Shown here in pieces: positions 1 to 64,000 of a DNA stretch of 64,000 nucleotides. Position 1 is the first letter of the stretch. Every line of letters starts with the position of its first letter. A program made the position numbers and the translations under genes. This DNA comes from Methylomonas montana (lineage in GTDB: Bacteria > Pseudomonadota > Gammaproteobacteria > Methylococcales > Methylomonadaceae): contig NZ_CP129884.1 in NCBI RefSeq assembly GCF_030490285.1, positions 1,178,001 to 1,242,000 of the forward strand. Reading direction: 5' to 3'. The notes below the pieces were generated by a model. It searched no databases, was not told the origin of the DNA, and was given only the letters and a program-made list of their open reading frames with translations.

Positions 1-1
1 G

Positions 2-145
2 CACGGTTATCAGGCGGGCCCTGTGGATGGGTTGTTGGGAAAATATACCCTAGACGCTCTCAGCGACTACCAGGTCGATAATGGCCTGGCGGTCGGCGCC
101 ATCACCTATGAAAGCCTTGAGCACTTGGGTGTTGTCGGTCGTTGA
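2..145 (+). CDS. Peptidoglycan-binding domain protein, C-terminal end (partial)
   Basis: An open frame enters from the left edge and stops at TGA 143-145. The 47 visible residues read as the end of a PG_binding_1 repeat: the GPVDG-LLG-T--AL--YQ pattern followed by GLAVGAIT-ESL--LGV is typical of this cell-wall-binding fold. The stop overlaps the ATG of the next gene (TGATG), so it is probably the first visible member of the type I secretion operon. The rest of the protein is outside the window, so any catalytic domain is unknown. Family call is from the motif pattern only. Confidence 0.75.
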   Translation, partial: HGYQAGPVDGLLGKYTLDALSDYQVDNGLAVGAITYESLEHLGVVGR

Positions 146-2082
146 TGATAAAGCGCCGTTATTCACTATCTGCAGCCTTAGGATGCGCTGTGGCCGCGTT
201 GCTGCCGGTATCGGCGGTTATCGCGGCGGCCCTGCCTTCGCTGAGTTTAGTAGCGGGCAGGGAGTTGCCGCTGTTTTTCCCATTGACTATCGAATCTGTG
301 CGCGTAGTGGGAGATGATATTGCTACAGTGCGTATTGAGGGCAAGCGGCTGTCGATAAAAGCCACCCGGCCGGGAACCGCGGAGGTAGAGCTACAGCTTG
401 CTGGTGAAACCTCGCCGCGCACGCTGCTTATTAAGGCCTTGGCGGCTCAGGTGGGCGAGCAGCCTGTCGTTTCGTTAGCCACTAGTACTGCTAAATCAGC
501 GCGTTCGCAACAGGCTGTGCATCCAAGCCCGGAAGACAATGCAGCCCAGAGTCGTCCTAGCCATAGAGAAGTGCCGGTAACGTTACACCCCGCCGAGGAC
601 ACGCGGCAACATTTGAGCGATGCTAGCATTCAATGGGATTACCTACCTCGGCAAGCGCCAATAGAGGTACCTCCTGCTGTCACTACTATTGCGACAGCCA
701 CGTCGACAAACACAAACAAGAGCATGCCCGGTCGTCTCAAGGCCGGTGTCCAACCTTTGCTAAAGGAAGGTGGTGAAGGGAATCGGCAGGGAACCGCATC
801 GCTGCCCCAGGAGGTAATCGATATTGGTGTGACATCGGCACCCGGCCGTGACGTGTCTGCTGAGGGAGGCGTTGCCTCGCACAGCATGACTTTGCTACGG
901 GCCGTTAATCTCGGTCTGGCGCGGCACCCTGATGTGAAATCGGCCATGGCCAAAGTGGAGCAGTTCACAACCGAGGTGGCAATCGCCGAGGGCGGCTATT
1001 ATCCCACCTTGGAAGCGTCGGCGGGACCGACAAAGAGCATAAATGGTAATCTGGGTTACAACTACAATCTGACCGCCACGCAGATGCTGTATGACTGGGG
1101 ACGAGTGGAAAGCCAGGTCGATAGCGCTTCGGCAAACCAGCGTCAGCAGGCAGAAGTATTGTTAGTCATGCGGGAGGACGCGGCGTTGGATATCAGCGAA
1201 ATCTACCTGGACGTGTTGATGTATCGACAGCGAATTGCGGCGGTGCGTGGGCATGTCGAACGCTTGGAAGAGCTGAACGAGTTAAGCCGGCAACGTGGCG
1301 AAGCAGGCTATATGGATCGTACTGAGCTGGGCCGGGTTGGGCTGGAAGTAGCGCGGGCTCGTGAGCAACTCGCTATAGAACAAGGTAATTTGCAGAACGC
1401 CGTGCGGCAGTATCAGGAACTAATCGGAGAGTCGGCAGAAGGGCTGGCGGAGCCGGCTCTTGAAGTGTTTTCAGGGCGTCTGGCAGATAAGGATGAACTG
1501 GAGAGAGCCATCACGGCTTCACCCCTTTATCGACAGGCAACTGAAAAAACGGCGATAGAAGAAGCCAAGGTGCATGAAGCCGATGCGGCGCTACTTCCTC
1601 AGTTGGATTTGGAGGGATCGCTGTTGCGCCGCCCGCTCGGTGGCCAGATGACAGATGATGCAATAATTGGTCTGCGTGTCCGCATGGAGCCTTTTCAGGG
1701 CTTATCCAACTTCCAGCGTACCGACGCTGCCCGCCAGCGTCTCGAAGCCGCCAAATGGGATATGGGTACCAGTCAGCGAGATATTCGCCGCAAGGTGCTT
1801 TCTTTGATTGAGAGCGAGTCTGCCTTGAAGTGGCGCGAGCCGGCACTTGACGAGCAGATAAAAAACAGCCGAGATGTCAGCTCGGCCTATCGGGAGCAGT
1901 TTGTCGCCGGCCTGCGTACCATGAACGACCTGCTCAACATTTTTCAGGAACGCTTGGCAGCGGAGCGCCAATTAATCGATCTGCAATACGAGCGCAAGCG
2001 AGTGCAATACCGTGCCGCCGCCCAGTTAGGGCAACTGGTGCCACTGCTGGAAGGGCGCTTGTCGGAAACGGCCGCGCCATGA
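145..2082 (+). CDS. TolC-family type I secretion outer-membrane protein with N-terminal secretin-like domain
   Basis: Outer-membrane channel of a type I secretion system, 645 aa from the ATG at 145; a TTG at 142 is possible, but the ATG overlaps the upstream stop. Residues 1-30 form a signal peptide. Residues about 33-99 (VAGRELPLFFPLTIESVRV, then D-ATVR and KATRPGTAEVEL) look like the pilus/secretin N-terminal domain seen in CpaC-type secretins, which is not usual on a TolC protein. A low-complexity Ser/Thr/Pro linker follows to about residue 245. The rest is two outer-membrane efflux repeats with long helices. It overlaps the ABC gene by 4 bp. The TolC part is firm; the N-terminal domain is assigned by pattern. 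Confidence 0.88.
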   Translation: MIKRRYSLSAALGCAVAALLPVSAVIAAALPSLSLVAGRELPLFFPLTIESVRVVGDDIATVRIEGKRLSIKATRPGTAEVELQLAGETSPRTLLIKALAAQVGEQPVVSLATSTAKSARSQQAVHPSPEDNAAQSRPSHREVPVTLHPAEDTRQHLSDASIQWDYLPRQAPIEVPPAVTTIATATSTNTNKSMPGRLKAGVQPLLKEGGEGNRQGTASLPQEVIDIGVTSAPGRDVSAEGGVASHSMTLLRAVNLGLARHPDVKSAMAKVEQFTTEVAIAEGGYYPTLEASAGPTKSINGNLGYNYNLTATQMLYDWGRVESQVDSASANQRQQAEVLLVMREDAALDISEIYLDVLMYRQRIAAVRGHVERLEELNELSRQRGEAGYMDRTELGRVGLEVARAREQLAIEQGNLQNAVRQYQELIGESAEGLAEPALEVFSGRLADKDELERAITASPLYRQATEKTAIEEAKVHEADAALLPQLDLEGSLLRRPLGGQMTDDAIIGLRVRMEPFQGLSNFQRTDAARQRLEAAKWDMGTSQRDIRRKVLSLIESESALKWREPALDEQIKNSRDVSSAYREQFVAGLRTMNDLLNIFQERLAAERQLIDLQYERKRVQYRAAAQLGQLVPLLEGRLSETAAP

Positions 2083-4235
2083 ATGATACTGTTAACCCCG
2101 AAAATCTGAATTGCCATCAACGGCCCTTGGCAGGCGATCCGCTGCGCGAAGGACTGATTTTGCTCTGCCGCCACTTTGGCCATATGGCCAGCATCGCCGA
2201 ACTGGGTGAGGGGCTGGCTTTGGAATATGGACGCTTACCGCTTAGCTTGGCTCCCCGCGCCTTACGGCGGGCCGGTATCACGGCCCGTGTGGTGGAATAT
2301 CCACTCAAGGATATCAGTCCCCGACTGCTGCCCGCATTGCTGCTGTTAAAGGATGGCCGCAGTCTGCTACTGGTCGAATGGCATGCAGAGCAAGCGCTTT
2401 TGCTGGAGCCTGAGAGTGATGGCGGCCAGCAGAGCATGAGCCTGACCGAACTGGACAGCCTGTACAGTGGTACCGCGTTGTTCGCCCGGCCACGTTATCG
2501 TCCCGATGAGCGTGCGGGCGATTTTGCTCGCGAAGAGCCGGCGCATTGGCTAAAAGGCCCGCTCAGGGCCAGTTGGCGCGATTACATCGTCGTCGGCATC
2601 GCCGCGCTGATGAGCAATATGCTGGCGATTTCCTCGGCCTTATTTGGTATGCAGGTTTATGATCGGGTAGTGCCGAATGAGGCGTTTGACACGCTGTGGA
2701 TACTCGCCAGCGGCGTAGCCGTGGCTATTGTGTTGGAGTTCGTGTTGCGGACTTTACGCGCCCATATGCTGGATGTCACTGGCAAGCGTTTGGATCTGCT
2801 ATTGTCTTCTCGTCTGTTCGAACAGGTCTTGCAGATACGTTTGCAGTCCAAACCGGCCTCGATGGGAGCCTTCAGCAGCCAGGTGCGTGAATTCGAGTCG
2901 GTACGTGAGTTTATGACCTCGACCACCATATCGGTCATCAGCGACATTCCGTTTGTTCTGCTGTTTTTGGGCGTGATCTTCCTGATCGGTGGGCCCGTGG
3001 TTTGGGTGCCTTTTACGGCGGTCTGGCTGATGTTATTGCCGGGCTTGCTGACCCAGCGCAGTCTAGCCCGTTTGTCCCGTCAGCACTTGCGTGAAGGCGC
3101 CATCAAGAACGGCGTGCTGCTGGAGGCTATCGAGAATCTGGAAACGATCAAGTCCAGCCGGGCCGAGGGCCGCTTGTTGCAGCAGTGGGAAAACCTGACG
3201 GCCGAACTTTCCGCCGCCGCAGTCACGGCGCGCAGCATCACCGCCCTGTTGGGTTATGCGGCATCCTTGACGCAACAGTTGTGCTATGTCGGCGTGATCA
3301 TCGTTGGCGTGTATCAGATCAGTGCCGGTGAAATGACCGTCGGCGCACTGTTTGCCTGCTCGATTCTAGCTTCCCGTACGATTGCGCCTATCGCTCAGAT
3401 CGCCGGAATTTTAGCCCGTTGGCAACATGTCAAGGTGGCCATGGAAGGCCTGGATGGGCTGATGTCGGCGCCGACCGAGCGTCCCCAAGGCCGCCGTTTT
3501 GCGCGCAGCCATACACTACGTGGGCATTATGTCCTGGAAGAAGTGCGTTTGAATTATCAGTCGGACGGCCCGCCCGCCCTGAACATCACTAAGCTGGAAT
3601 TCCAGCCGGGAAAACACGTGGCGCTGCTGGGGGGCAATGGCGCCGGCAAATCCACTTTACTGCGCCTGCTTTCCGGACTGATCACTCCCTCCGAAGGTCG
3701 CATCCTGCTCGAAGATCTTAGCATCGGTCAGATCGATCCGGCTGACTTGCGACAGGCCATTGGTTATCTACCCCAGGATACCGCGCTGTTCTACGGCACA
3801 CTGAGGGATAACCTGATTCCGGACAACGCCGGCCAGAACGATGACGAACTGTTTGCCGCCCTGGATGGCGTTGGCTTGGGCGCTTTTGTCCGTGCTCATC
3901 CTTTGGGTTTGGATATGCTGCTTGAAGGCAATAACAGTGTATCCGGCGGACAACGGCAGGCCATAGCCCTTGCTCGTCTGCTGTTACAGGATCCTCGCAT
4001 CGTCCTGCTGGACGAACCCACGGCGGCGTTTGATAACGAAAATGAGGCGCGGGTCGTCGAGTATCTGCAACATTGGCTAAAGGGCCGTACGCTGATATTG
4101 TCCACCCATAAGCGGGCCTTATTGGCGCTGACTGAGCGTGCCGTGGTTCTTCGTCAGGGGCGTGTCGTCATGGACGGCCCATTGAGCCATGTCGTCAACG
4201 GCAATCAGGTCAAAATTCCGGAGGGCAACCTATGA
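2079..4235 (+). CDS. Type I secretion ABC transporter, permease/ATPase (LapB/HlyB family)
   Basis: Inner-membrane ABC exporter of 718 aa that powers secretion through the TolC channel. Residues 1-140 resemble the C39-like domain of HlyB/LapB exporters without an obvious catalytic Cys, so it probably recognises rather than cleaves substrate. Membrane segments lie at about 165-440. The nucleotide-binding domain has Walker A GGNGAGKST near residue 518, signature SGGQRQ near 620 and Walker B IVLLDEPT near 640. It starts inside the stop of the TolC gene (ATGA) and its own stop overlaps the HlyD start. No RTX adhesin or toxin substrate is visible; it may be upstream of the window. Confidence 0.93.
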   Translation: MNDTVNPENLNCHQRPLAGDPLREGLILLCRHFGHMASIAELGEGLALEYGRLPLSLAPRALRRAGITARVVEYPLKDISPRLLPALLLLKDGRSLLLVEWHAEQALLLEPESDGGQQSMSLTELDSLYSGTALFARPRYRPDERAGDFAREEPAHWLKGPLRASWRDYIVVGIAALMSNMLAISSALFGMQVYDRVVPNEAFDTLWILASGVAVAIVLEFVLRTLRAHMLDVTGKRLDLLLSSRLFEQVLQIRLQSKPASMGAFSSQVREFESVREFMTSTTISVISDIPFVLLFLGVIFLIGGPVVWVPFTAVWLMLLPGLLTQRSLARLSRQHLREGAIKNGVLLEAIENLETIKSSRAEGRLLQQWENLTAELSAAAVTARSITALLGYAASLTQQLCYVGVIIVGVYQISAGEMTVGALFACSILASRTIAPIAQIAGILARWQHVKVAMEGLDGLMSAPTERPQGRRFARSHTLRGHYVLEEVRLNYQSDGPPALNITKLEFQPGKHVALLGGNGAGKSTLLRLLSGLITPSEGRILLEDLSIGQIDPADLRQAIGYLPQDTALFYGTLRDNLIPDNAGQNDDELFAALDGVGLGAFVRAHPLGLDMLLEGNNSVSGGQRQAIALARLLLQDPRIVLLDEPTAAFDNENEARVVEYLQHWLKGRTLILSTHKRALLALTERAVVLRQGRVVMDGPLSHVVNGNQVKIPEGNL

Positions 4236-5422
4236 ATGCAGGCAAGCCCACTGAATACGCGCTGTTGCGTTCGCTTGGCGACCCGCAACTGGCAATGGAA
4301 CACCCGGTCGCGAAACCCTTACTCTGGACCAGTCTGCTAAGCATCGCCTGCTTTGTCGGTTGGGCGAATTGGGCTGAACTCGATGAGGTGACGCGCGGCG
4401 ATGGCCGGGTTGTACCTTTCAGCCGCATCCAGAAGATACAGAGCCTTGAGGGTGGGATTCTCGAGCAATTGATGGTGAAGGAAGGCGATCTGGTAGAGAC
4501 GGGACAACTGCTCGTCAAGCTGGACAATACTCGCTTCAATTCTGCCTTTCTGGAGAGCAAAAGTCATGCGGAAGCCTTGACGGCCGCTATTGCCCGACTG
4601 GAAGCCGAGACGCTGAACAAGGACAAGATCACGTTTCCTGACAGCGTGCCAGCCAAGAGCCATTTTGCCGCTACCGAAACAGCTTTATTCAAGGCACGGC
4701 GCGCAAAGCATCATGAAGCCGTCCATTCGCTGAATTCCGAACTGGATTTGGTGCGTAAACAATTACAAGTGATCGAACCACTGGTAGCCTCCCGCGCCGC
4801 CAGTGAAATGGAAGCCTTGCGTTTGCGTAAGGAAATTGCGTCACTCAGCGGTAAGTTATCGGAAGTCAATAATGCCTATTTCCAAGAAACTTATACCGAA
4901 CTTGCCAGTAAAAGGGCCGAATTCAGCGAGCTTGAACAAAACCTGTTGCAGCGCAAAGATCAGTTGAGCCGTACCCAAGTGCTGTCGCCGGTCAAAGGCC
5001 GGGTCAACGACATCCTGATTACCACTCGGGGGGGAGTCATTCAGCCTGGCGAGCCGATCATGGAGGTCACGCCGATCGATGAACAACTATTGGTCGAAGC
5101 CAAGGTGAAGCCGCGTGATGTGGCCTTCCTGGTGCCGGGTATGCCGGCACAAGTCAAAATTACCGCGTATGACTACACGGTGTATGGTGATTTGTCGGGT
5201 ACTCTGGAGCAAATCAGCCCCGATACCATCGAAGAGGAAAGCATACGCGGCAAGGAATCCTTCTATAAGATATTGATTCGAACCAGCACCAGCTATCTGA
5301 AAAAGGGTGACGAGATTCTACCCATCAAGCCGGGTATGATCGCCGAAGTGGATATTCAAAGCGGCAAACGCACCGTGCTTAACTATCTGCTCAGGCCATT
5401 GCTGAAGGCGAGATTATACTGA
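4232..5422 (+). CDS. HlyD-family periplasmic adaptor of type I secretion
   Basis: Membrane-fusion protein of 396 aa linking the ABC exporter to the TolC channel. One membrane segment lies near residues 28-47 (PLLWTSLLSIACFVGWANW). It is followed by a lipoyl-like half motif (GDGRVVPFSRIQKIQSLEGG), a long coiled-coil region at about 110-245, the second lipoyl half (VLSPVKGRVND) and a beta-barrel domain (VEAKVKPRDVAFLVPGMPA). Length and order match LapC/HlyD adaptors. It overlaps the ABC gene by 4 bp and closes the operon. Confidence 0.92.
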   Translation: MNAGKPTEYALLRSLGDPQLAMEHPVAKPLLWTSLLSIACFVGWANWAELDEVTRGDGRVVPFSRIQKIQSLEGGILEQLMVKEGDLVETGQLLVKLDNTRFNSAFLESKSHAEALTAAIARLEAETLNKDKITFPDSVPAKSHFAATETALFKARRAKHHEAVHSLNSELDLVRKQLQVIEPLVASRAASEMEALRLRKEIASLSGKLSEVNNAYFQETYTELASKRAEFSELEQNLLQRKDQLSRTQVLSPVKGRVNDILITTRGGVIQPGEPIMEVTPIDEQLLVEAKVKPRDVAFLVPGMPAQVKITAYDYTVYGDLSGTLEQISPDTIEEESIRGKESFYKILIRTSTSYLKKGDEILPIKPGMIAEVDIQSGKRTVLNYLLRPLLKARLY

Positions 5423-5770
5423 TGGGGCACACCACGTAGGCGATCGTAAACGGAAAACCTGCACGCTACGTTGAAAAGTCTGGCGGTGTTCATGCCTCTC
5501 ATTCGAGACGAATTGGCCTAAACGATTTATGGCGCCAAGCTTTCGGTCATTACTTGGCCGCTGCGGCGCCATTAAAAATAATCCCGAAAAGCATCAATAC
5601 GGCAGGCAAGAATACGTGGCTTAATAAAGGAACGCCGATACTCGGTAGATGAATCCTCGGGCAAGCAAGGCGGTTTTTTCAGAAACCGTAGCGGCGGGGC
5701 CGACCTGATCGACGGACAGCATTTGGTGTTGTTTTCCTGCTTGTTGAGTTTCGAGGCGCAATAAAGGCTT
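5423..5770. other. Intergenic region, no gene seen
   Basis: 348 bp between the secretion operon and the converging exonuclease gene. No convincing ORF or RNA gene. It holds a short hairpin (CGGTTT 5671-5676 with AAACCG 5683-5688) and a loose pair of ATGGCGCC/GGCGCCAT arms further left. Neither has a clear U-tract, so no terminator is called. Confidence 0.5.
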
Positions 5771-6547
5771 TTAAAAGTCGTAATCGACGATCAGCGGCGC
5801 ATGATCGCTGAAACGTTGTTCTTTATAAATGTTGGTCGATATGGCCGTGGCGGCGATGCCGGGCGTGGCGATTTGATAATCGATGCGCCAACCGACATTC
5901 TTGGCCCAGGCTTGGCCACGATTGCTCCACCAGGTGTAGCATTCGTCGGTAGTATCCGGATGCAAATGGCGATAGGCATCCACCCAGCCCAGTTCATCGA
6001 GCACTTGGGTCATCCAGGCTCGCTCCGCCGGTAAAAAGCCGGAATTCCTCTGGTTACCGCGCCAGTTTTTCAGGTCGGCTTGCCGATGGGCGATATTCCA
6101 GTCGCCACAGATCACCACTTCGCGGCCGCTGGCTTTCAGCTCGGCCAAATGCGGATAGAAGCGATCCATCACGCTGTATTTGACATTTTGCCGCTCCTCG
6201 CTGCTGGAACCGGATGGTAGATACAGGGAGATCACCGATAGATTGCCCAATTGTACTTCCAGGTAACGGCCTTCGGCATCGACGTCGGCATGGCCCAAGC
6301 CTTCGAGCACCGCATCGGCGGGTTTTTTACTGTAAATGCCGACGCCGCTATAACCTTTTTTTTCCGCATAATGAAAATAACCGAACAAGCCGGCGGCTTG
6401 CAGCATGCCCGGTGTCATGTCGGCGGCTTGGGCTTTTAATTCTTGCAGGCAGACGAAGTCGGCGTTCTGGGTTTGCAGCCATTCGTAAAAGCCTTTGCTG
6501 GATGCGGAGCGGATGCCGTTGAGGTTGGCGGAGATGATACGAAGCAT
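5771..6547 (-). CDS. xth: Exodeoxyribonuclease III (AP endonuclease)
   Basis: DNA-repair enzyme of 258 aa that cuts at abasic sites and degrades one strand 3'-5'. It belongs to the endonuclease/exonuclease/phosphatase fold. Visible motifs are the N-terminal ISANLNGIRSA, the metal-binding Glu in FVCLQELKAQ, CGDWNIAHRQADLKN in the middle and the C-terminal catalytic FSDHAPLIVDYDF. Full family length. It stands alone, converging on the secretion operon. Assignment to the XthA branch rather than a general AP endonuclease is from overall pattern and length. Confidence 0.93.
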   Translation of the reverse strand: MLRIISANLNGIRSASSKGFYEWLQTQNADFVCLQELKAQAADMTPGMLQAAGLFGYFHYAEKKGYSGVGIYSKKPADAVLEGLGHADVDAEGRYLEVQLGNLSVISLYLPSGSSSEERQNVKYSVMDRFYPHLAELKASGREVVICGDWNIAHRQADLKNWRGNQRNSGFLPAERAWMTQVLDELGWVDAYRHLHPDTTDECYTWWSNRGQAWAKNVGWRIDYQIATPGIAATAISTNIYKEQRFSDHAPLIVDYDF

Positions 6548-6777
6548 GAGTGTCGGTTTGGGCTGGTGAGCAATAAAAGGGTTACGGTTGAATGAACTGA
6601 TGATGCGCCGCTCCTGAAGTCGGATATCGGCGTGCTGGGTATTTCAGACAGGTTTTCCATGGTTGGGATGGTTTGGCTGATAGTCTAGATGCCAGACGAT
6701 TTTTTGCCGCTGGGGCAATACCCTGTTTACAATGCGGAATAATTCTTACCCATCTGTCGTCTTATGTTCAAACGAAA

Positions 6778-7194
6778 ATGTCTTGTCATCAACTGATTTA
6801 TCAAAGTCGGCCAGCTGTCCCGGTCACCAGACAGGTGCTGTTGGATATCTTGAATACCTCACAACTTCAAAATTACAAACTCAGAATTTCAGGCTTGCTG
6901 GTTTTTCATAACGGCGCGTTCATACAGCTTTTGGAGGGCGGCGAAAAAGAAGTGCACGACTTATATGCCAAAATTCAACTCGACCCACGTCACGCCGATT
7001 TGCGGCTCTTGCTGGATGCCCCTGCGCCGGATCGACTGATGCCGACTTGGGTAATGGGGTTTAGCATGAGCGGCAATGTCGATAGCGCTATCAGCGATCA
7101 AGACTTTCACATCCCGCTCACTGACATCAAGGAGCTTTGTCAGAACATGGAAAACATGGTTGGCCAGGTATTTCGGAAGTTCCTACACGTCTAA
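6778..7194 (+). CDS. BLUF-domain blue-light photoreceptor (short form)
   Basis: 138 aa from the ATG at 6778; upstream in-frame starts would add a non-conserved leader. The BLUF flavin-binding fold covers residues 1 to about 97. The photocycle residues are present: Tyr8 (LIYQS), Asn32 (LQNYKLRISG) and Gln50 (GAFIQLLEG), as is the WVMGF end of the domain. A short C-terminal helix follows with no fused output domain, so signalling must pass through a partner protein. No partner is adjacent. It would bind FAD and sense blue light. Confidence 0.88.
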   Translation: MSCHQLIYQSRPAVPVTRQVLLDILNTSQLQNYKLRISGLLVFHNGAFIQLLEGGEKEVHDLYAKIQLDPRHADLRLLLDAPAPDRLMPTWVMGFSMSGNVDSAISDQDFHIPLTDIKELCQNMENMVGQVFRKFLHV

Positions 7195-7303
7195 ACCGCT
7201 AAGCCGTATTCTGGTTAGTGCTGTGGCGTGGCTACGCTTGTCATATTCGGTATATTCCACCGGCTATCAGCCGACAAATTTCTGTTTTGAATGCTTTTGC
7301 CGC

Positions 7304-7741
7304 TTAGCGTCTGTATGGTTGTTGTGGGACAGGATAGGGTTGTGGTGTCGGTGGAATAGGGAGATTATTATTTAAGCCATCGATAGCGCGTCGATTTAGT
7401 TCCTGCGCTCCTTGTCTGAGCTGGTTTGATCCGCGATCGATCATGGAATCGACAGGATTTTCCAGTTGGTAACGCGGTTGTTGATTACGATATTGCTCGC
7501 CATATTGGTTTCCATATTGATTACCGTATTGGTGGCTGTCGTGTTGGTCATGTAGCTCTTCTCGCTCGTCTGCGCGTTCCTGGCCGCGCAAACTGTCGGG
7601 GTCTGATTGTCTGTTGCTATTTTGCCCTCTTGCACTTTTCTCATGTCCACGGCCTTTTTCGCTGCTATTTTTAGCAATTGCTGGGCTTGCAAGCGAAAAA
7701 GTGGCGATTGTTATTGCGACGCACAATGTTTTTATCTGCAT
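7304..7741 (-). CDS. Secreted low-complexity small protein
   Basis: 145 aa, family not recognised. It has a clear signal peptide (MQIKTLCVAITIATFSLASP, then AIAK), then a charged stretch rich in Arg, Glu, Ser and Gln, a short YGNQ-type repeat (HQYGNQYGNQYGEQYRNQQ) and a Pro-rich tail (LPIPPTPQPYPVPQQPYRR). It is probably periplasmic or surface-exposed and largely disordered. No conserved catalytic residue or lipobox is seen. The signal peptide and the absence of a competing frame support coding. Confidence 0.6.
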   Translation of the reverse strand: MQIKTLCVAITIATFSLASPAIAKNSSEKGRGHEKSARGQNSNRQSDPDSLRGQERADEREELHDQHDSHQYGNQYGNQYGEQYRNQQPRYQLENPVDSMIDRGSNQLRQGAQELNRRAIDGLNNNLPIPPTPQPYPVPQQPYRR

Positions 7742-7793
7742 GGTGACACTCCAAGATTTATTGATTGAGTCGATAGCTGGTTCGGCATGTTAA

Positions 7794-7816
7794 CAAAAAG
7801 CCGGTGTTACCCGGCT
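7794..7816 (-). terminator. Rho-independent terminator
   Basis: On the minus strand AGCCGG-GTAACA-CCGGCT is followed directly by TTTTTG. It lies just past the 3' end of the small membrane-protein gene at 7884-8012, which supports that gene being transcribed. Confidence 0.75.
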
Positions 7817-7883
7817 GATTGTTTACTGGCAATTTAAGGCGTTGCCGTACTCATGGATTCGATGTTGTCCGAACTAGACCGGC

Positions 7884-8012
7884 CTATTGCCCAATTTCAA
7901 CATCACGCCATGCTTCGACGGCGAACATCGCCAGCTCTTTGATTAGTCCGCGCATAAACCGCACCAAACCATATGTAAGACAGATTAATATCAACACTGC
8001 GAATATTTTCAT
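7884..8012 (-). CDS. Small single-span membrane protein (42 aa)
   Basis: 42 aa, unrecognised. One hydrophobic helix (KIFAVLILICLTYGLV) is followed by a basic/amphipathic stretch (RFMRGLIKELAMFAVEAWRD). The start at 8012 is chosen because GGGAGG sits 6 nt upstream; a longer frame to 8123 lacks such a site. A terminator lies downstream at 7794-7816. Size and topology suit a regulatory or stress membrane peptide, but no function is claimed. Confidence 0.5.
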   Translation of the reverse strand: MKIFAVLILICLTYGLVRFMRGLIKELAMFAVEAWRDVEIGQ

Positions 8013-8432
8013 AGAACCTCCCTCAAGCTCCATCGTGCGAGAGTTTGCCACCTTCCCAATAAAACTCAATAGTGCTTTTGTCATTTTTTGGGGCCGTTTT
8101 ACGAAAAGCGCCGTATAAAGCAATTTAAAACAAGTCTTTGAATAATATTGTTAAAGTGAAATAAATTTAAACAAAAAGCCAGCCGATGACCCACGAAGGC
8201 GGCTGAGAATTGGCTTCTTCATACACTGCTCGATCTGCCCGATTTATGCGCCAAAGCTAATGTCTGTATAAAAACCGAAAAGCCAAATCATCTGGGGGTT
8301 TGGGAGCATGCTCTTTGCCTTGGCTTTATGATATTCGGTGCCGCTACCTTTGCTGCTTGGTATCCGTGCCGGTTAGTATGAGTTGTTTGCCATTTTTAAA
8401 GCCAGGATGTGACTCGGGAAAATATAGTGGGC
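8013..8432. other. Non-coding stretch left of the integrated element
   Basis: About 420 bp with no ORF I can support. It contains a minus-strand hairpin terminator at 8173-8205. The region lies downstream, in transcription sense, of where glnA would have ended before integration, so it may be the displaced downstream flank of glnA. Confidence 0.45.
8173..8205 (-). terminator. Terminator-like hairpin, possible displaced glnA terminator
   Basis: Minus strand: CAGCCG (8205-8200), 14-nt loop, CGGCTG (8185-8180), then GCTTTTTG. No gene ends immediately before it on this strand. It lies about 230 bp beyond the left copy of the glnA-end repeat, which makes a role as the original glnA terminator plausible but unproven. 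Confidence 0.4.
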
Positions 8433-8448
8433 AAGGCTGTAGTACATA
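8433..8448. repeat. Left attachment-site core
   Basis: AAGGCTGTAGTACATA, identical to the end of glnA at 18647-18662. The match breaks at the next base on both sides. Read on the minus strand it encodes MYYSL, but the stop codon found in glnA does not follow here. Confidence 0.75.
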
Positions 8449-8490
8449 AGCCTAGTGTTTTCAATGCCTGTAGCGCCTGCAAAATAAAAT

Positions 8491-8510
8491 AGGGGACAAA
8501 ATAGGGGGCA
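8491..8510. repeat. Putative integrase arm-type site, left end
   Basis: AGGGGACAAAATAGGGGGCA, repeated exactly and in the same orientation at 18506-18525, inside the other end of the element. It is 42 bp inside the left core. In the excised circle the two copies would flank the core, as arm sites of tyrosine integrases do. Confidence 0.6.
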
Positions 8511-8535
8511 TTGATTTTTTCTTTTCCGAAAAAGC

Positions 8536-8560
8536 ACAAAAAAACCGGCCGAAGCCGGTT
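8536..8560 (-). terminator. Strong terminator of the element's capsid operon
   Basis: Minus strand AACCGGC-TTCG-GCCGGTT followed by TTTTTG; the loop is the very stable TTCG tetraloop. It lies about 100 bp after the capsid stop. Two further hairpins sit between: GGGCCGC/GCGGCCC at 8571-8592, and arms CACCGGCA/TGCCGGTG that bracket roughly 8609-8655. Confidence 0.85.
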
Positions 8561-8665
8561 TTGAAAGTGAGGGCCGCTCAGCCGTGCGGCCCTCGTACCC
8601 ACATTTAACACCGGCAAGCCCTCCGGCCAAGGAATAAGCCTTACCTGCCGGTGTATGCAAGTTCT

Positions 8666-10627
8666 TTAAGCGCCCGGATTTTTAATCAAGCCTATCCAGT
8701 CAATCGCCGCAGCCTGGAAGTCGAGCCGGCATTTAATTTTAAGCGCGTCTGAATCAAAATGCTCTTCCTGATCGATAAAGGCACCGCGTTGGCCTTGTAG
8801 GTAGGCAACCTCGATTGTGTCCACTTGATTGAAATCCGCAGCCAAATACCAAGACTTATCGTTACTGGCATCCAGACGCGCATCGACGACGATTTCGAGG
8901 CCACGAATCCAGGCGTGTTGCGGCGTGGCATTCTGCTTTGTCGGATCAACTAACGAGGATACCAGTTGCTCGGCTTCCGATTCCAGCGCCGCCGGCACAA
9001 TCAAAAACCTTGGGACGATATTCAAAATAGCACCCTGCATACCCTGTTGCTTGCGCATGGCCGCCCGTGCGGCACCTAGCGAGGTGATAGACAAGGCTGC
9101 CGCCGTCATCAAGTTGTGATGGTCTGCGTGGAACAGTGCTTTGGCATCGGCCATCGTCGGGTTTCCGGTCAAGATGGCATATACCTTATCGGCTTCGAGT
9201 CGTGACGCCGATCTACCCAGGGCGTTGGGAATCTTGGTAAAGGCGTTTAAATCGTCGTTGATGATCATTTGCCGTGTCAGGCTGATGATTTTGCCGAAGG
9301 TTTGCAAGGCAAAGCCTTCGCCTTTTTCTTGCATGGCACCGTGGCGATATTCGCCGCGCTCGTTGACCAATTCCAGGTCTGGCGCTTCGGATAACGCTAC
9401 GCGTTTTTGGGTTTTGAAGTCGGGAACGTCGGTTTGGTTAACCCACAGGCGGTGTGACGCCGGCTCGGTATCGTAGCCGTGCATTAACGATTTAGACGCG
9501 ACGTTTTCCAATAGCAGAGGAAAATCGCTGGTGGTCAGCGCTGCTTTAATCACGTCACCGCTGGTTTCCTGACGGATACCAAACAAACCCCGGCGAATCG
9601 TGCCGCCGGCTTGGCCGACCATGGTTCGCGCCATATCGGTCAACGACATACCCATTACATCACGGGCCGCCGGATGCGGCTTCGCCGGGCGGATATTGTT
9701 TTTCAGCATCAGGGCATCGACGGCCGCTTCCATAAATTCGCCGTGATGCGCATTCGGGCCAAAGCTGGCGCGTGGATGATACTCTTCCACTTGACCACTT
9801 TGCGGATTGATCCTGACCGTAGTTTGCATGATCGGTTCTTGTCCGGTACCCAACCTAGTCATGAAAATTTCTCTGGCCGCATCAAGGCTGATCGTCGACT
9901 TAGAAAGGCAGATTTTAAGCAGGTCGTCGGTTGCAACGCCAGGAAAGGATTTATTAACGGATGCAAAATAGTTTGATATGTCATCGCGGCGTTTCTGATC
10001 GGCTTTGATGGTGGCCAGTTCGGCCAATTGAGCTTGTACGTCGGCATGGTTGGTTGCGGGTTGGGTGGTGCTTGATGAAGCGGTTGTCATGGCTTTAATC
10101 CTATCGGGAAGGTTGAAGTGTTCGATGCCAACATACTGAGCCGCCATACTGAGCGGTTGGTAGATTGCATCGATGAGTTTGTGTTGCAGGGCCTCTTCGG
10201 CGGTAAACCAGGTTTCGGCATCCATGATTTGCGAGATTTCGGCTTCAGGCTTGCCGGTTCTTCCTGCGTAGGCGCTCAGCATTGATGTTTTGGCCTTATC
10301 CAACAGTTCCGCCTGCTTGCGTAAATCGGCGCTATCTCCTGAGGTGTCAGACCATGGATTGTGGATCATCAGCAGGGCGTTTTCGGCCATCTCGGTACGG
10401 TTGCCGGCCATGGCAATCAGTGAGGCAATCGACGCCGCCAAGCCATCTATCTTGACGGTGACTTGGCCACGGCGTTGGATGGCGTTGTAAATTGCCAAGC
10501 CTTCAAACACCGATCCACCACCAGAATTGATGCGTAACACTACCGAGCCCTTGATCTTGTTCAGGCCATCAATCAGGTTTTTGGCACTGCCAGGGCCTAT
10601 GCCGTCGTACAGGTATAGATCAGCCAT
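8666..10627 (-). CDS. ClpP-like prohead protease / major capsid protein fusion
   Basis: 653 aa from the ATG at 10627, which overlaps the upstream stop (ATGGCTGA). Residues 1 to about 200 are a ClpP-type head-maturation protease with Ser66 (GLAASIAS), His89 (LMIHNPW) and Asp153 (KLIDAI) as the likely triad. A linker follows to about 290. Residues 300-653 are a capsid-like domain (DVMGMSLTDMARTM, MHGYDTEPASHRLWV, WYLAADFNQVDTIEVAYLQG). Fusions of this kind are known in phages and would self-process during head assembly. It is the last gene of the element and is followed by a terminator. No portal, terminase or scaffold gene is recognised nearby. Confidence 0.88.
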   Translation of the reverse strand: MADLYLYDGIGPGSAKNLIDGLNKIKGSVVLRINSGGGSVFEGLAIYNAIQRRGQVTVKIDGLAASIASLIAMAGNRTEMAENALLMIHNPWSDTSGDSADLRKQAELLDKAKTSMLSAYAGRTGKPEAEISQIMDAETWFTAEEALQHKLIDAIYQPLSMAAQYVGIEHFNLPDRIKAMTTASSSTTQPATNHADVQAQLAELATIKADQKRRDDISNYFASVNKSFPGVATDDLLKICLSKSTISLDAAREIFMTRLGTGQEPIMQTTVRINPQSGQVEEYHPRASFGPNAHHGEFMEAAVDALMLKNNIRPAKPHPAARDVMGMSLTDMARTMVGQAGGTIRRGLFGIRQETSGDVIKAALTTSDFPLLLENVASKSLMHGYDTEPASHRLWVNQTDVPDFKTQKRVALSEAPDLELVNERGEYRHGAMQEKGEGFALQTFGKIISLTRQMIINDDLNAFTKIPNALGRSASRLEADKVYAILTGNPTMADAKALFHADHHNLMTAAALSITSLGAARAAMRKQQGMQGAILNIVPRFLIVPAALESEAEQLVSSLVDPTKQNATPQHAWIRGLEIVVDARLDASNDKSWYLAADFNQVDTIEVAYLQGQRGAFIDQEEHFDSDALKIKCRLDFQAAAIDWIGLIKNPGA

Positions 10628-10838
10628 GGATAGCCACCGCAGGGGCCAACAATTGGTGAAGCTGACTCGGATCGGCCGGCAATCCGGAAGCGACCAGGTG
10701 TCCGAACAAGGGGTTATCGCCGTGCGCACCGGTGGCAATGATCTTGGTGATTTTCAGCAATGCGCTGTCGTAGGGTAAGCCCTCGCGCTTCTGGATAAAG
10801 CTGAGGGCGTTTTTCAGGATGAGTGTTTGCGAGTGCAT
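10620..10838 (-). CDS. Small element protein upstream of capsid fusion
   Basis: 72 aa, not recognised. The start at 10838 has GGAGG about 5 nt upstream. Its stop overlaps the capsid-fusion start by 8 nt, so the two are translationally coupled and probably work together. There are no membrane segments and no obvious motif; the middle is KITKIIATGAHGDNPLFGHL. A head-assembly or packaging accessory role would fit the position, but the sequence does not show it. Confidence 0.65.
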   Translation of the reverse strand: MHSQTLILKNALSFIQKREGLPYDSALLKITKIIATGAHGDNPLFGHLVASGLPADPSQLHQLLAPAVAIHG

Positions 10839-10861
10839 AAGGCCTCCGGGGAAACAGGTTT

Positions 10862-11302
10862 CTATTTTCCCCGGCCCGCGTACTCGGTGAATAGTGGGGG
10901 GGGTCGCCGAGTAGGTTTGATTCGATCATGAATGCCAACAGCTGACTGGGGAAGCTCAATCGGCAGGTTGAACAAGTGCGGCAAAAGCGGATTCTCGCTT
11001 TTGGATCGCGGCCAACGCCTTATCATGTCGGCCAGCGTCTCGCATTTGCTCCATAGCGACTCACCGGGGTACTGGGTGCAACTACTGGCCGCGAACTTAA
11101 GCAAAACATCGCGGTGCCTAAGCAATTCACGATTTTTGGCACGCCGAATGCCAGCACCCCGCAACCCTAGACAGAGACACAGCGGTTTATTCGTTTCGAC
11201 GTGTTCGCGCCAGGCGGCCATATACCAGGCGGCGACATCGCCGGGTATGGGGAGACCCGCCTCAATACAGGTCAACAGCCTTTTCTGATTTTCAATACTC
11301 AT
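10862..11302 (-). CDS. Hypothetical element protein (146 aa)
   Basis: Unrecognised basic protein of 146 aa. GAGGG about 8 nt before the ATG supports the start. The N-terminus (QKRLLTCIEAGLPIPGDVAA, then WYMAAW) and an Arg-rich middle (LRGAGIRRAKNRELLRHRD) suggest a helical, possibly nucleic-acid-binding protein. It is the first gene after the repeat-array region and lies 23 bp before the 72-aa gene, so it starts the capsid operon. A regulator, a packaging factor or a diverged small terminase are all possible and none is shown. Confidence 0.65.
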   Translation of the reverse strand: MSIENQKRLLTCIEAGLPIPGDVAAWYMAAWREHVETNKPLCLCLGLRGAGIRRAKNRELLRHRDVLLKFAASSCTQYPGESLWSKCETLADMIRRWPRSKSENPLLPHLFNLPIELPQSAVGIHDRIKPTRRPPPLFTEYAGRGK

Positions 11303-11440
11303 TTATCTACCCTCACAACTAAACCCCCTTACAACCCCTCTGACATTAACAAGAAACCGAGGTCCGAATTACCCGTACCGAATCCCCTTGGGGAAGGACC
11401 CGCACATAAACCCGATAACCCACATTGACGATCACGAAAA

Positions 11441-11659
11441 ACCTCAATAAACAAAATTTCAAAAATATTTATTGTCCAGAACTTAGGAAACTTAGGAACT
11501 TAGGCTAAAATCAATAACTTACAGCAGAACTTAGCCCAGAACTTAGCAGAAACTTAGCTTTTGCTGTTCAAATCAAAAAGCTAAGTTTCTACCTAAGTTT
11601 CTGCTAAGTTCTGGCCTGTAGGCCTTGATAACTCTCTAAGTTCCTAAGTTCTCTAAGTT
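11441..11659. repeat. Mirrored array of AACTTAG repeats with AT-rich tract: candidate replication origin
   Basis: Six perfect AACTTAG copies (starting 11480, 11489, 11497, 11528, 11540, 11551), plus AACTTAC at 11516, are followed by six perfect CTAAGTT copies (11581, 11593, 11604, 11636, 11644, 11653). Left spacings are 9, 8, 31, 12, 11 and right spacings 12, 11, 32, 8, 9, so the array is close to a mirror image. A 22-bp arm at 11536-11557 is the exact reverse complement of 11593-11614. An AT-rich stretch (11441-11475) abuts the left side like an unwinding element. It lies just past the end of the element's ATPase gene. Iterons plus an AT-rich tract beside primase/helicase genes suggest an origin; a regulatory region is the alternative. 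Confidence 0.7.
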
Positions 11660-11709
11660 CTTTAAAGTCAGACTAACGGATTAACTATGCCGCAAAGTCA
11701 ATGCACCCG

Positions 11710-13113
11710 TTATCCTTTCCAATCAACCCAAAACACGATTGTCCCTTTACCCGGTTTACCATCCGCCCTTGGCAATTGCCGTTGAATGATCAAAGGTGGT
11801 GCAGCGTTCAGCAGATGATTAAGCGCGTCGGTAATCTGCGGGCCTGTGAACCTGTTCTTGAACATGGTGGTAATGACTGTTTTCGAACAACGCGGATTCG
11901 CGCGGATGAACTCCAACACCTCGTTACTGGTGGCATCCAACCGCTCGGCCTCGGCCTTGGCGCTCAACGTCTGGAAGATGTAGGACACTGACGCCTTCCA
12001 GTAATTGATCCAGGCCAACGCGGCGCGGATATGTTGCGGCTCGATAACCTCCGAACGATCTAGCAAGGCAAAGACCATGGCGAACATCCGGCAATAGATT
12101 TCCACTCGCACCAACAAAGCGCCGGCAATGCCAGACTGTTCAGCGGTCAGCGCTGGATACTCGTTACACCATAGCGTGATGGCATCGTGTGACATCCGGA
12201 TTTCTTTACTGTTGTTGGCGGTGTAGTCTTCGCCAATGGCAAACCTGACAGACTCGGCCACCAAACCGGCCAGGCGCTCTATTTCCTCTTGGCGCGTTGG
12301 TTTAGGCATTGCAACCAACTTGGCACGAACAATATGCAGAATCACAAATCGATTCAAGAAGCCACTCTGAGCGTCAACGTCATCCCAACGATGTAACAAC
12401 TCTTGAGATGTAATGTGTCCGGTAATGCAGATATGCGGGTTAGATGCGCACCACTTAGAATTACTAACAAGCGGCGAGATATGCTTGCCATCCCACGAGG
12501 TACGAATAGTTGCGCTTAGAGTATTCCGTTCTCTGGAGGCGGCAGACATCGCCCCGGCAAATTCAGATTCTACGATTAGCATCCTTTTATCATCGGTGCC
12601 TTCGTCGTCGTCCTCGTCAAGCTTGTCTCTGATCGCTTTACCCATACCCTCGCCGGTACTCAGGCCACCTTCGTGGCGTTGCATGCTCGGATAGGCATCA
12701 ACGGTTATCAGCTCGACCGCATCGAAGATTTTCCTAACGGTAAACTCAGCCGTCCCTTTTCGAGCCTTACCGGTGCGACCGACCAACAGAAAAAACGGCC
12801 TTGCATGGCAAGTACCGTCTCCAATGTGCTGAAAGGCCACCCGGCCCACCATCGCGCTGAAGGTGGCCAGGAAGTTGGCCGCGACGGCGACGGGCGACGC
12901 CTCGCTGCTCTTACAGGCCGTTTTCACTACATCCGCCAAAATCCCGTGATAGCCTTCCTTAGCCAGCACTGGCGGCGGGTTTAACAGATCGTCGTCGGCG
13001 TCCGCCGGCAAAGACGCTTGTTGTTCATTCGCAGTGGCAAGCTGGCTATTGATAGCCACCCTGGCGGCTTCCAGGCCATTAGCTGCGTGTAAATCATTCC
13101 AATCAATGCCCAT
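11710..13113 (-). CDS. DUF3987-type replication ATPase/helicase of the element
   Basis: 467 aa from the ATG at 13113, which overlaps the upstream stop (TGATG); a GTG at 13116 is possible. The DUF3987 pattern is visible: Walker-A-like GRTGKARKGT at 112-121, RMLIVESEFAGAMSAASRER near 178-197 as the Walker B region, then TSWDGKHISPLVSN and ICITGHITSQELLHR. The C-terminal part (EVLEFIRANPRCSKTVITTM) resembles a winged helix for DNA binding. In phage satellites such proteins act with a Toprim primase in replication. It directly follows the primase and precedes the repeat array. Helicase activity is inferred from the family. Confidence 0.82.
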   Translation of the reverse strand: MGIDWNDLHAANGLEAARVAINSQLATANEQQASLPADADDDLLNPPPVLAKEGYHGILADVVKTACKSSEASPVAVAANFLATFSAMVGRVAFQHIGDGTCHARPFFLLVGRTGKARKGTAEFTVRKIFDAVELITVDAYPSMQRHEGGLSTGEGMGKAIRDKLDEDDDEGTDDKRMLIVESEFAGAMSAASRERNTLSATIRTSWDGKHISPLVSNSKWCASNPHICITGHITSQELLHRWDDVDAQSGFLNRFVILHIVRAKLVAMPKPTRQEEIERLAGLVAESVRFAIGEDYTANNSKEIRMSHDAITLWCNEYPALTAEQSGIAGALLVRVEIYCRMFAMVFALLDRSEVIEPQHIRAALAWINYWKASVSYIFQTLSAKAEAERLDATSNEVLEFIRANPRCSKTVITTMFKNRFTGPQITDALNHLLNAAPPLIIQRQLPRADGKPGKGTIVFWVDWKG

Positions 13114-13994
13114 CACGCCACCTCGCCTTGATGCGGTGGCAGCACCGCCACGCCACCCACGGCACGCGCAGCGGCTTCGGCCTTGACGCGGCCCGGATTG
13201 TCGGGATGGTCGAAATCGTCGTCGGCAAACAGAACGATTTTGGAGTGCGGATAGCGCAGCCGCACGGCTTCGGCGACGTGCTCCAGATTGCCGGCATCGA
13301 AGGCCACAAAAACCGGCCAGCCTGTTGCCATGTGCGCCGTACAGCCGGTGGCGTAACCCTCAGTTATACCCATATAGCCGTCAGGATCGTTAACGCTCGC
13401 CAGCGGGCAAAAATGGCCTTTTTTCACGGTACCGGTCAAAAACCGCTTATTGCCTTCGGCGTCGATGAATTGCAGGCCGTGAAGCTTGCCGTCGAACGAC
13501 CGGACCGGAATCACGACCGAGCCGCGCGAATATCGGCAACCCAGCCCGGCAATCTTTTTGCGCTGCAAATAAGCGGAATGCCCATTCACGCCGCAAGCGT
13601 TCCAAATGGACAGCGCCTTATCGGCAGCCGCTTGGGCTTCCTCCTGCCTAAGCAACCTAGCCGTGCGCCGGCTTTCGGCTTGTGATTGCTCGATACGTTG
13701 CTTTTCGGCGGGCAATAATGAATGACCGTGACCCAATTCCACGGTATAGGCGTAGCTCTCGGCCCCCTTGAACCAGCCGAACGAGCCGCTGATTAACTCG
13801 GCGCCGGCATCGGTGCGGAATTGAAACAGCACGTACCATGCGCGCTTTTTGCTGGGCTTGGGTTCCCAGCCGGGCCGGAACCGATGGAGCTGACCATCGG
13901 CCAGCAAATCGGCAGACGTTAACCCGGTCAGGCTAACCGCTTCCATCTGCGCAATGACGTTTAGGCAAGCGTCTTCGATGGTTTGAAATGACAT
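13113..13994 (-). CDS. Toprim-domain primase of the element
   Basis: 293 aa from the ATG at 13994, preceded by AAGGATG; a longer frame to 14054 lacks a site. The N-terminal region has the phage-primase pattern LADGQLHRFRPGWEPKPSKK and SFGWFKG, without a zinc-finger Cys set. The Toprim fold covers about 205-290 with Glu212 in ITEGYATGCTAH, VAFDAGNLEHV and the acidic FADDD at 256-260. This is the P4/DnaG-type catalytic centre that makes primers. The 3' end overlaps the DUF3987 gene, as in other satellite replication modules. Confidence 0.87.
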   Translation of the reverse strand: MSFQTIEDACLNVIAQMEAVSLTGLTSADLLADGQLHRFRPGWEPKPSKKRAWYVLFQFRTDAGAELISGSFGWFKGAESYAYTVELGHGHSLLPAEKQRIEQSQAESRRTARLLRQEEAQAAADKALSIWNACGVNGHSAYLQRKKIAGLGCRYSRGSVVIPVRSFDGKLHGLQFIDAEGNKRFLTGTVKKGHFCPLASVNDPDGYMGITEGYATGCTAHMATGWPVFVAFDAGNLEHVAEAVRLRYPHSKIVLFADDDFDHPDNPGRVKAEAAARAVGGVAVLPPHQGEVA

Positions 13995-14141
13995 GATTTT
14001 TTCATCCTTGCCGGGATGCAATCCGCCTGACCATGGGCTAAAATAGCCCTGCACTTTGGCAAACGGATTGCGGAAAACTCCGGCTTAAATTAGGTTTCGG
14101 GGTTTTTTATTGCCCGGTGAATCGTCCGAACGGAGATTGGC

Positions 14142-14366
14142 TTAATGGCATGTGTTACCCGCCTTGGCCGTATTGGCCTCTTTCGCCGCCGCATGGGCCA
14201 TTACGTGCTCCATCAGCGACAGTCCCAATACCGACACTAGACCACAGACCACCGCACGATCTACTTCGTTGTAGCTAGCGCTATTTATCGTTTCAGCGAT
14301 ACCGGTCAATATCGAGGCTTCCCATTGGGCGATAAGGTCATCCAATTCTTTGATTTCGATGCTCAT
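14142..14366 (-). CDS. Hypothetical element protein (74 aa)
   Basis: Not recognised. The start at 14366 is chosen because AGGAGG lies 4 nt upstream. It is helical in character (IKELDDLIAQWEASILTGIA) with a hydrophobic central helix (VCGLVSVLGLSLMEHVMAHA) that may be a weak membrane segment. It lies between the 46-aa ORF and the primase in the same operon. Confidence 0.6.
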   Translation of the reverse strand: MSIEIKELDDLIAQWEASILTGIAETINSASYNEVDRAVVCGLVSVLGLSLMEHVMAHAAAKEANTAKAGNTCH

Positions 14367-14374
14367 GAAGCCTC

Positions 14375-14515
14375 CTAATCCATGTAAATGACAGCTTGAA
14401 AGCCGTGCTTGATCGTCAGAATCTCGAAGGCACGTTGGCAACGTGCCCGAGATAGAAACCAGGCCGACCGATGCTCTTTGCCGTCTCGAACGTAAAGCAC
14501 ACAATATTTCGTCAT
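14375..14515 (-). CDS. Hypothetical element microprotein (46 aa)
   Basis: A 46-codon frame whose ATG (14515-14513) overlaps the stop of the upstream 219-aa gene as TGATG. Its TAG at 14377-14375 lies inside the AGGAGG ribosome site of the downstream 74-aa gene. The tight coupling on both sides argues that it is translated. The product is MTKYCVLYVRDGKEHRSAWF, then a basic stretch with ARCQRAFEILTIKHGFQAVI. Small, basic and soluble; family unknown. Confidence 0.6.
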   Translation of the reverse strand: MTKYCVLYVRDGKEHRSAWFLSRARCQRAFEILTIKHGFQAVIYMD

Positions 14516-15174
14516 CACTCACCCCCTTTGACTTCCAAACCCGCCTTGGCCTTTGCAATTCCGGATCTGGTAGCTCGCCGGTTTTGCTTCTCGCCCTCCT
14601 TCATCGCCTTACGAACCCGTTTTTCAATCTCGTACAGCGCCGAGTCGCTCCAGCCAGGTACGTGGCGGATATGCAGGATTTGATGGAACAGGCGGAAGGC
14701 CTCGGCGTCCAGCCGGGTGAGTTCCATCAACGGATGATTGAATGGATGCGGGCGGTAGGAACTGATGAAGGCATCGGCAAGGAATTTACCGGAGTGGCCG
14801 CCTTGTTCGATACGGGGAATCAGTAGGTCGGCTTCCAACGCCATCGGCACAATGCCACGCTCGATGGCTTGTATCGCGAGCACTTCGTCGAGCGATACCT
14901 TCCGCGGCGTCTCGGTGTAACCGTTTTGCCCGTGGACCGATTGGCCGCACAATTGATCGCGCATTTGCCGGCAAAACGCGGCCAGCTCTTCGGCGTCGCA
15001 TTGTAGGTGGATCAACGCGGAACCGGTCAGTTGTTCGTGTTCGCCTTCGTGGAGCACCATATCGGCGCTACGGGCGATAGCCATGAACTTTTGACGGATC
15101 GCTTCGATGGGGTTTTGTGGCTGTGTTTGGGTGTTGGATTTTGGGCGGATTTCGGGTGTGGCTTGGGTGTTCAT
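14515..15174 (-). CDS. Hypothetical element protein (219 aa)
   Basis: Not recognised. The N-terminus is polar (SNTQTQPQNP). A helical core follows (IEAIRQKFMAIARSADMVLH; LIHLQCDAEELAAFCRQM), then a loop region (GYTETPRKVSLDEVLAIQAI) and a very basic C-terminal helix (EKRVRKAMKEGEKQNRRATR). The start at 15174 overlaps the upstream stop by 4 nt (ATGA). It sits in the early/replication operon between AlpA and the primase, so regulation or replication is likely by position only. Confidence 0.7.
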   Translation of the reverse strand: MNTQATPEIRPKSNTQTQPQNPIEAIRQKFMAIARSADMVLHEGEHEQLTGSALIHLQCDAEELAAFCRQMRDQLCGQSVHGQNGYTETPRKVSLDEVLAIQAIERGIVPMALEADLLIPRIEQGGHSGKFLADAFISSYRPHPFNHPLMELTRLDAEAFRLFHQILHIRHVPGWSDSALYEIEKRVRKAMKEGEKQNRRATRSGIAKAKAGLEVKGGE

Positions 15175-15554
15175 AGCGGTTGTCCTTTACTGAGGATAAA
15201 TAAACCGCCGCCAAAGGTTGAGAGTCTTTGGGCGGCGACGTGCATCGGGTTCTCAACACCGGGTAAAGGCTCCGGCCCGCTCGAAAGCGGCCCTATGCAC
15301 GCCACCATGACAAAAGCACGCACCATGGGCGCGACTATTTTCTTTGGGCAATAAAAAACGCCTTGAATCGGCGCTTTGACGCCTTTACTTTCCGGGTTGA
15401 GAGTTCCGGGCTGACTGTTGCCAGCGATAATCAGCATAGCCACCCGCGCGCAGTCCGTCAAGCCGATCTCTATCAAATCGGCAATTTTCCAGCGTTTTTT
15501 CCGCTTACGATTGAGACGGGAAGGTTTGGTATTGGGATCGTTCGGGCGACTCAT
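15171..15554 (-). CDS. Hypothetical element protein (127 aa)
   Basis: Not firmly recognised. The N-terminus is strongly basic (NTKPSRLNRKRKKRWKIADL). The C-terminal half (MVRAFVMVACIGPLSSGPEP, then NPMHVAAQRLSTFGGGLFIL) resembles the short cysteine- and glycine-rich tails of small phage ORFs sometimes labelled Icd-like cell-division inhibitors; this is a weak compositional resemblance. It overlaps AlpA and the next gene by 4 nt each. In mid-gene a small hairpin (CGCC/GGCG, 15359-15373) with TTTTTT on the minus strand could cause premature termination. Confidence 0.6.
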   Translation of the reverse strand: MSRPNDPNTKPSRLNRKRKKRWKIADLIEIGLTDCARVAMLIIAGNSQPGTLNPESKGVKAPIQGVFYCPKKIVAPMVRAFVMVACIGPLSSGPEPLPGVENPMHVAAQRLSTFGGGLFILSKGQPL

Positions 15555-15835
15555 TTCGATCCCCTTGCAGCTTCCAGCTTCACAACCAAGGCTTTGATTT
15601 CGGCATCGGTCTTGCCAGCAATCCGGGCGTCGATGATCGCCTGGACTTCATCGCCAGGCCAGGCAACCTGACAAGGGTCGCCGTTTTTGTCCCGGCCGAT
15701 GACGACAGGCCTTACAAACAGGCCGGCGTCGATTTCCCGGTAAATTGTGCCTCTCGATTTGCCGTAAACCTTTTCGACTATCGGACGGCGGTACAGAGGG
15801 TTGAGGGTTGGTAATGCAGCGGCTTGGCTTGCCAT
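15551..15835 (-). CDS. AlpA-family transcriptional regulator
   Basis: 94-aa helix-turn-helix DNA-binding protein of the AlpA/MerR-like fold. The core reads LYRRPIVEKVYGKSRGTIYR, then EIDAGLFVRPVVIGR and VAWPGDEVQAIIDARIAG, with the typical W-P-E end. AAGGAG lies 11 nt before the start. In P4-type satellites AlpA relatives control integrase/excision or the replication operon. It is the first gene of the tightly overlapping operon running to the DUF3987 ATPase, so it probably acts as early regulator or excisionase. Confidence 0.85.
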   Translation of the reverse strand: MASQAAALPTLNPLYRRPIVEKVYGKSRGTIYREIDAGLFVRPVVIGRDKNGDPCQVAWPGDEVQAIIDARIAGKTDAEIKALVVKLEAARGSK

Positions 15836-15932
15836 GTCTGAATCTCCTTTGGATTGATTGACATGGCTTAACCATAAACGCGATTTTTCACCCCTTTTGA
15901 TATTCGGCGTAAATCTCCCTTATTCGGGCTTA

Positions 15933-16574
15933 TTATCCGCTATTGTCTGCGGTGTACTCTTTCCATCGCTTTTTGAATCCCGATTTCGATAGTGTCTTAA
16001 CGCCAGGCATGGTCAAGCAGGATTCTCCCCCTTTATCGGTACTTGCCTCAATGTTGTAACCATGTGGCGGCGATATATTCAGCCGCACCCATGCTAGAGT
16101 TTCATTCGGCAAACGGCTATTCTCGGCATAAAATTCATTGACCATTTCCCGGATGGCTTCAAACCAATCATCAGTGCGCATGGGCAATTTGAGTGAACAG
16201 GTATTTTGATTGAATTGCTTCACTGGATTTTCGCGCTCGAAGCGTTCGACTTCGGTGGCATCGATAATCAGGCGATCGGTTCCTGGATAGAAGGTAATGG
16301 TGACATCGGCACCGATCAGGCTGGCATCTTCCGACGTTTGGCAAACCCCGGTTTTACAAAACGGTTCCGTCGCATGATAGATGTTTGCCAGGTCTTCGAA
16401 GGTAATCGGTGTATGGGCGCCGCGCTGGTTGACCTCGAGGCCTGGATATTCCCAATCGGCTTGGGCAACGAATTTGAGTTGATTGGTCAAGCCAAGCTGC
16501 ATGATGACGTCAATCGGAAGCCGCCAATGCTCGGCCAGTTGATCGACCGTGAAATAAAGTCGTTCGATTTTCAA
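15933..16574 (-). CDS. Hypothetical element protein with N-terminal HTH-like segment
   Basis: 213 aa. The N-terminus (LYFTVDQLAEHWRLPIDVIM, then QLGLTNQLKF) resembles the winged/MerR-like helix-turn-helix in many phage accessory proteins. The middle is acidic (TFYPGTDRLIIDATEVERFE) and the C-terminus basic (KTLSKSGFKKRWKEY). No catalytic motif is seen. It sits upstream of alpA on the same strand with about 100 bp between. A regulatory role is possible; the family is unknown to me. Confidence 0.65.
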   Translation of the reverse strand: MKIERLYFTVDQLAEHWRLPIDVIMQLGLTNQLKFVAQADWEYPGLEVNQRGAHTPITFEDLANIYHATEPFCKTGVCQTSEDASLIGADVTITFYPGTDRLIIDATEVERFERENPVKQFNQNTCSLKLPMRTDDWFEAIREMVNEFYAENSRLPNETLAWVRLNISPPHGYNIEASTDKGGESCLTMPGVKTLSKSGFKKRWKEYTADNSG

Positions 16575-16684
16575 AACGCACCCCGTTACAGTGCCATCAT
16601 TACGAAAGGGTCAACCGGAAATAGGGTAACGAATCCCGCTTGTCGCCCCGTCGGGCTATCCGGTTGATGTCAATTATACAGCCT

Positions 16685-16909
16685 TCAAAAACAATCCCAA
16701 ACCAAGTCTAGCTCTTCGCCATCTTCGGAAAACAAATCATATTCGCCTTCGCCTTGCTTGACGACGAATCGCGCCGGCGGTTCGTAGGTGTTCGCCATTG
16801 CTCGCAAAGCATCAGGCAATGATGGCTCATTGATGTCGATCAAAATCCCGCCATCGCCTAAATCCCCTTCACAAAAATCACCCGCTTTGAGTTTATTTTC
16901 TTCATTCAT
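16685..16909 (-). CDS. Hypothetical acidic element protein (74 aa)
   Basis: Unrecognised. Strongly acidic (GDFCEGDLGDGGILIDINEP; GEGEYDLFSEDGEELDLVWD), which could suit a DNA mimic or an inhibitor, but this is only composition. AAGGTG lies 8 nt upstream of the start. The next gene upstream ends 10 bp away, so the two probably share a transcript. Confidence 0.55.
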   Translation of the reverse strand: MNEENKLKAGDFCEGDLGDGGILIDINEPSLPDALRAMANTYEPPARFVVKQGEGEYDLFSEDGEELDLVWDCF

Positions 16910-16919
16910 CGAGTCACCT

Positions 16920-17153
16920 TCATAGTCTGGTCGTCAAAGCCGCTAACACGAGCCCGACGACAATATATAACGCAATGCCTATCCAAAACAGGATATTCGC
17001 GCCCCAGAACACCAACCAAAAGTAAGGCGCAATTGGCGGGCTGGTCAGCACAAAAAGCCCGGCCAGAATGATAGTGGCGCTTAAGCCGTCTTGCTTTCGA
17101 CGAGGCAACGCTAAAAACCAGGCTTTCACACGCGACACGGTACTTTGGATCAT
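16920..17153 (-). CDS. Small membrane protein of the element (77 aa)
   Basis: Unrecognised. It has two hydrophobic helices (LSATIILAGLFVLTSPPIAP; FWGANILFWIGIALYIVVGL) after a basic N-terminus, so it is probably an inner-membrane protein with two spans. This frame is preferred over the overlapping 88-aa frame because of its membrane pattern and fit to the neighbour. It lies between the integrase and the acidic gene, a place where satellites often carry accessory (for example anti-phage) genes; no such role is shown. Confidence 0.55.
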   Translation of the reverse strand: MIQSTVSRVKAWFLALPRRKQDGLSATIILAGLFVLTSPPIAPYFWLVFWGANILFWIGIALYIVVGLVLAALTTRL

Positions 17154-17247
17154 ATGAAGGGTACGATTTCAAATCGGCTTACAACGCTTTGCCGAAATTG
17201 GCTTGGATCACAACGCGCTCATTCATCACGCTGTCGAGAAAATTGGC

Positions 17248-18462
17248 TCACGATTGCAACATTTCTAAGCGTTGGGTTTTGTACTGCGCATGGGAATAAG
17301 TGCCAGCCATGCCGGGGATAGCATGACTCAGCGCGGTTTCCACGACTTCCGGCGAATGGCCTTGTTCTCGTAGGTGGGTTGATGCAGTATGCCGGTGATC
17401 GTGGATGTTGTAGTCGATGATGACGCCCGCAGCCAGCGCCGCCGCGTGCGCACCGCTTAGGTTATTGCTGTGCATCGCCCTTGCTGGGTTGGTTGGCATC
17501 GGCATCACCCAGCGACTATCGCCAGATAGCCGCTTTAACTCCCAAAGCATTTCGATAGCCTGGCGCGGCAGCATCACCAGATGATCTTTTTTGGTTTTCA
17601 TCCGGCCTGCCGGTATCAGCATTTCGCCTTTCTCGAAGTCGATCTCACTCCAGGCGGCGCCGGTAAGCTCCTGCTTTCTTAATGCCAGCATCAACAGCAG
17701 ATGCAAGCCCAGTTTGTAACCTCGATAGCAGTTGGCTTGGTATAAACCGATCAGGTAACGCCTAATTTCCGGCGTGGTCAACCATCGGGTTCGTTTGTTG
17801 CGGTTGCCGACGCGGGCGGGTTTTACCAACGCCGCGGGATTGTGCTTGCAAAAGTCGTGCTCCACGGCATAACTAAAGACGCGCTCAGCCCATGCCAGAC
17901 AAGATAGGGCGGTCGGTGGTCCGACATGCTCGCGGATGTCATAAATCAATTCGCGGATCGTGGCGACATCGATCTCGGCCAGAGGCTTATCGGCTAGCTT
18001 TGGTAGTAAATGCCGTTTAACCGGCGTCCAGCCTTTGTCCGGGTTTTTCCAGTGAGAGTCTACCCATTCGGTTTTATATCTGCCGGCAGCTTCGCCAAAG
18101 GTCGTCAGGGCTTGCAAGGCGGCTTTTTCTTGAGCGGCCTTGACGTGTTCTTCCAGGGTTTTGACGCCATGGCCATCGACAATCATTTTCTTGGCTTGCG
18201 GGTCGTCGAGCAGGGTAGAAGGGTGTTGATTCAATGCGACAAGCTGCCGGGCAACAGCGTGGATTTTTCGGGCATCGACCAGGCTGATGTCTAGATAGTT
18301 GCCGTAGCCATACTTTTCTTTTTTGCCATTAAGCCGAAATTCGTATCGCCAAGTTTTTGTACCCTTTTTCCGAATTACGAGCGAAAGCCCATCTCCGTCA
18401 GCCAACTGGTAATCTTTCTCCAAAGCCTTGGATTTCTTGATTTGCGTGTCGGTCAAGCTCAT
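17248..18462 (-). CDS. P4-type tyrosine integrase
   Basis: Site-specific recombinase of 404 aa. The N-terminal DUF4102 arm-binding domain (SLTDTQIKKSKALEKDYQLA, DGDGLSLVIRKKGTKTW) is followed by a core-binding domain (about 120-215) and the catalytic domain: Arg262 (LALRKQELTG), His354-x-x-Arg357 (HDHRH), His380 and nucleophile Tyr389 (AGTYSHAQY). All catalytic residues are present, so it should be active. It reads away from the glnA end, with 185 bp between its start and the right core. That 185 bp holds the arm-type repeats. Confidence 0.94.
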   Translation of the reverse strand: MSLTDTQIKKSKALEKDYQLADGDGLSLVIRKKGTKTWRYEFRLNGKKEKYGYGNYLDISLVDARKIHAVARQLVALNQHPSTLLDDPQAKKMIVDGHGVKTLEEHVKAAQEKAALQALTTFGEAAGRYKTEWVDSHWKNPDKGWTPVKRHLLPKLADKPLAEIDVATIRELIYDIREHVGPPTALSCLAWAERVFSYAVEHDFCKHNPAALVKPARVGNRNKRTRWLTTPEIRRYLIGLYQANCYRGYKLGLHLLLMLALRKQELTGAAWSEIDFEKGEMLIPAGRMKTKKDHLVMLPRQAIEMLWELKRLSGDSRWVMPMPTNPARAMHSNNLSGAHAAALAAGVIIDYNIHDHRHTASTHLREQGHSPEVVETALSHAIPGMAGTYSHAQYKTQRLEMLQS

Positions 18463-18466
18463 AAAA

Positions 18467-18513
18467 TGTCCCCTTTTTTTGAGATTCTACTGGAAATTTA
18501 AAAAAAGGGGACA
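18467..18513. repeat. Inverted repeat in the integrase promoter region
   Basis: TGTCCCCTTTTTTT at 18467-18480 is the exact complement of AAAAAAAGGGGACA at 18500-18513 (14-bp arms, 19-bp spacer), immediately before the integrase ATG. The GGGGACA unit is shared with the direct arm repeat at 18506-18525. Likely integrase binding sites that also let the integrase control its own expression. Confidence 0.6.
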
Positions 18514-18525
18514 AAATAGGGGGCA
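18506..18525. repeat. Putative integrase arm-type site, right end
   Basis: Exact direct copy of the 20-bp sequence at 8491-8510, 121 bp inside the right core. Nearby are several GAGATT/GAGACT units (18481, 18544, 18554, 18618) and a 13-bp palindrome CTGTCTAAGACAG at 18622-18634, which could bind an excisionase. Confidence 0.6.
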
Positions 18526-18570
18526 AAAATAGCGGGCTTGGGTGAGATTGCTTGAGATTGGTTTGGACAT

Positions 18571-18605
18571 AAAAAACCCCGCGAAGCTAGGTGGCTTGCG
18601 GGGTT
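18571..18605 (-). terminator. glnA terminator supplied by the element
   Basis: Minus strand AACCCCGC, 15-nt loop, GCGGGGTT, then TTTT. It lies 40 bp past the glnA stop. Because the right core ends at the last glnA sense codon, this terminator and the glnA stop codon belong to element-side DNA. Confidence 0.85.
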
Positions 18606-18643
18606 GTGGGCTTGCTTGAGACTGTCTAAGACAGCTTTAAAAT

Positions 18644-20053
18644 CTAAAGGCTGTAGTACATATCCAGCTCGACAGGGTGGGTGCTCATACGTAGACGAGT
18701 CACGTCTTCTTGTTTCAGTGCGATGTACCCATCGATCACGTCGTCGGTGAATACACCACCACGAGTCAGGAATTCACGATCTGCATCCAGAGCGGCCAAA
18801 GCTTCATCCAGAGAGAACGCCACTTGCGGGATGGCTTTTTCTTCTTCTGGCGGCAAGTCGTACAAGTCTTTATCCATCGCGTCGCCCGGATGGATTTTGT
18901 TTTGGATGCCGTCAAGACCGGCCATCAACATGGCAGAGAACGCCAAATATGGATTAGCGGTCGAGTCCGGGAAGCGTACTTCGATACGACGACCTTTAGG
19001 GTTGTTGACGTAAGGAATACGGATGGACGCAGAACGGTTGCGTGCTGAGTAAGCCAGCATCACAGGCGCTTCAAAACCAGGCACCAGACGTTTGTAGCTG
19101 TTGGTTGACGCGTTGGTGATTGCGTTCAGGGCTTTGGCGTGTTTGATGATGCCGCCGATGTAGTACAGTGCGGTTTCGGACAAGCCGCCGTACAGATTGC
19201 CGGTAAACAGGTTAACACCGCCTTTAGCTAAAGATTGGTGAACGTGCATACCGCTGCCGTTATCGCCAACCAGTGGTTTCGGCATGAAGGTTGCTGTTTT
19301 GCCGTAAGCGTGAGCGATGTTGGCAATCACGTATTTCAAGCCCAAGACTTCGTCGGCTTTTTTGACCAGAGTGTTGAATTTAACGCCGATTTCGCACTGG
19401 CCGGCAGTTGCAACTTCATGGTGATGAACTTCGACAGTTTGGCCGATTTCTTCCAGAACCAGACACATCGCAGAACGCATGTCCTGGAATGAGTCGACTG
19501 GCGGAACGGGGAAATAACCGCCTTTGACGCCTGGACGGTGGCCGATGTTGCCGTTTTCGTAAACTTTTTCAGAGTTCCAGCCTGCTTCCTCGGAATCAAT
19601 GCTGTAAGAGCAGCCGCCCATGCCGGTGCTCCAGCGGACGTCGTCGAAAATGAAAAATTCGTTTTCAGGACCGAAGAATGCGGTGTCAGCGATGCCGGTA
19701 GATTGCATGTAGGCTTCGGCGCGTTTGGCGATAGAGCGTGGATCGCGCACATAACCTTGCATGTCTTTAGGTTCGATGATGTCGCAACGCAAGATCAGCG
19801 TTTTGTCGTCGAAGAATGGATCGATAACCGCTGTGCTTGGGTCCGGCATCAAAATCATGTCGGATTCGTTGATGTGTTTCCAGCCGGCAATAGAAGAGCC
19901 GTCGAACATGTTGCCTTCTTCAAAGGTATCTTCGTCGATGGTGTGAGCCGGAAAGGTGACGTGTTGCTCTTTACCGCGCGTGTCGCAGAAGCGGAAATCG
20001 ACAAATTTGATGTCGTTTTCTTGGATTAATTTGAGGACGTGATCAACAGACAT
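18644..20053 (-). CDS. glnA: Glutamine synthetase, type I
   Basis: 469 aa; makes glutamine from glutamate, ammonium and ATP, the main ammonium-assimilation step. Visible: the GSI start [35 protein letters not shown], metal-binding [23 protein letters not shown] and the adenylylation site Tyr398 in [10 protein letters not shown], so activity is probably controlled by GlnE/PII. GGAG lies upstream of the start. The 3' end is the integration target of the 8433-18662 element: the last five codons lie in the repeat core and the stop TAG (18646-18644) comes from element-side DNA. The protein appears intact. Confidence 0.97.
18647..18662. repeat. Right attachment-site core within glnA
   Basis: AAGGCTGTAGTACATA, the final five sense codons of glnA plus one base on the complementary strand, identical to 8433-8448. 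Confidence 0.75.
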
Positions 20054-20149
20054 TTGTGAGGGTCTCCGTAGGTTATAGTTGTTTTGGTTGAGAAGCTAAA
20101 ACGGCCGTAACAATACCATCAAACGCCGCAAAGAGCTATAACAAACCTA

Positions 20150-20180
20150 GCCTCCAACGGCCTTATCGGACGTTGGAGGC
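20150..20180 (-). terminator. Hairpin terminator after the porin gene
   Basis: Perfect 10-bp stem GCCTCCAACG/CGTTGGAGGC with an 11-nt loop. It separates the porin from glnA on the minus strand. The following minus-strand sequence (TAGGTTTGTT) is only moderately T-rich. Confidence 0.65.
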
Positions 20181-20215
20181 AGACTGATTTTTAATGAATA
20201 AATCCGGTTGCCAAT

Positions 20216-21592
20216 TTAGAAAGTGATGACCACATCGGCGGTAACCAGGAATTGGTTATGACGTGTACCGTTGTCGAATGCTTTAGCATTGTCGGTAAAG
20301 TCGTAACGTAGGTTTGGACGCAGATTCAACCATTTTGCCGGTTTGTAGCTTAAGCCAGCAGTGACGGCGTAATAACCGCTTGCTTCCTGGAAAGGTACGT
20401 AGTTGGCGCCGTAGTTGCTGCCGCAAGCGAAATTATCACCGACGGTGCCGGCCGCAGCATAACAACGGCCTGGGCCAAGAACACGAATGCCATTATGATC
20501 ACGGAACCATTCCGCGCGCAGGCCGGCCGATACTTTGTCGTTGACATCGTAAATCAAATATTGATTGATGCCGTACCATTCAGCATCTTCTCTGCCGTTG
20601 GGGAGGCCAGCCAAGGACGCGTTTCCGGTCCAAATGTTTTCCGCAAAGCCGTGATCATGTTGAATGATGTAGTGCAACTTGTCGGTGAAATTGTGCTTGC
20701 CGACGATGCTGTACATGGCCCAGCTGTCGTTACTATTCTCGGAGCGATGGCCGGCGGTGGATGTGACCGCCAATGATGTGCCGGCGTCGTCGCTAGTCCA
20801 GGTGACGCCACCCAACCATGCCCAATTGCCCAAGTCTCTGTCCCAGTTGCCGTCCCAGCCGCCGGAGTTACTGCCGGTGACCGCGCCGCCCATCACTGTC
20901 CAGTTGCTGTTGGCTGCGTATGTGGCCAGGATACCGGTATGGGTGAACGGTTCGCCATACTGCATGGTGTACGGTTTGGTGATGAAGAAGTTGTCCGGTG
21001 CGGTCACTACTTCATAACCGATAGGGGTGTAGAAGTGACCGGCTTTCACCGCGATGCCATTACCGAACGGCAGATTGAATTCGGCGTAGGCTTGTGGAAG
21101 TGCCAGGCCATAGAAACGTTCGCCGTGTCCGCTCAAATTCAAATCCCAGTTGCCGCGGTCACTATCCGCTAGGGTGCCTGGATCGAAGCCGAATGAGCCA
21201 TAGGCTTGAGTGAAAGCGGCATCGGTACCGTACATCACGTCGACGCGGCCACCGATGTCGAAAGCGTCGCCGCTAACATTAATCGCTTTTTGCAAATACA
21301 GATTCAACTGGTTCATTTGCAGTTCGCCGGTACGATCGTTGAACGTCACCGGGCCGTTGAAGCCGTCGCTATTGCTATTCATATTGGCGCCTATGCTGGA
21401 GTTCAGCCAGCCGCCAATTTTCAAATTGTGATCCTTCATAAATTTGGATTCATTGGGATCGATGCCGGCAGCGCCCAGCAGGCCGGATGCTTCTGTCCAG
21501 CTGTCCGCGCTGGCTGCGGTACTACAGAGTGCCATTAAGCCTACGAGGCAAGTGCGAGCACTATGCTTGCGTGAATGTAGGGCTTTTTTCAT
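20216..21592 (-). CDS. Outer-membrane beta-barrel porin (BBP2/OmpL-like)
   Basis: 458 aa from the ATG at 21592, which has AGAGGA upstream. Signal peptide to about residue 31 (LVGLMALCSTAASA). The mature part alternates short aromatic-rich strands typical of the putative beta-barrel porin-2 group (KIGGWLNSSIGANMNSNSDG; GIAVKAGHFYTPIGYEVVTA) and ends in VTADVVITF, a terminal Phe for Bam assembly. The sigma-54-type promoter at 21633-21648 and nearby NtrC-type sites suggest expression under nitrogen limitation. The substrate is unknown; the neighbourhood points to a small nitrogen compound. Confidence 0.85.
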   Translation of the reverse strand: MKKALHSRKHSARTCLVGLMALCSTAASADSWTEASGLLGAAGIDPNESKFMKDHNLKIGGWLNSSIGANMNSNSDGFNGPVTFNDRTGELQMNQLNLYLQKAINVSGDAFDIGGRVDVMYGTDAAFTQAYGSFGFDPGTLADSDRGNWDLNLSGHGERFYGLALPQAYAEFNLPFGNGIAVKAGHFYTPIGYEVVTAPDNFFITKPYTMQYGEPFTHTGILATYAANSNWTVMGGAVTGSNSGGWDGNWDRDLGNWAWLGGVTWTSDDAGTSLAVTSTAGHRSENSNDSWAMYSIVGKHNFTDKLHYIIQHDHGFAENIWTGNASLAGLPNGREDAEWYGINQYLIYDVNDKVSAGLRAEWFRDHNGIRVLGPGRCYAAAGTVGDNFACGSNYGANYVPFQEASGYYAVTAGLSYKPAKWLNLRPNLRYDFTDNAKAFDNGTRHNQFLVTADVVITF

Positions 21593-21632
21593 GATGTTTT
21601 CCTCTTGGTGGGTTACTACTGAATTTTTAGTT

Positions 21633-21648
21633 AGCACTTTTCGGGCCA
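21633..21648 (-). promoter_or_regulatory. Sigma-54-type promoter for the porin gene
   Basis: On the minus strand TGGCCCGAAAAGTGCT has GG and GC at the -24/-12 spacing of the consensus TGGCACGNNNNTTGCW. It lies about 40 bp before the start codon, facing the porin gene. Confidence 0.6.
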
Positions 21649-21730
21649 GTTTTATTTTGCGAAAAATCAAGGAGGTAACAGGGGGATAGCTTCCAGGTGA
21701 TTGAAACTATCTGGTGCAATTTCCTATTTT

Positions 21731-21747
21731 TGCACCGGTAAGGTGCG
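21731..21747. promoter_or_regulatory. NtrC-type enhancer palindrome 1
   Basis: TGCACCGGTAAGGTGCG: GCACC-N5-GGTGC, a near-perfect match to the NtrC site TGCACC-N5-GGTGCA. It sits between the two divergent sigma-54-type promoters, about 85 bp from the porin one and 180 bp from the glnK one. Confidence 0.65.
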
Positions 21748-21846
21748 TTTTTTGAAGTCAAAAGTGGTCGGTATAAATTAGCTTGGGTAGATCGATTTAG
21801 CTTAAAGGAAGGTGAGTGTGTCGCAATGGTGCGTCGCTTTATCTAG

Positions 21847-21863
21847 CGCACCACGGGGGTGCG
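21847..21863. promoter_or_regulatory. NtrC-type enhancer palindrome 2
   Basis: CGCACCACGGGGGTGCG: again GCACC-N5-GGTGC with the same spacing as the site at 21731. About 60 bp upstream of the glnK sigma-54 element, the usual distance for NtrC activation. Confidence 0.65.
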
Positions 21864-21924
21864 ATTATGAGGTTGATTTCATTGGCAGGTTTAATAATCC
21901 CTTGAAAATCATGGGAATAAATAC

Positions 21925-21940
21925 TGGCATGCATCATGCT
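21925..21940 (+). promoter_or_regulatory. Sigma-54-type promoter for glnK-amtB
   Basis: TGGCATGCATCATGCT matches TGGCACGNNNNTTGCW at most positions including the invariant GG and GC. It lies about 48 bp before the first glnK start. Confidence 0.75.
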
Positions 21941-21984
21941 TTTGTTGTTTCGGGATTTTATTAACTCAAGCAACGAGGTGTTGA

Positions 21985-22326
<342 letters not shown>

Positions 22327-22347
22327 CTCAAGATGGAGAAACGAACA

Positions 22348-23751
22348 ATGAAATATTTAACAGGCATGGCGCTGTTCGCGCTATTTGGGCTTTCGGGTAT
22401 GGCGTTTGCGGAAGAAGTGGCAGCCCCAGCTGTGCAAGCCACCGTCAATAAAGGCGATACCGCATGGATGATCGTGGCAACGGTGCTGGTTGCGTTGATG
22501 GTCATCCCCGGATTGGCGCTGTTCTACGGCGGCATGGTCCGCGCTAAAAATATGCTGTCGGTCCTGATGCAAGTCTTCATTATTTTTTCGCTGACCGCTA
22601 TTTTATGGGCGACTTACGGATACAGCGTGGCTTTCACCGAAGGCAATGCGTTCTTTGGCGGTTTCAGCAAGGCCTTCCTGGCAGGAATTACCCCGGATTC
22701 GATGGCGGCGACTTTCAGCAAGGGCGTTTTCGTGCCCGAATACATCTATGTCGCATTTCAGCTGACCTTTTCGGCGATTACCCCGGCATTGATCATCGGC
22801 GCTTTTGCCGAGCGGGTTAAGTTTTCTGCGGTGCTGTTGTTCACCGTGATTTGGTTCAGCTTCTGCTATTTGCCGATGGCGCATATGGTCTGGTATTGGG
22901 CCGGTCCTGATGCGTATACCGATGCGGCAGCCGCTGAAACGGCTGGTGCGACAGCAGGCTTTCTATTCCAAAAAGGTGCGCTGGATTTTGCCGGCGGCAC
23001 CGTGGTGCACATCAATGCCGGTATCGCCGGTTTGGTCGGCTGCTTGATGATCGGTAAACGTATTGGTTACGGCAAGGAATTCATCGCCCCGCACAGCGTG
23101 ACGATGAACATGATAGGCGCATCTTTATTGTGGATAGGCTGGTTCGGTTTTAACGCCGGATCCAACCTGGAAGCCAACGGTCTGGCTGCGTTGGTGTTTG
23201 TTAACACCTTGTTGGCGGCAGCGGCGGCAACGCTGGCCTGGATGGCCGCTGAGTGGATGGTGCGCGGTAAACCGAGTATGTTGGGCGGCACCTCCGGTGC
23301 GGTGGCCGGCTTGGTGGCCATTACGCCGGCTTGTGGCTGGGCTGGTCCGATGGGGGCTATCGGATTGGGTTTGGTGGCCGGCGCGCTTTGTTTCTGGGCG
23401 GTAACGTTTCTGAAACACGCATTGAACTATGACGACTCGCTGGATGCATTTGGCGTTCATGGTATTGGCGGCGTCATCGGCGCCTTGGGAACCGGCGTGG
23501 TGGCCAGTCCGGCGTTGGGTGGTACCGGTGTATGGGACTATGTGACGAATGCCGTATTGCCGGACTATAGCATCTTGAGCCAAGTCACCAGTCAAGCCTG
23601 GGGCGTCGGCACCGCGATCATTTGGTCCGCTGTGGTGTCCTTCGTGGCTTTCAAAATCGCCGATGTGGCGCTGGGCTTACGTGTCAGCGAGGCCACCGAA
23701 CGCGAAGGGTTGGATGTCACCGAACACGGCGAAACGGCTTATCACGTATAG
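22348..23751 (+). CDS. amtB: Ammonium transporter AmtB (first copy)
   Basis: 467 aa from the ATG at 22348, with GGAG upstream; an ATG at 22333 is less likely because it precedes the signal peptide with charged residues. Signal peptide MKYLTGMALFALFGLSGMAF is followed by the 11-span Amt fold. Conserved parts: the periplasmic ammonium-recruiting region, twin pore histidines in GGTVVHINAG and FGVHGIGGVIG, and the cytoplasmic tail GLRVSEATEREGLDVTEHGE that docks GlnK. It moves ammonium inward and is gated by the PII protein upstream. Confidence 0.96.
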   Translation: MKYLTGMALFALFGLSGMAFAEEVAAPAVQATVNKGDTAWMIVATVLVALMVIPGLALFYGGMVRAKNMLSVLMQVFIIFSLTAILWATYGYSVAFTEGNAFFGGFSKAFLAGITPDSMAATFSKGVFVPEYIYVAFQLTFSAITPALIIGAFAERVKFSAVLLFTVIWFSFCYLPMAHMVWYWAGPDAYTDAAAAETAGATAGFLFQKGALDFAGGTVVHINAGIAGLVGCLMIGKRIGYGKEFIAPHSVTMNMIGASLLWIGWFGFNAGSNLEANGLAALVFVNTLLAAAAATLAWMAAEWMVRGKPSMLGGTSGAVAGLVAITPACGWAGPMGAIGLGLVAGALCFWAVTFLKHALNYDDSLDAFGVHGIGGVIGALGTGVVASPALGGTGVWDYVTNAVLPDYSILSQVTSQAWGVGTAIIWSAVVSFVAFKIADVALGLRVSEATEREGLDVTEHGETAYHV

Positions 23752-23781
23752 GCTGCGTCACTGGGCTTGAGATTGGTAAAG

Positions 23782-23810
23782 CGGGCGATCGGCGATGGTC
23801 GCCCGTTTTT
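23782..23810 (+). terminator. Terminator after glnK-amtB
   Basis: CGGGCGA (23782-23788) and TCGCCCG (23799-23805) with a 10-nt loop, followed by TTTTT. It ends the first glnK-amtB operon. Confidence 0.85.
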
Positions 23811-23910
23811 GCTATCATAAAGCGCTACTTTGGTGCTTTTGCCAGCGTAAATGTAGGTTCTATCGGAATTATCTACTATTGGCGGCAACAGTGACGAAAC
23901 CGTACTTTAA

Positions 23911-24270
<360 letters not shown>

Positions 24271-24323
24271 GTTTTCTCCCAAGTCTTCGCAAAAGGACAG
24301 AGTACAAAAGCAGTAACATATCT

Positions 24324-24368
24324 AAAATCGCCCTGGTCTGCGAACCACTCGCAGACCAGGGCGATTTT
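24324..24368 (+). terminator. 20-bp perfect hairpin between second glnK and amtB
   Basis: The arm 24324-24343 is the exact reverse complement of 24349-24368, with loop ACCAC. The right arm ends in GGGCGATTTT, followed by GTTGTTT, giving a terminator-like U-rich end. It would strongly reduce read-through from glnK into amtB. Confidence 0.8.
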
Positions 24369-24418
24369 GTTGTTTCTGGCTTTGTAATAAACAACATACC
24401 CTAATTTTGTGATAGACA

Positions 24419-25711
24419 ATGACAAACATTATAAGAACGCTGATGCTGCTTGCAATCAGTATGATATTGCCGGAACCGGCTTTGGCCGACGGCATTAATC
24501 AAGCCAATACCGCTTGGGTTTTAACCTCCACCGCACTGGTATTGTTCATGACCATCCCCGGCCTGTCCCTGTTTTACGGCGGCCTAGTTAGAAGTAAAAA
24601 CGTGCTGTCGATATTAATGCAATGCTTCGCGATTACCTGCCTGGTATCGATATTGTGGCTAGCCGGCGTCTATAGTTTCGTGTTTGCCGACGGCGGTAGT
24701 TGGCAAAATCTGCTCGGCGGCGGTAGCAAAATATTTCTGCCGGAAATGGGAACCCAAAATCTGAGCGGTGATATTCCTGAAATCGTGTTTTTCATGTTCC
24801 AGATGACTTTCGCGATCATTACCCCGGCATTAATCGTCGGTGCCTTTGCCGAACGGATGAAATTTTCGGCAATGCTTTGGTTCAGCGCGTTGTGGTTGAT
24901 CGTGGTGTACATGCCGATTTGCCATTGGATTTGGGGCAATGGTTGGTTGGCCGCGCTAGGTGCTAAGGATTTTGCCGGCGGGATTGTGATCCATGTCAAT
25001 GCCGGCGTCGCGTCCTTGGTCGCCGCGCTGGTGTTGGGCAATCGCAGAGGCTTTCCGAGCGTAGCAATGACGCCACACAATATGACCATGGTGGTGACCG
25101 GCGCCGGCATGCTTTGGTTTGGTTGGTTCGGTTTTAATGGTGGCAGCGCATTGAAAGCCGACGGCAGCGCCGGCATGGCGATAGCCGTCACCCATATTGC
25201 CGCCGCCGCGGGTGCCTTGACCTGGATGAGCATCGAATGGAAACGGTTCGGTAAGCCCAGTGTCTTGGGTATCGTCACTGGCATGGTGGCAGGCCTCGGC
25301 ACCATCACCCCCGCATCCGGGTTTGTCGGGCCAATCGGCGGCTTGGTCATCGGTGTTGTCGCTGGCGTGGTCTGTTTTTATGCCACCCAATATGTCAAAC
25401 GCGGCTTAAAAATCGACGATTCCTTGGATGTGTTTCCGGTGCATGGTGTCGGCGGCTGCGTCGGTTCGATTTTGACCGGGGTGTTTGCCGCGGAAAGTTT
25501 CGGCGGTCTGGGGTTGAATGGCGTTTCTATCCTCGATCAGGTCGGCGTGCAAGCGTTGGCGGTGCTGGTGGCTGCTTTGTGGAGCGCGTTATTCAGTTAT
25601 CTGTTGCTGAAAGCCATCGACAAAGTCATCGGCTTGCGCGTCAGCGAAGACGAAGAAGTTGAAGGTCTGGACATTGCCTTGCACGAAGAGACCGGATATC
25701 ACAATCTGTAA
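24419..25711 (+). CDS. amtB: Ammonium transporter AmtB (second copy)
   Basis: 430 aa. Signal peptide-like start (LMLLAISMILPEPALADG), 11-span Amt fold, twin histidines in GGIVIHVNAG and FPVHGVGGCVG, and the cytoplasmic tail GLRVSEDEEVEGLDIALHEE. Clearly diverged from the first copy, so not a recent tandem duplicate. It has a weak ribosome site and sits 50 bp after the 20-bp hairpin that follows glnK. Role in ammonium uptake or sensing with the PII proteins is inferred from the family. Confidence 0.95.
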   Translation: MTNIIRTLMLLAISMILPEPALADGINQANTAWVLTSTALVLFMTIPGLSLFYGGLVRSKNVLSILMQCFAITCLVSILWLAGVYSFVFADGGSWQNLLGGGSKIFLPEMGTQNLSGDIPEIVFFMFQMTFAIITPALIVGAFAERMKFSAMLWFSALWLIVVYMPICHWIWGNGWLAALGAKDFAGGIVIHVNAGVASLVAALVLGNRRGFPSVAMTPHNMTMVVTGAGMLWFGWFGFNGGSALKADGSAGMAIAVTHIAAAAGALTWMSIEWKRFGKPSVLGIVTGMVAGLGTITPASGFVGPIGGLVIGVVAGVVCFYATQYVKRGLKIDDSLDVFPVHGVGGCVGSILTGVFAAESFGGLGLNGVSILDQVGVQALAVLVAALWSALFSYLLLKAIDKVIGLRVSEDEEVEGLDIALHEETGYHNL

Positions 25712-25742
25712 AGCTTAGCGGTTAAAATAGGCTTTTCTATCG

Positions 25743-25772
25743 GCGGGCGACTTGGTTTACTAAGTCGCCCGC
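25743..25772 (+). terminator. Hairpin after second amtB
   Basis: Perfect 11-bp stem GCGGGCGACTT/AAGTCGCCCGC with an 8-nt loop, 32 bp after the amtB stop. The downstream GTCTTTACT is only weakly U-rich, so termination may be partial. Confidence 0.6.
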
Positions 25773-25797
25773 GTCTTTACTAAAACCTGGGAAAGTC

Positions 25798-26562
25798 ATG
25801 CCTATCACTCTTGAAGCACTGGAAACCATCGTCCGCGCCGCCGGCGACGTCGCGATGAGTTATTTCAACGATCTCGATAAACTGTCAATCAACAAAAAAA
25901 GCGCCCGCGATCTGGTGACCGACGCCGATGTCGCCGTGGAAAATTATCTGAAACAGGCTTTGACCGAGCATTGTCCGGAATATGGCTTCTGGGGCGAGGA
26001 AAGCGGCCAAACCGCCAATCAAACCAAGCGCTGGATCGTCGATCCGATCGACGGCACCCATTCCTTTTCCAAAGGCCAGTATTACTGGGGCATCAGCGTT
26101 GCGCTGGAAATCGACGGCGAGTTGACGATGGGCGTGGTCTACGGCCCGGCGTTGGACGATTATTACTGCGCGGAAAAGGGTAAAGGGGCTTGGAAAAATG
26201 GTAAGCCGATCCGGGTGTCAGGCGAAACCAGTTTGGCCAGTAGTATGGTTTCCACCGGCTTTGCCTGTTTGCGCCAGTATCTGGAAGACAACAATCTGGC
26301 TCGCTTCGGCCGTATCGCCCAGGCTACCACCGGCCAGCGTCGGTTGGGCTCGGCGGCATTGGATTTATGCACGGTGGCCGATGGTCAGGTTGACGCCTTT
26401 TGGGAGCAGGAACTGAACTTATACGATGTCGCCGCCGGCGCGCTGATCGCCCAGGAAGCGGGGGGGATCCTCACCAATTTTAAAGGCGATCCGGGGGTGT
26501 TTCCGAAACAGATATTGGCTACTAACGGTAAGATACTGGATCAGATTTTGCCGTTGATGTGA
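25798..26562 (+). CDS. Inositol-monophosphatase-family phosphatase
   Basis: 254-aa metal-dependent phosphatase of the IMPase fold. Metal-binding motifs are visible: DLVTDADVAVE, FWGEESG, WIVDPIDGTHSF and the second Asp in ELNLYDVAAGALIAQEAGG. The closest uses in bacteria are histidinol-phosphate phosphatase (HisN), inositol-1-phosphatase (SuhB) or CysQ-like nucleotidase. The sequence does not separate these safely; the pattern GTHSFSKGQYYWGISVAL leans to the HisN-type group. Its last 22 bp overlap the converging glycosyltransferase. Confidence 0.85.
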   Translation: MPITLEALETIVRAAGDVAMSYFNDLDKLSINKKSARDLVTDADVAVENYLKQALTEHCPEYGFWGEESGQTANQTKRWIVDPIDGTHSFSKGQYYWGISVALEIDGELTMGVVYGPALDDYYCAEKGKGAWKNGKPIRVSGETSLASSMVSTGFACLRQYLEDNNLARFGRIAQATTGQRRLGSAALDLCTVADGQVDAFWEQELNLYDVAAGALIAQEAGGILTNFKGDPGVFPKQILATNGKILDQILPLM

Positions 26563-27755
26563 GCCTGATTGATCAGCGCTTCGCAGCGTTGACTGATGGC
26601 TACGGCTTGTTGTGCCGGGGAAAAGGCGGCATATTTTTCGGCAAATTTGCGGGCTGCGTTGGCATATTTGCCGCTGGCGAGGAGGTCGGTGAGTAGTGCG
26701 CGGTAATTGGGTCTTTTGCTGTCCATGGGTACGCAAATCCCGGCCCCCAATGCTGCGACGTTGCGTGCTCCCAGGAGTTGCTCCAAGTGCATTGGCAATG
26801 CCAAGATAGGTTTGCCGGATAATAAAAATGCCGCCATAGTGGCGGGGCTTCCATAGGAAATCGCCAGATCGCAGTCTCGGCTGGCGGCCGCGATGTTTAA
26901 CGGTTGCGCCGAGATATGCAAATTGGCGCTACTGTGTTTTTCAATGAATGCCGGTGTCGTACCGGGGATGTGCATCAGCACTGACCATGAAGAAGATCGA
27001 AGTTGCTGCAAAAGCCCTTCCAGACCGGTGTATTCCGGTCTTAAATAGCCGAATATTTTTTGGGTGCCGACGCTAGGCCAGATGGGGTCAATACCACTGG
27101 CTTGGTAAATCGCCGGTCCCCAATATTTTGCCTGGCCGCGTTGTTGGTAGTGATCAAGTTCTGAAAAAGTGCAGAGAAAGTCCTCTTCGGTGTCGAATAA
27201 ATCGGCCACCGTTTTGAGCGGCTGAGCGCCTAATCGATGAAGTACCGAATTAATGGTCGCCAAGATTTTTGCTTCGACAGCGACTAACTGTTTTTCGGCA
27301 ACGGGTTGCCACGGTCTCATGGCGGGTAGCGGATTTAATTTGGGCGGCGAAAAGAAGCCGGTTCCAAATAATGTGCGTGGAATATCGAGTTGGTGCGTCG
27401 CCAACATAGCGCCGGGTGCATGATCGAGCACGATCAAATCGGGGGCAAGATGCTGAAATAGGTTTATCCAGGCTTTTACTTTGGTATACAACCCAGAAAT
27501 CTCGTCAAAACCGGCGTTCTGCAAGATGCCAGGATAACTGATGGCCAGCGGCTGGGTTTGGGATGTTGGCCAGCGGATGGGCGCTTGTAGATAGCAAAAG
27601 CCGTCATTACCCAGCAAGGTGTCGGCATATTGCAGATCTTTAAGCACGAATATCACTTCATGACCGTGCTGTTTTAATTGCTGGGCTACTGGAAGAAAAG
27701 CGGCGGTATGACCATATCCACCGCCTAATTCCCAAACATAAACAACTCTACTCAT
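26541..27755 (-). CDS. Glycosyltransferase, UDP-glucuronosyltransferase-like (GT-B)
   Basis: 404 aa. The N-terminus (WELGGGYGHTAAFLPVAQQL, then KQHGHEVIFVLKD) is the acceptor half of a GT1-type GT-B enzyme. The C-terminal half has DLAISYGSPATMAAFLLSGK, PILALPMHLEQ and ARNVAALGAG, the usual nucleotide-sugar site, with SYGSP in place of the common HGG. It may glycosylate a lipid or small metabolite; the substrate cannot be read from sequence. It stands alone, converging on the phosphatase and divergent from the autotransporter. Confidence 0.78.
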   Translation of the reverse strand: MSRVVYVWELGGGYGHTAAFLPVAQQLKQHGHEVIFVLKDLQYADTLLGNDGFCYLQAPIRWPTSQTQPLAISYPGILQNAGFDEISGLYTKVKAWINLFQHLAPDLIVLDHAPGAMLATHQLDIPRTLFGTGFFSPPKLNPLPAMRPWQPVAEKQLVAVEAKILATINSVLHRLGAQPLKTVADLFDTEEDFLCTFSELDHYQQRGQAKYWGPAIYQASGIDPIWPSVGTQKIFGYLRPEYTGLEGLLQQLRSSSWSVLMHIPGTTPAFIEKHSSANLHISAQPLNIAAASRDCDLAISYGSPATMAAFLLSGKPILALPMHLEQLLGARNVAALGAGICVPMDSKRPNYRALLTDLLASGKYANAARKFAEKYAAFSPAQQAVAISQRCEALINQAHINGKI

Positions 27756-27834
27756 CGGGCCAATAAATGGAAATATTAAGTTTCTGAATTTTTGCCGAGT
27801 TTTTTATCGGGTTCAAGCTATTTATCGGTGCCGG

Positions 27835-27869
27835 AAACACTTGCTTGTAAAATTGATTTTCAAGTGTTT
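27835..27869. other. Hairpin in the leader of the autotransporter gene
   Basis: AAACACTTG (27835-27843) and CAAGTGTTT (27861-27869) with a 17-nt loop and a following T-run on the plus strand. There is no plus-strand gene shortly upstream, so it would act as a leader structure or attenuator for the gene at 28021, or it is not functional. The rest of 27756-28020 is AT-rich with no ORF. Confidence 0.4.
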
Positions 27870-28020
27870 TTAAGGCACTCGTCATTATTAAGCCATTATA
27901 GACAGTTCAGGTTGGAGTGATATTATTGCTTGCAGTTAACAAATTAGATCCTATGCTTAAGCCATTGAGTTTTAGTATTTGATTTTTGTTTTTTCCGGTA
28001 TTTAGTCCAGAGTATTTCCT

Positions 28021-29847
28021 ATGAAATTACCGTTAGCCAATGACATAAGATTTTCGGGATTCCTCGAGAAAGTGACAACGCCGGCGCTGGCTAGGAAAGA
28101 CAGATTGCCCGATTTTCTGTTACCAAAATGTTGTAGCTCCAAGCGGATTTTATTGGCGGCGGCAAGTGCGCTGGCGGTGGTACCGTTTGCAGCTCAGGCG
28201 TGGACACTGGATTTCAGTCCAGGCTCCTACAGTGTCAATGAGGCAGATGGCTCGGTTCAAGTTGGCATTAATTTGGCTTCCCAAGGAGATTATGGTGGCT
28301 GTTTCGTCGACGGCAACGTGGTCGTTAGCGGCGGAAGCGCGACGTCCGGGAGTGACTTCAATATTTCCGGCGGCAGTTTCAGTATCAGCAACACCAGTAA
28401 TACGGCCAATGTAAGTATCGGTATTGTCAACGATACCGTGGTGGAGGGAAGCGAAACGATCAGCTTGTCGCTTGCAATTACTAGTCAAGACTGCTTTGGC
28501 TCGGTTTCCGCAGGTGGCCCGGCAACCGTCACGATTGCTGATGACGATACCGCGCCGCCGCCACCTCCTCCTCCGCCAACACCGCCTCCACCCACACCAG
28601 CGCCAGCGCCCGATCCCACACCGAATCTTAGTTTGGATCCCAACTTCACGCCGAATCAGCGCTCGATTTACGACGGATTGCTTAGCGCTTGCGACACGGC
28701 TACCGGAGAGTTGCAACAGCGCTGCCAGGAAATCAGTAATGCCGATCTCGATGCGGTGATTCCCGATCAAGTCGCGGCGCAAGGTGCGGCGGCAGTGGAT
28801 TTTGCCTTCCGGCAATTTTCCATCATCCACGGTCGTATCGTAAACTTGCGTAATAGCCAGAATCAAAACCCCTCGCTACTGGGTTATTCGACAATCAATA
28901 TTAATGGAGAATCGATACCGGTCGGCAAGGCTTTGATGACGGCGTTGGGGCCGGCGCGCGGCGGCGCGGCGGGTGACGATCCCGAGGCACCGTTCCGTGA
29001 CAGTCCGCTGGGATTTTTCCTGAAAGGCCAGTTTAATGTCGGCGAAAAAGACAATACCCTAAACGAGCGCGGCTTTAAAACCGACAGGAAGGCGTTCACC
29101 TTTGGCGTCGATTACAGTTTTACCGATGCGTTTGTGCTGGGCGCCGCATTCGGTTATGGCGCCACGGATACTCGTTACACGCGCGGCAACGGTGAAATGG
29201 CGACCGATGCCTTCGAATTTTCCTCGTATGGCAGTTATTTCCTGCCCCAGGAATTTTATGTCGACTGGGTGATGAGTTACGCGCTACACAACTTTGATAT
29301 CAACCGCCGTATTCAATACAGTGGTTTCGACGACGCAGCGAAAAGCAATGTCAATGGCGATCAATACGGTATTAGCTTGGGGTTTGGCAAGGATATTTCG
29401 CTACAAAGCCTGGTGATTAACCCTTATATACGCTTGGACTATAGCAAAACCGAAGTGGATGGCTACCAGGAAACGGGTGGCGCTGGCTTGGGCATGTCGT
29501 TTGATAAGCAGTTTATCGACTCGGCAACATCGACGCTCGGTGGTCAGGCCAGCAAAGCCATCAGCATGCCGTGGGGGATACTATCGCCCGGCGTGCGTTT
29601 TGAGTGGGTGCACCAATACATGGATGATGGCCGCTTCATACAGGCGCGTTTTAACCAAGCTACTGCCGGCACCGGCAGATTTAGCGTCAAAACCGATACT
29701 CCGGATCGGGATTATTTCAATATTGGTAGTTCCCTGGCGCTGACTCTACCGGAGGGGAGGGCGGGTTTTCTGCGTTACGAATACCGATTGGGGCAAGCTT
29801 ATATTGCCGATCACACCGTGGAGTTAGGTGCCCGGATTCCATTTTGA
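28021..29847 (+). CDS. Calx-beta autotransporter (type V secretion)
   Basis: 608 aa. A 39-residue polar/basic N-extension precedes the hydrophobic signal (RILLAAASALAVVPFAAQAW). Then come one Calx-beta domain (about 62-175, ending ATVTIADDDTAP), a proline-rich linker with an eight-Pro run, a helical segment (NQRSIYDGLLSACDTATGEL), and the autotransporter beta-barrel (about 320-608) ending in VELGARIPF with a terminal Phe. It should export its own small passenger to the cell surface. The long N-extension recalls the extended signal peptides of large autotransporters, or the start is further in; no inner Met is available. Confidence 0.85.
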   Translation: MKLPLANDIRFSGFLEKVTTPALARKDRLPDFLLPKCCSSKRILLAAASALAVVPFAAQAWTLDFSPGSYSVNEADGSVQVGINLASQGDYGGCFVDGNVVVSGGSATSGSDFNISGGSFSISNTSNTANVSIGIVNDTVVEGSETISLSLAITSQDCFGSVSAGGPATVTIADDDTAPPPPPPPPTPPPPTPAPAPDPTPNLSLDPNFTPNQRSIYDGLLSACDTATGELQQRCQEISNADLDAVIPDQVAAQGAAAVDFAFRQFSIIHGRIVNLRNSQNQNPSLLGYSTININGESIPVGKALMTALGPARGGAAGDDPEAPFRDSPLGFFLKGQFNVGEKDNTLNERGFKTDRKAFTFGVDYSFTDAFVLGAAFGYGATDTRYTRGNGEMATDAFEFSSYGSYFLPQEFYVDWVMSYALHNFDINRRIQYSGFDDAAKSNVNGDQYGISLGFGKDISLQSLVINPYIRLDYSKTEVDGYQETGGAGLGMSFDKQFIDSATSTLGGQASKAISMPWGILSPGVRFEWVHQYMDDGRFIQARFNQATAGTGRFSVKTDTPDRDYFNIGSSLALTLPEGRAGFLRYEYRLGQAYIADHTVELGARIPF

Positions 29848-29931
29848 CGATGGATGCGCTAGCCGTGTTGCCGGGCTAACCGACTGATTTACTGATTGGG
29901 TTTAGGCTGGGGAAAGGGCGCTCGAACTGTT

Positions 29932-29968
29932 ATTTGTCCTCTTCTTCCCTGGGAAGAAGAGGACAAAT
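29932..29968. terminator. 37-bp perfect palindrome between convergent genes
   Basis: 29932-29949 is the exact reverse complement of 29951-29968 with one base at the centre. It lies between the autotransporter stop (29847) and the rpe stop (29973), and reaches within 5 bp of the rpe stop. Probably a bidirectional terminator, though neither strand has a clean U-tract after it. Confidence 0.55.
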
Positions 29969-29972
29969 GAGA

Positions 29973-30644
29973 TTACTTGGCTTTAGCCAATTCCGCGCGC
30001 ATTTCGTCGATAACCGCTTTATAGTCGGGTTTGCCGAAAATGGCCGAGCCTGCAACAAAAGTGTCGGCGCCGGCTTCTTTGATATCGCGGATGTTGCCGA
30101 TGTTCACTCCACCGTCAATTTCCAGACGGATGTTGAAGCCGCTGTCGTCGATGCGTTTTCTGACCTGACGCAGTTTATCCAAAGCGGACGGAATAAAGGA
30201 CTGACCGCCGAAGCCTGGATTGACCGACATCAACAGAATCATGTCCAATTTGTCCATTACGTGATCCAGATAATGCAGCGGGGTGCCTGGGTTGAAGGTC
30301 AAACCCGCTTTGCAGCCCAGATCCTTGATCATTTGCAACGTGCGGTCGATGTGCATCGATGCTTCCGGGTGGAAGGTGATGTAGCTGGCGCCGGCTTTGG
30401 CGAAATCGGGGATAATGCGATCGACCGGGGCGACCATCAAATGCACGTCGATCGGGGCGGTAACGCCGTGTTTACGCAGCGCTTCACACACCAGCGGGCC
30501 GATGGTCAGATTAGGCACAAAATGGTTGTCCATCACATCAAAATGCACAATGTCGGCGCCCGCGCTTAATACATTGTCGACTTCTTCGCCCAAGCGCGCG
30601 AAGTCTGCGGAGAGTATGGAAGGTGCAATCAAATTGTCTGCCAT
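29973..30644 (-). CDS. rpe: Ribulose-phosphate 3-epimerase
   Basis: 223 aa; interconverts ribulose-5-phosphate and xylulose-5-phosphate in the pentose-phosphate and ribulose-monophosphate cycles. The TIM-barrel motifs are complete: [56 protein letters not shown] and LEIDGGVN with [19 protein letters not shown] lies upstream of the start. Functionally linked to the zwf-gnd genes at 46-53 kb. Confidence 0.96.
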
Positions 30645-30767
30645 TTTATTATTCCTGTTGGTGAGGTGAAAAATCGCATTATAACTTTTTTCCGGAGTTT
30701 GGCTAAATCGTGGATGGGTAGCCGGTTTGATGCTTGTCTATTATCGATTGTCGGGAAGGTTTTAGAA

Positions 30768-30977
30768 GCTGTTTAAAAACTGCTGCGCTTGCTCATGACT
30801 GTGTTGAAAAATCGCTGAAAATCCTCATGGTCTCCATGTACACTCCGGTTTTTACTCACCCCATCCTTGGTGGGGCTCGCCCTTGGGTCGGCTTTGCCGC
30901 TCCCTACGCGAATCCATCGCTTTGGGTCGCGTTTTTTCGCCTTGCCATGAACAAGCTCGCGACGTTTTTTAAACAGC
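30768..30977. repeat. 210-bp element with terminal inverted repeats, MITE-like
   Basis: GCTGTTTAAAAA at 30768-30779 is mirrored by TTTTTAAACAGC at 30966-30977. Between lie GC-richer segments with no supported gene (a 104-aa frame across it reads through both ends and lacks coding character). Such short inverted-ended elements are often dispersed in gammaproteobacterial genomes. Only one copy is visible here, so the call rests on the ends. Confidence 0.5.
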
Positions 30978-30997
30978 GTCTTAGGCGCAATGGGCCG

Positions 30998-33361
30998 TTA
31001 GTGCGGACGGTAATCGCTCAGAAACTTTTCAAATACGGCGACCGGTAACGGTGTACTGGTCAAGTAACCCTGATAAAGATCACATTGCCGGCTTTTCAGA
31101 AACGCCAATTGCGCGGCGGTTTCCACGCCTTCGGCCACGACCCGCATCCGCAGGGTTTTCGCCATCGCGATGATGGTCGCGGTGATTTCCATGTCGTCGT
31201 TATTGAGCGGAATGTCCTCAATGAAACTTTTATCGATTTTTAAGACATCCATCGGGAATAATTTTAGATAAGCCAGCGAAGAGTAACCGGTGCCGAAGTC
31301 GTCTATGGCCAGATGAACGCCTAGCGTATGCAATTGACGCAGGATTTCGATGGCTTCCTTTTCGCGTTTCATTAACGCGCTTTCGGTCAATTCCAGTTCC
31401 AAATAGTCGGCCGGAAAGCCGGTTTCCAGCAAGATTTTGGCGACCACATCGCTGATGTCACTATGCAAAAATTGTTGTGGAGACAGGTTGACGGCCAGGC
31501 GCAAGGGTTTTAAGCCCGCCTCCAGCCAGCGCTTGCCTTGGCGACAGGTCTCTCTTAATACCCAGTTGCCGATGGCGGTAATCAGCCCGGTTTCCTCGGC
31601 GATCGGAATGAAGCGGAGCGGCGGAATCAGTTCGCCGCTGGCGGTTTGCCAGCGTACCAAGGCTTCGGCGCCGACGATTTCGCCGCTATCGATGTGGATT
31701 TGCGGTTGAAAAAACACGCGCAATTCGCCGCGTTCTATTGCCTGGCGCAGGCGAATTTCAATGTCGATACGCTCGCGTGCGGCACGGGTTAAATCCTCGG
31801 AAAAATATTTGAAACGATTGCGGCCTTCGTTTTTGGCTTGATACAGTGCAGTATCGGCGTGCTGTATCAACTCATCGGGCGAAGTGCCATGATCGGGGAA
31901 CAGGGCAATGCCGACGCTGACGCCGATACGCACCTCGTGGCCGCTGGCCAGCCGCCAGGTTTGGCTTAAGGTGTTGATAATTTGAGTGGCGACGAGGGCT
32001 ACGGCTTCCGGATGCAGCACTTCTTCCAGCAATACCACGAATTCATCCCCGCCCAGACGGCAAACGGTGTCTATGCTGCGCAGCCGTGCGCTGAGCCGGT
32101 CGGCGACCATCTGCAACAGATCGTCGCCGGCCAGATGCCCGAAGCTGTCGTTGACATCCTTGAAGCGATCCAGATCCAGCATCAATACCGCCATCGTGGT
32201 CTCCTGGCGGCGGGCTTTTTCGATGTTGTGTTGGAGACGCGATAGAAACAGCATCCGATTGGGTAACTTGGTGAGCGGATCGTGGTGTGCCAGAAATTCC
32301 AGTTCTTTTTCCGACGCTTTAAGCTTGGTAATGTCGGCAAACACGCCGACGTAGTGGGTAATGTTGCCGTCGAGGTTCCTGATAGTGCTGATGCTCAACA
32401 ATTCGGGATAGAGCTCCCCGTTTTTACGGCGGTTCCAGATTTCCCCCTGCCAATGGTCGGTGCTAGCGATACTTGCCCACATTTCCCGATAAAAGGCCTG
32501 GGCGTGTCGGCCGGAGCTGAGTATGCTGGGATTTTTGCCAACCACTTCGTCATTGCCGTAGCCGGTGATCTCGGTAAATGCCTTGTTGACCATCAGGATA
32601 TGGCGCTCGGCGTCGGTAATCATCACGCCTTCGCGGGTGCTTTCAAATACAGCCGCGGCCTGGCTTAGCCGCTCTTCGTTAGCCTTGATATCGGAGATAT
32701 CGGTGATGGTGCCGACATAACCGCACAAGTTGCCGGCATCGTCCAGCTCGGGATCGGCCCGGCCGACCACCCAGCGCAGGCTGCCATCGGCATGCTGAAA
32801 GCGGTATTGCATGTTGAAAGGCTGCAAGGTTGCTAGGTTCCGTGTCCATTCGGCGACCACACGATCCCGGTCTTCAGCGAACAGCCCGCTTTCCCAGCCG
32901 CTGCCATGCGCCTTGCTAAATGGCAAACCGGTGATTTCACACCAGCGGTGGTTGACATAATCGCATTCGCCGAGTTGGTTGGTGCGAAAAATGCCAACTG
33001 GCGCTATCTTCGAGAGCGTGTGGAACAGCAATTCGCTTTCCTGTAGCGCCATTTCAGCCTGTTTGCGGGCGGTGATGTCGCGTAGCGCGATGACATACGC
33101 CGCCGCACCTTCCCATTGTAGTGGCGCGGAGCGCATTTCCGCCCAGGCTATGCCGCTGGGGCGAATCAGATTGATGTCCTGAAACTGGATTTTATCGTTG
33201 GGTATGGGGATGGCCAGCGATTGCCCAATCAGGCAACCGCGTTCCAATAGCTGTTCGGCCGCTTGATTGGCATACAGCACAAAGCCTTGCGGGTCGACTA
33301 CCATCACGCCGTCGGTAATGGTATCGAGGACCAGATTAAGCTGTTTGAGTGTTTGCGGCAT
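30998..33361 (-). CDS. PAS-PAS-PAS-GGDEF-EAL c-di-GMP turnover protein
   Basis: 787 aa from the ATG at 33361; a TTG at 33385 overlapping the upstream stop would add 8 residues. Three PAS sensor domains (about 5-110, 120-235, 240-360) lead into GGDEF with intact CRLGGDEF and an inhibitory RSID site five residues before it, then EAL with AEALVRW, LAIDDFGTGYSSL and VLKIDKSFI. Both catalytic centres look intact, so it could make and break c-di-GMP. No membrane segment, so cytosolic sensing (redox, small ligand) is likely. Last gene of the three-gene signalling operon. Confidence 0.93.
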   Translation of the reverse strand: MPQTLKQLNLVLDTITDGVMVVDPQGFVLYANQAAEQLLERGCLIGQSLAIPIPNDKIQFQDINLIRPSGIAWAEMRSAPLQWEGAAAYVIALRDITARKQAEMALQESELLFHTLSKIAPVGIFRTNQLGECDYVNHRWCEITGLPFSKAHGSGWESGLFAEDRDRVVAEWTRNLATLQPFNMQYRFQHADGSLRWVVGRADPELDDAGNLCGYVGTITDISDIKANEERLSQAAAVFESTREGVMITDAERHILMVNKAFTEITGYGNDEVVGKNPSILSSGRHAQAFYREMWASIASTDHWQGEIWNRRKNGELYPELLSISTIRNLDGNITHYVGVFADITKLKASEKELEFLAHHDPLTKLPNRMLFLSRLQHNIEKARRQETTMAVLMLDLDRFKDVNDSFGHLAGDDLLQMVADRLSARLRSIDTVCRLGGDEFVVLLEEVLHPEAVALVATQIINTLSQTWRLASGHEVRIGVSVGIALFPDHGTSPDELIQHADTALYQAKNEGRNRFKYFSEDLTRAARERIDIEIRLRQAIERGELRVFFQPQIHIDSGEIVGAEALVRWQTASGELIPPLRFIPIAEETGLITAIGNWVLRETCRQGKRWLEAGLKPLRLAVNLSPQQFLHSDISDVVAKILLETGFPADYLELELTESALMKREKEAIEILRQLHTLGVHLAIDDFGTGYSSLAYLKLFPMDVLKIDKSFIEDIPLNNDDMEITATIIAMAKTLRMRVVAEGVETAAQLAFLKSRQCDLYQGYLTSTPLPVAVFEKFLSDYRPH

Positions 33362-33381
33362 CGGGGGTATTAGACCAAGCC

Positions 33382-34083
33382 TCAAACGATCACTGTTTGC
33401 ACACCTGTACCCTGGGTTTGTGTGGTGATGGCCGCCATCACCGACGACATTCTCGATAGATCGCCAAGCAGTTTCAACACCGGTTCCGGCAAATCACGCA
33501 CCAGCATCGGCGTGGCGAAGATTTCCTTTTCCAGGGCCTTTTCCGGCATGCCCAATACCTCGACGACGTCGAATACCCAGTGGCCCGGTTCGTAAATACC
33601 GGCCAGCACCGCGCTGATTTGCTCGACCAGCCGGCGCGTCTCCGGATTCAGAGACACGACATAAAGCGTTAGCACCAATTTATGGTGATTGGCCCGGCGT
33701 TCTTCATGAATTTTGGCGATATGCACGACCTGGGCGATGTTTCTGATCTGCGAGGCAGACAGCGGTTTACTGGCCAGCTCGAATTGCAAGCCTTCCTCAT
33801 GCGCGGCCTTCAATTGATCCATAAACTCGGCGGCGAAGGCGGTGACGACATAGACATTTAGATTCTTGTCCAGCGCTTTCAGGCGGCGTAGCGTTTCCAC
33901 GCCGTCGATGCCTGGCATGCGCAAATCCAGAAATATTAGATCAGGGCATTCGGCTTCCACCATGGCAATGCCTTGCAGACCATTTTCTGCTTCCGAGACA
34001 CTATAGCCTTCTTCTTCCAGAATCAATTTGAATGCGCCACGCACCGCCGGGTCGTCATCAATGACCAGAATTTTGTTTACCAT
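33382..34083 (-). CDS. Response regulator with KaiB-like output domain
   Basis: 233 aa. The receiver domain (1-125) has acidic pocket Asp9-Asp11, phospho-acceptor Asp53 (LIFLDLRMPGIDG), Thr81 and Lys106. Residues about 135-212 match the thioredoxin-like KaiB family: KLVLTLYVVSLNPETRRLVE, VLAGIYEPGHWVFDVVEVLG and IFATPMLVRDLPEPVLKLLG. KaiB is a clock protein in cyanobacteria; in other bacteria KaiB-like domains join stress or redox signalling. It lies 26 bp after the large kinase and next to the GGDEF-EAL gene, so it probably carries the kinase signal. No kaiC is seen. Confidence 0.85.
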   Translation of the reverse strand: MVNKILVIDDDPAVRGAFKLILEEEGYSVSEAENGLQGIAMVEAECPDLIFLDLRMPGIDGVETLRRLKALDKNLNVYVVTAFAAEFMDQLKAAHEEGLQFELASKPLSASQIRNIAQVVHIAKIHEERRANHHKLVLTLYVVSLNPETRRLVEQISAVLAGIYEPGHWVFDVVEVLGMPEKALEKEIFATPMLVRDLPEPVLKLLGDLSRMSSVMAAITTQTQGTGVQTVIV

Positions 34084-34109
34084 CGCCTAAGTCTCTGTAC
34101 TGTAAAAAT

Positions 34110-37100
34110 CTATGAATTGTGAGGGAATTTTAACTGGATGCAACAACCCTGACCAATGCTACTTTCTATCGCGATGGTGCCGCCGGCGTCCTGAATCAGC
34201 CGACGAGTGACCGACAGGCCTAAACCGGTGCCCTGGCCGGGCGGTTTGGTAGTAAAGAAAGGATCGAACATCCGGCTTTGCACGTCGTCGGCAATGCCTG
34301 GGCCGTTGTCTTTTATGCTCAACCTTAACATTTTTTCCGATGAATCGGTGCTGATTTCTATGCAAGATTGTGAACGGCCGCGCAACGCGTCGCGGGCGTT
34401 GATTAATAAGTTGACCAGAATCTGCTGCAAGCTTTCTGCAGGGCAGGCAATCGGCGGCAGTTGTGCCGGCAGGTCGACGTGGACTTCGATGGCGGCTTTG
34501 TGCAATTCGCCTTCCAGTAGCAGTAGGGTTTGCCCCAGCACTTCCTCCACCGAACAACTGCCGGTTTGCGCGGTTCTGTTGTGCATGAACACCAGCATAT
34601 TGGAGACAATGTTTTTGATGCGCTGGATTTGTTGCAGGGCCTGGGCAAGAACCTGCTTGGATTTGGGATCTTCACTGCGGTCGGCGACAAATTCGACAAA
34701 ATTCATCACCCCCATCAGCGGATTGTTGATTTCATGCGCCACGCCTCCCACCAGGGTGCCGAGTGCAGACAGCTTTTCCATTTGCAGCATGTGGTCCTGA
34801 TTTTCCTGCAATTGTTTATAAGCTTGCCGGGTTTGTTCGAGCAAGCGGGCGTTTTCCAGCGAAATCGCCGCTTGCCCGGTCAATAATTCGGTCATGCCGA
34901 TTTTCTCCGGGGTAAACACGCCCTCGGACAGGCGGTTTTCCAGATAGAGCAAACCGATCAATTCGGTCTGCTTGATGACGGGTAGACACAATACCGAACG
35001 CAGCCCCAGCGCCAACACCTCCGGCGCATTCTGAAAATCGCCTTCGCTACAGGCATCGCGCAACACCACTTTTTCGTGGGTGCGTTGCACATAATTGACG
35101 ATGGCTCGGCAAATGCCTCGAACCTTGTTCAAGCTGTAATAGTGTTTGTGTATGGTGCGTTTTTTGCCGACATGTTGTTCGGCGGCTACGAATAACTCGT
35201 CGCCTTGTTTGATCAGCAAATAGCCATGCTGGGCCGCCGAGCTTTCCAGCACCACCGCCATGATTTTCTGCATCAATTGGGTTAGGTCGATTTCCGCCGA
35301 CAGCGCCAGCGCCGATTTCATCAAATAATTGATGTCCAGGCTGGGCAGGGTAGGCAGCGCGGGTTTGGATTTGACGATTCTGGCGCCGGTGTCCGGGTTG
35401 ACGTACTGATGGCGTTCCTGTAGCCGGTTGTTTTTAGCGTCGGCCCGGCACAAGCGGTAATGGCGGCGGGCTTCGCCGTAATACAGCTCGGCGTCGCCAA
35501 GTTGGTAAGTACTTAATAAATCGGCCAGCAATTCGTATAAATGTCCGGTCAACAGTCCATAGTTTTGTGCTATGGCCAAGGCGATGGCGTCCAGATACAG
35601 ATTGCGCGCTTCGCGGTATTGTTTTTGGCGACGGGCAATTTCGGCGTGGATAAACGCCAAATAAGGTTTTAATAGTGGTCCGAGCCCAGCCCAGATTTCC
35701 AGTTGGCTGAGCAGCGGTGCGATTTCGCGGTCGATTTCCGGCCAATCCAGTTGCTCCGGCAAGCGTAGCCGGTTCAAAATTCTAAACACATACCACAGCC
35801 GTTTCAGTACGTTATCGGTCAGGCCGTGTAGATATTGCTCAACCGTTTGCAGCGAGTGTGCCGCGGCGCCGTAGTCACCCAGATAATACTGGGCAAAACC
35901 CAGCAAGGCAAAATAGCTGCCGGAAGCCGCTACATAATGATTGGCGTGCCATTGTTCCAAGGTGGTTTGCATGTCGACCGGGCGGTAATCGGGTTTCATG
36001 GGTATCACCCAGCCCGCTAAAACCGCTTGGGCCAGGCCGACCGAAAATGACAGATGGTTTTTACGGGAAAACTGCAAGCACTCGTCGGCGGCTTCTTCCA
36101 CCCAGCGCAAATTCTTACCCTGGGCCTGTAAGTTCCACATCAATGGCCCGTACGACAAGCCGGCGTTGTATAAGTCGCCGCAATTCTTGCCGGATTGAAT
36201 GGCTTTGCGTGCATAATCGACGATGTCGGCCGGGTGGCTGCGCGAATGCATATTGCACCAGACAATGCCGTTCATGCCGCGCGTCGCGCCAAAGGTGTTG
36301 GGATACTTCGCGCACAAGTCGTGTGCCAGATCCTGGTAACGAAAAGCCAGCTGGAATTGTCCCTGTTCGCCCAAGTTAAGGCCCATGATCGAAAACGAAT
36401 AAATCACCGATTCGTCCATGCCGCCTGCCAGACAATGCTGCGTCGATTGTGCCGCCGACAGATACAGCTGCGGCACTAGTCCACACATATACAGGTCCGG
36501 GATCAGTTCGCTGTAAAACGCCAGTTCGATTTTGCTTTGTCGCTGATCGGTAAACGGCATATTCAGGATTTTTTGCCAGACATCGCCTTGTTCGGCGATT
36601 TGCGCCATTAAGCCTTCCATGCGTTTTAGAGCCAAAGCCGGATCGTCGGGGATGGATTTGTTGAAATAGGCCAGGCCGCGATTGGCGGTGGCGATGGCCT
36701 GGTTGAAATTGCCGAACGACGATAACGAGGTGGTTTGTTCCGCCAAGGCTTCCGCTTTGTCCAGATCGCTGACGGCATGTTCGATCAGACGATTCAGCAG
36801 CGCTTCCGAGCTTTCGTAACGGCCGCACATCAAGTCGGTTTTTGCCAGGCGTTGATAAATTCTAAAGGTCTGCGCATAGGCGTTTTCCCAACAATCGGCC
36901 GGCAGATAATCGTGGGCTTTCAGAAAAAATTCGTTGGCGGCATCGCCGGCCAGCGCATCCAGCGCCTTATTGCCGGCTTGGAAATTGATGTCCACCAGCC
37001 AATACGCGGTTTCCTGATCCAGGTCCGCTGGACAGCCGCGGTTGAGATGAGCGGCGATGGTGAACAGATTGTCCAGGTTTTGCAGATTGGTGCCGACGGC

Positions 37101-39239
37101 CATGTCGGCCAATAGACGGTTGCCGATCCGCCAATGGATATTGGGACGGTTTTTGGTTTGCACCTGTTGCAATACCGCTTCCTGCACCCGGTCGTGGACG
37201 AATTGCAGATCGGATTTATTTTCCAACAGTAGTCCGAGGCTCAGTACCGGCTTTAAATCCTCGAACAATTGCTCGATACGCATATCCAGCACCAAGGCCA
37301 CATCCTCGGCGGTGAAGCGATTGCCCATGCAGGCGCAGTGATCGAGGATGCGTATGGTTTTCAACGGCAGTTTACGGACTTTGGCACTGAATAACTCCAC
37401 GACGCTGGCCGGCATTTGCGTGTCGCGAATCCGGTTCATATCCCAAGCCCAGTGCTGCTCGGCATTAGTGCTGAGCAGGTTTTCGTTATACAGCCAAGCC
37501 AGACTTTCACTGACAAACAAGGGGTTGCCCTCGGTCAGGTGGGCGATAAAATCGGCCAGATTGGCGGTGGACGCCAGTGGCGAATCCAAAATGTAGGCCA
37601 CCATTTCATGGCAATCCGCATCGCTGAGCGGTTCCAGGCGAATTTCGGTCAGCGGGCCGGCGTTTTCCTGCACGCTACGGATCAGTTTGGTTAAGGGGTG
37701 GGCGGTATCGACTTCGTTATGCCGATAGGCGCCCATGAAAAACAGATAGGGGTGTTCGCGGTGATTGGCGAACAGATTTTGCAGAAAGTCGAAGGTGGCG
37801 GTATCGCACCATTGTAAATCGTCGATGAATAGCACTAAGGGGTTATTTTCGCTGGCCAGACAGGCCAGAAAACGGCCGAACAAATTGTTGAAACGATTGC
37901 GGGCTTCTACCGGCGGCAAAGGCGGGGGTTCGGGCTGCGGCCCGATAATGAATTCCAGCTCCGGTACTACATCGATAATCACGCCACCGGTATGATCCAA
38001 TGTGTCGAGGATTTTGCCGCGCCACTGTTGTACTTGGTCATCGCTTTCGGTCAGAAAGGTCCGAATCAGGTTGCGCAGCGCCTGAATCAGTGAACTGTAG
38101 GGGATGTTTTTTTGGTATTGATCGAACTTTCCTGAGCTAAAGTAACCACGATTTTTGACCAACGGTTTTTGCAATTCTTGAATCAAGCGGGTTTTGCCGA
38201 TGCCGGACAGTCCGGAAATAAACACCGAGCGAAACTGGCCGGTGGCTACTTGATCGTATTCTTGGCGAATCAACGCGCTTTCGGCTTGGCGGCCGACCAT
38301 CTTGGAAATAAAGATCACGCGGCGACTACGGTCATGCTGGCCGATGAAAAAATCGGACACCATGCCGCTGGCTTCATATTCTTTCTGACAGCGCAGCAGG
38401 TCCGCCAGTAAGCCGGAAGCGCTTTGATAGCGCTTTTCCGGCTGTTTCAACGTTAATTTGGCGATGATTTCACTGAGCGTGCGTGGAATGCCGGGGCTGA
38501 TTTCATGGGCTTTGACCGCTTCTTCGGCCAGATGCGAATGAATCAATTCCAGCGGGTCGCAGGAAAAAAACGGCAAGCTGCCGCTCAGCAATTCGTAAAA
38601 CACGATGCCCAGCGAATATAAATCGGTGGAGAAATCGACCCGGTAGTTGATGCGTCCGGTCTGTTCCGGCGAAGTGTAGGCCAGCGTGTTGCGGACAAAT
38701 TCCGGATCGTAGATGAAATGGCTGACATCGCGGATGTCCAGCGGTGTGATGAAATCGGTCAGCCGCAGATTCAGCGTGCCGGATTGCACCAGGATATTAT
38801 GCGGTTTGATGCCGCCGTGGGTGATGCCGGCGTCATGCACCGATTGCAAGGTATCGGCCAATGAACAGGCCAGCGTAAAAAAATCGCCGAGTTTGACGGC
38901 TTGCTGCTGGGCGACCCATTTATTCAGCGGTTGGCCGCTGAACCAGGGTTGCACGATGAATTGCTCGCCGTCGCTGGATTCCAGCGCTAACGGCGTACAG
39001 GCCCGCGGATCGTGCAGTACTTTCAGGCGTTCGATTTTTTGCCGCAGATGTCGCGATTGCTCGTCCCAGCTGGACAACAATTTCAGACATTTGACGACCA
39101 AGGGATATTCCGGGATATGCTTGTGGTAGCCCTTGTAAACGATGGCTTGCAGGCTTTCCCCAAGTTTCTCGGTCAGCACATAGCTGTCCAGTTGTGGGGC
39201 GTTTTGTAGCGGCTTGGTGATGGTTGTTATGTCGGTCAT
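34110..39239 (-). CDS. Giant hybrid sensor: pseudokinase-AAA ATPase-TPR-GAF-histidine kinase
   Basis: 1709 aa, cytosolic. Order: Ser/Thr-kinase-like domain (about 19-285), AAA_16/STAND ATPase with Walker A SGLSGIGKT near 345 and Walker B LVLFIDDLQWCD, a long TPR-like helical region (about 700-1270), GAF (about 1310-1460, SLDINYLMKSALALSAEI onward), and HisKA/HATPase with VAHEINNPL, LLINARDAL, NGPGIAD and TGLGLSV. The kinase part keeps Lys50 but has HGGIKPHN at 141-148, where the catalytic Asp would be Gly143, and DFI instead of DFG. So it is probably a binding pseudokinase. The C-terminal His kinase probably phosphorylates the receiver-KaiB protein 26 bp downstream. Confidence 0.9.
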   Translation of the reverse strand: MTDITTITKPLQNAPQLDSYVLTEKLGESLQAIVYKGYHKHIPEYPLVVKCLKLLSSWDEQSRHLRQKIERLKVLHDPRACTPLALESSDGEQFIVQPWFSGQPLNKWVAQQQAVKLGDFFTLACSLADTLQSVHDAGITHGGIKPHNILVQSGTLNLRLTDFITPLDIRDVSHFIYDPEFVRNTLAYTSPEQTGRINYRVDFSTDLYSLGIVFYELLSGSLPFFSCDPLELIHSHLAEEAVKAHEISPGIPRTLSEIIAKLTLKQPEKRYQSASGLLADLLRCQKEYEASGMVSDFFIGQHDRSRRVIFISKMVGRQAESALIRQEYDQVATGQFRSVFISGLSGIGKTRLIQELQKPLVKNRGYFSSGKFDQYQKNIPYSSLIQALRNLIRTFLTESDDQVQQWRGKILDTLDHTGGVIIDVVPELEFIIGPQPEPPPLPPVEARNRFNNLFGRFLACLASENNPLVLFIDDLQWCDTATFDFLQNLFANHREHPYLFFMGAYRHNEVDTAHPLTKLIRSVQENAGPLTEIRLEPLSDADCHEMVAYILDSPLASTANLADFIAHLTEGNPLFVSESLAWLYNENLLSTNAEQHWAWDMNRIRDTQMPASVVELFSAKVRKLPLKTIRILDHCACMGNRFTAEDVALVLDMRIEQLFEDLKPVLSLGLLLENKSDLQFVHDRVQEAVLQQVQTKNRPNIHWRIGNRLLADMAVGTNLQNLDNLFTIAAHLNRGCPADLDQETAYWLVDINFQAGNKALDALAGDAANEFFLKAHDYLPADCWENAYAQTFRIYQRLAKTDLMCGRYESSEALLNRLIEHAVSDLDKAEALAEQTTSLSSFGNFNQAIATANRGLAYFNKSIPDDPALALKRMEGLMAQIAEQGDVWQKILNMPFTDQRQSKIELAFYSELIPDLYMCGLVPQLYLSAAQSTQHCLAGGMDESVIYSFSIMGLNLGEQGQFQLAFRYQDLAHDLCAKYPNTFGATRGMNGIVWCNMHSRSHPADIVDYARKAIQSGKNCGDLYNAGLSYGPLMWNLQAQGKNLRWVEEAADECLQFSRKNHLSFSVGLAQAVLAGWVIPMKPDYRPVDMQTTLEQWHANHYVAASGSYFALLGFAQYYLGDYGAAAHSLQTVEQYLHGLTDNVLKRLWYVFRILNRLRLPEQLDWPEIDREIAPLLSQLEIWAGLGPLLKPYLAFIHAEIARRQKQYREARNLYLDAIALAIAQNYGLLTGHLYELLADLLSTYQLGDAELYYGEARRHYRLCRADAKNNRLQERHQYVNPDTGARIVKSKPALPTLPSLDINYLMKSALALSAEIDLTQLMQKIMAVVLESSAAQHGYLLIKQGDELFVAAEQHVGKKRTIHKHYYSLNKVRGICRAIVNYVQRTHEKVVLRDACSEGDFQNAPEVLALGLRSVLCLPVIKQTELIGLLYLENRLSEGVFTPEKIGMTELLTGQAAISLENARLLEQTRQAYKQLQENQDHMLQMEKLSALGTLVGGVAHEINNPLMGVMNFVEFVADRSEDPKSKQVLAQALQQIQRIKNIVSNMLVFMHNRTAQTGSCSVEEVLGQTLLLLEGELHKAAIEVHVDLPAQLPPIACPAESLQQILVNLLINARDALRGRSQSCIEISTDSSEKMLRLSIKDNGPGIADDVQSRMFDPFFTTKPPGQGTGLGLSVTRRLIQDAGGTIAIESSIGQGCCIQLKFPHNS

Positions 39240-39360
39240 GCTATGGCTCTGCTAGAAAAACCCATGGGGGTGGGGGATAGTAAAGTGATTCTTCGGCTAA
39301 AACCAGAGGCAAGGCTGTTTTATAATTCAGGCTTTTACATCGATTAACAAAGGAGTTGCC

Positions 39361-39927
39361 ATGGCCGCGACCGCATCCAATATGCTGCCTTTAGGTAGTA
39401 CCGCCCCGGATTTTCGTTTGCCGGATACCGTCAGCGGCCGGGACTACGGTTTGCAGGACTTAAGAGGCGAGCAGGGCACACTGGTTTTGTTTATCTGCAA
39501 TCACTGCCCTTATGTATTGCATGTCAAACAACAGCTAATCGCCATCGCCCAGCAATATGCGATCTTGGGTATTTCGACTATTGCGATCAGTTCCAACGAC
39601 ATCGTCAATTATCCCGAAGACGCGCCGGACAAGATGCAGCAAATGATGGCGGCATGGGGCAATCCGTTTGCCGCGTATTTGTACGATGAGAGCCAGACGG
39701 TCGCCAAAGCCTATCAGGCCGCTTGCACGCCGGATATTTATTTGTTCGATGCCGATCTGGCTTGCGTCTACCGGGGCCGGCTCGATGCCGCTACGCCTAA
39801 AAACGACCTGCCGGTGACCGGCGCCGATTTACGTAATGCCTTGGATAATCTGCTGGCCGGGCAGCCGATAACCGAGGCACAAGTGCCGAGTATCGGCTGT
39901 AATATCAAATGGAAGAGTGCGGAATAG
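39361..39927 (+). CDS. Thioredoxin-family (AhpC/TSA-like) redox protein
   Basis: 188 aa of the peroxiredoxin/thioredoxin fold. Start LGSTAPDFRLPDTVSGRDYG, then VLFICNHCPYVLHVKQQL with a CxxC motif at the position of the active site, and SSNDIVNYPEDAPDKMQQMM. The family (often called thioredoxin-like or redoxin, with CNHCPYV) is widespread in bacteria and of unsettled function, probably thiol reduction in the cytosol. AAAGGAG lies 7 nt upstream of the ATG. No signal peptide. Confidence 0.85.
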   Translation: MAATASNMLPLGSTAPDFRLPDTVSGRDYGLQDLRGEQGTLVLFICNHCPYVLHVKQQLIAIAQQYAILGISTIAISSNDIVNYPEDAPDKMQQMMAAWGNPFAAYLYDESQTVAKAYQAACTPDIYLFDADLACVYRGRLDAATPKNDLPVTGADLRNALDNLLAGQPITEAQVPSIGCNIKWKSAE

Positions 39928-39933
39928 GGATTG

Positions 39934-41514
39934 TTAACCTTGATTGTCGTCGAATTGTTCTACCATTAAATCCAGTTCTTTGCTTAATTCAGAAACGCTG
40001 CCGCTGGCAGCGCTGGCTTCGGCGGCATGTTCGGTGGTTTCTCGGGACAGGGTGCCGATCGCCACAACGGTTTTGGCAATTTCCTCGGATACTGCGTGCT
40101 GTTGTTCGGCGGCGCTGGCGATCTGCACGATCATTTCATTAATAAAGTTGACCGAACGGCTAGTCTGTTGAACTAGTTCGGTGGAGTTTTTGCCTTGCTC
40201 GGCGCCGGCAGCCGCCAATTCCTTGACCTTGCTCATCTCTTGAACCGCATCTTTGACGCCGGCGCGCAAGCCGTCGATCATTTTATGGATTTCTTCGGTG
40301 GACTTCTGCGTCCGGCCAGCCAGGGTTCTGACTTCATCTGCCACCACCGCGAAACCGCGGCCTTGCTCGCCGGCGCGAGCCGCTTCGATCGCGGCGTTGA
40401 GCGCCAACAGATTGGTTTGTTCAGCGATGCCTTGAATCACATCCAATACGCCGCCTATCTTTTTGCTGTGATCGGATAGCACCTGAATCACGGTTTCGGC
40501 CTGATTGACCGCCGTCGCCAGTCGGTTGATCATCTGTATCGTGTCGTTGACCCGCAACAAGGTATCTTGCGATTGTTGGTTGGCGTTGTTGGCGGCATCC
40601 GCAGCGTTGGCGGCGCTTCTGGCCACTTCGCTCACCGTGGCGCTCATCTGGTGGATAGCGGACGCGATCTGTTCGATTTCAGTCAATTGTTTTTCCATCG
40701 CCGAACTGACATGTCTGACTGCCCTATGACTGGCATCCGCTTTGCCGGCCAGTGGTTCGGTGGCCTGGATCAGGCGGCGGATGATGGTTCTGGATTTGGC
40801 TTTCAACAGCTTAACCGCCAATAACAATTGGCCGACTTCGCTGCCATCGCCGGTATACACCTGCTGCATCGCCGGGTTTTCGATCACTTGTCTGGCTTCC
40901 GTTGCCGCACGGCTCAGCGGCCGCAGTATCAGCCATATCCAGGCATAAGCCAGGGGAATGGAAACGCCGAAAATGGGTGCCGAAGACGCTAAATCGATTT
41001 TGCCGGTCAGATCCAGTACGACGGCGGCGATGACTTGCAATATCGCAAAACCGGCTATCAGTTTGCTGGACAAACTAAGCCGACCCAGCCAGGAATTGAT
41101 GTCTTTCCCGGCATTTAATTGAGGGTAGAGCCGAGTGGCGCGCTCGACGCAGGCCGGCTCCGGTTTTACCCGCACCGATTCGTAGCCGATGATTTTGCCC
41201 TGATCGAAACGCGGCGTGACGAAAGCATCCACCCAGTAATAGTCGCCGTTTTTGCAACGGTTCTTGACGATGCCCATCCAGGGCCGGCCGCTTTTGATGG
41301 TTTGCCATAAGTCGGCGAACGCGGCCTGAGGCATATCGGGATGGCGGACGATGTTGTGGCTTTGATGCAATAATTCGGCCTGGTCAAAACCGCTGACTTT
41401 TAAAAAATCGTTATTGATGTAAGTGATCAGGCCGGACGGATCGGTTGCCGAGGTGATCGTCGTTTTAAGGCTAAAACTCACTTCGCGTTGGGTAACGGGT
41501 AAATTTTTTCTCAT
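39934..41514 (-). CDS. PAS-type methyl-accepting chemoreceptor (Aer-like)
   Basis: 526 aa. The N-terminal PAS (about 15-120, [40 protein letters not shown]) resembles Aer, which binds FAD and reports redox or energy state. A hydrophobic stretch at about 165-200 anchors it in the membrane without a periplasmic domain. It is followed by a HAMP-like region and the methyl-accepting signalling hairpin with tip [20 protein letters not shown] and [16 protein letters not shown]. Aerotaxis or energy taxis is likely. No che genes are nearby. Confidence 0.92.
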
Positions 41515-41728
41515 GATTATTATAAGTTGTGGACTATGAGGCTTTCAGCAAACGCACCGCTGGTGCGGGTGCGGCGCAATTAGATAAACCTAGCAAGTAT
41601 AGGGGGAATTAGAACGTTTGCGAAAGCCGATTTGGCGCGCTTGCCTGTTGGTTAGCGACTGATGTTTTTGCTAGATACTGGTCATGCACTATGCTTAGCC
41701 AGGATAAAACCTACAAAAGGAGAGAGAA

Positions 41729-42766
41729 ATGGTAGAGCAACAGCGTCGGCAGCTTCAATTCAGCGGTAGCGGCGGCGAGTATTTTCGAATCTGGATCGTC
41801 AATGTTTGCCTGAGTATTGTTACCTTGGGCATTTATTCGGCTTGGGCCAAGGTGCGCCGCAACCAGTATTTTTATCGGCATACGACCCTGGCTGGCGCTG
41901 GTTTCGATTATCACGGCGAGCCGAAAGCCATCCTGAAAGGGCGGATCATCGCTTTTTTGATGTTTGCCGCTTATTCGCTGGTTGGGCGATTCGATCCGCT
42001 GGCAGGGTTCGTGATTCTGGCCTTGATTATGCTGTTGATGCCCTGGCTATTGGTCCGCTCGCTGCGTTTTAGATTGCATAACACCAGCTATCGCGGCTTA
42101 CGCTTCGCTTTTCACGGTCATTCCAGTCAAGCGTACATCAATTTTCTGTTGTGGCCTTTGCTATCCGCTTTGACATTGGGGTTATTGGTGCCCTTGGCCC
42201 AGCAACGCATGGCCCGTTACACTCGCGATAACAGTGCGTACGGCAGCGCTTTTTTCAAATTCTCGGCGGGTGTGTGGGCTTATTACAATATTTACCTGAT
42301 GACCGTGTTGCTTGGCATATTGATCTTTGTCGCCCTGATGGCTGTCACCGTCTTATTAGGGAGTAGTGGGTTGATTCCGGTGGAAGCCGATCAGTTGCGG
42401 GCCATGAGTCTGTTGATCGCCGCCGTCGGCACTTATCTAGCACTGTTCCTGATCGCTTATCCTTATGTCGCCGCTCGATTGCAAAACTTGCTTTGGAATA
42501 GTACCTCATTGGGTGCGCATGGCTTTTCCTCGTATGTTAAAGGGCGGGAGATGGTGGGCATCATGCTCGGTAATGTGTTGTTGATCGTATTAAGCTTGGG
42601 TCTTTATAAACCGTTTGCCGACATTCGTTTGGCGCGGTATCGCATTCAACATATCGAATTGCTGGCAAACGGCAGCATCGACGAGTTCGTCGCGGGTCTG
42701 CAAAGCCAAGCCTCGGCGGCAGGCGACGAAATGGCCGACATGTTCGATTTCGATATCGCCTTGTAA
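41729..42766 (+). CDS. DUF898 (YjgN-family) membrane protein
   Basis: 345-aa inner-membrane protein with the DUF898 signature twice: FRIWIVNVCLSIVTLGIYSA, then WAKVRRNQYFYRHT, and near the end GIMLGNVLLIVLSLGLYKPF with ADIRLARYR. Several membrane helices lie between. AAGGAG lies upstream. It is followed at once by an M48 peptidase gene (its stop abuts the next ATG). DUF898-M48 pairs are common, so the two probably act together in membrane-protein quality control or processing. The molecular function is not known. Confidence 0.88.
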   Translation: MVEQQRRQLQFSGSGGEYFRIWIVNVCLSIVTLGIYSAWAKVRRNQYFYRHTTLAGAGFDYHGEPKAILKGRIIAFLMFAAYSLVGRFDPLAGFVILALIMLLMPWLLVRSLRFRLHNTSYRGLRFAFHGHSSQAYINFLLWPLLSALTLGLLVPLAQQRMARYTRDNSAYGSAFFKFSAGVWAYYNIYLMTVLLGILIFVALMAVTVLLGSSGLIPVEADQLRAMSLLIAAVGTYLALFLIAYPYVAARLQNLLWNSTSLGAHGFSSYVKGREMVGIMLGNVLLIVLSLGLYKPFADIRLARYRIQHIELLANGSIDEFVAGLQSQASAAGDEMADMFDFDIAL

Positions 42767-43780
42767 ATGCGGGTCGCCGCGGTTTACTACGACGGTCGGC
42801 AAGCTCGGCCGCATCCGGTCACCCTCTGCGTGGAGGGCGATAAGCTGTTGTTGCAGGGCAAGGATATTGCCCGACGCGATGCCTTGGCGACACTGAATAT
42901 TCAACCGCCGCTTGGCAATACCCCGCGCTTGATCTTGTTCGCCGATGGCGGTCGATGTGAAGTGGCCGATAGGCAAGGCTTTGCGGACATGTTGCCGCGA
43001 GACGCCGGTAGCGCGGTGTCCACCATGGAAAATAGCTGGCTGTACGCGCTGGCGGCTTTGTTGATAACCTTGGGCTTGGTTGCCGGCGCTTATATATGCG
43101 GTCTACCTTATGCGGCGCGCGTGGCGGCTGACCGAGTGCCGGTTTATCTGCTGGCGCAGATGGATAACCAGTTTTTCGCCAGTTTCGACGAAACCTTATT
43201 AAAGCCCAGCGCGTTACCGGCCGAGCGCCGGCAAGCGATTTGGGATCGCTTGCAACACTTATCTTTACCGCCGGGTGCTGCTAAACCCGAGCGGATCGAA
43301 TTTCGCGATAGCCCGGAATTGGGAGCCAATGCCTTCGCATTGCCGGGCGGTAGCGTGATCGTGCTCGACGACTTGGTGAAATTGGCGGATAACGACGAAG
43401 AAATCATCGCGGTACTGGCGCACGAGATGGGACATATCGCCGCAAAGCATGCCCTGCGGCAGATGTTACAGGCTTCCGTAGTGGGCTTGGCGATGACTTG
43501 GTACATAGGCGATGTCAGCAATCTGCTAGCCGCCGGGCCGACCATCTTGCTGGAAACCCGTTATTCCCGCGATTTCGAACGCCAAGCAGATAGCTTCGCT
43601 GCCGAGCTGTTGCGTGCCAACGGCATGCCGGTTAGCCGGCTAGCCGACATGTTGCAGAAACTGGAAACGGCACATCGGCCGGATGAACTTATAAAATCGG
43701 CACAAACGGCGAGTACGCTGGATTATTTATCCAGCCATCCCAATACCGAGGAAAGGATCAAGCGCTTGCGCGGGATGTAA
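42767..43780 (+). CDS. M48-family zinc metallopeptidase
   Basis: 337 aa. A soluble N-terminal part (1-88) is followed by a membrane helix near 91-111 and the M48 catalytic domain. The zinc motif HEMGH lies at 219-223 (AVLAHEMGHIAAKHALRQML) and the third ligand Glu in FERQADSFAAELL. The HtpX/BepA-like fold degrades or processes misfolded membrane or periplasmic proteins. The start directly abuts the DUF898 stop, so translation is coupled. Confidence 0.9.
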   Translation: MRVAAVYYDGRQARPHPVTLCVEGDKLLLQGKDIARRDALATLNIQPPLGNTPRLILFADGGRCEVADRQGFADMLPRDAGSAVSTMENSWLYALAALLITLGLVAGAYICGLPYAARVAADRVPVYLLAQMDNQFFASFDETLLKPSALPAERRQAIWDRLQHLSLPPGAAKPERIEFRDSPELGANAFALPGGSVIVLDDLVKLADNDEEIIAVLAHEMGHIAAKHALRQMLQASVVGLAMTWYIGDVSNLLAAGPTILLETRYSRDFERQADSFAAELLRANGMPVSRLADMLQKLETAHRPDELIKSAQTASTLDYLSSHPNTEERIKRLRGM

Positions 43781-43831
43781 AATGCCGCACGGTTATTATT
43801 TTTATTCAATGTTCATCAGGAGCAAACCATC

Positions 43832-44239
43832 ATGAAACGACTTTATTCCGCGGCGTTGGTCATATTACTGGCGGTCGGCGGAACCAGTCATGCCAGTGAC
43901 GCCCAAGCCGAATCCGACGATCGCAAAATTCACCATCTGGTCGTCGTCTGGCTGAAACAGGCTGGCGACGAAAAACTGCGGCAACAATATATCGAAGAGA
44001 GCAAGCGCTTGGCCCAATTACCGGGAGTGTTGGCGTACCATGTCGGCACCCCGGCCGCCATCCAGCGTGGGCATGCCAACGCCGCGCTGGATGAAAGTTA
44101 TGACGTGGCGGTATCCAGCGTTTACGAAAACCGGGAGGCGTATGAGGCTTTTTTGAAAAATCCCGAGTATTTGCGGGTGGCGCAACAGGTATTGCGGCCT
44201 TTAGTGGATAAATACAAGGTCTACGATTTTAGCGAATGA
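43832..44239 (+). CDS. Secreted Dabb (stress-responsive A/B barrel) domain protein
   Basis: 135 aa with a signal peptide (RLYSAALVILLAVGGTSHAS) and then a Dabb ferredoxin-like barrel: IHHLVVVWLKQAGDEKLRQQ, LPGVLAYHVGTPA, YDVAVSSVYENREAYEAFLK, and DKYKVYDF at the end. Dabb proteins are small dimers of mostly unknown role. The export signal places this one in the periplasm. CAGGAG lies upstream. It stands alone after the M48 gene. Confidence 0.85.
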   Translation: MKRLYSAALVILLAVGGTSHASDAQAESDDRKIHHLVVVWLKQAGDEKLRQQYIEESKRLAQLPGVLAYHVGTPAAIQRGHANAALDESYDVAVSSVYENREAYEAFLKNPEYLRVAQQVLRPLVDKYKVYDFSE

Positions 44240-44247
44240 GCATGGCG

Positions 44248-44281
44248 AACCGGTGCCGGGCCATGAGGTTCAGCACCGGTT
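44248..44281. terminator. Hairpin between convergent Dabb and cytochrome b561 genes
   Basis: AACCGGTGC (44248-44256) and GCACCGGTT (44273-44281), 9-bp perfect stem with a 16-nt loop, between two stops that face each other. Probably bidirectional, with a weak U-tract. Confidence 0.55.
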
Positions 44282-44286
44282 GGATG

Positions 44287-44844
44287 TTAGTCGCGGTTTA
44301 GTTTCGACGCCGGCCGCATATGACTTAAGGTGTTGTCCCGCTGCACATAATGATGATACAAAGCCGCCAGCACATGTAAGCCGATCAGATAGTAGCCGAT
44401 TTCACCGACCGTTTCGTGGATTTCCTTGAGCCATTCGGCCAAGTCTTTGTTTTCCGCGATCAATGCCGGCAGCTGAAGTCCAAAGAACGGAATCGGTTTG
44501 CCGGCCGCACTTAACAACAACCAACCCGCCAACGGCATAAACAACATCAGCACATAAAGCAGCAGATGAGCCACGTGCGCGGAGGTTTGTTGCCAGGCGG
44601 GCGGTTCCGGGGATATGGCTGGCGTCGGCCCCAGTAAACGGAACGCCAGTCTCGGCAAAACCAGCACTAACACCGTCAAGCCCAACATAAAATGCAGTGC
44701 CTTCAAGGCTTCGCGAGGATCGCTGCCTTTGGGAAACAATCCTTTCAGCTCGATACAGGCATACACGGCCGCCAGTAAGACAAACATCAGCCAGTGCAAG
44801 GCGATAGTCATGGTGCTATAGCGTTCGCTTGAGCGTTTCAGCAT
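44287..44844 (-). CDS. Cytochrome b561-family protein
   Basis: 185 aa from the ATG at 44844, preceded by TAAGGAG; a longer frame to 44886 lacks a site. Four membrane spans with paired heme-ligand histidines: IALHWLMFVLLAA, LKALHFMLGLTVL, SAHVAHLLLYVLML and YYLIGLHVLAALYHHYV. It belongs to the bacterial YodB/CybB group that moves electrons from quinol to superoxide or other acceptors in the inner membrane. Confidence 0.9.
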   Translation of the reverse strand: MLKRSSERYSTMTIALHWLMFVLLAAVYACIELKGLFPKGSDPREALKALHFMLGLTVLVLVLPRLAFRLLGPTPAISPEPPAWQQTSAHVAHLLLYVLMLFMPLAGWLLLSAAGKPIPFFGLQLPALIAENKDLAEWLKEIHETVGEIGYYLIGLHVLAALYHHYVQRDNTLSHMRPASKLNRD

Positions 44845-44974
44845 CGTCGAAAACTCCTTAATATTTAATGTTTGCCAAGCAGGCAAGTCGCCGTTTTATG
44901 CTCGGCGAACTTGTCGTGTCAGGCGCGGCCGGATGGTCCAATATTTTAAGCGAGTACGGGGCCGACCCGGTTGC

Positions 44975-45604
44975 CTATTTTTTTAACGCAGCGGCTACCG
45001 CCGCACGGCGGGTGATTTCAGCCCAATCACCGGCATCGACCAGATCGGCTGGCGCCATCCACGAGCCGCCGACGCAGGCGACGTTGCTCAAAGCCAGATA
45101 TTCCGGGGCGTTTTTTGGATTGACGCCGCCGGTCGGGCAAAAAGTCACTTGTGGCAACGGCCCGCCGATGGATTTCAGCATTGGGATGCCGCCGGCAGCT
45201 TCGGCCGGGAAGAACTTCATCGCGGTGATACCTTTATCCAGCAGGCGCATTACTTCGCTGGGCGTAATCACGCCGGGTAGCAACGGCACGCTGGTTTCCA
45301 GCGCTGCTTCCAGCAGGTTGTCGGTGACGCCGGGGCTGACGATGAATTCGGCGCCGGCATCGATAGCGGCATGCAGGGTCTTAACGTTGATAATGGTACC
45401 GGCGCCGACGATTGCGCCAGGTACTTCGGCTTTGATGCGGCGGATCGCATCCAACGCTACCGGGGTGCGCAGGGTGATTTCCAGCACTTTCAAACCGCCC
45501 TCGACCAGCGCGCGAGCCAGCGGCACGGCTTGTTCCAGGTTGTTGATGACCATTACCGGCATGACGGGGGAGGTGGTCATGACTTCTTTGATTGATACTG
45601 ACAT
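44975..45604 (-). CDS. eda: KDPG aldolase (2-keto-3-deoxy-6-phosphogluconate aldolase)
   Basis: 209 aa; splits KDPG into pyruvate and glyceraldehyde-3-phosphate, the last Entner-Doudoroff step. The aldolase Glu in KVLEITLRTPVALDAIRRIK, the Schiff-base Lys in GITAMKFFPAEAAGG and FCPTGGVNPKNAPEYLAL are all present. CAGGAA lies upstream of the start. It closes the cluster that starts with zwf; the PLD-like gene sits between it and gnd. Confidence 0.96.
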   Translation of the reverse strand: MSVSIKEVMTTSPVMPVMVINNLEQAVPLARALVEGGLKVLEITLRTPVALDAIRRIKAEVPGAIVGAGTIINVKTLHAAIDAGAEFIVSPGVTDNLLEAALETSVPLLPGVITPSEVMRLLDKGITAMKFFPAEAAGGIPMLKSIGGPLPQVTFCPTGGVNPKNAPEYLALSNVACVGGSWMAPADLVDAGDWAEITRRAAVAAALKK

Positions 45605-45664
45605 TTTCTTTTCCTGTTTATTATAGTTATTGGTAATTCGTGGCTGTGACGGGAACTCGGCTAT

Positions 45665-46393
45665 TTAAAGTTTAAGGTTTTCCGGCCAAAGAAAGTAAGG
45701 GCCAAATTTTGGACTCATTCGGAATTCGCCGCCAATTTCTTTACCTTTAGCGGTCAGGTAGTGTTTTCCGTCCTTAAGCTCAAGATAACTGGCAGATACT
45801 AACTTTTCAATAAACTCATTAGTTTTAATGCTGAGTTTTTGCGCCAGCTTAGACGTGGTGAGTTTTCCACTTGTATCCTCAGATTCATTTTTAGTTCCAG
45901 ATTCTGACTCTTTGCTGGCATCTGGTTTTGAATCACCCTTGTTTTCAATCCTCTCAAGCGTAATTCGAACTTCCTCGCTGATTCGGATGATGCGCTGTGC
46001 TTCTTCATAGGCGTCTTTATACAAATCAGCATCATCCGAGCGGCGTATCAGCACACCCATCTCGTTATTGTTGATTTGACTAAATTCGTACAGATTAAGA
46101 CTAGTGATGATGCACAGCTCTTCATTCAGATAGCATTTGGCATGTAAGTTCTTGCAAAAACTGGTACGAATATAAGTTAGTTCTTTGAGCCAATTGATTT
46201 CTTCTGGTTGTAACTCGCTTTTTCCGTAAACAATTCGAACATCGATTTTTAGACGGTTTTTATCAGCGAGTAGCTCTTTCATCCTGTCATTTAGTTTAAG
46301 GAATGGGCTAATCAGAATTAATCGGTCTTTGGCATCTTTGATTAGTTCTTCGAGAAAGTAATTTGTAGCGCTCGTGTTTAAAAATTTTGCCAT
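45665..46393 (-). CDS. PLD-like domain protein inserted between gnd and eda
   Basis: 242 aa. One phospholipase-D-like HKD unit: NLHAKCYLNEELCIITSLNL, preceded by LILISPFLKLNDRMKELLAD. A low-complexity acidic linker (SKPDASKESESGTKNESEDT) and a winged-helix-like C-terminus (LAQKLSIKTNEFIEKLVSAS) follow. Visibly more AT-rich than its neighbours and not part of the sugar pathway, so probably acquired. Single-HKD proteins of this layout are often nucleases acting as dimers. AAGAG lies before the ATG. Confidence 0.75.
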   Translation of the reverse strand: MAKFLNTSATNYFLEELIKDAKDRLILISPFLKLNDRMKELLADKNRLKIDVRIVYGKSELQPEEINWLKELTYIRTSFCKNLHAKCYLNEELCIITSLNLYEFSQINNNEMGVLIRRSDDADLYKDAYEEAQRIIRISEEVRITLERIENKGDSKPDASKESESGTKNESEDTSGKLTTSKLAQKLSIKTNEFIEKLVSASYLELKDGKHYLTAKGKEIGGEFRMSPKFGPYFLWPENLKL

Positions 46394-46466
46394 TGAACTC
46401 TTCTTTTCGTTTGATTAGCTAATCGGATTACGTGAAAACGAAGTAAGCCCGTTCCCAGTTTAGCCC

Positions 46467-47912
46467 CTAAACCGTATAGGTCGTCGATGCGGTTTTGCCG
46501 CCGTGGCCGGTCCAGTCGGTATGGAAAAACTCGCCTCTGGGCCGGTCGGTGCGCTCATACGAGTGCGCGCCGAAGTAATCCCGTTGTGCCTGCAGCAAAT
46601 TGGCGGGCAGTCTTTCGGTGCGATAGCCGTCGAAATAGGCTAATGCCGATGAGAATGCCGGCGTCGGAATACCCAGTTGGATGCCCAGGATTACGGCTTG
46701 GCGCCAGCCTGCTTCGGCCTGCTTCATCGCGTTAATAAAAAAGTCAGCCAACAGCAGATTTTCCAGGTCGGGGTTTTGCTCGTAAGCCTGTTTGATGTCG
46801 TTGAGGAATTGGCTACGAATGATGCAGCCACCGCGCCACATCAACGCGATGTCGCCGTAATTCAGCTCCAGATGGTATTCCTTGGCCGCTTCGCGCATCA
46901 GGCGAAAACCTTGCGCGTAAGAAATGATTTTCGAGGCATACAAGGCCTGACGAATAGCCTCGATCATCGCTGTTTTGTCGCCGCTAAAACTGGTGTTGGT
47001 TTTAGGTAAAGCTTTGGCTGCTCTGACACGCTCATCTTTTTGCGCCGATAGGCAACGGGCAAACACCGATTCGCCGATCAGCGTCAGCGGGATGCCTAAG
47101 TCCAGCGCATTGATGCCGGTCCATTTGCCGGTGCCTTTTTGGCCGGCGGTATCGAGAATGCTGTTCAACAAGGGCTGGCCGTTGTCTTCTTTGTAAGCCA
47201 GGATGTTGGCGGTGATTTCGATCAGATATGAGCTTAATTCGCCTTGATTCCACTCGGCAAAAATGGCCTGCATTTCGTCGGTGCTGAGTCCCAGGCCTTC
47301 CGAGAGCAGTTGATAAGCTTCGCAAATCAGCTGCATATCGCCATATTCGATGCCGTTATGCACCATCTTCACGTAGTGGCCGGCGCCGTTATCGCCAACC
47401 CACTCGCAGCACGGATCGTCATTGACGTGGGCGCTGATCGCCTGAAAAATCGGTTTGACGGCCGGCCATGCCGCTTTGTTGCCGCCAGGCATGATCGACG
47501 GTCCGTTTCTGGCGCCTTCTTCGCCGCCGGAAACGCCGGCTCCGACGTAGAGCAGGCCTTTTTCTTGCAAATACTGGGTACGGCGATTGGTGTCGGTGAA
47601 CAGCGAGTTGCCTCCGTCGATGATGATGTCGCCGGCCGACAGCAAGGGCAACAGGTCTTCGATATATTGATCGACCACCGTGCCGGCTTTGACCATCAGC
47701 ATCACCTTGCGCGGCGATTCCAGACTGTTCACCAGTTCTTCCAGTGTATGGCTGCCGATCACGTTGGTGTTTTTCGCAGGGCCGTCCAGGAACTCGTCGA
47801 CTTTGCTGGTGGTGCGGTTGTAAACCGCCACCTTGAAGCCGTGGTCGTTCATATTCAGAACCAGGTTCTGCCCCATTACCGCCAGACCGATTAAACCGAT
47901 ATTTGCTTTCAT
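46467..47912 (-). CDS. gnd: 6-phosphogluconate dehydrogenase, decarboxylating
   Basis: 481 aa; oxidises 6-phosphogluconate to ribulose-5-phosphate and CO2 with NADP. NAD(P) fold GLAVMGQNLVLNMNDHGFKV, the substrate loop VSGGEEGARNGPSIMPGG, catalytic Lys/His region GAGHYVKMVHNGIEYGDMQL, IMWRGGCIIRS-like ALMWRGGCIIRSQFL and the C-terminal QRDYFGAHSYERTDRPRGEF. Full length. It sits after edd, so both fates of 6-phosphogluconate are encoded side by side. Confidence 0.97.
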   Translation of the reverse strand: MKANIGLIGLAVMGQNLVLNMNDHGFKVAVYNRTTSKVDEFLDGPAKNTNVIGSHTLEELVNSLESPRKVMLMVKAGTVVDQYIEDLLPLLSAGDIIIDGGNSLFTDTNRRTQYLQEKGLLYVGAGVSGGEEGARNGPSIMPGGNKAAWPAVKPIFQAISAHVNDDPCCEWVGDNGAGHYVKMVHNGIEYGDMQLICEAYQLLSEGLGLSTDEMQAIFAEWNQGELSSYLIEITANILAYKEDNGQPLLNSILDTAGQKGTGKWTGINALDLGIPLTLIGESVFARCLSAQKDERVRAAKALPKTNTSFSGDKTAMIEAIRQALYASKIISYAQGFRLMREAAKEYHLELNYGDIALMWRGGCIIRSQFLNDIKQAYEQNPDLENLLLADFFINAMKQAEAGWRQAVILGIQLGIPTPAFSSALAYFDGYRTERLPANLLQAQRDYFGAHSYERTDRPRGEFFHTDWTGHGGKTASTTYTV

Positions 47913-48002
47913 GTTCGCCTTCTGTAAACGTTGTCGTTACTGGGATGTTAAGCAATACCGCCGTTAGACTGCATTGCTAAATCGCGTTAAGTTTCAGTCA
48001 AA

Positions 48003-49823
48003 TCAATCGACGAAAAACAAATTGGTCGCGCCGGTTTCCGCGGTGGAGGCCTGTGCGCGCATCGCGCCGAACAGTTCCCGGCCCATGCCGAAATGGTGGC
48101 CAGTGGCGCTGTTGGCGGCCGGTACTCGGGCATCGAATTCGGCTTGGTCGACTTGCACGTTGACTTCGCCGGTTTGGGTGTTCAGCACGATGAGGTCGCC
48201 GTCGCGGACTTTGGCCAGCGGGCCGCCGTCTATACATTCCGGCCACATATGGATCGCCGAGGGTACCTTGCCGGAGGCGCCGGACATGCGGCCGTCGGTG
48301 ACCAGCGCCACGTGAAAGCCTCGGTCTTGTAATACGCCCATGACAGGGGTCAGCTTATGCAATTCCGGCATGCCGTTGGCTTTCGGCCCCTGGAAGCGCA
48401 ATACCACGATCACGTCTTTTTCCAGCTCGCCACGTTTGAAGGCGGCGACCACGTCCAATTGATCGTCGAATACCATGGCCGGCGCGGTGACGACTTGGTG
48501 TTTTTCGGCGACGGCGGATATTTTCGAGACGCCGCGACCCAGGTTGCCGTGCATCACATGCAGACCGCCGCCGGTAGCGAAGGGTTGTGCCACGCTGCCG
48601 ACCACTTCCGGATCGAGCGAACTGCTTGGGCCGGGTTGCCATTGCAATTGGCCGTTGTCCAGCGTCGGCACCTGGCTGTATTGCGCCATGCCGCGTTGAT
48701 CGCCTATCGTCAGAATATCGCCGTGCAGCAAGCCATGGTCGAGCAGTTCCTTGATCAACAGGCCCATGCCGCCGGCGTTATGGAACTGATTGACGTCGGC
48801 CGGGCCGTTTGGATAAATCTTGGTCAGCAGCGGAATGATTTTCGACAGTTTATCGAAGTCGTCCCAATTAATGATGATGCCGGCGGCGCGGGCGATAGCG
48901 ATCAAATGGATGGTATGGTTGGTCGAACCGCCGGTGGCCAGCAAGCCGATAATCGCATTGATAATGGCTTTTTCGTTGACGACGTGGGCGATAGGCCGGA
49001 AGTCGTTGCCCATCGCGGTGAATTTCAATACCTGTTTGGCGGCGGCCTTGGTCAGTTCCTCTCGTAGCGGGGTGTAAGGATTGACGAAGGAACTGCCGGG
49101 CAAATGCAGGCCCATGATCTCCACCATCATCTGGTTACTGTTGGCGGTGCCGTAGAAAGTGCAGGTGCCGGGGCTGTGATAGGACTTGGATTCCGATTCC
49201 AGCAGCTCTTTTTCGCCGATCTTTCCTTCGGCGAATTTTTGCCGGGCGCGGGATTTTTCCTTGTTGGAGATGCCGCTGGGCATCGGACCGGCCGGCACGA
49301 ATACCGCCGGCAGATGGCCGAAGCTTAGCGCGCCGATCAGCAGGCCAGGCACGATTTTGTCGCAGACGCCCAGGTACAGCGCGGCGTCGAACATGTTATG
49401 GCTTAAACCAATTGCGGTGGACATCGCAATCACATCGCGGCTGAATAATGACAGTTCCATACCGGGCATGCCTTGGGTCACGCCGTCGCACATGGCCGGC
49501 ACACCGCCGGCAAACTGGGCAACACCGCCGGCTTCGCGGACCGCTTGTTTGATCAGGGCCGGATAATCCTTATAGGGCTCGTGGGCGGACAGCATGTCGT
49601 TGTAAGCGGAAATAATGCCGACATTGGCCTTGGGACCATGGGACAGTTCGTCTTTTTCGACGGCGGAGCACACAGCAAAACCGTGGGCCAGATTGGCGCA
49701 AGGCAGTTTGCCGCGTTGCGGGCCTTGAGCGATCGCCGCGTCGATGCGGGCCAGATAGGCTGCTCGGCTTTCGCGGCTGCGTTCCACCACGTCAGCGGTG
49801 ATTTTTTCTAATATCGGATGCAT
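48003..49823 (-). CDS. edd: 6-phosphogluconate dehydratase
   Basis: 606 aa; iron-sulfur dehydratase of the IlvD/Edd family that makes KDPG from 6-phosphogluconate. Cluster cysteines are in [20 protein letters not shown] and in [20 protein letters not shown]; it also has [19 protein letters not shown] and [20 protein letters not shown]. Family length of about 600 and the eda/zwf linkage support Edd rather than dihydroxy-acid dehydratase. Confidence 0.96.
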
Positions 49824-49920
49824 GATAGTTCCTGATTCTTTGGTTAATGACTCGCAAATGTTTGGCTGACTTTGCGGGCTTGGCTAAAGGTTAAATGGGG
49901 TATGAATAGAGGCGATTCGG

Positions 49921-50889
49921 TTAATCGGCATGTTCCAAAACCATCCAAAAACTAAGCCAGCTGAGTTCTTCTTTGGGAACGTCCCGAAAGTCTTCGGCAA
50001 GATAAGGCTTGATGGTGTCGATTTTTTCGAGGCTCAGTGTTTCGTTCGGTGCCAGGTGCGTGATCGATAAGCGAGCATTGTTGGCCGCTTGTACATATTT
50101 ATTGACTCGCCATCGATTGGGAAAACCTTTGTGAGAATACATCAATCGGTAGCTCGCGTTCGACCAGGTCAGAAAATCGAAAGGCTGGTACCGGTCCAGG
50201 CCGTGGCTTTTTAAATCGACTTTATGAATCGATTTTCCGCCGGGTTTTAAAGCATTTTTAATATCCAAAAAGGTCGCGTCCAAGTCGTTGACGTGTTCTA
50301 AGACAGCTCTGGATATAATCAGATCGTATGCGTTCGTTTTGCCCGATAAGCCGCTGTTCGTGACCGAATACTCAATCACATTTCGGTTAAAGCCGCTCTC
50401 AGGACTGCCGGCGACATTGAAAACATTCATTGCTCTTTGCTTTTCATCGCCGGCAAGACGATTGATCAAGGCTTGGTAGACCAGAATGTTCTTTTCACTG
50501 ATCTTATTCAACGGGAAACGGTCGACACAGTGTATGGTTTTCGCGCCGTAGGCATGGAACAGTAGCGCCACGCCGAGAATATCGCCGGGACCATATTCCA
50601 GAACGGTTTTCTCCGACAGGTAAGCCTTGAATCCCGCTTCGTCCAGGCCAAGTTGTTCACGATAATCCTGGCAACATTGGTAGAAATAGTCGGCGACCTC
50701 GTCACTGTTGCCTTCGCCTTCACCGCGACCCGTTTGCGCAGTGATTCGCACATAAAAGCCAGGCAAGAATCTGGCTAATTGGTTCGAAAGCGTTGCTTTT
50801 ACGAACAGGAGTACATCTTTTTTAATATTTTCGGTATACAAAGCGTCTCCTGATGAATCGATAATGTTATGTCGATAGACGTATTTCAA
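49921..50889 (-). CDS. SAM-dependent methyltransferase inside the sugar cluster
   Basis: 322 aa. Class I methyltransferase pattern: motif I VLEYGPGDILGVALLFHAYG, an acidic end of strand 2 (TIHCVDRFPL), motif IV DLIISRAVLEHVNDLDATFL and the post-motif LKPGGKSIHKVDLKSHGLDR. The H-ND-AT layout resembles enzymes acting on sugars or lipid-linked glycans, but the substrate is unknown. It lies 16 bp after pgl and reads with it, so it is co-transcribed with the Entner-Doudoroff genes. It appears unrelated to that pathway. Confidence 0.75.
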   Translation of the reverse strand: MKYVYRHNIIDSSGDALYTENIKKDVLLFVKATLSNQLARFLPGFYVRITAQTGRGEGEGNSDEVADYFYQCCQDYREQLGLDEAGFKAYLSEKTVLEYGPGDILGVALLFHAYGAKTIHCVDRFPLNKISEKNILVYQALINRLAGDEKQRAMNVFNVAGSPESGFNRNVIEYSVTNSGLSGKTNAYDLIISRAVLEHVNDLDATFLDIKNALKPGGKSIHKVDLKSHGLDRYQPFDFLTWSNASYRLMYSHKGFPNRWRVNKYVQAANNARLSITHLAPNETLSLEKIDTIKPYLAEDFRDVPKEELSWLSFWMVLEHAD

Positions 50890-50905
50890 AGCTACCGATA
50901 CTGCT

Positions 50906-51616
50906 CTAAGGCGCCCAATATAACTCCAACGGCACTTGTTCCTGTTGTAGCAAGGCGCGGATCGGCATGTCTTCCACAGGCCCTGCTTGCTGGGCCTGGC
51001 TGAATACTGCCAATTTGTCTTCGCCGGTAAACAGAATAATGATGCGTTCCGATTTCAGCAGGCCGTTGCGGGTCAAGGTCAGTCGCTCGGTGTTGGGACC
51101 GGTCACTTCGCTTTGCACGGCGCTGATGGCCGCCGTCAGTTGTTGATTTTCTTCGCTGAGCGCTTGGGCTAAACCCTCGGCATGCGGAAACAGCGAGGCG
51201 GTATGGCCATCGTTGCCCATGCCGACGATGCTCAGCGTAAACGGCTGCAGCAGTTTGGCGTAACGGCTTTCGGTTTCGGCTTGGCCCTGCGCGGCAGTAG
51301 CCGCCAGGGTTTTCATGCCGGTGAATTCAACGTTTTTGGCGTTGTTGATCAGCAGGCTGCGGCGAATTAAGGCTTCGTTGCTGGCGCTGTGTTGATCGTC
51401 CACCCAGCGTTCGTCTACTAACGCTACCTTGATTTTTTTCCAATTCAGATCGGATTTTGACAAGGCTTCGTAAAGCGGGGCGGGAGTGGTGCCGCCGGAC
51501 ACCAATAGCGTGGCCTGGCCGTGTTTGCTGACTGCTTCGGACAAAACATCCTGGCATTCGGCGACCAGTGCGGTAAACAGGTGACTGCGTTGTTCGAAAA
51601 AAAATTCTCTAACCAT
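50906..51616 (-). CDS. pgl: 6-phosphogluconolactonase
   Basis: 236 aa, NagB/DevB type; hydrolyses 6-phosphogluconolactone to 6-phosphogluconate. Phosphate-binding loop ATLLVSGGTTPAPLYEALSK, KIKVALVDERWVDDQHSASN, LSIVGMGNDGHTASLFPHAE and RLTLTRNGLLKSERIIILFT are typical. It lies directly after zwf and feeds edd and gnd. Confidence 0.95.
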   Translation of the reverse strand: MVREFFFEQRSHLFTALVAECQDVLSEAVSKHGQATLLVSGGTTPAPLYEALSKSDLNWKKIKVALVDERWVDDQHSASNEALIRRSLLINNAKNVEFTGMKTLAATAAQGQAETESRYAKLLQPFTLSIVGMGNDGHTASLFPHAEGLAQALSEENQQLTAAISAVQSEVTGPNTERLTLTRNGLLKSERIIILFTGEDKLAVFSQAQQAGPVEDMPIRALLQQEQVPLELYWAP

Positions 51617-51646
51617 GATCGTTATTCTCGTGATGGATACAGATGA

Positions 51647-53113
51647 TTACTCTTCCCAGGCCCGGCCGTCGCGAGCCAATAATGCCACGGAGGCAATCGG
51701 CCCCCAGCTGCCGGCTGGGTAAGATTTTGGAGCGCTGTGGCTGTGCGCCCAGGCGTCTTGGATCGAGTCGACCCAAGTCCAGGCCTGTTCGATTTCCTCG
51801 CGGCTCAAAAACAGGGTCGGATTGCCGCGCAGGGCTTCCAGAATCAATTTTTCGTAGCCGCCGAAGATACTGTTTTTCTTGAAGGTTTCCGAAAAGCTCA
51901 AGTCCAGCTTGGTTTGTTGCAATTTGATGTTGCCGTCTATGCCGGGCACTTTGTTCAGCATCACCACGTCCACGCCTTCATTGGGTTGCAAATGGATCAC
52001 CAGTTTGTTGGCCGGCAAATCGCGGAAGCTGTCCTTGAAGATGTTATGCGGCAATTGCTTGAAGTTGACGACGATCTCGGTGCGCTTGTTAGGCATGCGT
52101 TTGCCGGTGCGCATATAAAACGGTACGCCCGCCCAACGCCAGTTGTCGATGTCCACCCTAATCGCCACGAAACTTTCGGTAGTGCTTTCCTTGTTGGCGC
52201 CTTCCTCTTCCAGATAGCCAGGGACGGCCGCGCCTTTGATGAAACCGGCCGTGTATTGGCCGCGCACAGTTTTTTCCTCGACATTGCGCACGGTGATCGG
52301 CCGTAAAGCTTTCAATACCTTGATTTTTTCCATGTGGATGCTTTCCGCTTCCAGGTCGGCGGGCGGTTCCATCGCCACGAACGTCAGAATTTGCAGCAAA
52401 TGGTTTTGCAGCATGTCGCGGAGCTGGCCAGTCTTGTCGAAATAATCCCAACGGCCTTCGATACCGATGTCTTCGCCGACCGTGATCTGGATGTGATCGA
52501 TAGTGTTGTGGTTCCAGTTGGTGGTGAAAATCGAGTTGGCGAAACGCAAGGCCAGCAGGTTCAATACCGTCTCTTTGCCCAGGTAATGATCGATCCGATA
52601 CACCTGATCTTCGTGGAAGACGTCGGCCACCACGTCGTTGATTTCTTTCGAAGACTTTAAGTCGTGGCCGATGGGTTTTTCCATCACCATCCGCGATTCG
52701 GCGTTCAGCACGCCGCAGCTTTGCAGGCCTTGGCAGATGGCTTTGAACAGGAACGGCGCCACCGCGAAATAGTTGACCATCACCCGTTTCTCGGGTTCGA
52801 CCACATCATGCAGTTGTAGGTATTGTTCCGGTTGAGTCAGGTCTATTTTTAAATACGACAGTCGTTTGGACAAGCGGCCCCAGATTTCGTCGTCGATAGG
52901 CTTATTTAAAAACGAGTTCAGGCTGTTATGGGCAATTTCGACAAAACCGGCGCTGGTTTCTTCCAGACGGTCGACGCCGATGATGCGGGTGTCCGGTTCC
53001 AGTAATTTGGACTTTTCCAGTCGATACAGCGAGATCAACAACTTTCGTTTCGATAAATCGCCCAATGCGCCGTAAATCACCAGGTCGCAGGGCTTGTAAT
53101 TGTGGTTTTTCAT
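51647..53113 (-). CDS. zwf: Glucose-6-phosphate 1-dehydrogenase
   Basis: 488 aa from the ATG at 53113; a frame to 53230 adds a 39-residue leader not expected in the family. Oxidises glucose-6-phosphate. NADP site DLVIYGALGDLSKRKLLISL, the signature RIDHYLGKETVLNLLALRFA and MEKPIGHDLKSS are present. It is the first gene of the cluster; the ribosome site is weak and no promoter is clear. Confidence 0.96.
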   Translation of the reverse strand: MKNHNYKPCDLVIYGALGDLSKRKLLISLYRLEKSKLLEPDTRIIGVDRLEETSAGFVEIAHNSLNSFLNKPIDDEIWGRLSKRLSYLKIDLTQPEQYLQLHDVVEPEKRVMVNYFAVAPFLFKAICQGLQSCGVLNAESRMVMEKPIGHDLKSSKEINDVVADVFHEDQVYRIDHYLGKETVLNLLALRFANSIFTTNWNHNTIDHIQITVGEDIGIEGRWDYFDKTGQLRDMLQNHLLQILTFVAMEPPADLEAESIHMEKIKVLKALRPITVRNVEEKTVRGQYTAGFIKGAAVPGYLEEEGANKESTTESFVAIRVDIDNWRWAGVPFYMRTGKRMPNKRTEIVVNFKQLPHNIFKDSFRDLPANKLVIHLQPNEGVDVVMLNKVPGIDGNIKLQQTKLDLSFSETFKKNSIFGGYEKLILEALRGNPTLFLSREEIEQAWTWVDSIQDAWAHSHSAPKSYPAGSWGPIASVALLARDGRAWEE

Positions 53114-53317
53114 TAGTGATACCAGGAATGAAGAAGATGTTTGATCGGCTTTGGCTGTTGATTGCAGAACATGGAAAAAAGCGCATGTTGCGAAATATTC
53201 CAGGCCAGGATCAGTCGAAAATGCCGCCATTATAATGTTCGTTGCCGGCTACGAACAAGATCAAAGGCCGCTAGGGCCGATATTGCTTGGGTTTTCGAGG
53301 CTGGGAACGGCTCTGAA

Positions 53318-53875
53318 TCAGCCGAACATTTCGGTGGTATAGCGATAGGCTTGGAGGGTATCGGACCAGTAAGAAGGGGGTAAACCGGCTTTTTGTTTAA
53401 GGTGTTTTAAGAATTCGGAAGGTTCGGGCAAGTCGTCCCACACCGAGGGCAGGAAAGTGCCGCGCCGGCCTCCTTCTTGCAGAATCACGCCGTCGATGCC
53501 TGGACGCAGTTGCGAGATTAGATCGGCTTCTGATGTAAAGCCGATTGCTTCGGTGGGGCTGAGTACCGAGATATGCAAATCAAGATCGGCGAGTTCGTCG
53601 GCGGCCAAGGGCGGAAAGCGCCGATCTCGAAAGGCAGCGGCAAAGGCATTTTCGGCCACATCTTCCGCCAACGGCCGCAGCGCTTCCAGCATGCCAATGC
53701 AGCCGCGCAACTGGCCGCGGCGTTCCAGCGTGACAAAGGTCGCGCGAACTTGGCAGAGTTCGGTCGGATAGTCGTCAAGATCGATGGCTAGCGGCCGGCC
53801 GGTTTGCAGGCCGTGGGCTATGGACTGCCGGGCCAGTGCCAGTAATTGGTTTTGCTGTGCTTTAGTCAACGACAT
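53318..53875 (-). CDS. amrA: AmmeMemoRadiSam system protein A (AMMECR1 domain)
   Basis: 185 aa from the ATG at 53875; an ATG at 53884 would add three residues. AMMECR1 fold with CQVRATFVTLERRGQLRGCI, the signature GCIGMLEALRPLAEDVAENA and AFRDRRFPPLAADELADLDL. Its exact reaction is unknown; it occurs with a Memo protein and a radical SAM enzyme, as here. It overlaps the Memo gene by 14 bp. Confidence 0.92.
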   Translation of the reverse strand: MSLTKAQQNQLLALARQSIAHGLQTGRPLAIDLDDYPTELCQVRATFVTLERRGQLRGCIGMLEALRPLAEDVAENAFAAAFRDRRFPPLAADELADLDLHISVLSPTEAIGFTSEADLISQLRPGIDGVILQEGGRRGTFLPSVWDDLPEPSEFLKHLKQKAGLPPSYWSDTLQAYRYTTEMFG

Positions 53876-54641
53876 AGGCGCCATACCCCACGACTTGTTG
53901 TTTATCGCCGGCAGTGTCGCCGGAGTTGCGCAGATCGATAGTTTTAATCGATAGACCTTTCTGTCTCAACAATTTCAATAAGCCGTTGACCGGCACTTTG
54001 CCGCAAGCGGCTTCGCCGCAAATTTCCTCGTATTGCAGTTGCTCGATCAAATGGCTGGTGGCCTGATCCAGACGTTTGGCGGTGGCGTAGTCATGATAAT
54101 GACTGAGGTCGGAACTAATCACCAGCAAGGTTTCATCACCGCCCCACAGCAGGTCCAGCACCTGGCAAACCTGCTCGGGACTGGCGTCGCCGGCCACGAT
54201 CGGCACCAGCGTGAATTGCTGCAAGACTTCCTGTAAAAACGGCAGATGCACCTCCAGGCTGTGTTCCAGGGTGTGAGCTTGCTCGATATATTCGACAAAC
54301 GGTAATTTCAGCAACTCGTCTATGGCGGCTCTGTCTACTTCGACATCGCCGAGAGGGGTGCTGTAGGCGTGGGTTCGGCTGACAGCCAGACCGCGAAAGG
54401 CCACGCGGTGCGAGGGGCCGATCAATACCACGCGATGGATAGTAGCGGCGGCCGGCTTTAAGCGGGCATAAGCCGTGGCGGCTACCGGACCGGAATAAAT
54501 ATAACCGGCGTGCGGAACGATCATGGCCTTGGGAACTTTGCCGTCCGGGGCTGCGTCGTTTAGATATTGGGCAACAAGCTGATGCAGCTGTTGGGGATGG
54601 GCAGGATAAAACCGTCCTGCGACGGCGGGTTTTCTGTTCAT
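53862..54641 (-). CDS. amrB: AmmeMemoRadiSam system protein B (Memo-like)
   Basis: 259 aa of the MEMO1 fold, related to extradiol dioxygenases. Candidate metal ligands are the histidines in AMIVPHAGYIYSGPVAATAY, VEYIEQAHTLEHSLEVHLPF and LLVISSDLSHYHDYATAKRL. AAAGGAT lies upstream. It precedes and overlaps the AMMECR1 gene and is divergent from the radical SAM gene. Confidence 0.93.
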   Translation of the reverse strand: MNRKPAVAGRFYPAHPQQLHQLVAQYLNDAAPDGKVPKAMIVPHAGYIYSGPVAATAYARLKPAAATIHRVVLIGPSHRVAFRGLAVSRTHAYSTPLGDVEVDRAAIDELLKLPFVEYIEQAHTLEHSLEVHLPFLQEVLQQFTLVPIVAGDASPEQVCQVLDLLWGGDETLLVISSDLSHYHDYATAKRLDQATSHLIEQLQYEEICGEAACGKVPVNGLLKLLRQKGLSIKTIDLRNSGDTAGDKQQVVGYGAYVVD

Positions 54642-54794
54642 GCGCTGATCCTTTTAGAGTTGTAATACGATCAGATGCCGGGGTGGTAACGGCGGACACA
54701 AAAAACTATTCCCGCGCTTACCTAGGGTTTATTCTACTGTGAACTGCTGCACATCACGACCAGATTTTTTGCATAGGGTTCAAGGAGTTTCATC

Positions 54795-55877
54795 ATGACT
54801 ACATTTTTGAGCGCCGATACCGTGACCACCCGTTACTGGCATGTGTTAGACGATGGCAAGGTGCAATGCGACCTGTGTCCACGCTTTTGCAAATTGCACG
54901 AAGGCCAGCGCGGATTGTGTTTCGTCCGCCAAAACCTGGAGCAGCAAATCGTGATGACCAGTTATGGTCGTTCCAGCGGTTTTGCCATCGATCCGATCGA
55001 AAAAAAGCCCTTGAATCATTTTTTGCCCGGCACGCCGATTTTCTCGTTCGGCACCGCGGGCTGCAATCTGGCCTGTAAATTCTGCCAAAACTGGGACATC
55101 AGTAAATCCCGAGAAATGGACACTTTGATGAGCCGCGCCGCGCCGGATGCGATTGCCAAAGCAGCATTGGAACATGGCTGCAGCGGCGTCGCTTATACCT
55201 ATAACGATCCGGTGGTATTTCACGAATACGCGATCGACACCGCGCAGGCCTGCCGGGAATTGGGTTTGAAATCGGTGGCGGTCACCGCCGGTTATGTCTG
55301 CGCCGAGCCGCGCGCCGAATTTTATCGCTACATGGATGCTGCCAATGTCGATTTAAAAGCCTTCACCGAGGATTTTTACCACAAAATTACCGGGGGCCAC
55401 TTACAGCCGGTGCTGGAAACCTTGCAATATCTGAAACACGAAACCCAGGTCTGGTTCGAATTAACCACGCTGCTGATACCCGGTGAGAACGATTCCGAAG
55501 CCGAACTGGAAGCGATGACGCAATGGGTGGTGGAGCGTCTGGGGCCGGATGTCCCCATGCATTTCACCGCATTTCATCCGGATTGGAAAATGACCGATAA
55601 ACCGCACACACCGACAGCGACTTTATTGATGGCGCGCGATATTGCCTTAAAGAATGGCGTGCGTTATGCGTATGTCGGCAATGTCCACGACAAGGCGGCG
55701 GAAAGTACCTATTGCCATCACTGCGGCGAATTGCTGATCGGTCGGGATTGGTATGTGTTGTCGGATTGGAATCTGGACTCGGCCGGTCATTGCCGGTTTT
55801 GCGGTACGCCATGCGCCGGCGCGTTTAATCCGCGCCCCGGCGATTGGGGAGCAAAGCGGCAGGCCGTGAGATTTTAA
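54795..55877 (+). CDS. amrS: AmmeMemoRadiSam system radical SAM enzyme
   Basis: 360 aa. N-terminal Cys-rich start (KVQCDLCPRFCKLHEGQRGL), radical SAM CxxxCxxC motif in GTAGCNLACKFCQNWDISKS, and the typical SGVAYTYNDPVVFHEYAIDT and VDLKAFTEDFYHKITGGHL segments. Two further cysteine pairs near the end (TYCHHCGELLIG, CRFCGTPCAG) resemble a zinc ribbon. AAGGAG lies upstream. It is transcribed away from the amrA/amrB pair. It completes the three-protein system, whose substrate is unknown. Confidence 0.94.
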   Translation: MTTFLSADTVTTRYWHVLDDGKVQCDLCPRFCKLHEGQRGLCFVRQNLEQQIVMTSYGRSSGFAIDPIEKKPLNHFLPGTPIFSFGTAGCNLACKFCQNWDISKSREMDTLMSRAAPDAIAKAALEHGCSGVAYTYNDPVVFHEYAIDTAQACRELGLKSVAVTAGYVCAEPRAEFYRYMDAANVDLKAFTEDFYHKITGGHLQPVLETLQYLKHETQVWFELTTLLIPGENDSEAELEAMTQWVVERLGPDVPMHFTAFHPDWKMTDKPHTPTATLLMARDIALKNGVRYAYVGNVHDKAAESTYCHHCGELLIGRDWYVLSDWNLDSAGHCRFCGTPCAGAFNPRPGDWGAKRQAVRF

Positions 55878-56148
55878 GGTTCGCGTAAACGATTTTGGTT
55901 TTTTTGTGTGCCAGTTCACATCAATTTTATTTCCAGTCTAAAATTCAGTATGCTGGGCGTGCCGAATCCGGATGGCGCAAATCGTTGAGGGTGAGTTTGT
56001 TTAAGTTCTCCCGGCCCCATCGCGATTGCGCCCAGAATGCCCTGAACTTGTTTCATAACGTGAAATAGTGGCAGACAAGATTATCCATTTTGAGCCGCTT
56101 GGATTTAACAGACACCCAAAAAGATATTTTCAACTTTAGGTTAGGCGT

Positions 56149-57015
56149 ATGAAAAAAACACGATCTCTCGATCGCGATGGCTTGGATGGCATTCTTCAGA
56201 CTGCAATTAAACCTCAACCCAAAGCAGATAATCAGCAAGCCAATTCAGATAAACCGCAAGCTAAATCGGTGCGCGGCAAGGTCGCCTGGTTGCTGACCGG
56301 TTTGGGAGCCTTACTGGCGGGCGGCGTTTTGCTAAAGGTTCTGACGCAAAATCCCCCCTCGGATGCCCCGGTCGCGGCGAGCGGCCAGTCAACCGCACCC
56401 GCACTGGCGTCGTTAGATCAGCGGACTGGCCCATCCACCGTGTTGGCGCAGTCTGAGCCGGCCCGCGATGTTGGTGCCAATCAAGCCGCGGCGGAATCGC
56501 CCCGAACAGAGCTTGCCAACGCTAACCCGGACAATTTGCACGCCAATGAAGCGGTGGCAGGCCAGACATCTTCAGTCAAGCAGGGGCCGGCGGAGTCCTC
56601 TGGGATTCCCGGACTGCCGACCGAACCTACCTCAGCCGGCGTAAAAAAATCACCGGATACGGCGACTGAACCGGCGCTCGCCAAGGCACTGTTTACCGTG
56701 CGGTTTAAATTCGATTCCAGTAAATTGGCGCCTATGGCGCAGGCCGAATCCACCGAACTGATCAACGCGGCCAAGGCCTGTCAAGGTCGGATTAGCCTGG
56801 TCGGGCATACCTGCAATCTGGGCCCTGACGCCAGCAATGTGCAATTAGGCCGCGCGCGGGCAAACGCCTTGAAAAAATGGCTGGTCGGCAATGGCATTGC
56901 CGCCGAGCGCATCGTCACCGCCTCGGAAGGCATGCGTAAACCGGCCTCGCCCAACGATTCCAAGGCCGGACAAGCGCTTAATCGCCGGGCCGAGCTGTAT
57001 TGTCTGGACCATTAA
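56149..57015 (+). CDS. OmpA-like domain protein with N-terminal membrane anchor
   Basis: 288 aa. A polar cytosolic start, one membrane helix near 45-64 (VAWLLTGLGALLAGGVLLKV), an Ala/Ser/Pro-rich linker (about 65-175) and a C-terminal OmpA peptidoglycan-binding domain (TVRFKFDSSKLAPMAQAEST; LGRARANALKKWLVGNGIAA; ALNRRAELYC). It would bridge the inner membrane and cell wall. First gene of a cluster with V4R and Roadblock genes 22-100 bp apart, so probably a sensor or anchor for that set. Confidence 0.85.
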   Translation: MKKTRSLDRDGLDGILQTAIKPQPKADNQQANSDKPQAKSVRGKVAWLLTGLGALLAGGVLLKVLTQNPPSDAPVAASGQSTAPALASLDQRTGPSTVLAQSEPARDVGANQAAAESPRTELANANPDNLHANEAVAGQTSSVKQGPAESSGIPGLPTEPTSAGVKKSPDTATEPALAKALFTVRFKFDSSKLAPMAQAESTELINAAKACQGRISLVGHTCNLGPDASNVQLGRARANALKKWLVGNGIAAERIVTASEGMRKPASPNDSKAGQALNRRAELYCLDH

Positions 57016-57037
57016 CCGAATAACAAGAGGATTCGCC

Positions 57038-57586
57038 ATGATACAAAATACCAAGTCTGACTATCAGATCGCTCAGCAGCAAATTCTCGACGGCATTATT
57101 TCCGGCGAGTTCGATATTGAAAACCGCCGGGATCTAGGGCCGTTGATCCCGATTCGCTTGTTTCAAGCCTTGCGGATGGTCGCCTTGGGTTCCAACGTCG
57201 AGGATATTCTGGGGCAGGGCGCGCCTTCGTTGGTCTATCATTCCGGTCAGAGTCTGGGGTTGGCGATGGGGCAGATTGCCGCGGCCAATATCGATAAAGA
57301 TCTGGAAACCTATGTCGGTAAGATCAAGCTGCTGTGCCGGCAGCTCAGCATCGGTTTGGTGGTGCCTGACAAAGTGGATCTGGACGCCGGCGTGCTGGAA
57401 CTGCGCGTCGACGAATGCGTATCTTGCGCCGGTATTCATCACGTCTCCGCGCCGATTTGCCATTTCGAGGCCGGCATGGTGGGCGGCATCGTCAGAACTT
57501 TTTTCAATCGTAACGTCAAGGCCACCGAAACCAAGTGCAATGCGCTGGGCGACAAAACCTGTTTAATTCGCGTCGATTTACTGTAG
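57038..57586 (+). CDS. V4R-domain protein
   Basis: 182 aa from the ATG at 57038 with AAGAGG upstream; the longer frame is a non-coding leader. The V4R (4-vinyl-reductase) small-molecule-binding fold is shown by LRVDECVSCAGIHHVSAPIC, FEAGMVGGIVRTFFNRNVKA and ETKCNALGDKTCLIRVDLL with its conserved cysteines. V4R domains sense small or hydrophobic ligands and are often linked to regulation. It stands between the OmpA-like gene and two Roadblock genes. Confidence 0.88.
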   Translation: MIQNTKSDYQIAQQQILDGIISGEFDIENRRDLGPLIPIRLFQALRMVALGSNVEDILGQGAPSLVYHSGQSLGLAMGQIAAANIDKDLETYVGKIKLLCRQLSIGLVVPDKVDLDAGVLELRVDECVSCAGIHHVSAPICHFEAGMVGGIVRTFFNRNVKATETKCNALGDKTCLIRVDLL

Positions 57587-57618
57587 GCAGATTATAAAAA
57601 CGATTTCAGGAGTGCAGC

Positions 57619-58032
57619 ATGAGCAGTAATGTCCAATTTCTCGATCCCCGCAAATCCCAAAACAGCGAGATAGATTCTATCTTGCGCAATCTGATGAGCA
57701 TCCAGGGGGTATCTGCCGCCGCGATTGTCGACAGCGACGGTTTTGTCACCCATATTCACCGCGATTTCGAAATCAACACCGATGCGATCGGCGCTTCCGT
57801 GCAAGTCGTGTTCGGTGCGGCCGCCAAAGCGGCGCAGCATGTCGGTCATCATTCGACCAATATGGTAATTTGCGAAAATTCGGAAGGTTATATTTTGTCG
57901 ACGCCGATCGAAGCGGGTTTTATCTTGGCCTTGGTGACCCAACGCGAGGCGCTGTTGGGTCGGGTACGTTTCGAATTGAAAGAAACCATTCCGGTGTTGA
58001 AGAAATTGTTCACCAGCTATCTGTCGAATTGA
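57619..58032 (+). CDS. Roadblock/LC7-domain protein (first)
   Basis: 137 aa of the Roadblock/LC7 fold: IDSILRNLMSIQGVSAAAIV, DSDGFVTHIHRDF, VQVVFGAAAKAAQHVGHHST and GYILSTPIEAGFILALVTQR, then a helical tail. Members bind Ras-like GTPases (MglA) or form dimers as scaffolds. AGGAG precedes the start. No GTPase gene is in the window, so its partner is either elsewhere or one of the neighbours. Confidence 0.87.
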   Translation: MSSNVQFLDPRKSQNSEIDSILRNLMSIQGVSAAAIVDSDGFVTHIHRDFEINTDAIGASVQVVFGAAAKAAQHVGHHSTNMVICENSEGYILSTPIEAGFILALVTQREALLGRVRFELKETIPVLKKLFTSYLSN

Positions 58033-58055
58033 CAGCGCCCGCTTAGAGCCACGAT

Positions 58056-58499
58056 ATGCATTGGTTTGAATCGCAGTTGGCCGAGCTGGACAGGCTTGCC
58101 GAAGAATATCTGGCGGCGCAACGGCAACCCGGCGCCGACATCGTCAATGTCAGCGAAGCGACCCGGCTGAAGCGCGCGAAATTTATCGACGCGGTGCAAG
58201 AGCTGGTCGATCAAGTCGTCAAAGTCAACGGGATAGGCGCTTGCGCAGCCTATCACGACGGCTTGATTCTCGCTAGGTCGGCCGACACGCCGAACATCGA
58301 TGCGTTCGGCGCGATTATTCAGGAAACCATACGCGCCGCGCAACAGGGCAAGATTTCTTTAGGCTTGGGCGATATCGAACAAATCGTCATCGTCGGCGCT
58401 GACAACAAGCTGGCGATGCTCAGCGTCGGGCCGATCATCCTTTGCATTTCCAGTCCCAAGGACGTCAATTTGGCATCTGTGTTGAGTCAGGTTAAGTAA
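58056..58499 (+). CDS. Roadblock/LC7-domain protein (second)
   Basis: 147 aa. An N-terminal helix (WFESQLAELDRLAEEYLAAQ) is followed by a Roadblock fold (FIDAVQELVDQVVKVNGIGA, GLILARSADTPNIDAFGAII, QETIRAAQQGKISLGLGDIE, QIVIVGADNKLAMLSVGPII). It is distinct from the first copy and starts 23 bp after it. The pair may form a heterodimer acting with the V4R and OmpA-like proteins. Confidence 0.8.
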   Translation: MHWFESQLAELDRLAEEYLAAQRQPGADIVNVSEATRLKRAKFIDAVQELVDQVVKVNGIGACAAYHDGLILARSADTPNIDAFGAIIQETIRAAQQGKISLGLGDIEQIVIVGADNKLAMLSVGPIILCISSPKDVNLASVLSQVK

Positions 58500-58597
58500 T
58501 CGGCAGCTTATCAGTCAGCCATGGTATGGTTAACGGCTACTGGAGCAACGATCACAGGGATGGCGGGTTTGCTTAATTTCCAAAGTAGGCACGGGCC

Positions 58598-59542
58598 ATG
58601 ACCACGACTAAAAAACTCAAATGGCTGTTAGTACTGGTGCTGATTTTCGGCGGATTTACGCTGTATAAATTTTTTGAGGGGCTTGCCCACAATCCGGTCT
58701 ATCAAGCATACGAATGGATATTCAAAATCGTTTCGGAATTTGGCCTGTTTGTATCCGTTATCGTTTCGGTGGGTTATTTTCATCATTGGTTTATCGCGGC
58801 CGAGGAACACAAAGAAGCCGACATCAGCTTGCGGGAGACGCTGAGCCAGTATGTCGACAGCATTTTGCTGAATTCCGTTAAACGCGGGTTTTTGGGGATT
58901 ACCAATAAAGAGTTCGATTTTAGCCAGATCATGCGCGGGCTAAAACCGGGGGATTATGTCTATTGGCTGATTACTTTCGATCCCCGTTTTAAAAACAAAT
59001 CGCGGGAACTGGAAAATGCCATCAAAACCGGCGTGCATTTCAGAATACTGATTTTGCAAGCCGATTGTCGCAGCGGAGAATTGCGCGCCGAAGAAACCAA
59101 CGGTTTTAATCCGCACGAATTTAATGAATATTCCAAACTATTCAAAGTATCGCTGGAAGATGTCATTAGCCGTATAGACGACACCATCACCGGCACTTTG
59201 GGCGTGTTTGTCTATGACGGTCTGCCCAGCCTGCCGCTGTTTACGATTATTCGGAAGGAATCCAGGAAGGTGGAGGTTTATAACAGCTTTTATCTGACCG
59301 AGCCGGTCTCGAAAATGCCTTATTTGCATTGGGAAACCGAGCTTAAATCAGGCAATCATGAGTTGTTCGAATCCGATCATTGGAATATGTCCGATCTGTT
59401 TCTCGACTATTTTAAAAAACGCTGGGAAATGGAAAAAGCTAAATTCAACCCGGCAACCGAAAGCGATGACAATAAGACTTTTCTCTATGCGCCGAGTTTG
59501 GCCAGAGATAAGTGCCTTGGCTTATTTGCCGAGACCAAATAA
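58598..59542 (+). CDS. Membrane-anchored protein of unknown function
   Basis: 314 aa, not recognised. Two membrane helices near residues 7-27 (LKWLLVLVLIFGGFTLYKFF) and 45-65 (VSEFGLFVSVIVSVGYFHHW) are followed by a large cytosolic domain. Parts of it (YVYWLITFDPRFKNKSRELE, KTGVHFRILILQADC) recall PLD-superfamily scaffolds without an HKD motif. The tail is charged and helical. It lies 98 bp after the second Roadblock gene on the same strand and may belong to the cluster. Confidence 0.65.
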   Translation: MTTTKKLKWLLVLVLIFGGFTLYKFFEGLAHNPVYQAYEWIFKIVSEFGLFVSVIVSVGYFHHWFIAAEEHKEADISLRETLSQYVDSILLNSVKRGFLGITNKEFDFSQIMRGLKPGDYVYWLITFDPRFKNKSRELENAIKTGVHFRILILQADCRSGELRAEETNGFNPHEFNEYSKLFKVSLEDVISRIDDTITGTLGVFVYDGLPSLPLFTIIRKESRKVEVYNSFYLTEPVSKMPYLHWETELKSGNHELFESDHWNMSDLFLDYFKKRWEMEKAKFNPATESDDNKTFLYAPSLARDKCLGLFAETK

Positions 59543-59594
59543 GCGCTTAGCCGGGAGGGGAATGCTTTTCTGCCCGCCCGACTTCTGGGCGCCA

Positions 59595-60278
59595 TTAAAC
59601 ATCCGCCCACATCCGGAGCAGGTTGTGATAACAGCCGGTCAGGTTGACGGTCGGGGCGCTGTCGCCCTGGGTGTTACGCAATTCCAGGATAGCCATATCC
59701 ATATCAAACAGTACGCGGCGGCGCTCGGTTTCCCGCACCATGCTTTCCAGCCAGAAAAACGAGGCCAGCCGTGCGCCGCGCGTGACCGGTTCCACCCGGT
59801 GCAAACTGGAGCCTGGATATAACACCATATCGCCGGCCGCCAATTTCACCGCGTGTTCGCCGTAAGTATCTTCTATCACCAGTTCGCCGCCTTCATAACT
59901 GTCCGGGTCGGCTAGAAAGATCGTCGCCGACAAGTCGGTGCGCACCCGTTGGCCGCTGATTTGGCAATGGCGGATGGCGTTATCGATGTGATTGCCGAAG
60001 GTGTTGTGTGCGCCTGCGTAGCGATTGAACAAAGGCGGGAAAATCTTTTTCGGCAGCGCCGCCGACAGGAACAGAGGATTGCGGTTTAAGGCTTCCAGCA
60101 GGATGGCGCGGGCGGCGTGGCTTTGTTCGGTTTGCTCCGGCAATTGCCAATTGTTTTTCACTTGGGCGGACTGACTGCCGGCGGTGATACGGCCGTCCGC
60201 CCAAGGGGCGTCGGCCAATAGATCGCGGACTTGTTGCAGTTCCGATTGGGAGAGGACTTCGGGGATTTCGATCAACAT
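59595..60278 (-). CDS. PKHD-type Fe(II)/2-oxoglutarate hydroxylase (PiuC/YbiX family)
   Basis: 227 aa. Dioxygenase fold with the iron ligands His-x-Asp in [13 protein letters not shown] and His in [20 protein letters not shown], which also holds the 2-oxoglutarate-binding Arg. The typical start [20 protein letters not shown] and [14 protein letters not shown] are present. PiuC-type genes usually sit beside TonB siderophore receptors and are iron-repressed, as in this cluster. It lies 3 bp after the PepSY gene and is probably co-transcribed. Confidence 0.9.
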
Positions 60279-60281
60279 GGC

Positions 60282-60992
60282 TTAACTCGCGATGGCTTGC
60301 AGGGCAAAAAACACCGTCAGGCTCATCGAACCCAAGCCCAAACCCGCAGCAGCAATACGATTGCCATGCAAGCGGGTCCACAGCAAGGTGCCAGTCAAGC
60401 TCAACAGCAGCAAGCCGCCGGCCAAAGTGTCCACCAGCAACACCCAGCCCACGCCCATGCCGGTGCCTTTATGCAGATTGTTTAGCGTATTCAACAGATT
60501 GGCTTCGCCTTGCTTGACGGTGACGAAGGCGTTGCCTTCCCAGTAGTCGGCGGACAACATCTTCTGCGGATTGCGGACGTTGATCTGCCAGGATGCCGGT
60601 TGCTGAACTGCTTGATTGTTCCAGGTCACGGTCTTGCCCGGTTCCTTGCGGATTTTGGCGTGGGAAGTATCGACGCTCAAGGACTGGCCCAGCCAAGCCG
60701 CCATCGCTTTCGGGTCCGTGGGGTGGGGCTCCGGCAGTGCCAGCTGAATTTCCTTTTGTTCCATCCGGCCAATCGGAATTTTCATGATGTCGCGGTGATT
60801 CATTAAAATGCCGGTAAAGCCGAACAACAGACCCAAGGCCGCGCCCCACAAGCCGAACCAGGCATGAGTGCGGCGTAGCCATTTCAGGAAGGCGCCGCGC
60901 GACAGGCTTTTCGGTAAAAATAGGTAACCACCGTTAGTTTTTTTGTGCGGGCGGTTGGCTGGCGTAATCAGTGGCTCGGTGGATGTATTCAT
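60282..60992 (-). CDS. PepSY-associated membrane protein
   Basis: 236 aa. N-terminal membrane helix FLKWLRRTHAWFGLWGAALG, LLFGFTGILMNHRD typical of PepSY-associated TM helix proteins (PiuB-like), a periplasmic PepSY-like segment with GKTVTWNNQAVQQPASWQIN, a second helix set near the C-terminus (GVGWVLLVDTLAGGLLLLSL) and a final helix. Such proteins go with ferric-siderophore reduction or iron release. It follows the receptor gene by about 100 bp. Confidence 0.85.
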   Translation of the reverse strand: MNTSTEPLITPANRPHKKTNGGYLFLPKSLSRGAFLKWLRRTHAWFGLWGAALGLLFGFTGILMNHRDIMKIPIGRMEQKEIQLALPEPHPTDPKAMAAWLGQSLSVDTSHAKIRKEPGKTVTWNNQAVQQPASWQINVRNPQKMLSADYWEGNAFVTVKQGEANLLNTLNNLHKGTGMGVGWVLLVDTLAGGLLLLSLTGTLLWTRLHGNRIAAAGLGLGSMSLTVFFALQAIAS

Positions 60993-61094
60993 AATCGATT
61001 AGTGAAATTATGGATTTGCGTATGGCTCCCATGGCTTGCACGGGATCTTATGCGGTAGGCCAGGGCAATAAGCGATGGCCTATCGCATTTTGGC

Positions 61095-63287
61095 TCAATA
61101 TTTAAAGTTTACCGTCATCTGTCCCGACAAAGGCACGCCCGGCAAGGCCGAGTTTTGTTGGCCGGATTCGTAATAAACAGTATTGCCCAGGTTGAACACG
61201 TTCAGCTGCACGTCGTAATGCTTTTGATGATAAGCCAACACCGCATCCACCCGTGCGTAACCCGGAAGCACCGCTTCGTTGACGCTGTCGGCGTAGCGGT
61301 CGGTAGCGTAGAACACGCCGCCGCCCAGTTCCCAGTTGTCGGTCAGGCGATAGCTGGTCCAGGCCACGCCGCTATGCTTGGGCACGTTGACCGAGGTCAT
61401 GCCTTGCAGGGATTTTAGTAAGCCGCTGATTTGGCCGGTCGCGGTGGTGGTGGATTTAACGATTTTTCCATCCAGGTAGGCATAGGTCAGCGAGACATCC
61501 CAGGCAGGTAGCACTTCGCCGGCTAGACCCAATTCGAAACCGTCGGTACGCTGTTCGCCGCCCAATACCTGTAAGGCGGTGTTGTTCGGGTCGGTGACAC
61601 GAGCATTGTTTTTTTCCAGTCTAAACAACGCGCCGGTCGCCGACAATCGGCCGTTCAGGAAGTCGATTTTAGCGCCGATCTCGTAGTTGTTATTGGTTTC
61701 CGGCGGCAGATTGGCGTTGTTTGCCGACAGGCTGAGGCTTTCCGCCGATGGGTTGAACGAGTTGCCGTAACTGAAGTAATAGGACTGCGATTTGGTCGGT
61801 TGATAAACCAAGCCGCCACGTGGGCTCCATTGGGCGTCGCTACGGCTGAAATTGCCGGCGCTGCTTAGGCGGTCGAACTGTTGCGCATCGAAGACGTTGT
61901 AACGCGTGCCGCCTAGCAGCTTCCATTCCGGGGTCAGCTCGATCTGGTCCATCACATAACCGGCGTAATATTGAGCTTGGGTCAATCGATTGGTGGCCAG
62001 GGTACCTCCGAAATCGTAGGCCACCCCTCTACTGCTGGCGGTGAGCAGCGGATTGTAAACGGAGACGCGGTCGACGCCGGTCGAGTTTTTCGATTTGAAG
62101 TCGTAATCTTCCCAGCCGAATTCGCTACCGAACATCAAGGTATTGTTAAAGCCGAACAAGGGCTTTTTGTAAACAAAATCCGTCTGGTTATAGATGTTCT
62201 CCTGCGTATTGAGACGCAAGGCCTGGCTGCGGGCGATGCTGCCGGCATTGGCGCCGGTCAGGGCTGCTGCGCCGGAAAATAAATGCGTCAGATACTTACG
62301 CTCGTAATCGCCGTAACGCACGGTGTTTTTCACCGAGAAATCGGAATTGAAGCGGTGCGTTAGCGCGACAGTGGCGACGTTGACGTCGGTATCCATCATC
62401 CGGTTGTCGGTAAAGCCGTAAAAAGTGTTGATGGGTACGCCGGCGGGGCGGCCGTTGAACATCGGTACGCCGTAGTCGAATACGCCTTCTTCCTGTTGAT
62501 GCAGCAAGTTCAGTGTCAGATCGGTATCCGGCGTCAGCTTTAGCGCAAACGACGGTGCGATGCCCCAGCGGTTGCTATAGTTGTAATCGCGGAACGAATC
62601 GGCATCCTGATACATCACATTTAAACGAGCCGACAGGTCTTGATAGGCGGTTTCCGCGTCGATGGCGGTGCGCTTGAAGTCGTACAAACCGTAGGTAAAG
62701 CTGCCGTTAACGCCGGTTTTTCCGGTCGGTTTTTTCGCCACCTGATTGATCACGCCGCCGGTGGCGCCGCGACCGAACAATACCGAGGAGGCGCCTTTCA
62801 AGACTTCGGCTCTTTCGATGAAGAAGGTGTCGCGGTTGTATTGGCCGTTGTCTTTGACGCCGTCCAGATATTGATCCGAGCTGGCGGCGAATCCGCGTAA
62901 GGTGATGGAGTCGCCGGTACGGCCGCCTTCGCCGGCGGCAATGGTCAGGCCGCTGACGTTTTTCAAGGCATCGCGTAAATTGAAAGCATTTTGCGATTCG
63001 ATCAATTCCTTTTTCACCACGCTGACCGATTGCGGAATATCGCGAAGCGCCATTTCGGTTTTGCTGCCGGTGCTGGAGGTGTCGGCTTTGAATCGAGTGG
63101 TGTTATCGCGATTGGCTTTAACCTTGACATCGTTCAGAATCACTTCTTGTTCGTCGTCTACCGTAGCGTCTACAGGCGGCTCGGCGGCGAACGCCACTCC
63201 GCTTAACGCTGCGCCCAACGGCAATAATGCGCCCAGCCGCCATTTGGCGGTACCGGGCTTTTTAAGAGTTGAATTGTGAATCGACAT
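61095..63287 (-). CDS. TonB-dependent siderophore receptor
   Basis: 730 aa. Signal peptide to about 34 (LGALLPLGAALSGVAFAAEP), plug domain (SVVKKELIESQNAFNLRDAL, GVKDNGQYNRDTFFIERAEV, LKGASSVLFGRGATGGVINQ) and a 22-strand barrel ending in NFKY with an aromatic end. The siderophore-receptor layout and the LKG-SSVLFGRG-GG motif point to a ferric catecholate or similar receptor such as Fiu. AGGGGA precedes the ATG. Iron control is likely; I did not identify a clear Fur box. Confidence 0.93.
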   Translation of the reverse strand: MSIHNSTLKKPGTAKWRLGALLPLGAALSGVAFAAEPPVDATVDDEQEVILNDVKVKANRDNTTRFKADTSSTGSKTEMALRDIPQSVSVVKKELIESQNAFNLRDALKNVSGLTIAAGEGGRTGDSITLRGFAASSDQYLDGVKDNGQYNRDTFFIERAEVLKGASSVLFGRGATGGVINQVAKKPTGKTGVNGSFTYGLYDFKRTAIDAETAYQDLSARLNVMYQDADSFRDYNYSNRWGIAPSFALKLTPDTDLTLNLLHQQEEGVFDYGVPMFNGRPAGVPINTFYGFTDNRMMDTDVNVATVALTHRFNSDFSVKNTVRYGDYERKYLTHLFSGAAALTGANAGSIARSQALRLNTQENIYNQTDFVYKKPLFGFNNTLMFGSEFGWEDYDFKSKNSTGVDRVSVYNPLLTASSRGVAYDFGGTLATNRLTQAQYYAGYVMDQIELTPEWKLLGGTRYNVFDAQQFDRLSSAGNFSRSDAQWSPRGGLVYQPTKSQSYYFSYGNSFNPSAESLSLSANNANLPPETNNNYEIGAKIDFLNGRLSATGALFRLEKNNARVTDPNNTALQVLGGEQRTDGFELGLAGEVLPAWDVSLTYAYLDGKIVKSTTTATGQISGLLKSLQGMTSVNVPKHSGVAWTSYRLTDNWELGGGVFYATDRYADSVNEAVLPGYARVDAVLAYHQKHYDVQLNVFNLGNTVYYESGQQNSALPGVPLSGQMTVNFKY

Positions 63288-63358
63288 AGAAATCCCCTTG
63301 GAATTAGCTTTTTAAAGTTGCTGGCTGCCTGGCGGGGATCGCTGGGTGGCTGGGTGGT

Positions 63359-63781
63359 TTAACGTTTTTGCGGTTCGGAAACGAAACCGATTTTGCTGAC
63401 CCCGGCTTTGGCCGCATCCGCCAGGGTTTCGGCGACAAAGTGGTACGGTACGTTCTGATCGGCGCGGATATGCAGTTCCGGTTGCTGCGGCGACTGGGCG
63501 ATTTCCGCCAGCCGTTGATTCAAAACGGTGCGGTTGATTGGTTCCTGATTCCAGAACAATTGGCCTTCGCCATTTACTGACAACGCTACCGGATCGTCGC
63601 TGGGTTGTTGCGGCACGCTGCTGGCCTTGGGCAGATCGATTTTCACCGCATGCGTCATCAGCGGCGCGGTGATCATAAAGACCACCAGCAGTACCAGCAT
63701 CACATCGATTAACGGGACCATGTTGATTTCGGCGACGGTATGGCCGCCGCTCTTGTTTTGATCGAAGCCGCCGAATGCCAT
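63359..63781 (-). CDS. exbD: Biopolymer transport protein ExbD
   Basis: 140 aa. One membrane helix near 22-42 (INMVPLIDVMLVLLVVFMIT) carrying the proton-linked Asp of the ExbD/TolR family, then a periplasmic domain (KIDLPKASSVPQQPSDDPVA, VNGEGQLFWNQEPI). It works with ExbB to power the TonB system for the receptor next door. Its ATG overlaps the ExbB stop (TAATG). Confidence 0.94.
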   Translation of the reverse strand: MAFGGFDQNKSGGHTVAEINMVPLIDVMLVLLVVFMITAPLMTHAVKIDLPKASSVPQQPSDDPVALSVNGEGQLFWNQEPINRTVLNQRLAEIAQSPQQPELHIRADQNVPYHFVAETLADAAKAGVSKIGFVSEPQKR

Positions 63782-64000
63782 TATTGTTCTCCTGTTGCGT
63801 AAGCCAGTTCGGCGCCGGCGAAGGCGGCCAGCTTGGTTTGCGGCACGGTGGACGGATCGCTGGCGATGGTGGCGCCGGTGGTCAGGAAAGCAAACAGGTC
63901 ATGGGCAAAGCCGTCCAAGCGGGCTAATAACAGGCGGTTACTGCGTACACAATCGTTATAAGCCAGGACCGCCGGAATCGCCACCGCTAAGCCTAAGCCG
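63781..64000 (-). CDS. exbB: MotA/TolQ/ExbB proton-channel protein, C-terminal part
   Basis: The frame is open to the right edge. The 72 visible residues start GLGLAVAIPAVLAYNDCVRS and NRLLLARLDGFAHDLFAFLT, the conserved last membrane helix and tail of ExbB, with the G-x-A-VAIPA pattern. The product is the ExbB subunit that uses the proton gradient to drive TonB. The N-terminal part lies beyond the window. Confidence 0.9.
   Translation of the reverse strand, partial: GLGLAVAIPAVLAYNDCVRSNRLLLARLDGFAHDLFAFLTTGATIASDPSTVPQTKLAAFAGAELAYATGEQ

Follow-up and report, generated by a model that had tools for sequence, protein, structure and literature searches.

The 64-kb window (the whole stretch of DNA analysed here) holds a 10-kb element with genes for an integrase, an AlpA-like regulator, a Toprim primase, a helicase and a fusion of head protease and major capsid protein. 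We regard it as probably a phage satellite of the Gram-negative PICI (GN-PICI) type that depends on a helper, sits beside glnA and has a late capsid protein of its own that enters particles. A satellite had already been proposed in a first-pass annotation of this DNA, and its gene set, an iteron origin, the C4 and int-alpA RNAs and a series of bounded relatives all support that reading. The same annotation considered a possibly distinct minimal class, an idea that is now largely answered in favour of a new variant of GN-PICI, because a capsid gene is reported for 21 of the 29 reference GN-PICIs (in the accessible part of PMC10111431). That earlier comparison covered P4/PICI satellites and capsid-forming PICIs only.

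Gene content of the element

The features of the element and of its borders are as follows:

8433..8448, 16-bp exact direct repeat, left copy (possible att)
8486..8510, 25-nt repeat, left copy, possible integrase site (20 bp exact from 8491)
8666..10627, minus strand, ClpP-type head protease fused to HK97-type major capsid protein, 653 aa (Pfam, PHROGs)
10620..10838, minus strand, 72-aa ORF, 8-nt overlap with the capsid start (Pfam and PHROGs scanned, no identity assigned)
10862..11302, minus strand, p146, small protein predicted to be helical, group marker
11480..11659, candidate replication origin, six direct and six inverted AACTTAG iterons
11710..13116, minus strand, helicase (DUF3987-like), 468 aa (PHROGs 'helicase', 2.1e-8)
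13113..14054, minus strand, Toprim primase, 313 aa (PF13362, 3.9e-6; phrog_2249, 8.5e-63)
14142..14558, minus strand, 138-aa ORF (Pfam and PHROGs scanned, no identity assigned)
14515..15174, minus strand, 219-aa early-region protein, relatives in L058 and L201 (46-47%)
15171..15554, minus strand, eta-like gene, 127 aa, 4-nt overlap with alpA, C4 RNA inside
15228..15312, minus strand, C4 antisense RNA (RF01695, 63.0 bits, cut-off 45)
15551..15835, minus strand, AlpA-like regulator, 94 aa (phrog_66, 3.3e-6)
15933..16574, minus strand, 213-aa protein (Pfam and PHROGs scanned, no identity assigned)
16598..16666, minus strand, int-alpA RNA (RF02996, 42.6 bits, cut-off 35.8)
16685..16909, minus strand, 74-aa protein (scanned against PADLOC only)
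16920..17153, minus strand, 77-aa protein, hydrophobic by eye (scanned against PADLOC only)
17248..18462, minus strand, tyrosine integrase, 404 aa (phrog_1, 9.5e-54)
18501..18525, 25-nt repeat, right copy (20 bp exact from 18506)
18644..20053, minus strand, glnA, adjoining host gene, named by reading
18647..18662, 16-bp exact direct repeat, right copy, within the 3' end of glnA

As in GN-PICIs, the 13 listed genes all run in a single direction, an integrase occurs together with an AlpA-like regulator, and a capsid gene is found among the late genes, which form a short block of p146, the 72-aa ORF and the protease-capsid fusion. The integrase, AlpA and Toprim primase named at first sight were borne out, the AlpA-like protein by PHROGs, with no Pfam match at E<=1. 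The fusion, also noticed then, is strongly supported (PF25209, 6.6e-58; PF00574, 1.6e-31; phrog_133, 1.3e-160). Its start was taken as the ATG at 10627 instead of that of a 690-aa ORF, and it contains AAS, MIHNP and KLID motifs, which we take to be catalytic. What had been called a DUF3987 ATPase stands as a helicase, whose gene overlaps that of the primase by 4 nt, but the DUF3987 label is weak because the Pfam scan gave no match and only the annotation of the best-E-value phage match (22%, 6e-15) carries it.

Beyond the 3' end of the helicase gene, the iterons are arranged as two sets of opposite orientation. The window contains AACTTAG 12 times, always within 11480-11659, whereas shuffling the 407-bp gap 2000 times by mononucleotides gave a mean of 0.07 and a maximum of 2 copies, and the 23 nt separating the sets are 70% AT, a layout 3' of the replication gene that is typical of GN-PICI origins. 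Comparable repeats follow the helicase gene in L050, L052, L053 and L054. Moreover, the C4 and int-alpA RNAs are as in P4 and GN-PICIs, and C4 was also detected in six other loci (L202, L201, L057, L058, L059 and L064).

Edges and insertion site

The element had been described as lying between clean direct repeats. The 16-bp repeat is exact and real, but the copies are probably not the precise edges: the right one sits in glnA, on the far side of a terminator (about 18570-18605) recognised by eye in 29/29 relatives inspected. The copies of the 25-nt repeat, 96% identical, are placed further inside the element, and three further genomes of the genus have motifs like the right copy next to glnA. 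Judging from the sequence, the edges would fall somewhere in 8433-8510 and 18501-18662, with a candidate att core within these intervals. An exact empty insertion site was sought and not found; glnA DNA was matched in 36 of 37 genomes of the genus, own included.

Missing packaging genes and the helper

In agreement with the first inspection, neither portal nor large terminase was recognised in the element by ORF sizes, Pfam, PHROGs or profile searches: the ORFs of at least 280 aa are only those of the integrase, primase, helicase and capsid, and the largest gene without an assigned identity encodes 219 aa. Connectors, small terminase and HNH were likewise not recognised with Pfam, PHROGs and profiles, where small proteins without a family match persist. 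A profile built from the small-terminase-like proteins of nine relatives found no match in the window, the PHROG matches were likewise without TerS or Rpp, of which one or the other is encoded by some GN-PICIs, and the matches listed for 11 scanned window proteins included none to the P4 proteins Sid or Psu. Among the 74- and 77-aa proteins, for which the scan covered PADLOC only, there may be a short lysis protein, for instance a holin. A search of the host's own genome at E<=0.001 matched neither the PF05136 portal nor the PF05876 terminase, and therefore a lambda-type helper would come from outside.

We propose that the C4 RNA would silence downstream genes until a helper phage relieves this silencing, that the integrase and AlpA would then excise the element, and that primase, helicase and iterons would replicate it. 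Portal, terminase, tail and lysis functions would come from the helper, and the satellite capsid protein, made late, would enter particles. It might form a whole satellite shell around the helper's portal, or mix with the helper capsid and alter its size, by analogy with Ccm in SaPIbov5. The gene content is consistent with an own shell that uses the portal, terminase and tail of the helper.

Comparison with known satellites

P4 shares with the element a C4-type immunity RNA, located within an eta-like gene overlapping alpA, as well as primase-based replication, although to our knowledge it has no capsid gene. SaPIbov5, unlike our element a Gram-positive cos SaPI, encodes in Ccm another satellite-borne capsid homolog, which works with helper proteins but, as far as we know, has no protease domain. 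PICMIs have a similar integrase, AlpA and DUF3987-type primase, but they adjoin fis and encode no capsid remodelling (as stated in the available text of PMC10803314), whereas the element adjoins glnA and has a capsid gene. Capsid-forming PICIs resemble it in having their own capsid and head protease; however, their gene set further includes a portal, connectors, HNH and the two terminase subunits (according to the excerpted PMC10690885), none of which was recognised in the element by these searches.

The closest parallels come from the GN-PICIs. Their prototype EcCICFT073 (L212, about 10.7 kb) similarly contains an integrase, an AlpA-like gene, a primase, a capsid gene and iterons lying 3' of its replication gene, with no portal or large terminase annotated. 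In contrast, EcCICFT073 encodes Rpp and a decoration protein, the two integrases are 24% identical, its capsid does not match the capsid HMM of the element, and p146 has no match there (positive controls run). Pasteurella PmCI172, a PICI forming small heads, also has a capsid homolog, a likeness by description in the portion of PMC6092414 at hand, where the role of that capsid is unproven. Reports of GN-PICIs come chiefly from Enterobacteriaceae and Pasteurellaceae (same portion), and the element extends satellites of this type to a methane-oxidiser family, that of Ca. Methylobacter favarea. What stays distinct from known GN-PICIs is a p146-marked group and its capsid clade; two things are new here, namely p146, a small gene near that of the capsid, and the range of virion parts seen across p146 elements. 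We counted against the GN-PICI reading the dispensable capsid of EcCICFT073, the small-terminase-like genes of relatives and the large-terminase ORFs of L171 and L174, and also that Pfam named neither the 468-aa helicase nor AlpA.

p146 and related elements

p146 gave no credible match in Pfam, PHROGs or phage records; it is missing from the phage family library searched here, and its sequence can be used to find such elements. Ten bounded relatives of 9.1-13.5 kb carry integrase, replication genes and p146, and PHROG scans and ORF sizes recognised neither portal nor large terminase in them. A capsid is present in six of them, of which four fall in the p146-only clade of the window, while in the other four (L170, L196, L198, L203) no capsid was present in what was scanned. 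A large-terminase ORF occurs in 2 of 27 p146 loci (L171, L174), a small-terminase-like gene is frequent in relatives (L168, L170, L123, L203, L197), and the virion parts found in p146 elements include capsid, tape measure and tail tip J. In PHROGs, a 233-aa protein of L168 falls into the 'connector' class, as tail completion or Neck1 (5.2e-20). A 523-aa ORF of L169 matched phrog_21 'portal' (3.5e-22), but it was rejected as a portal and read as a protease, because this match covers residues of a stronger head-protease match (3.2e-108).

Tentatively, p146 could mark a satellite group so far without a name, in which each element contributes one or a few components of the helper virion (shell, tape measure, host-binding tail tip). 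The protein might be a dedicated factor fitting the satellite part to the helper assembly line, with the window element as the minimal, shell-only form, in which a satellite-built shell would close on the helper portal.

Lineage and role of the capsid

The capsid tree, which omitted 9 of 58 scored rows as partial, distant or duplicate (L131, L154, L155, L173, L064, L202, L201, L142, L144), contains a clade (98/97) of seven rows, window included, every one p146-positive and with hosts of different families. The capsids of L123, L205 and L206 fall outside it; the tree requires four label changes, of which well-supported branches force at least two. The capsid is under purifying selection in L117/L168, the sole close satellite pair (dN 0.014, dS 0.081, dN/dS about 0.17), and 36 of the 42 differences from a capsid remnant in the same genus are at third codon positions. 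Because this satellite capsid forms a lineage of its own and shows signs of selection, the purpose of a PICI capsid gene becomes testable.

It is improbable, in our opinion, that the capsid is a decoy that co-assembles with and poisons helper virions, protecting the host with no role in satellite packaging. Ccm follows a related logic, diverting helper assembly to small shells while unable to form shells alone (in the accessible text of PMC8569155), and other single parts of p146 elements, tape measure and J, could likewise poison assembly. Yet a poison would not need the intact protease of a full fusion under purifying selection in L117/L168, the capsid forms a p146-only clade, and interference by EcCICFT073 was independent of its capsid gene (PMC6092414, available part). 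Equally doubtful is that the capsid is a captured late gene now serving no function, which may be the case for the dispensable capsid of EcCICFT073. GN-PICIs have a dynamic late zone that takes up late genes from prophages (excerpt of PMC10111431), and the EcCICFT073 gene can be deleted with no loss of transfer (excerpt of PMC6092414), but the low dN/dS of the close pair, the third-position bias and a seven-member clade across host families speak against a gene devoid of function. Finally, a deletion remnant of a prophage formerly with portal and terminase is very unlikely because the bounded relatives, no larger than 13.5 kb, likewise have neither recognised; the capsid's phage family has both genes just upstream (one phage examined) and a broken capsid tail occurs in G007, but the p146-only capsid clade and the satellite-type origin and RNAs also argue against such a remnant.

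Gene content of the element

The element beside glnA is a satellite of the Gram-negative PICI (GN-PICI) type in what is probably a methane-oxidiser family, and the satellite status claimed from the sequence in the first-pass annotation is well supported. Its 13 accepted genes (8666-18462, all on the minus strand) run as integrase, 77-aa ORF, 74-aa ORF, 213-aa protein, AlpA, eta-like 127-aa gene, 219-aa protein, 138-aa ORF, Toprim primase and helicase, followed across a 407-bp gap by p146 (a 146-aa protein gene, 10862..11302), 72-aa ORF and capsid. In the capsid protein a ClpP-type protease is joined to a shell protein of HK97 type (phrog_133, 1.3e-160; PF25209, 6.6e-58), and we infer a shell function for it; it shares 37% identity across its length with E. 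coli phages such as mEp043. In one such phage the genes immediately upstream of the capsid are those for the small and large terminase subunits, a 71-aa ORF and the portal; in the window element this position is taken by p146 and the 72-aa ORF. The capsid gene as a headline is not new, since capsid genes in GN-PICIs are already in print. No papers on Methylococcales satellites, or on satellites with a lone tail tip, were found in the open-access literature, which omits most subscription papers and where p146, being an unnamed gene, cannot be sought by word.

Candidate replication origin and regulatory RNAs

AACTTAG occurs 12 times in the 64-kb window, always within the 407-bp gap on the 3′ side of the helicase gene: first six direct copies, then six inverted ones. 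This array matches the GN-PICI origin layout, an AT-rich stretch flanked by two iteron sets, as given in PMC6092414, and EcCICFT073, the GN-PICI prototype, has a repeat array at the same place. Helicase relatives were found at six loci in genome contigs and in 10 of the 151 relatives, own included. Similar repeats lie 3′ of the same gene in L050 (AAATTAG) and in L052, L053 and L054 (AACTTAG), and look degenerate in L051 and L112. In L112 (2560-3687), tandem units around ATCGATG/CAACATC were recognised by eye 3′ of the helicase gene. The element with the closest helicase (74%), L051 (3908-5548, minus strand), also has a primase at 60% and a tape-measure-like gene, with no capsid found there.

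Two RNAs were recognised by Rfam in the window element: a C4 antisense RNA, which lies inside the eta-like gene, and an int-alpA RNA, which separates int from alpA. PMC10111431 reports that in satellite P4 the CI RNA sits within eta, a gene of Bro type that is coupled to alpA, and that C4 or isrK profiles match several GN-PICIs. A second integrase-bearing element in the same genome (L066, C1:2109500-2129400) also has the int-alpA RNA and a primase, with a separate ClpP protease, a capsid (phrog_10) and a tape-measure-like protein; neither portal nor large terminase was found among its eight ORFs scanned.

Integration site and edges

Features at the edges of the element
5771-6547: left neighbour gene
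6549-8432: about 1.9 kb between neighbour gene and element
8433 and 18647: 16-bp exact repeat
8486 and 18501: 25-nt repeat
18644..20053, minus strand: glnA

The glnA terminator was recognised by eye in all 29 genus relatives compared, which place the host boundary to its left. Because the left neighbour adjoins this terminator in eight of them (25-40 bp away in L080-L084, L086 and L096, about 680 bp in L079), the window carries some 12 kb extra, the element making up about 10 kb. The stretch 6549-8432, absent from these eight relatives, contains a 173-aa ORF that we take to resemble a BLUF domain. The "clean direct repeats" originally proposed are probably not the exact edges: the 16-bp pair exists, but its right copy lies past the terminator, within glnA. 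A candidate att core would fall within 8433-8510 and 18501-18662. The motif GGGGGCAAAATAGGGGGCA was found again beside glnA in genome G031, with close variants in G026 and G010, and G031 also retains an integrase remnant (54.5% over 44 residues), so related integrases have used the glnA site.

Among 37 genus genomes, a full-length capsid match occurs only in the window's own, G007 having a 62-residue capsid tail. This remnant (L059, 9950-10135) ends another p146 element, is identical at 56/62 positions and has an internal stop.

Related elements with defined ends

Bounded elements: size, flanking repeat and genes noted
L050: 9.6 kb; 49-bp repeat; capsid
L168: 9.8 kb; 58-bp repeat; capsid, tail-completion protein, small terminase
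L172: 9.5 kb; 25-bp repeat; capsid, tape measure
L202: 9.1 kb; 59-bp repeat; ends in p146 and protease-capsid, as in the window
L169: 13.1 kb; 48-bp repeat; capsid, protease, tape measure
L170: 10.3 kb; 58-bp repeat; J homolog, small terminase
L196: 13.5 kb; 67-bp repeat; tape measure
L198: 12.4 kb; 44-bp repeat; head protease
L203: 12.0 kb; 41-bp repeat; small terminase
L118: circular viral contig, 10,351 bp after removal of a 141-bp end repeat; int, RecT, replication initiator, p146-like, ClpP-capsid

The flanking repeat lies within a tRNA gene in eight of the nine integrated elements, L172 being the exception, and six of the ten carry a capsid. Every ORF of at least 280 aa was tabulated for the window and the ten elements. 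Among the ORFs scanned, any PHROGs match was to an integrase, replication, capsid, protease, tape-measure or J family; the scan left aside L050's helicase, alternative frames and opposite-strand ORFs, and of the integrases it covered the window's and L050's, the others being named by similarity or by eye. The L168 and L118 capsids, also outside the scan, were matched by a local HMM. In L170 (5302-7824, minus strand), a p146 element where no capsid was found, the central-tail-fibre (tail-tip) J homolog (phrog_31, 1.2e-77) stands with a small terminase (3.2e-15), and this satellite may bring its own host-binding tip.

Distribution and nature of p146

Own genome included, p146 was detected in 8 of the 369 genomes searched in the class (E<=0.01), in 5 of the 398 searched in the phylum (E<=0.001) and in 16 of the 151 relatives, four of these last matches (E 0.005-0.009, in 411-434-aa frames) being weak and probably false. 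With three members as query, a search of 50,697 phage records found nothing (E<=0.01). The p146 loci number 27, window included, and some are near-copies or come from one genome (L117/L168; L064/L200). The capsid-fusion HMM matches 14 of them, in L173 and L064 by its protease part only; the portal HMM matches none and the large-terminase HMM one. The last two profiles were built from lambda-like phages with this type of capsid and may miss other types. Conversely, p146 was absent from every locus that gave a portal match in the locus comparison. PHROGs added one large terminase, in L174 (11143-12546; phrog_2, 2e-23), an exception to the pattern. L171, a 5.5-kb contig with p146, carries the start of a large-terminase gene and, at its other end and in opposite orientation, a terminase-like tail; it is possibly a helper-embedded satellite or a misassembly.

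The AlphaFold2 model of p146 is helical (mean pLDDT 86, pTM 0.60), and no confident structural match to it was found. The protein does not look like Rpp, which carries an N-terminal winged helix (PMC6739421): the p146 profile found no match in the EcCICFT073 stretch, in which ORF 17660-18094 agrees in length with RppA as described, the positive control with the window's p146 scoring 1.3e-37. Nor is p146 simply a small-terminase replacement, since both occur together in several relatives.

Capsid lineage

In a maximum-likelihood tree of 49 rows, the window capsid forms a clade (98/97) with those of L118, L172, L117, L168, L050 and L062, all of them p146 loci; the place of L172, a long branch, is less sure. 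Capsids of L123, L205 and L206 fall elsewhere. The protease partner varies within the clade: the window, L117, L168 and L118 have a ClpP-type enzyme, L050 and L062 a head protease of a different type, and L172 none. The capsid proteins of L117 (viral contig) and L168 (chromosomal) are 97.4% identical, with dN 0.014 and dS 0.081.
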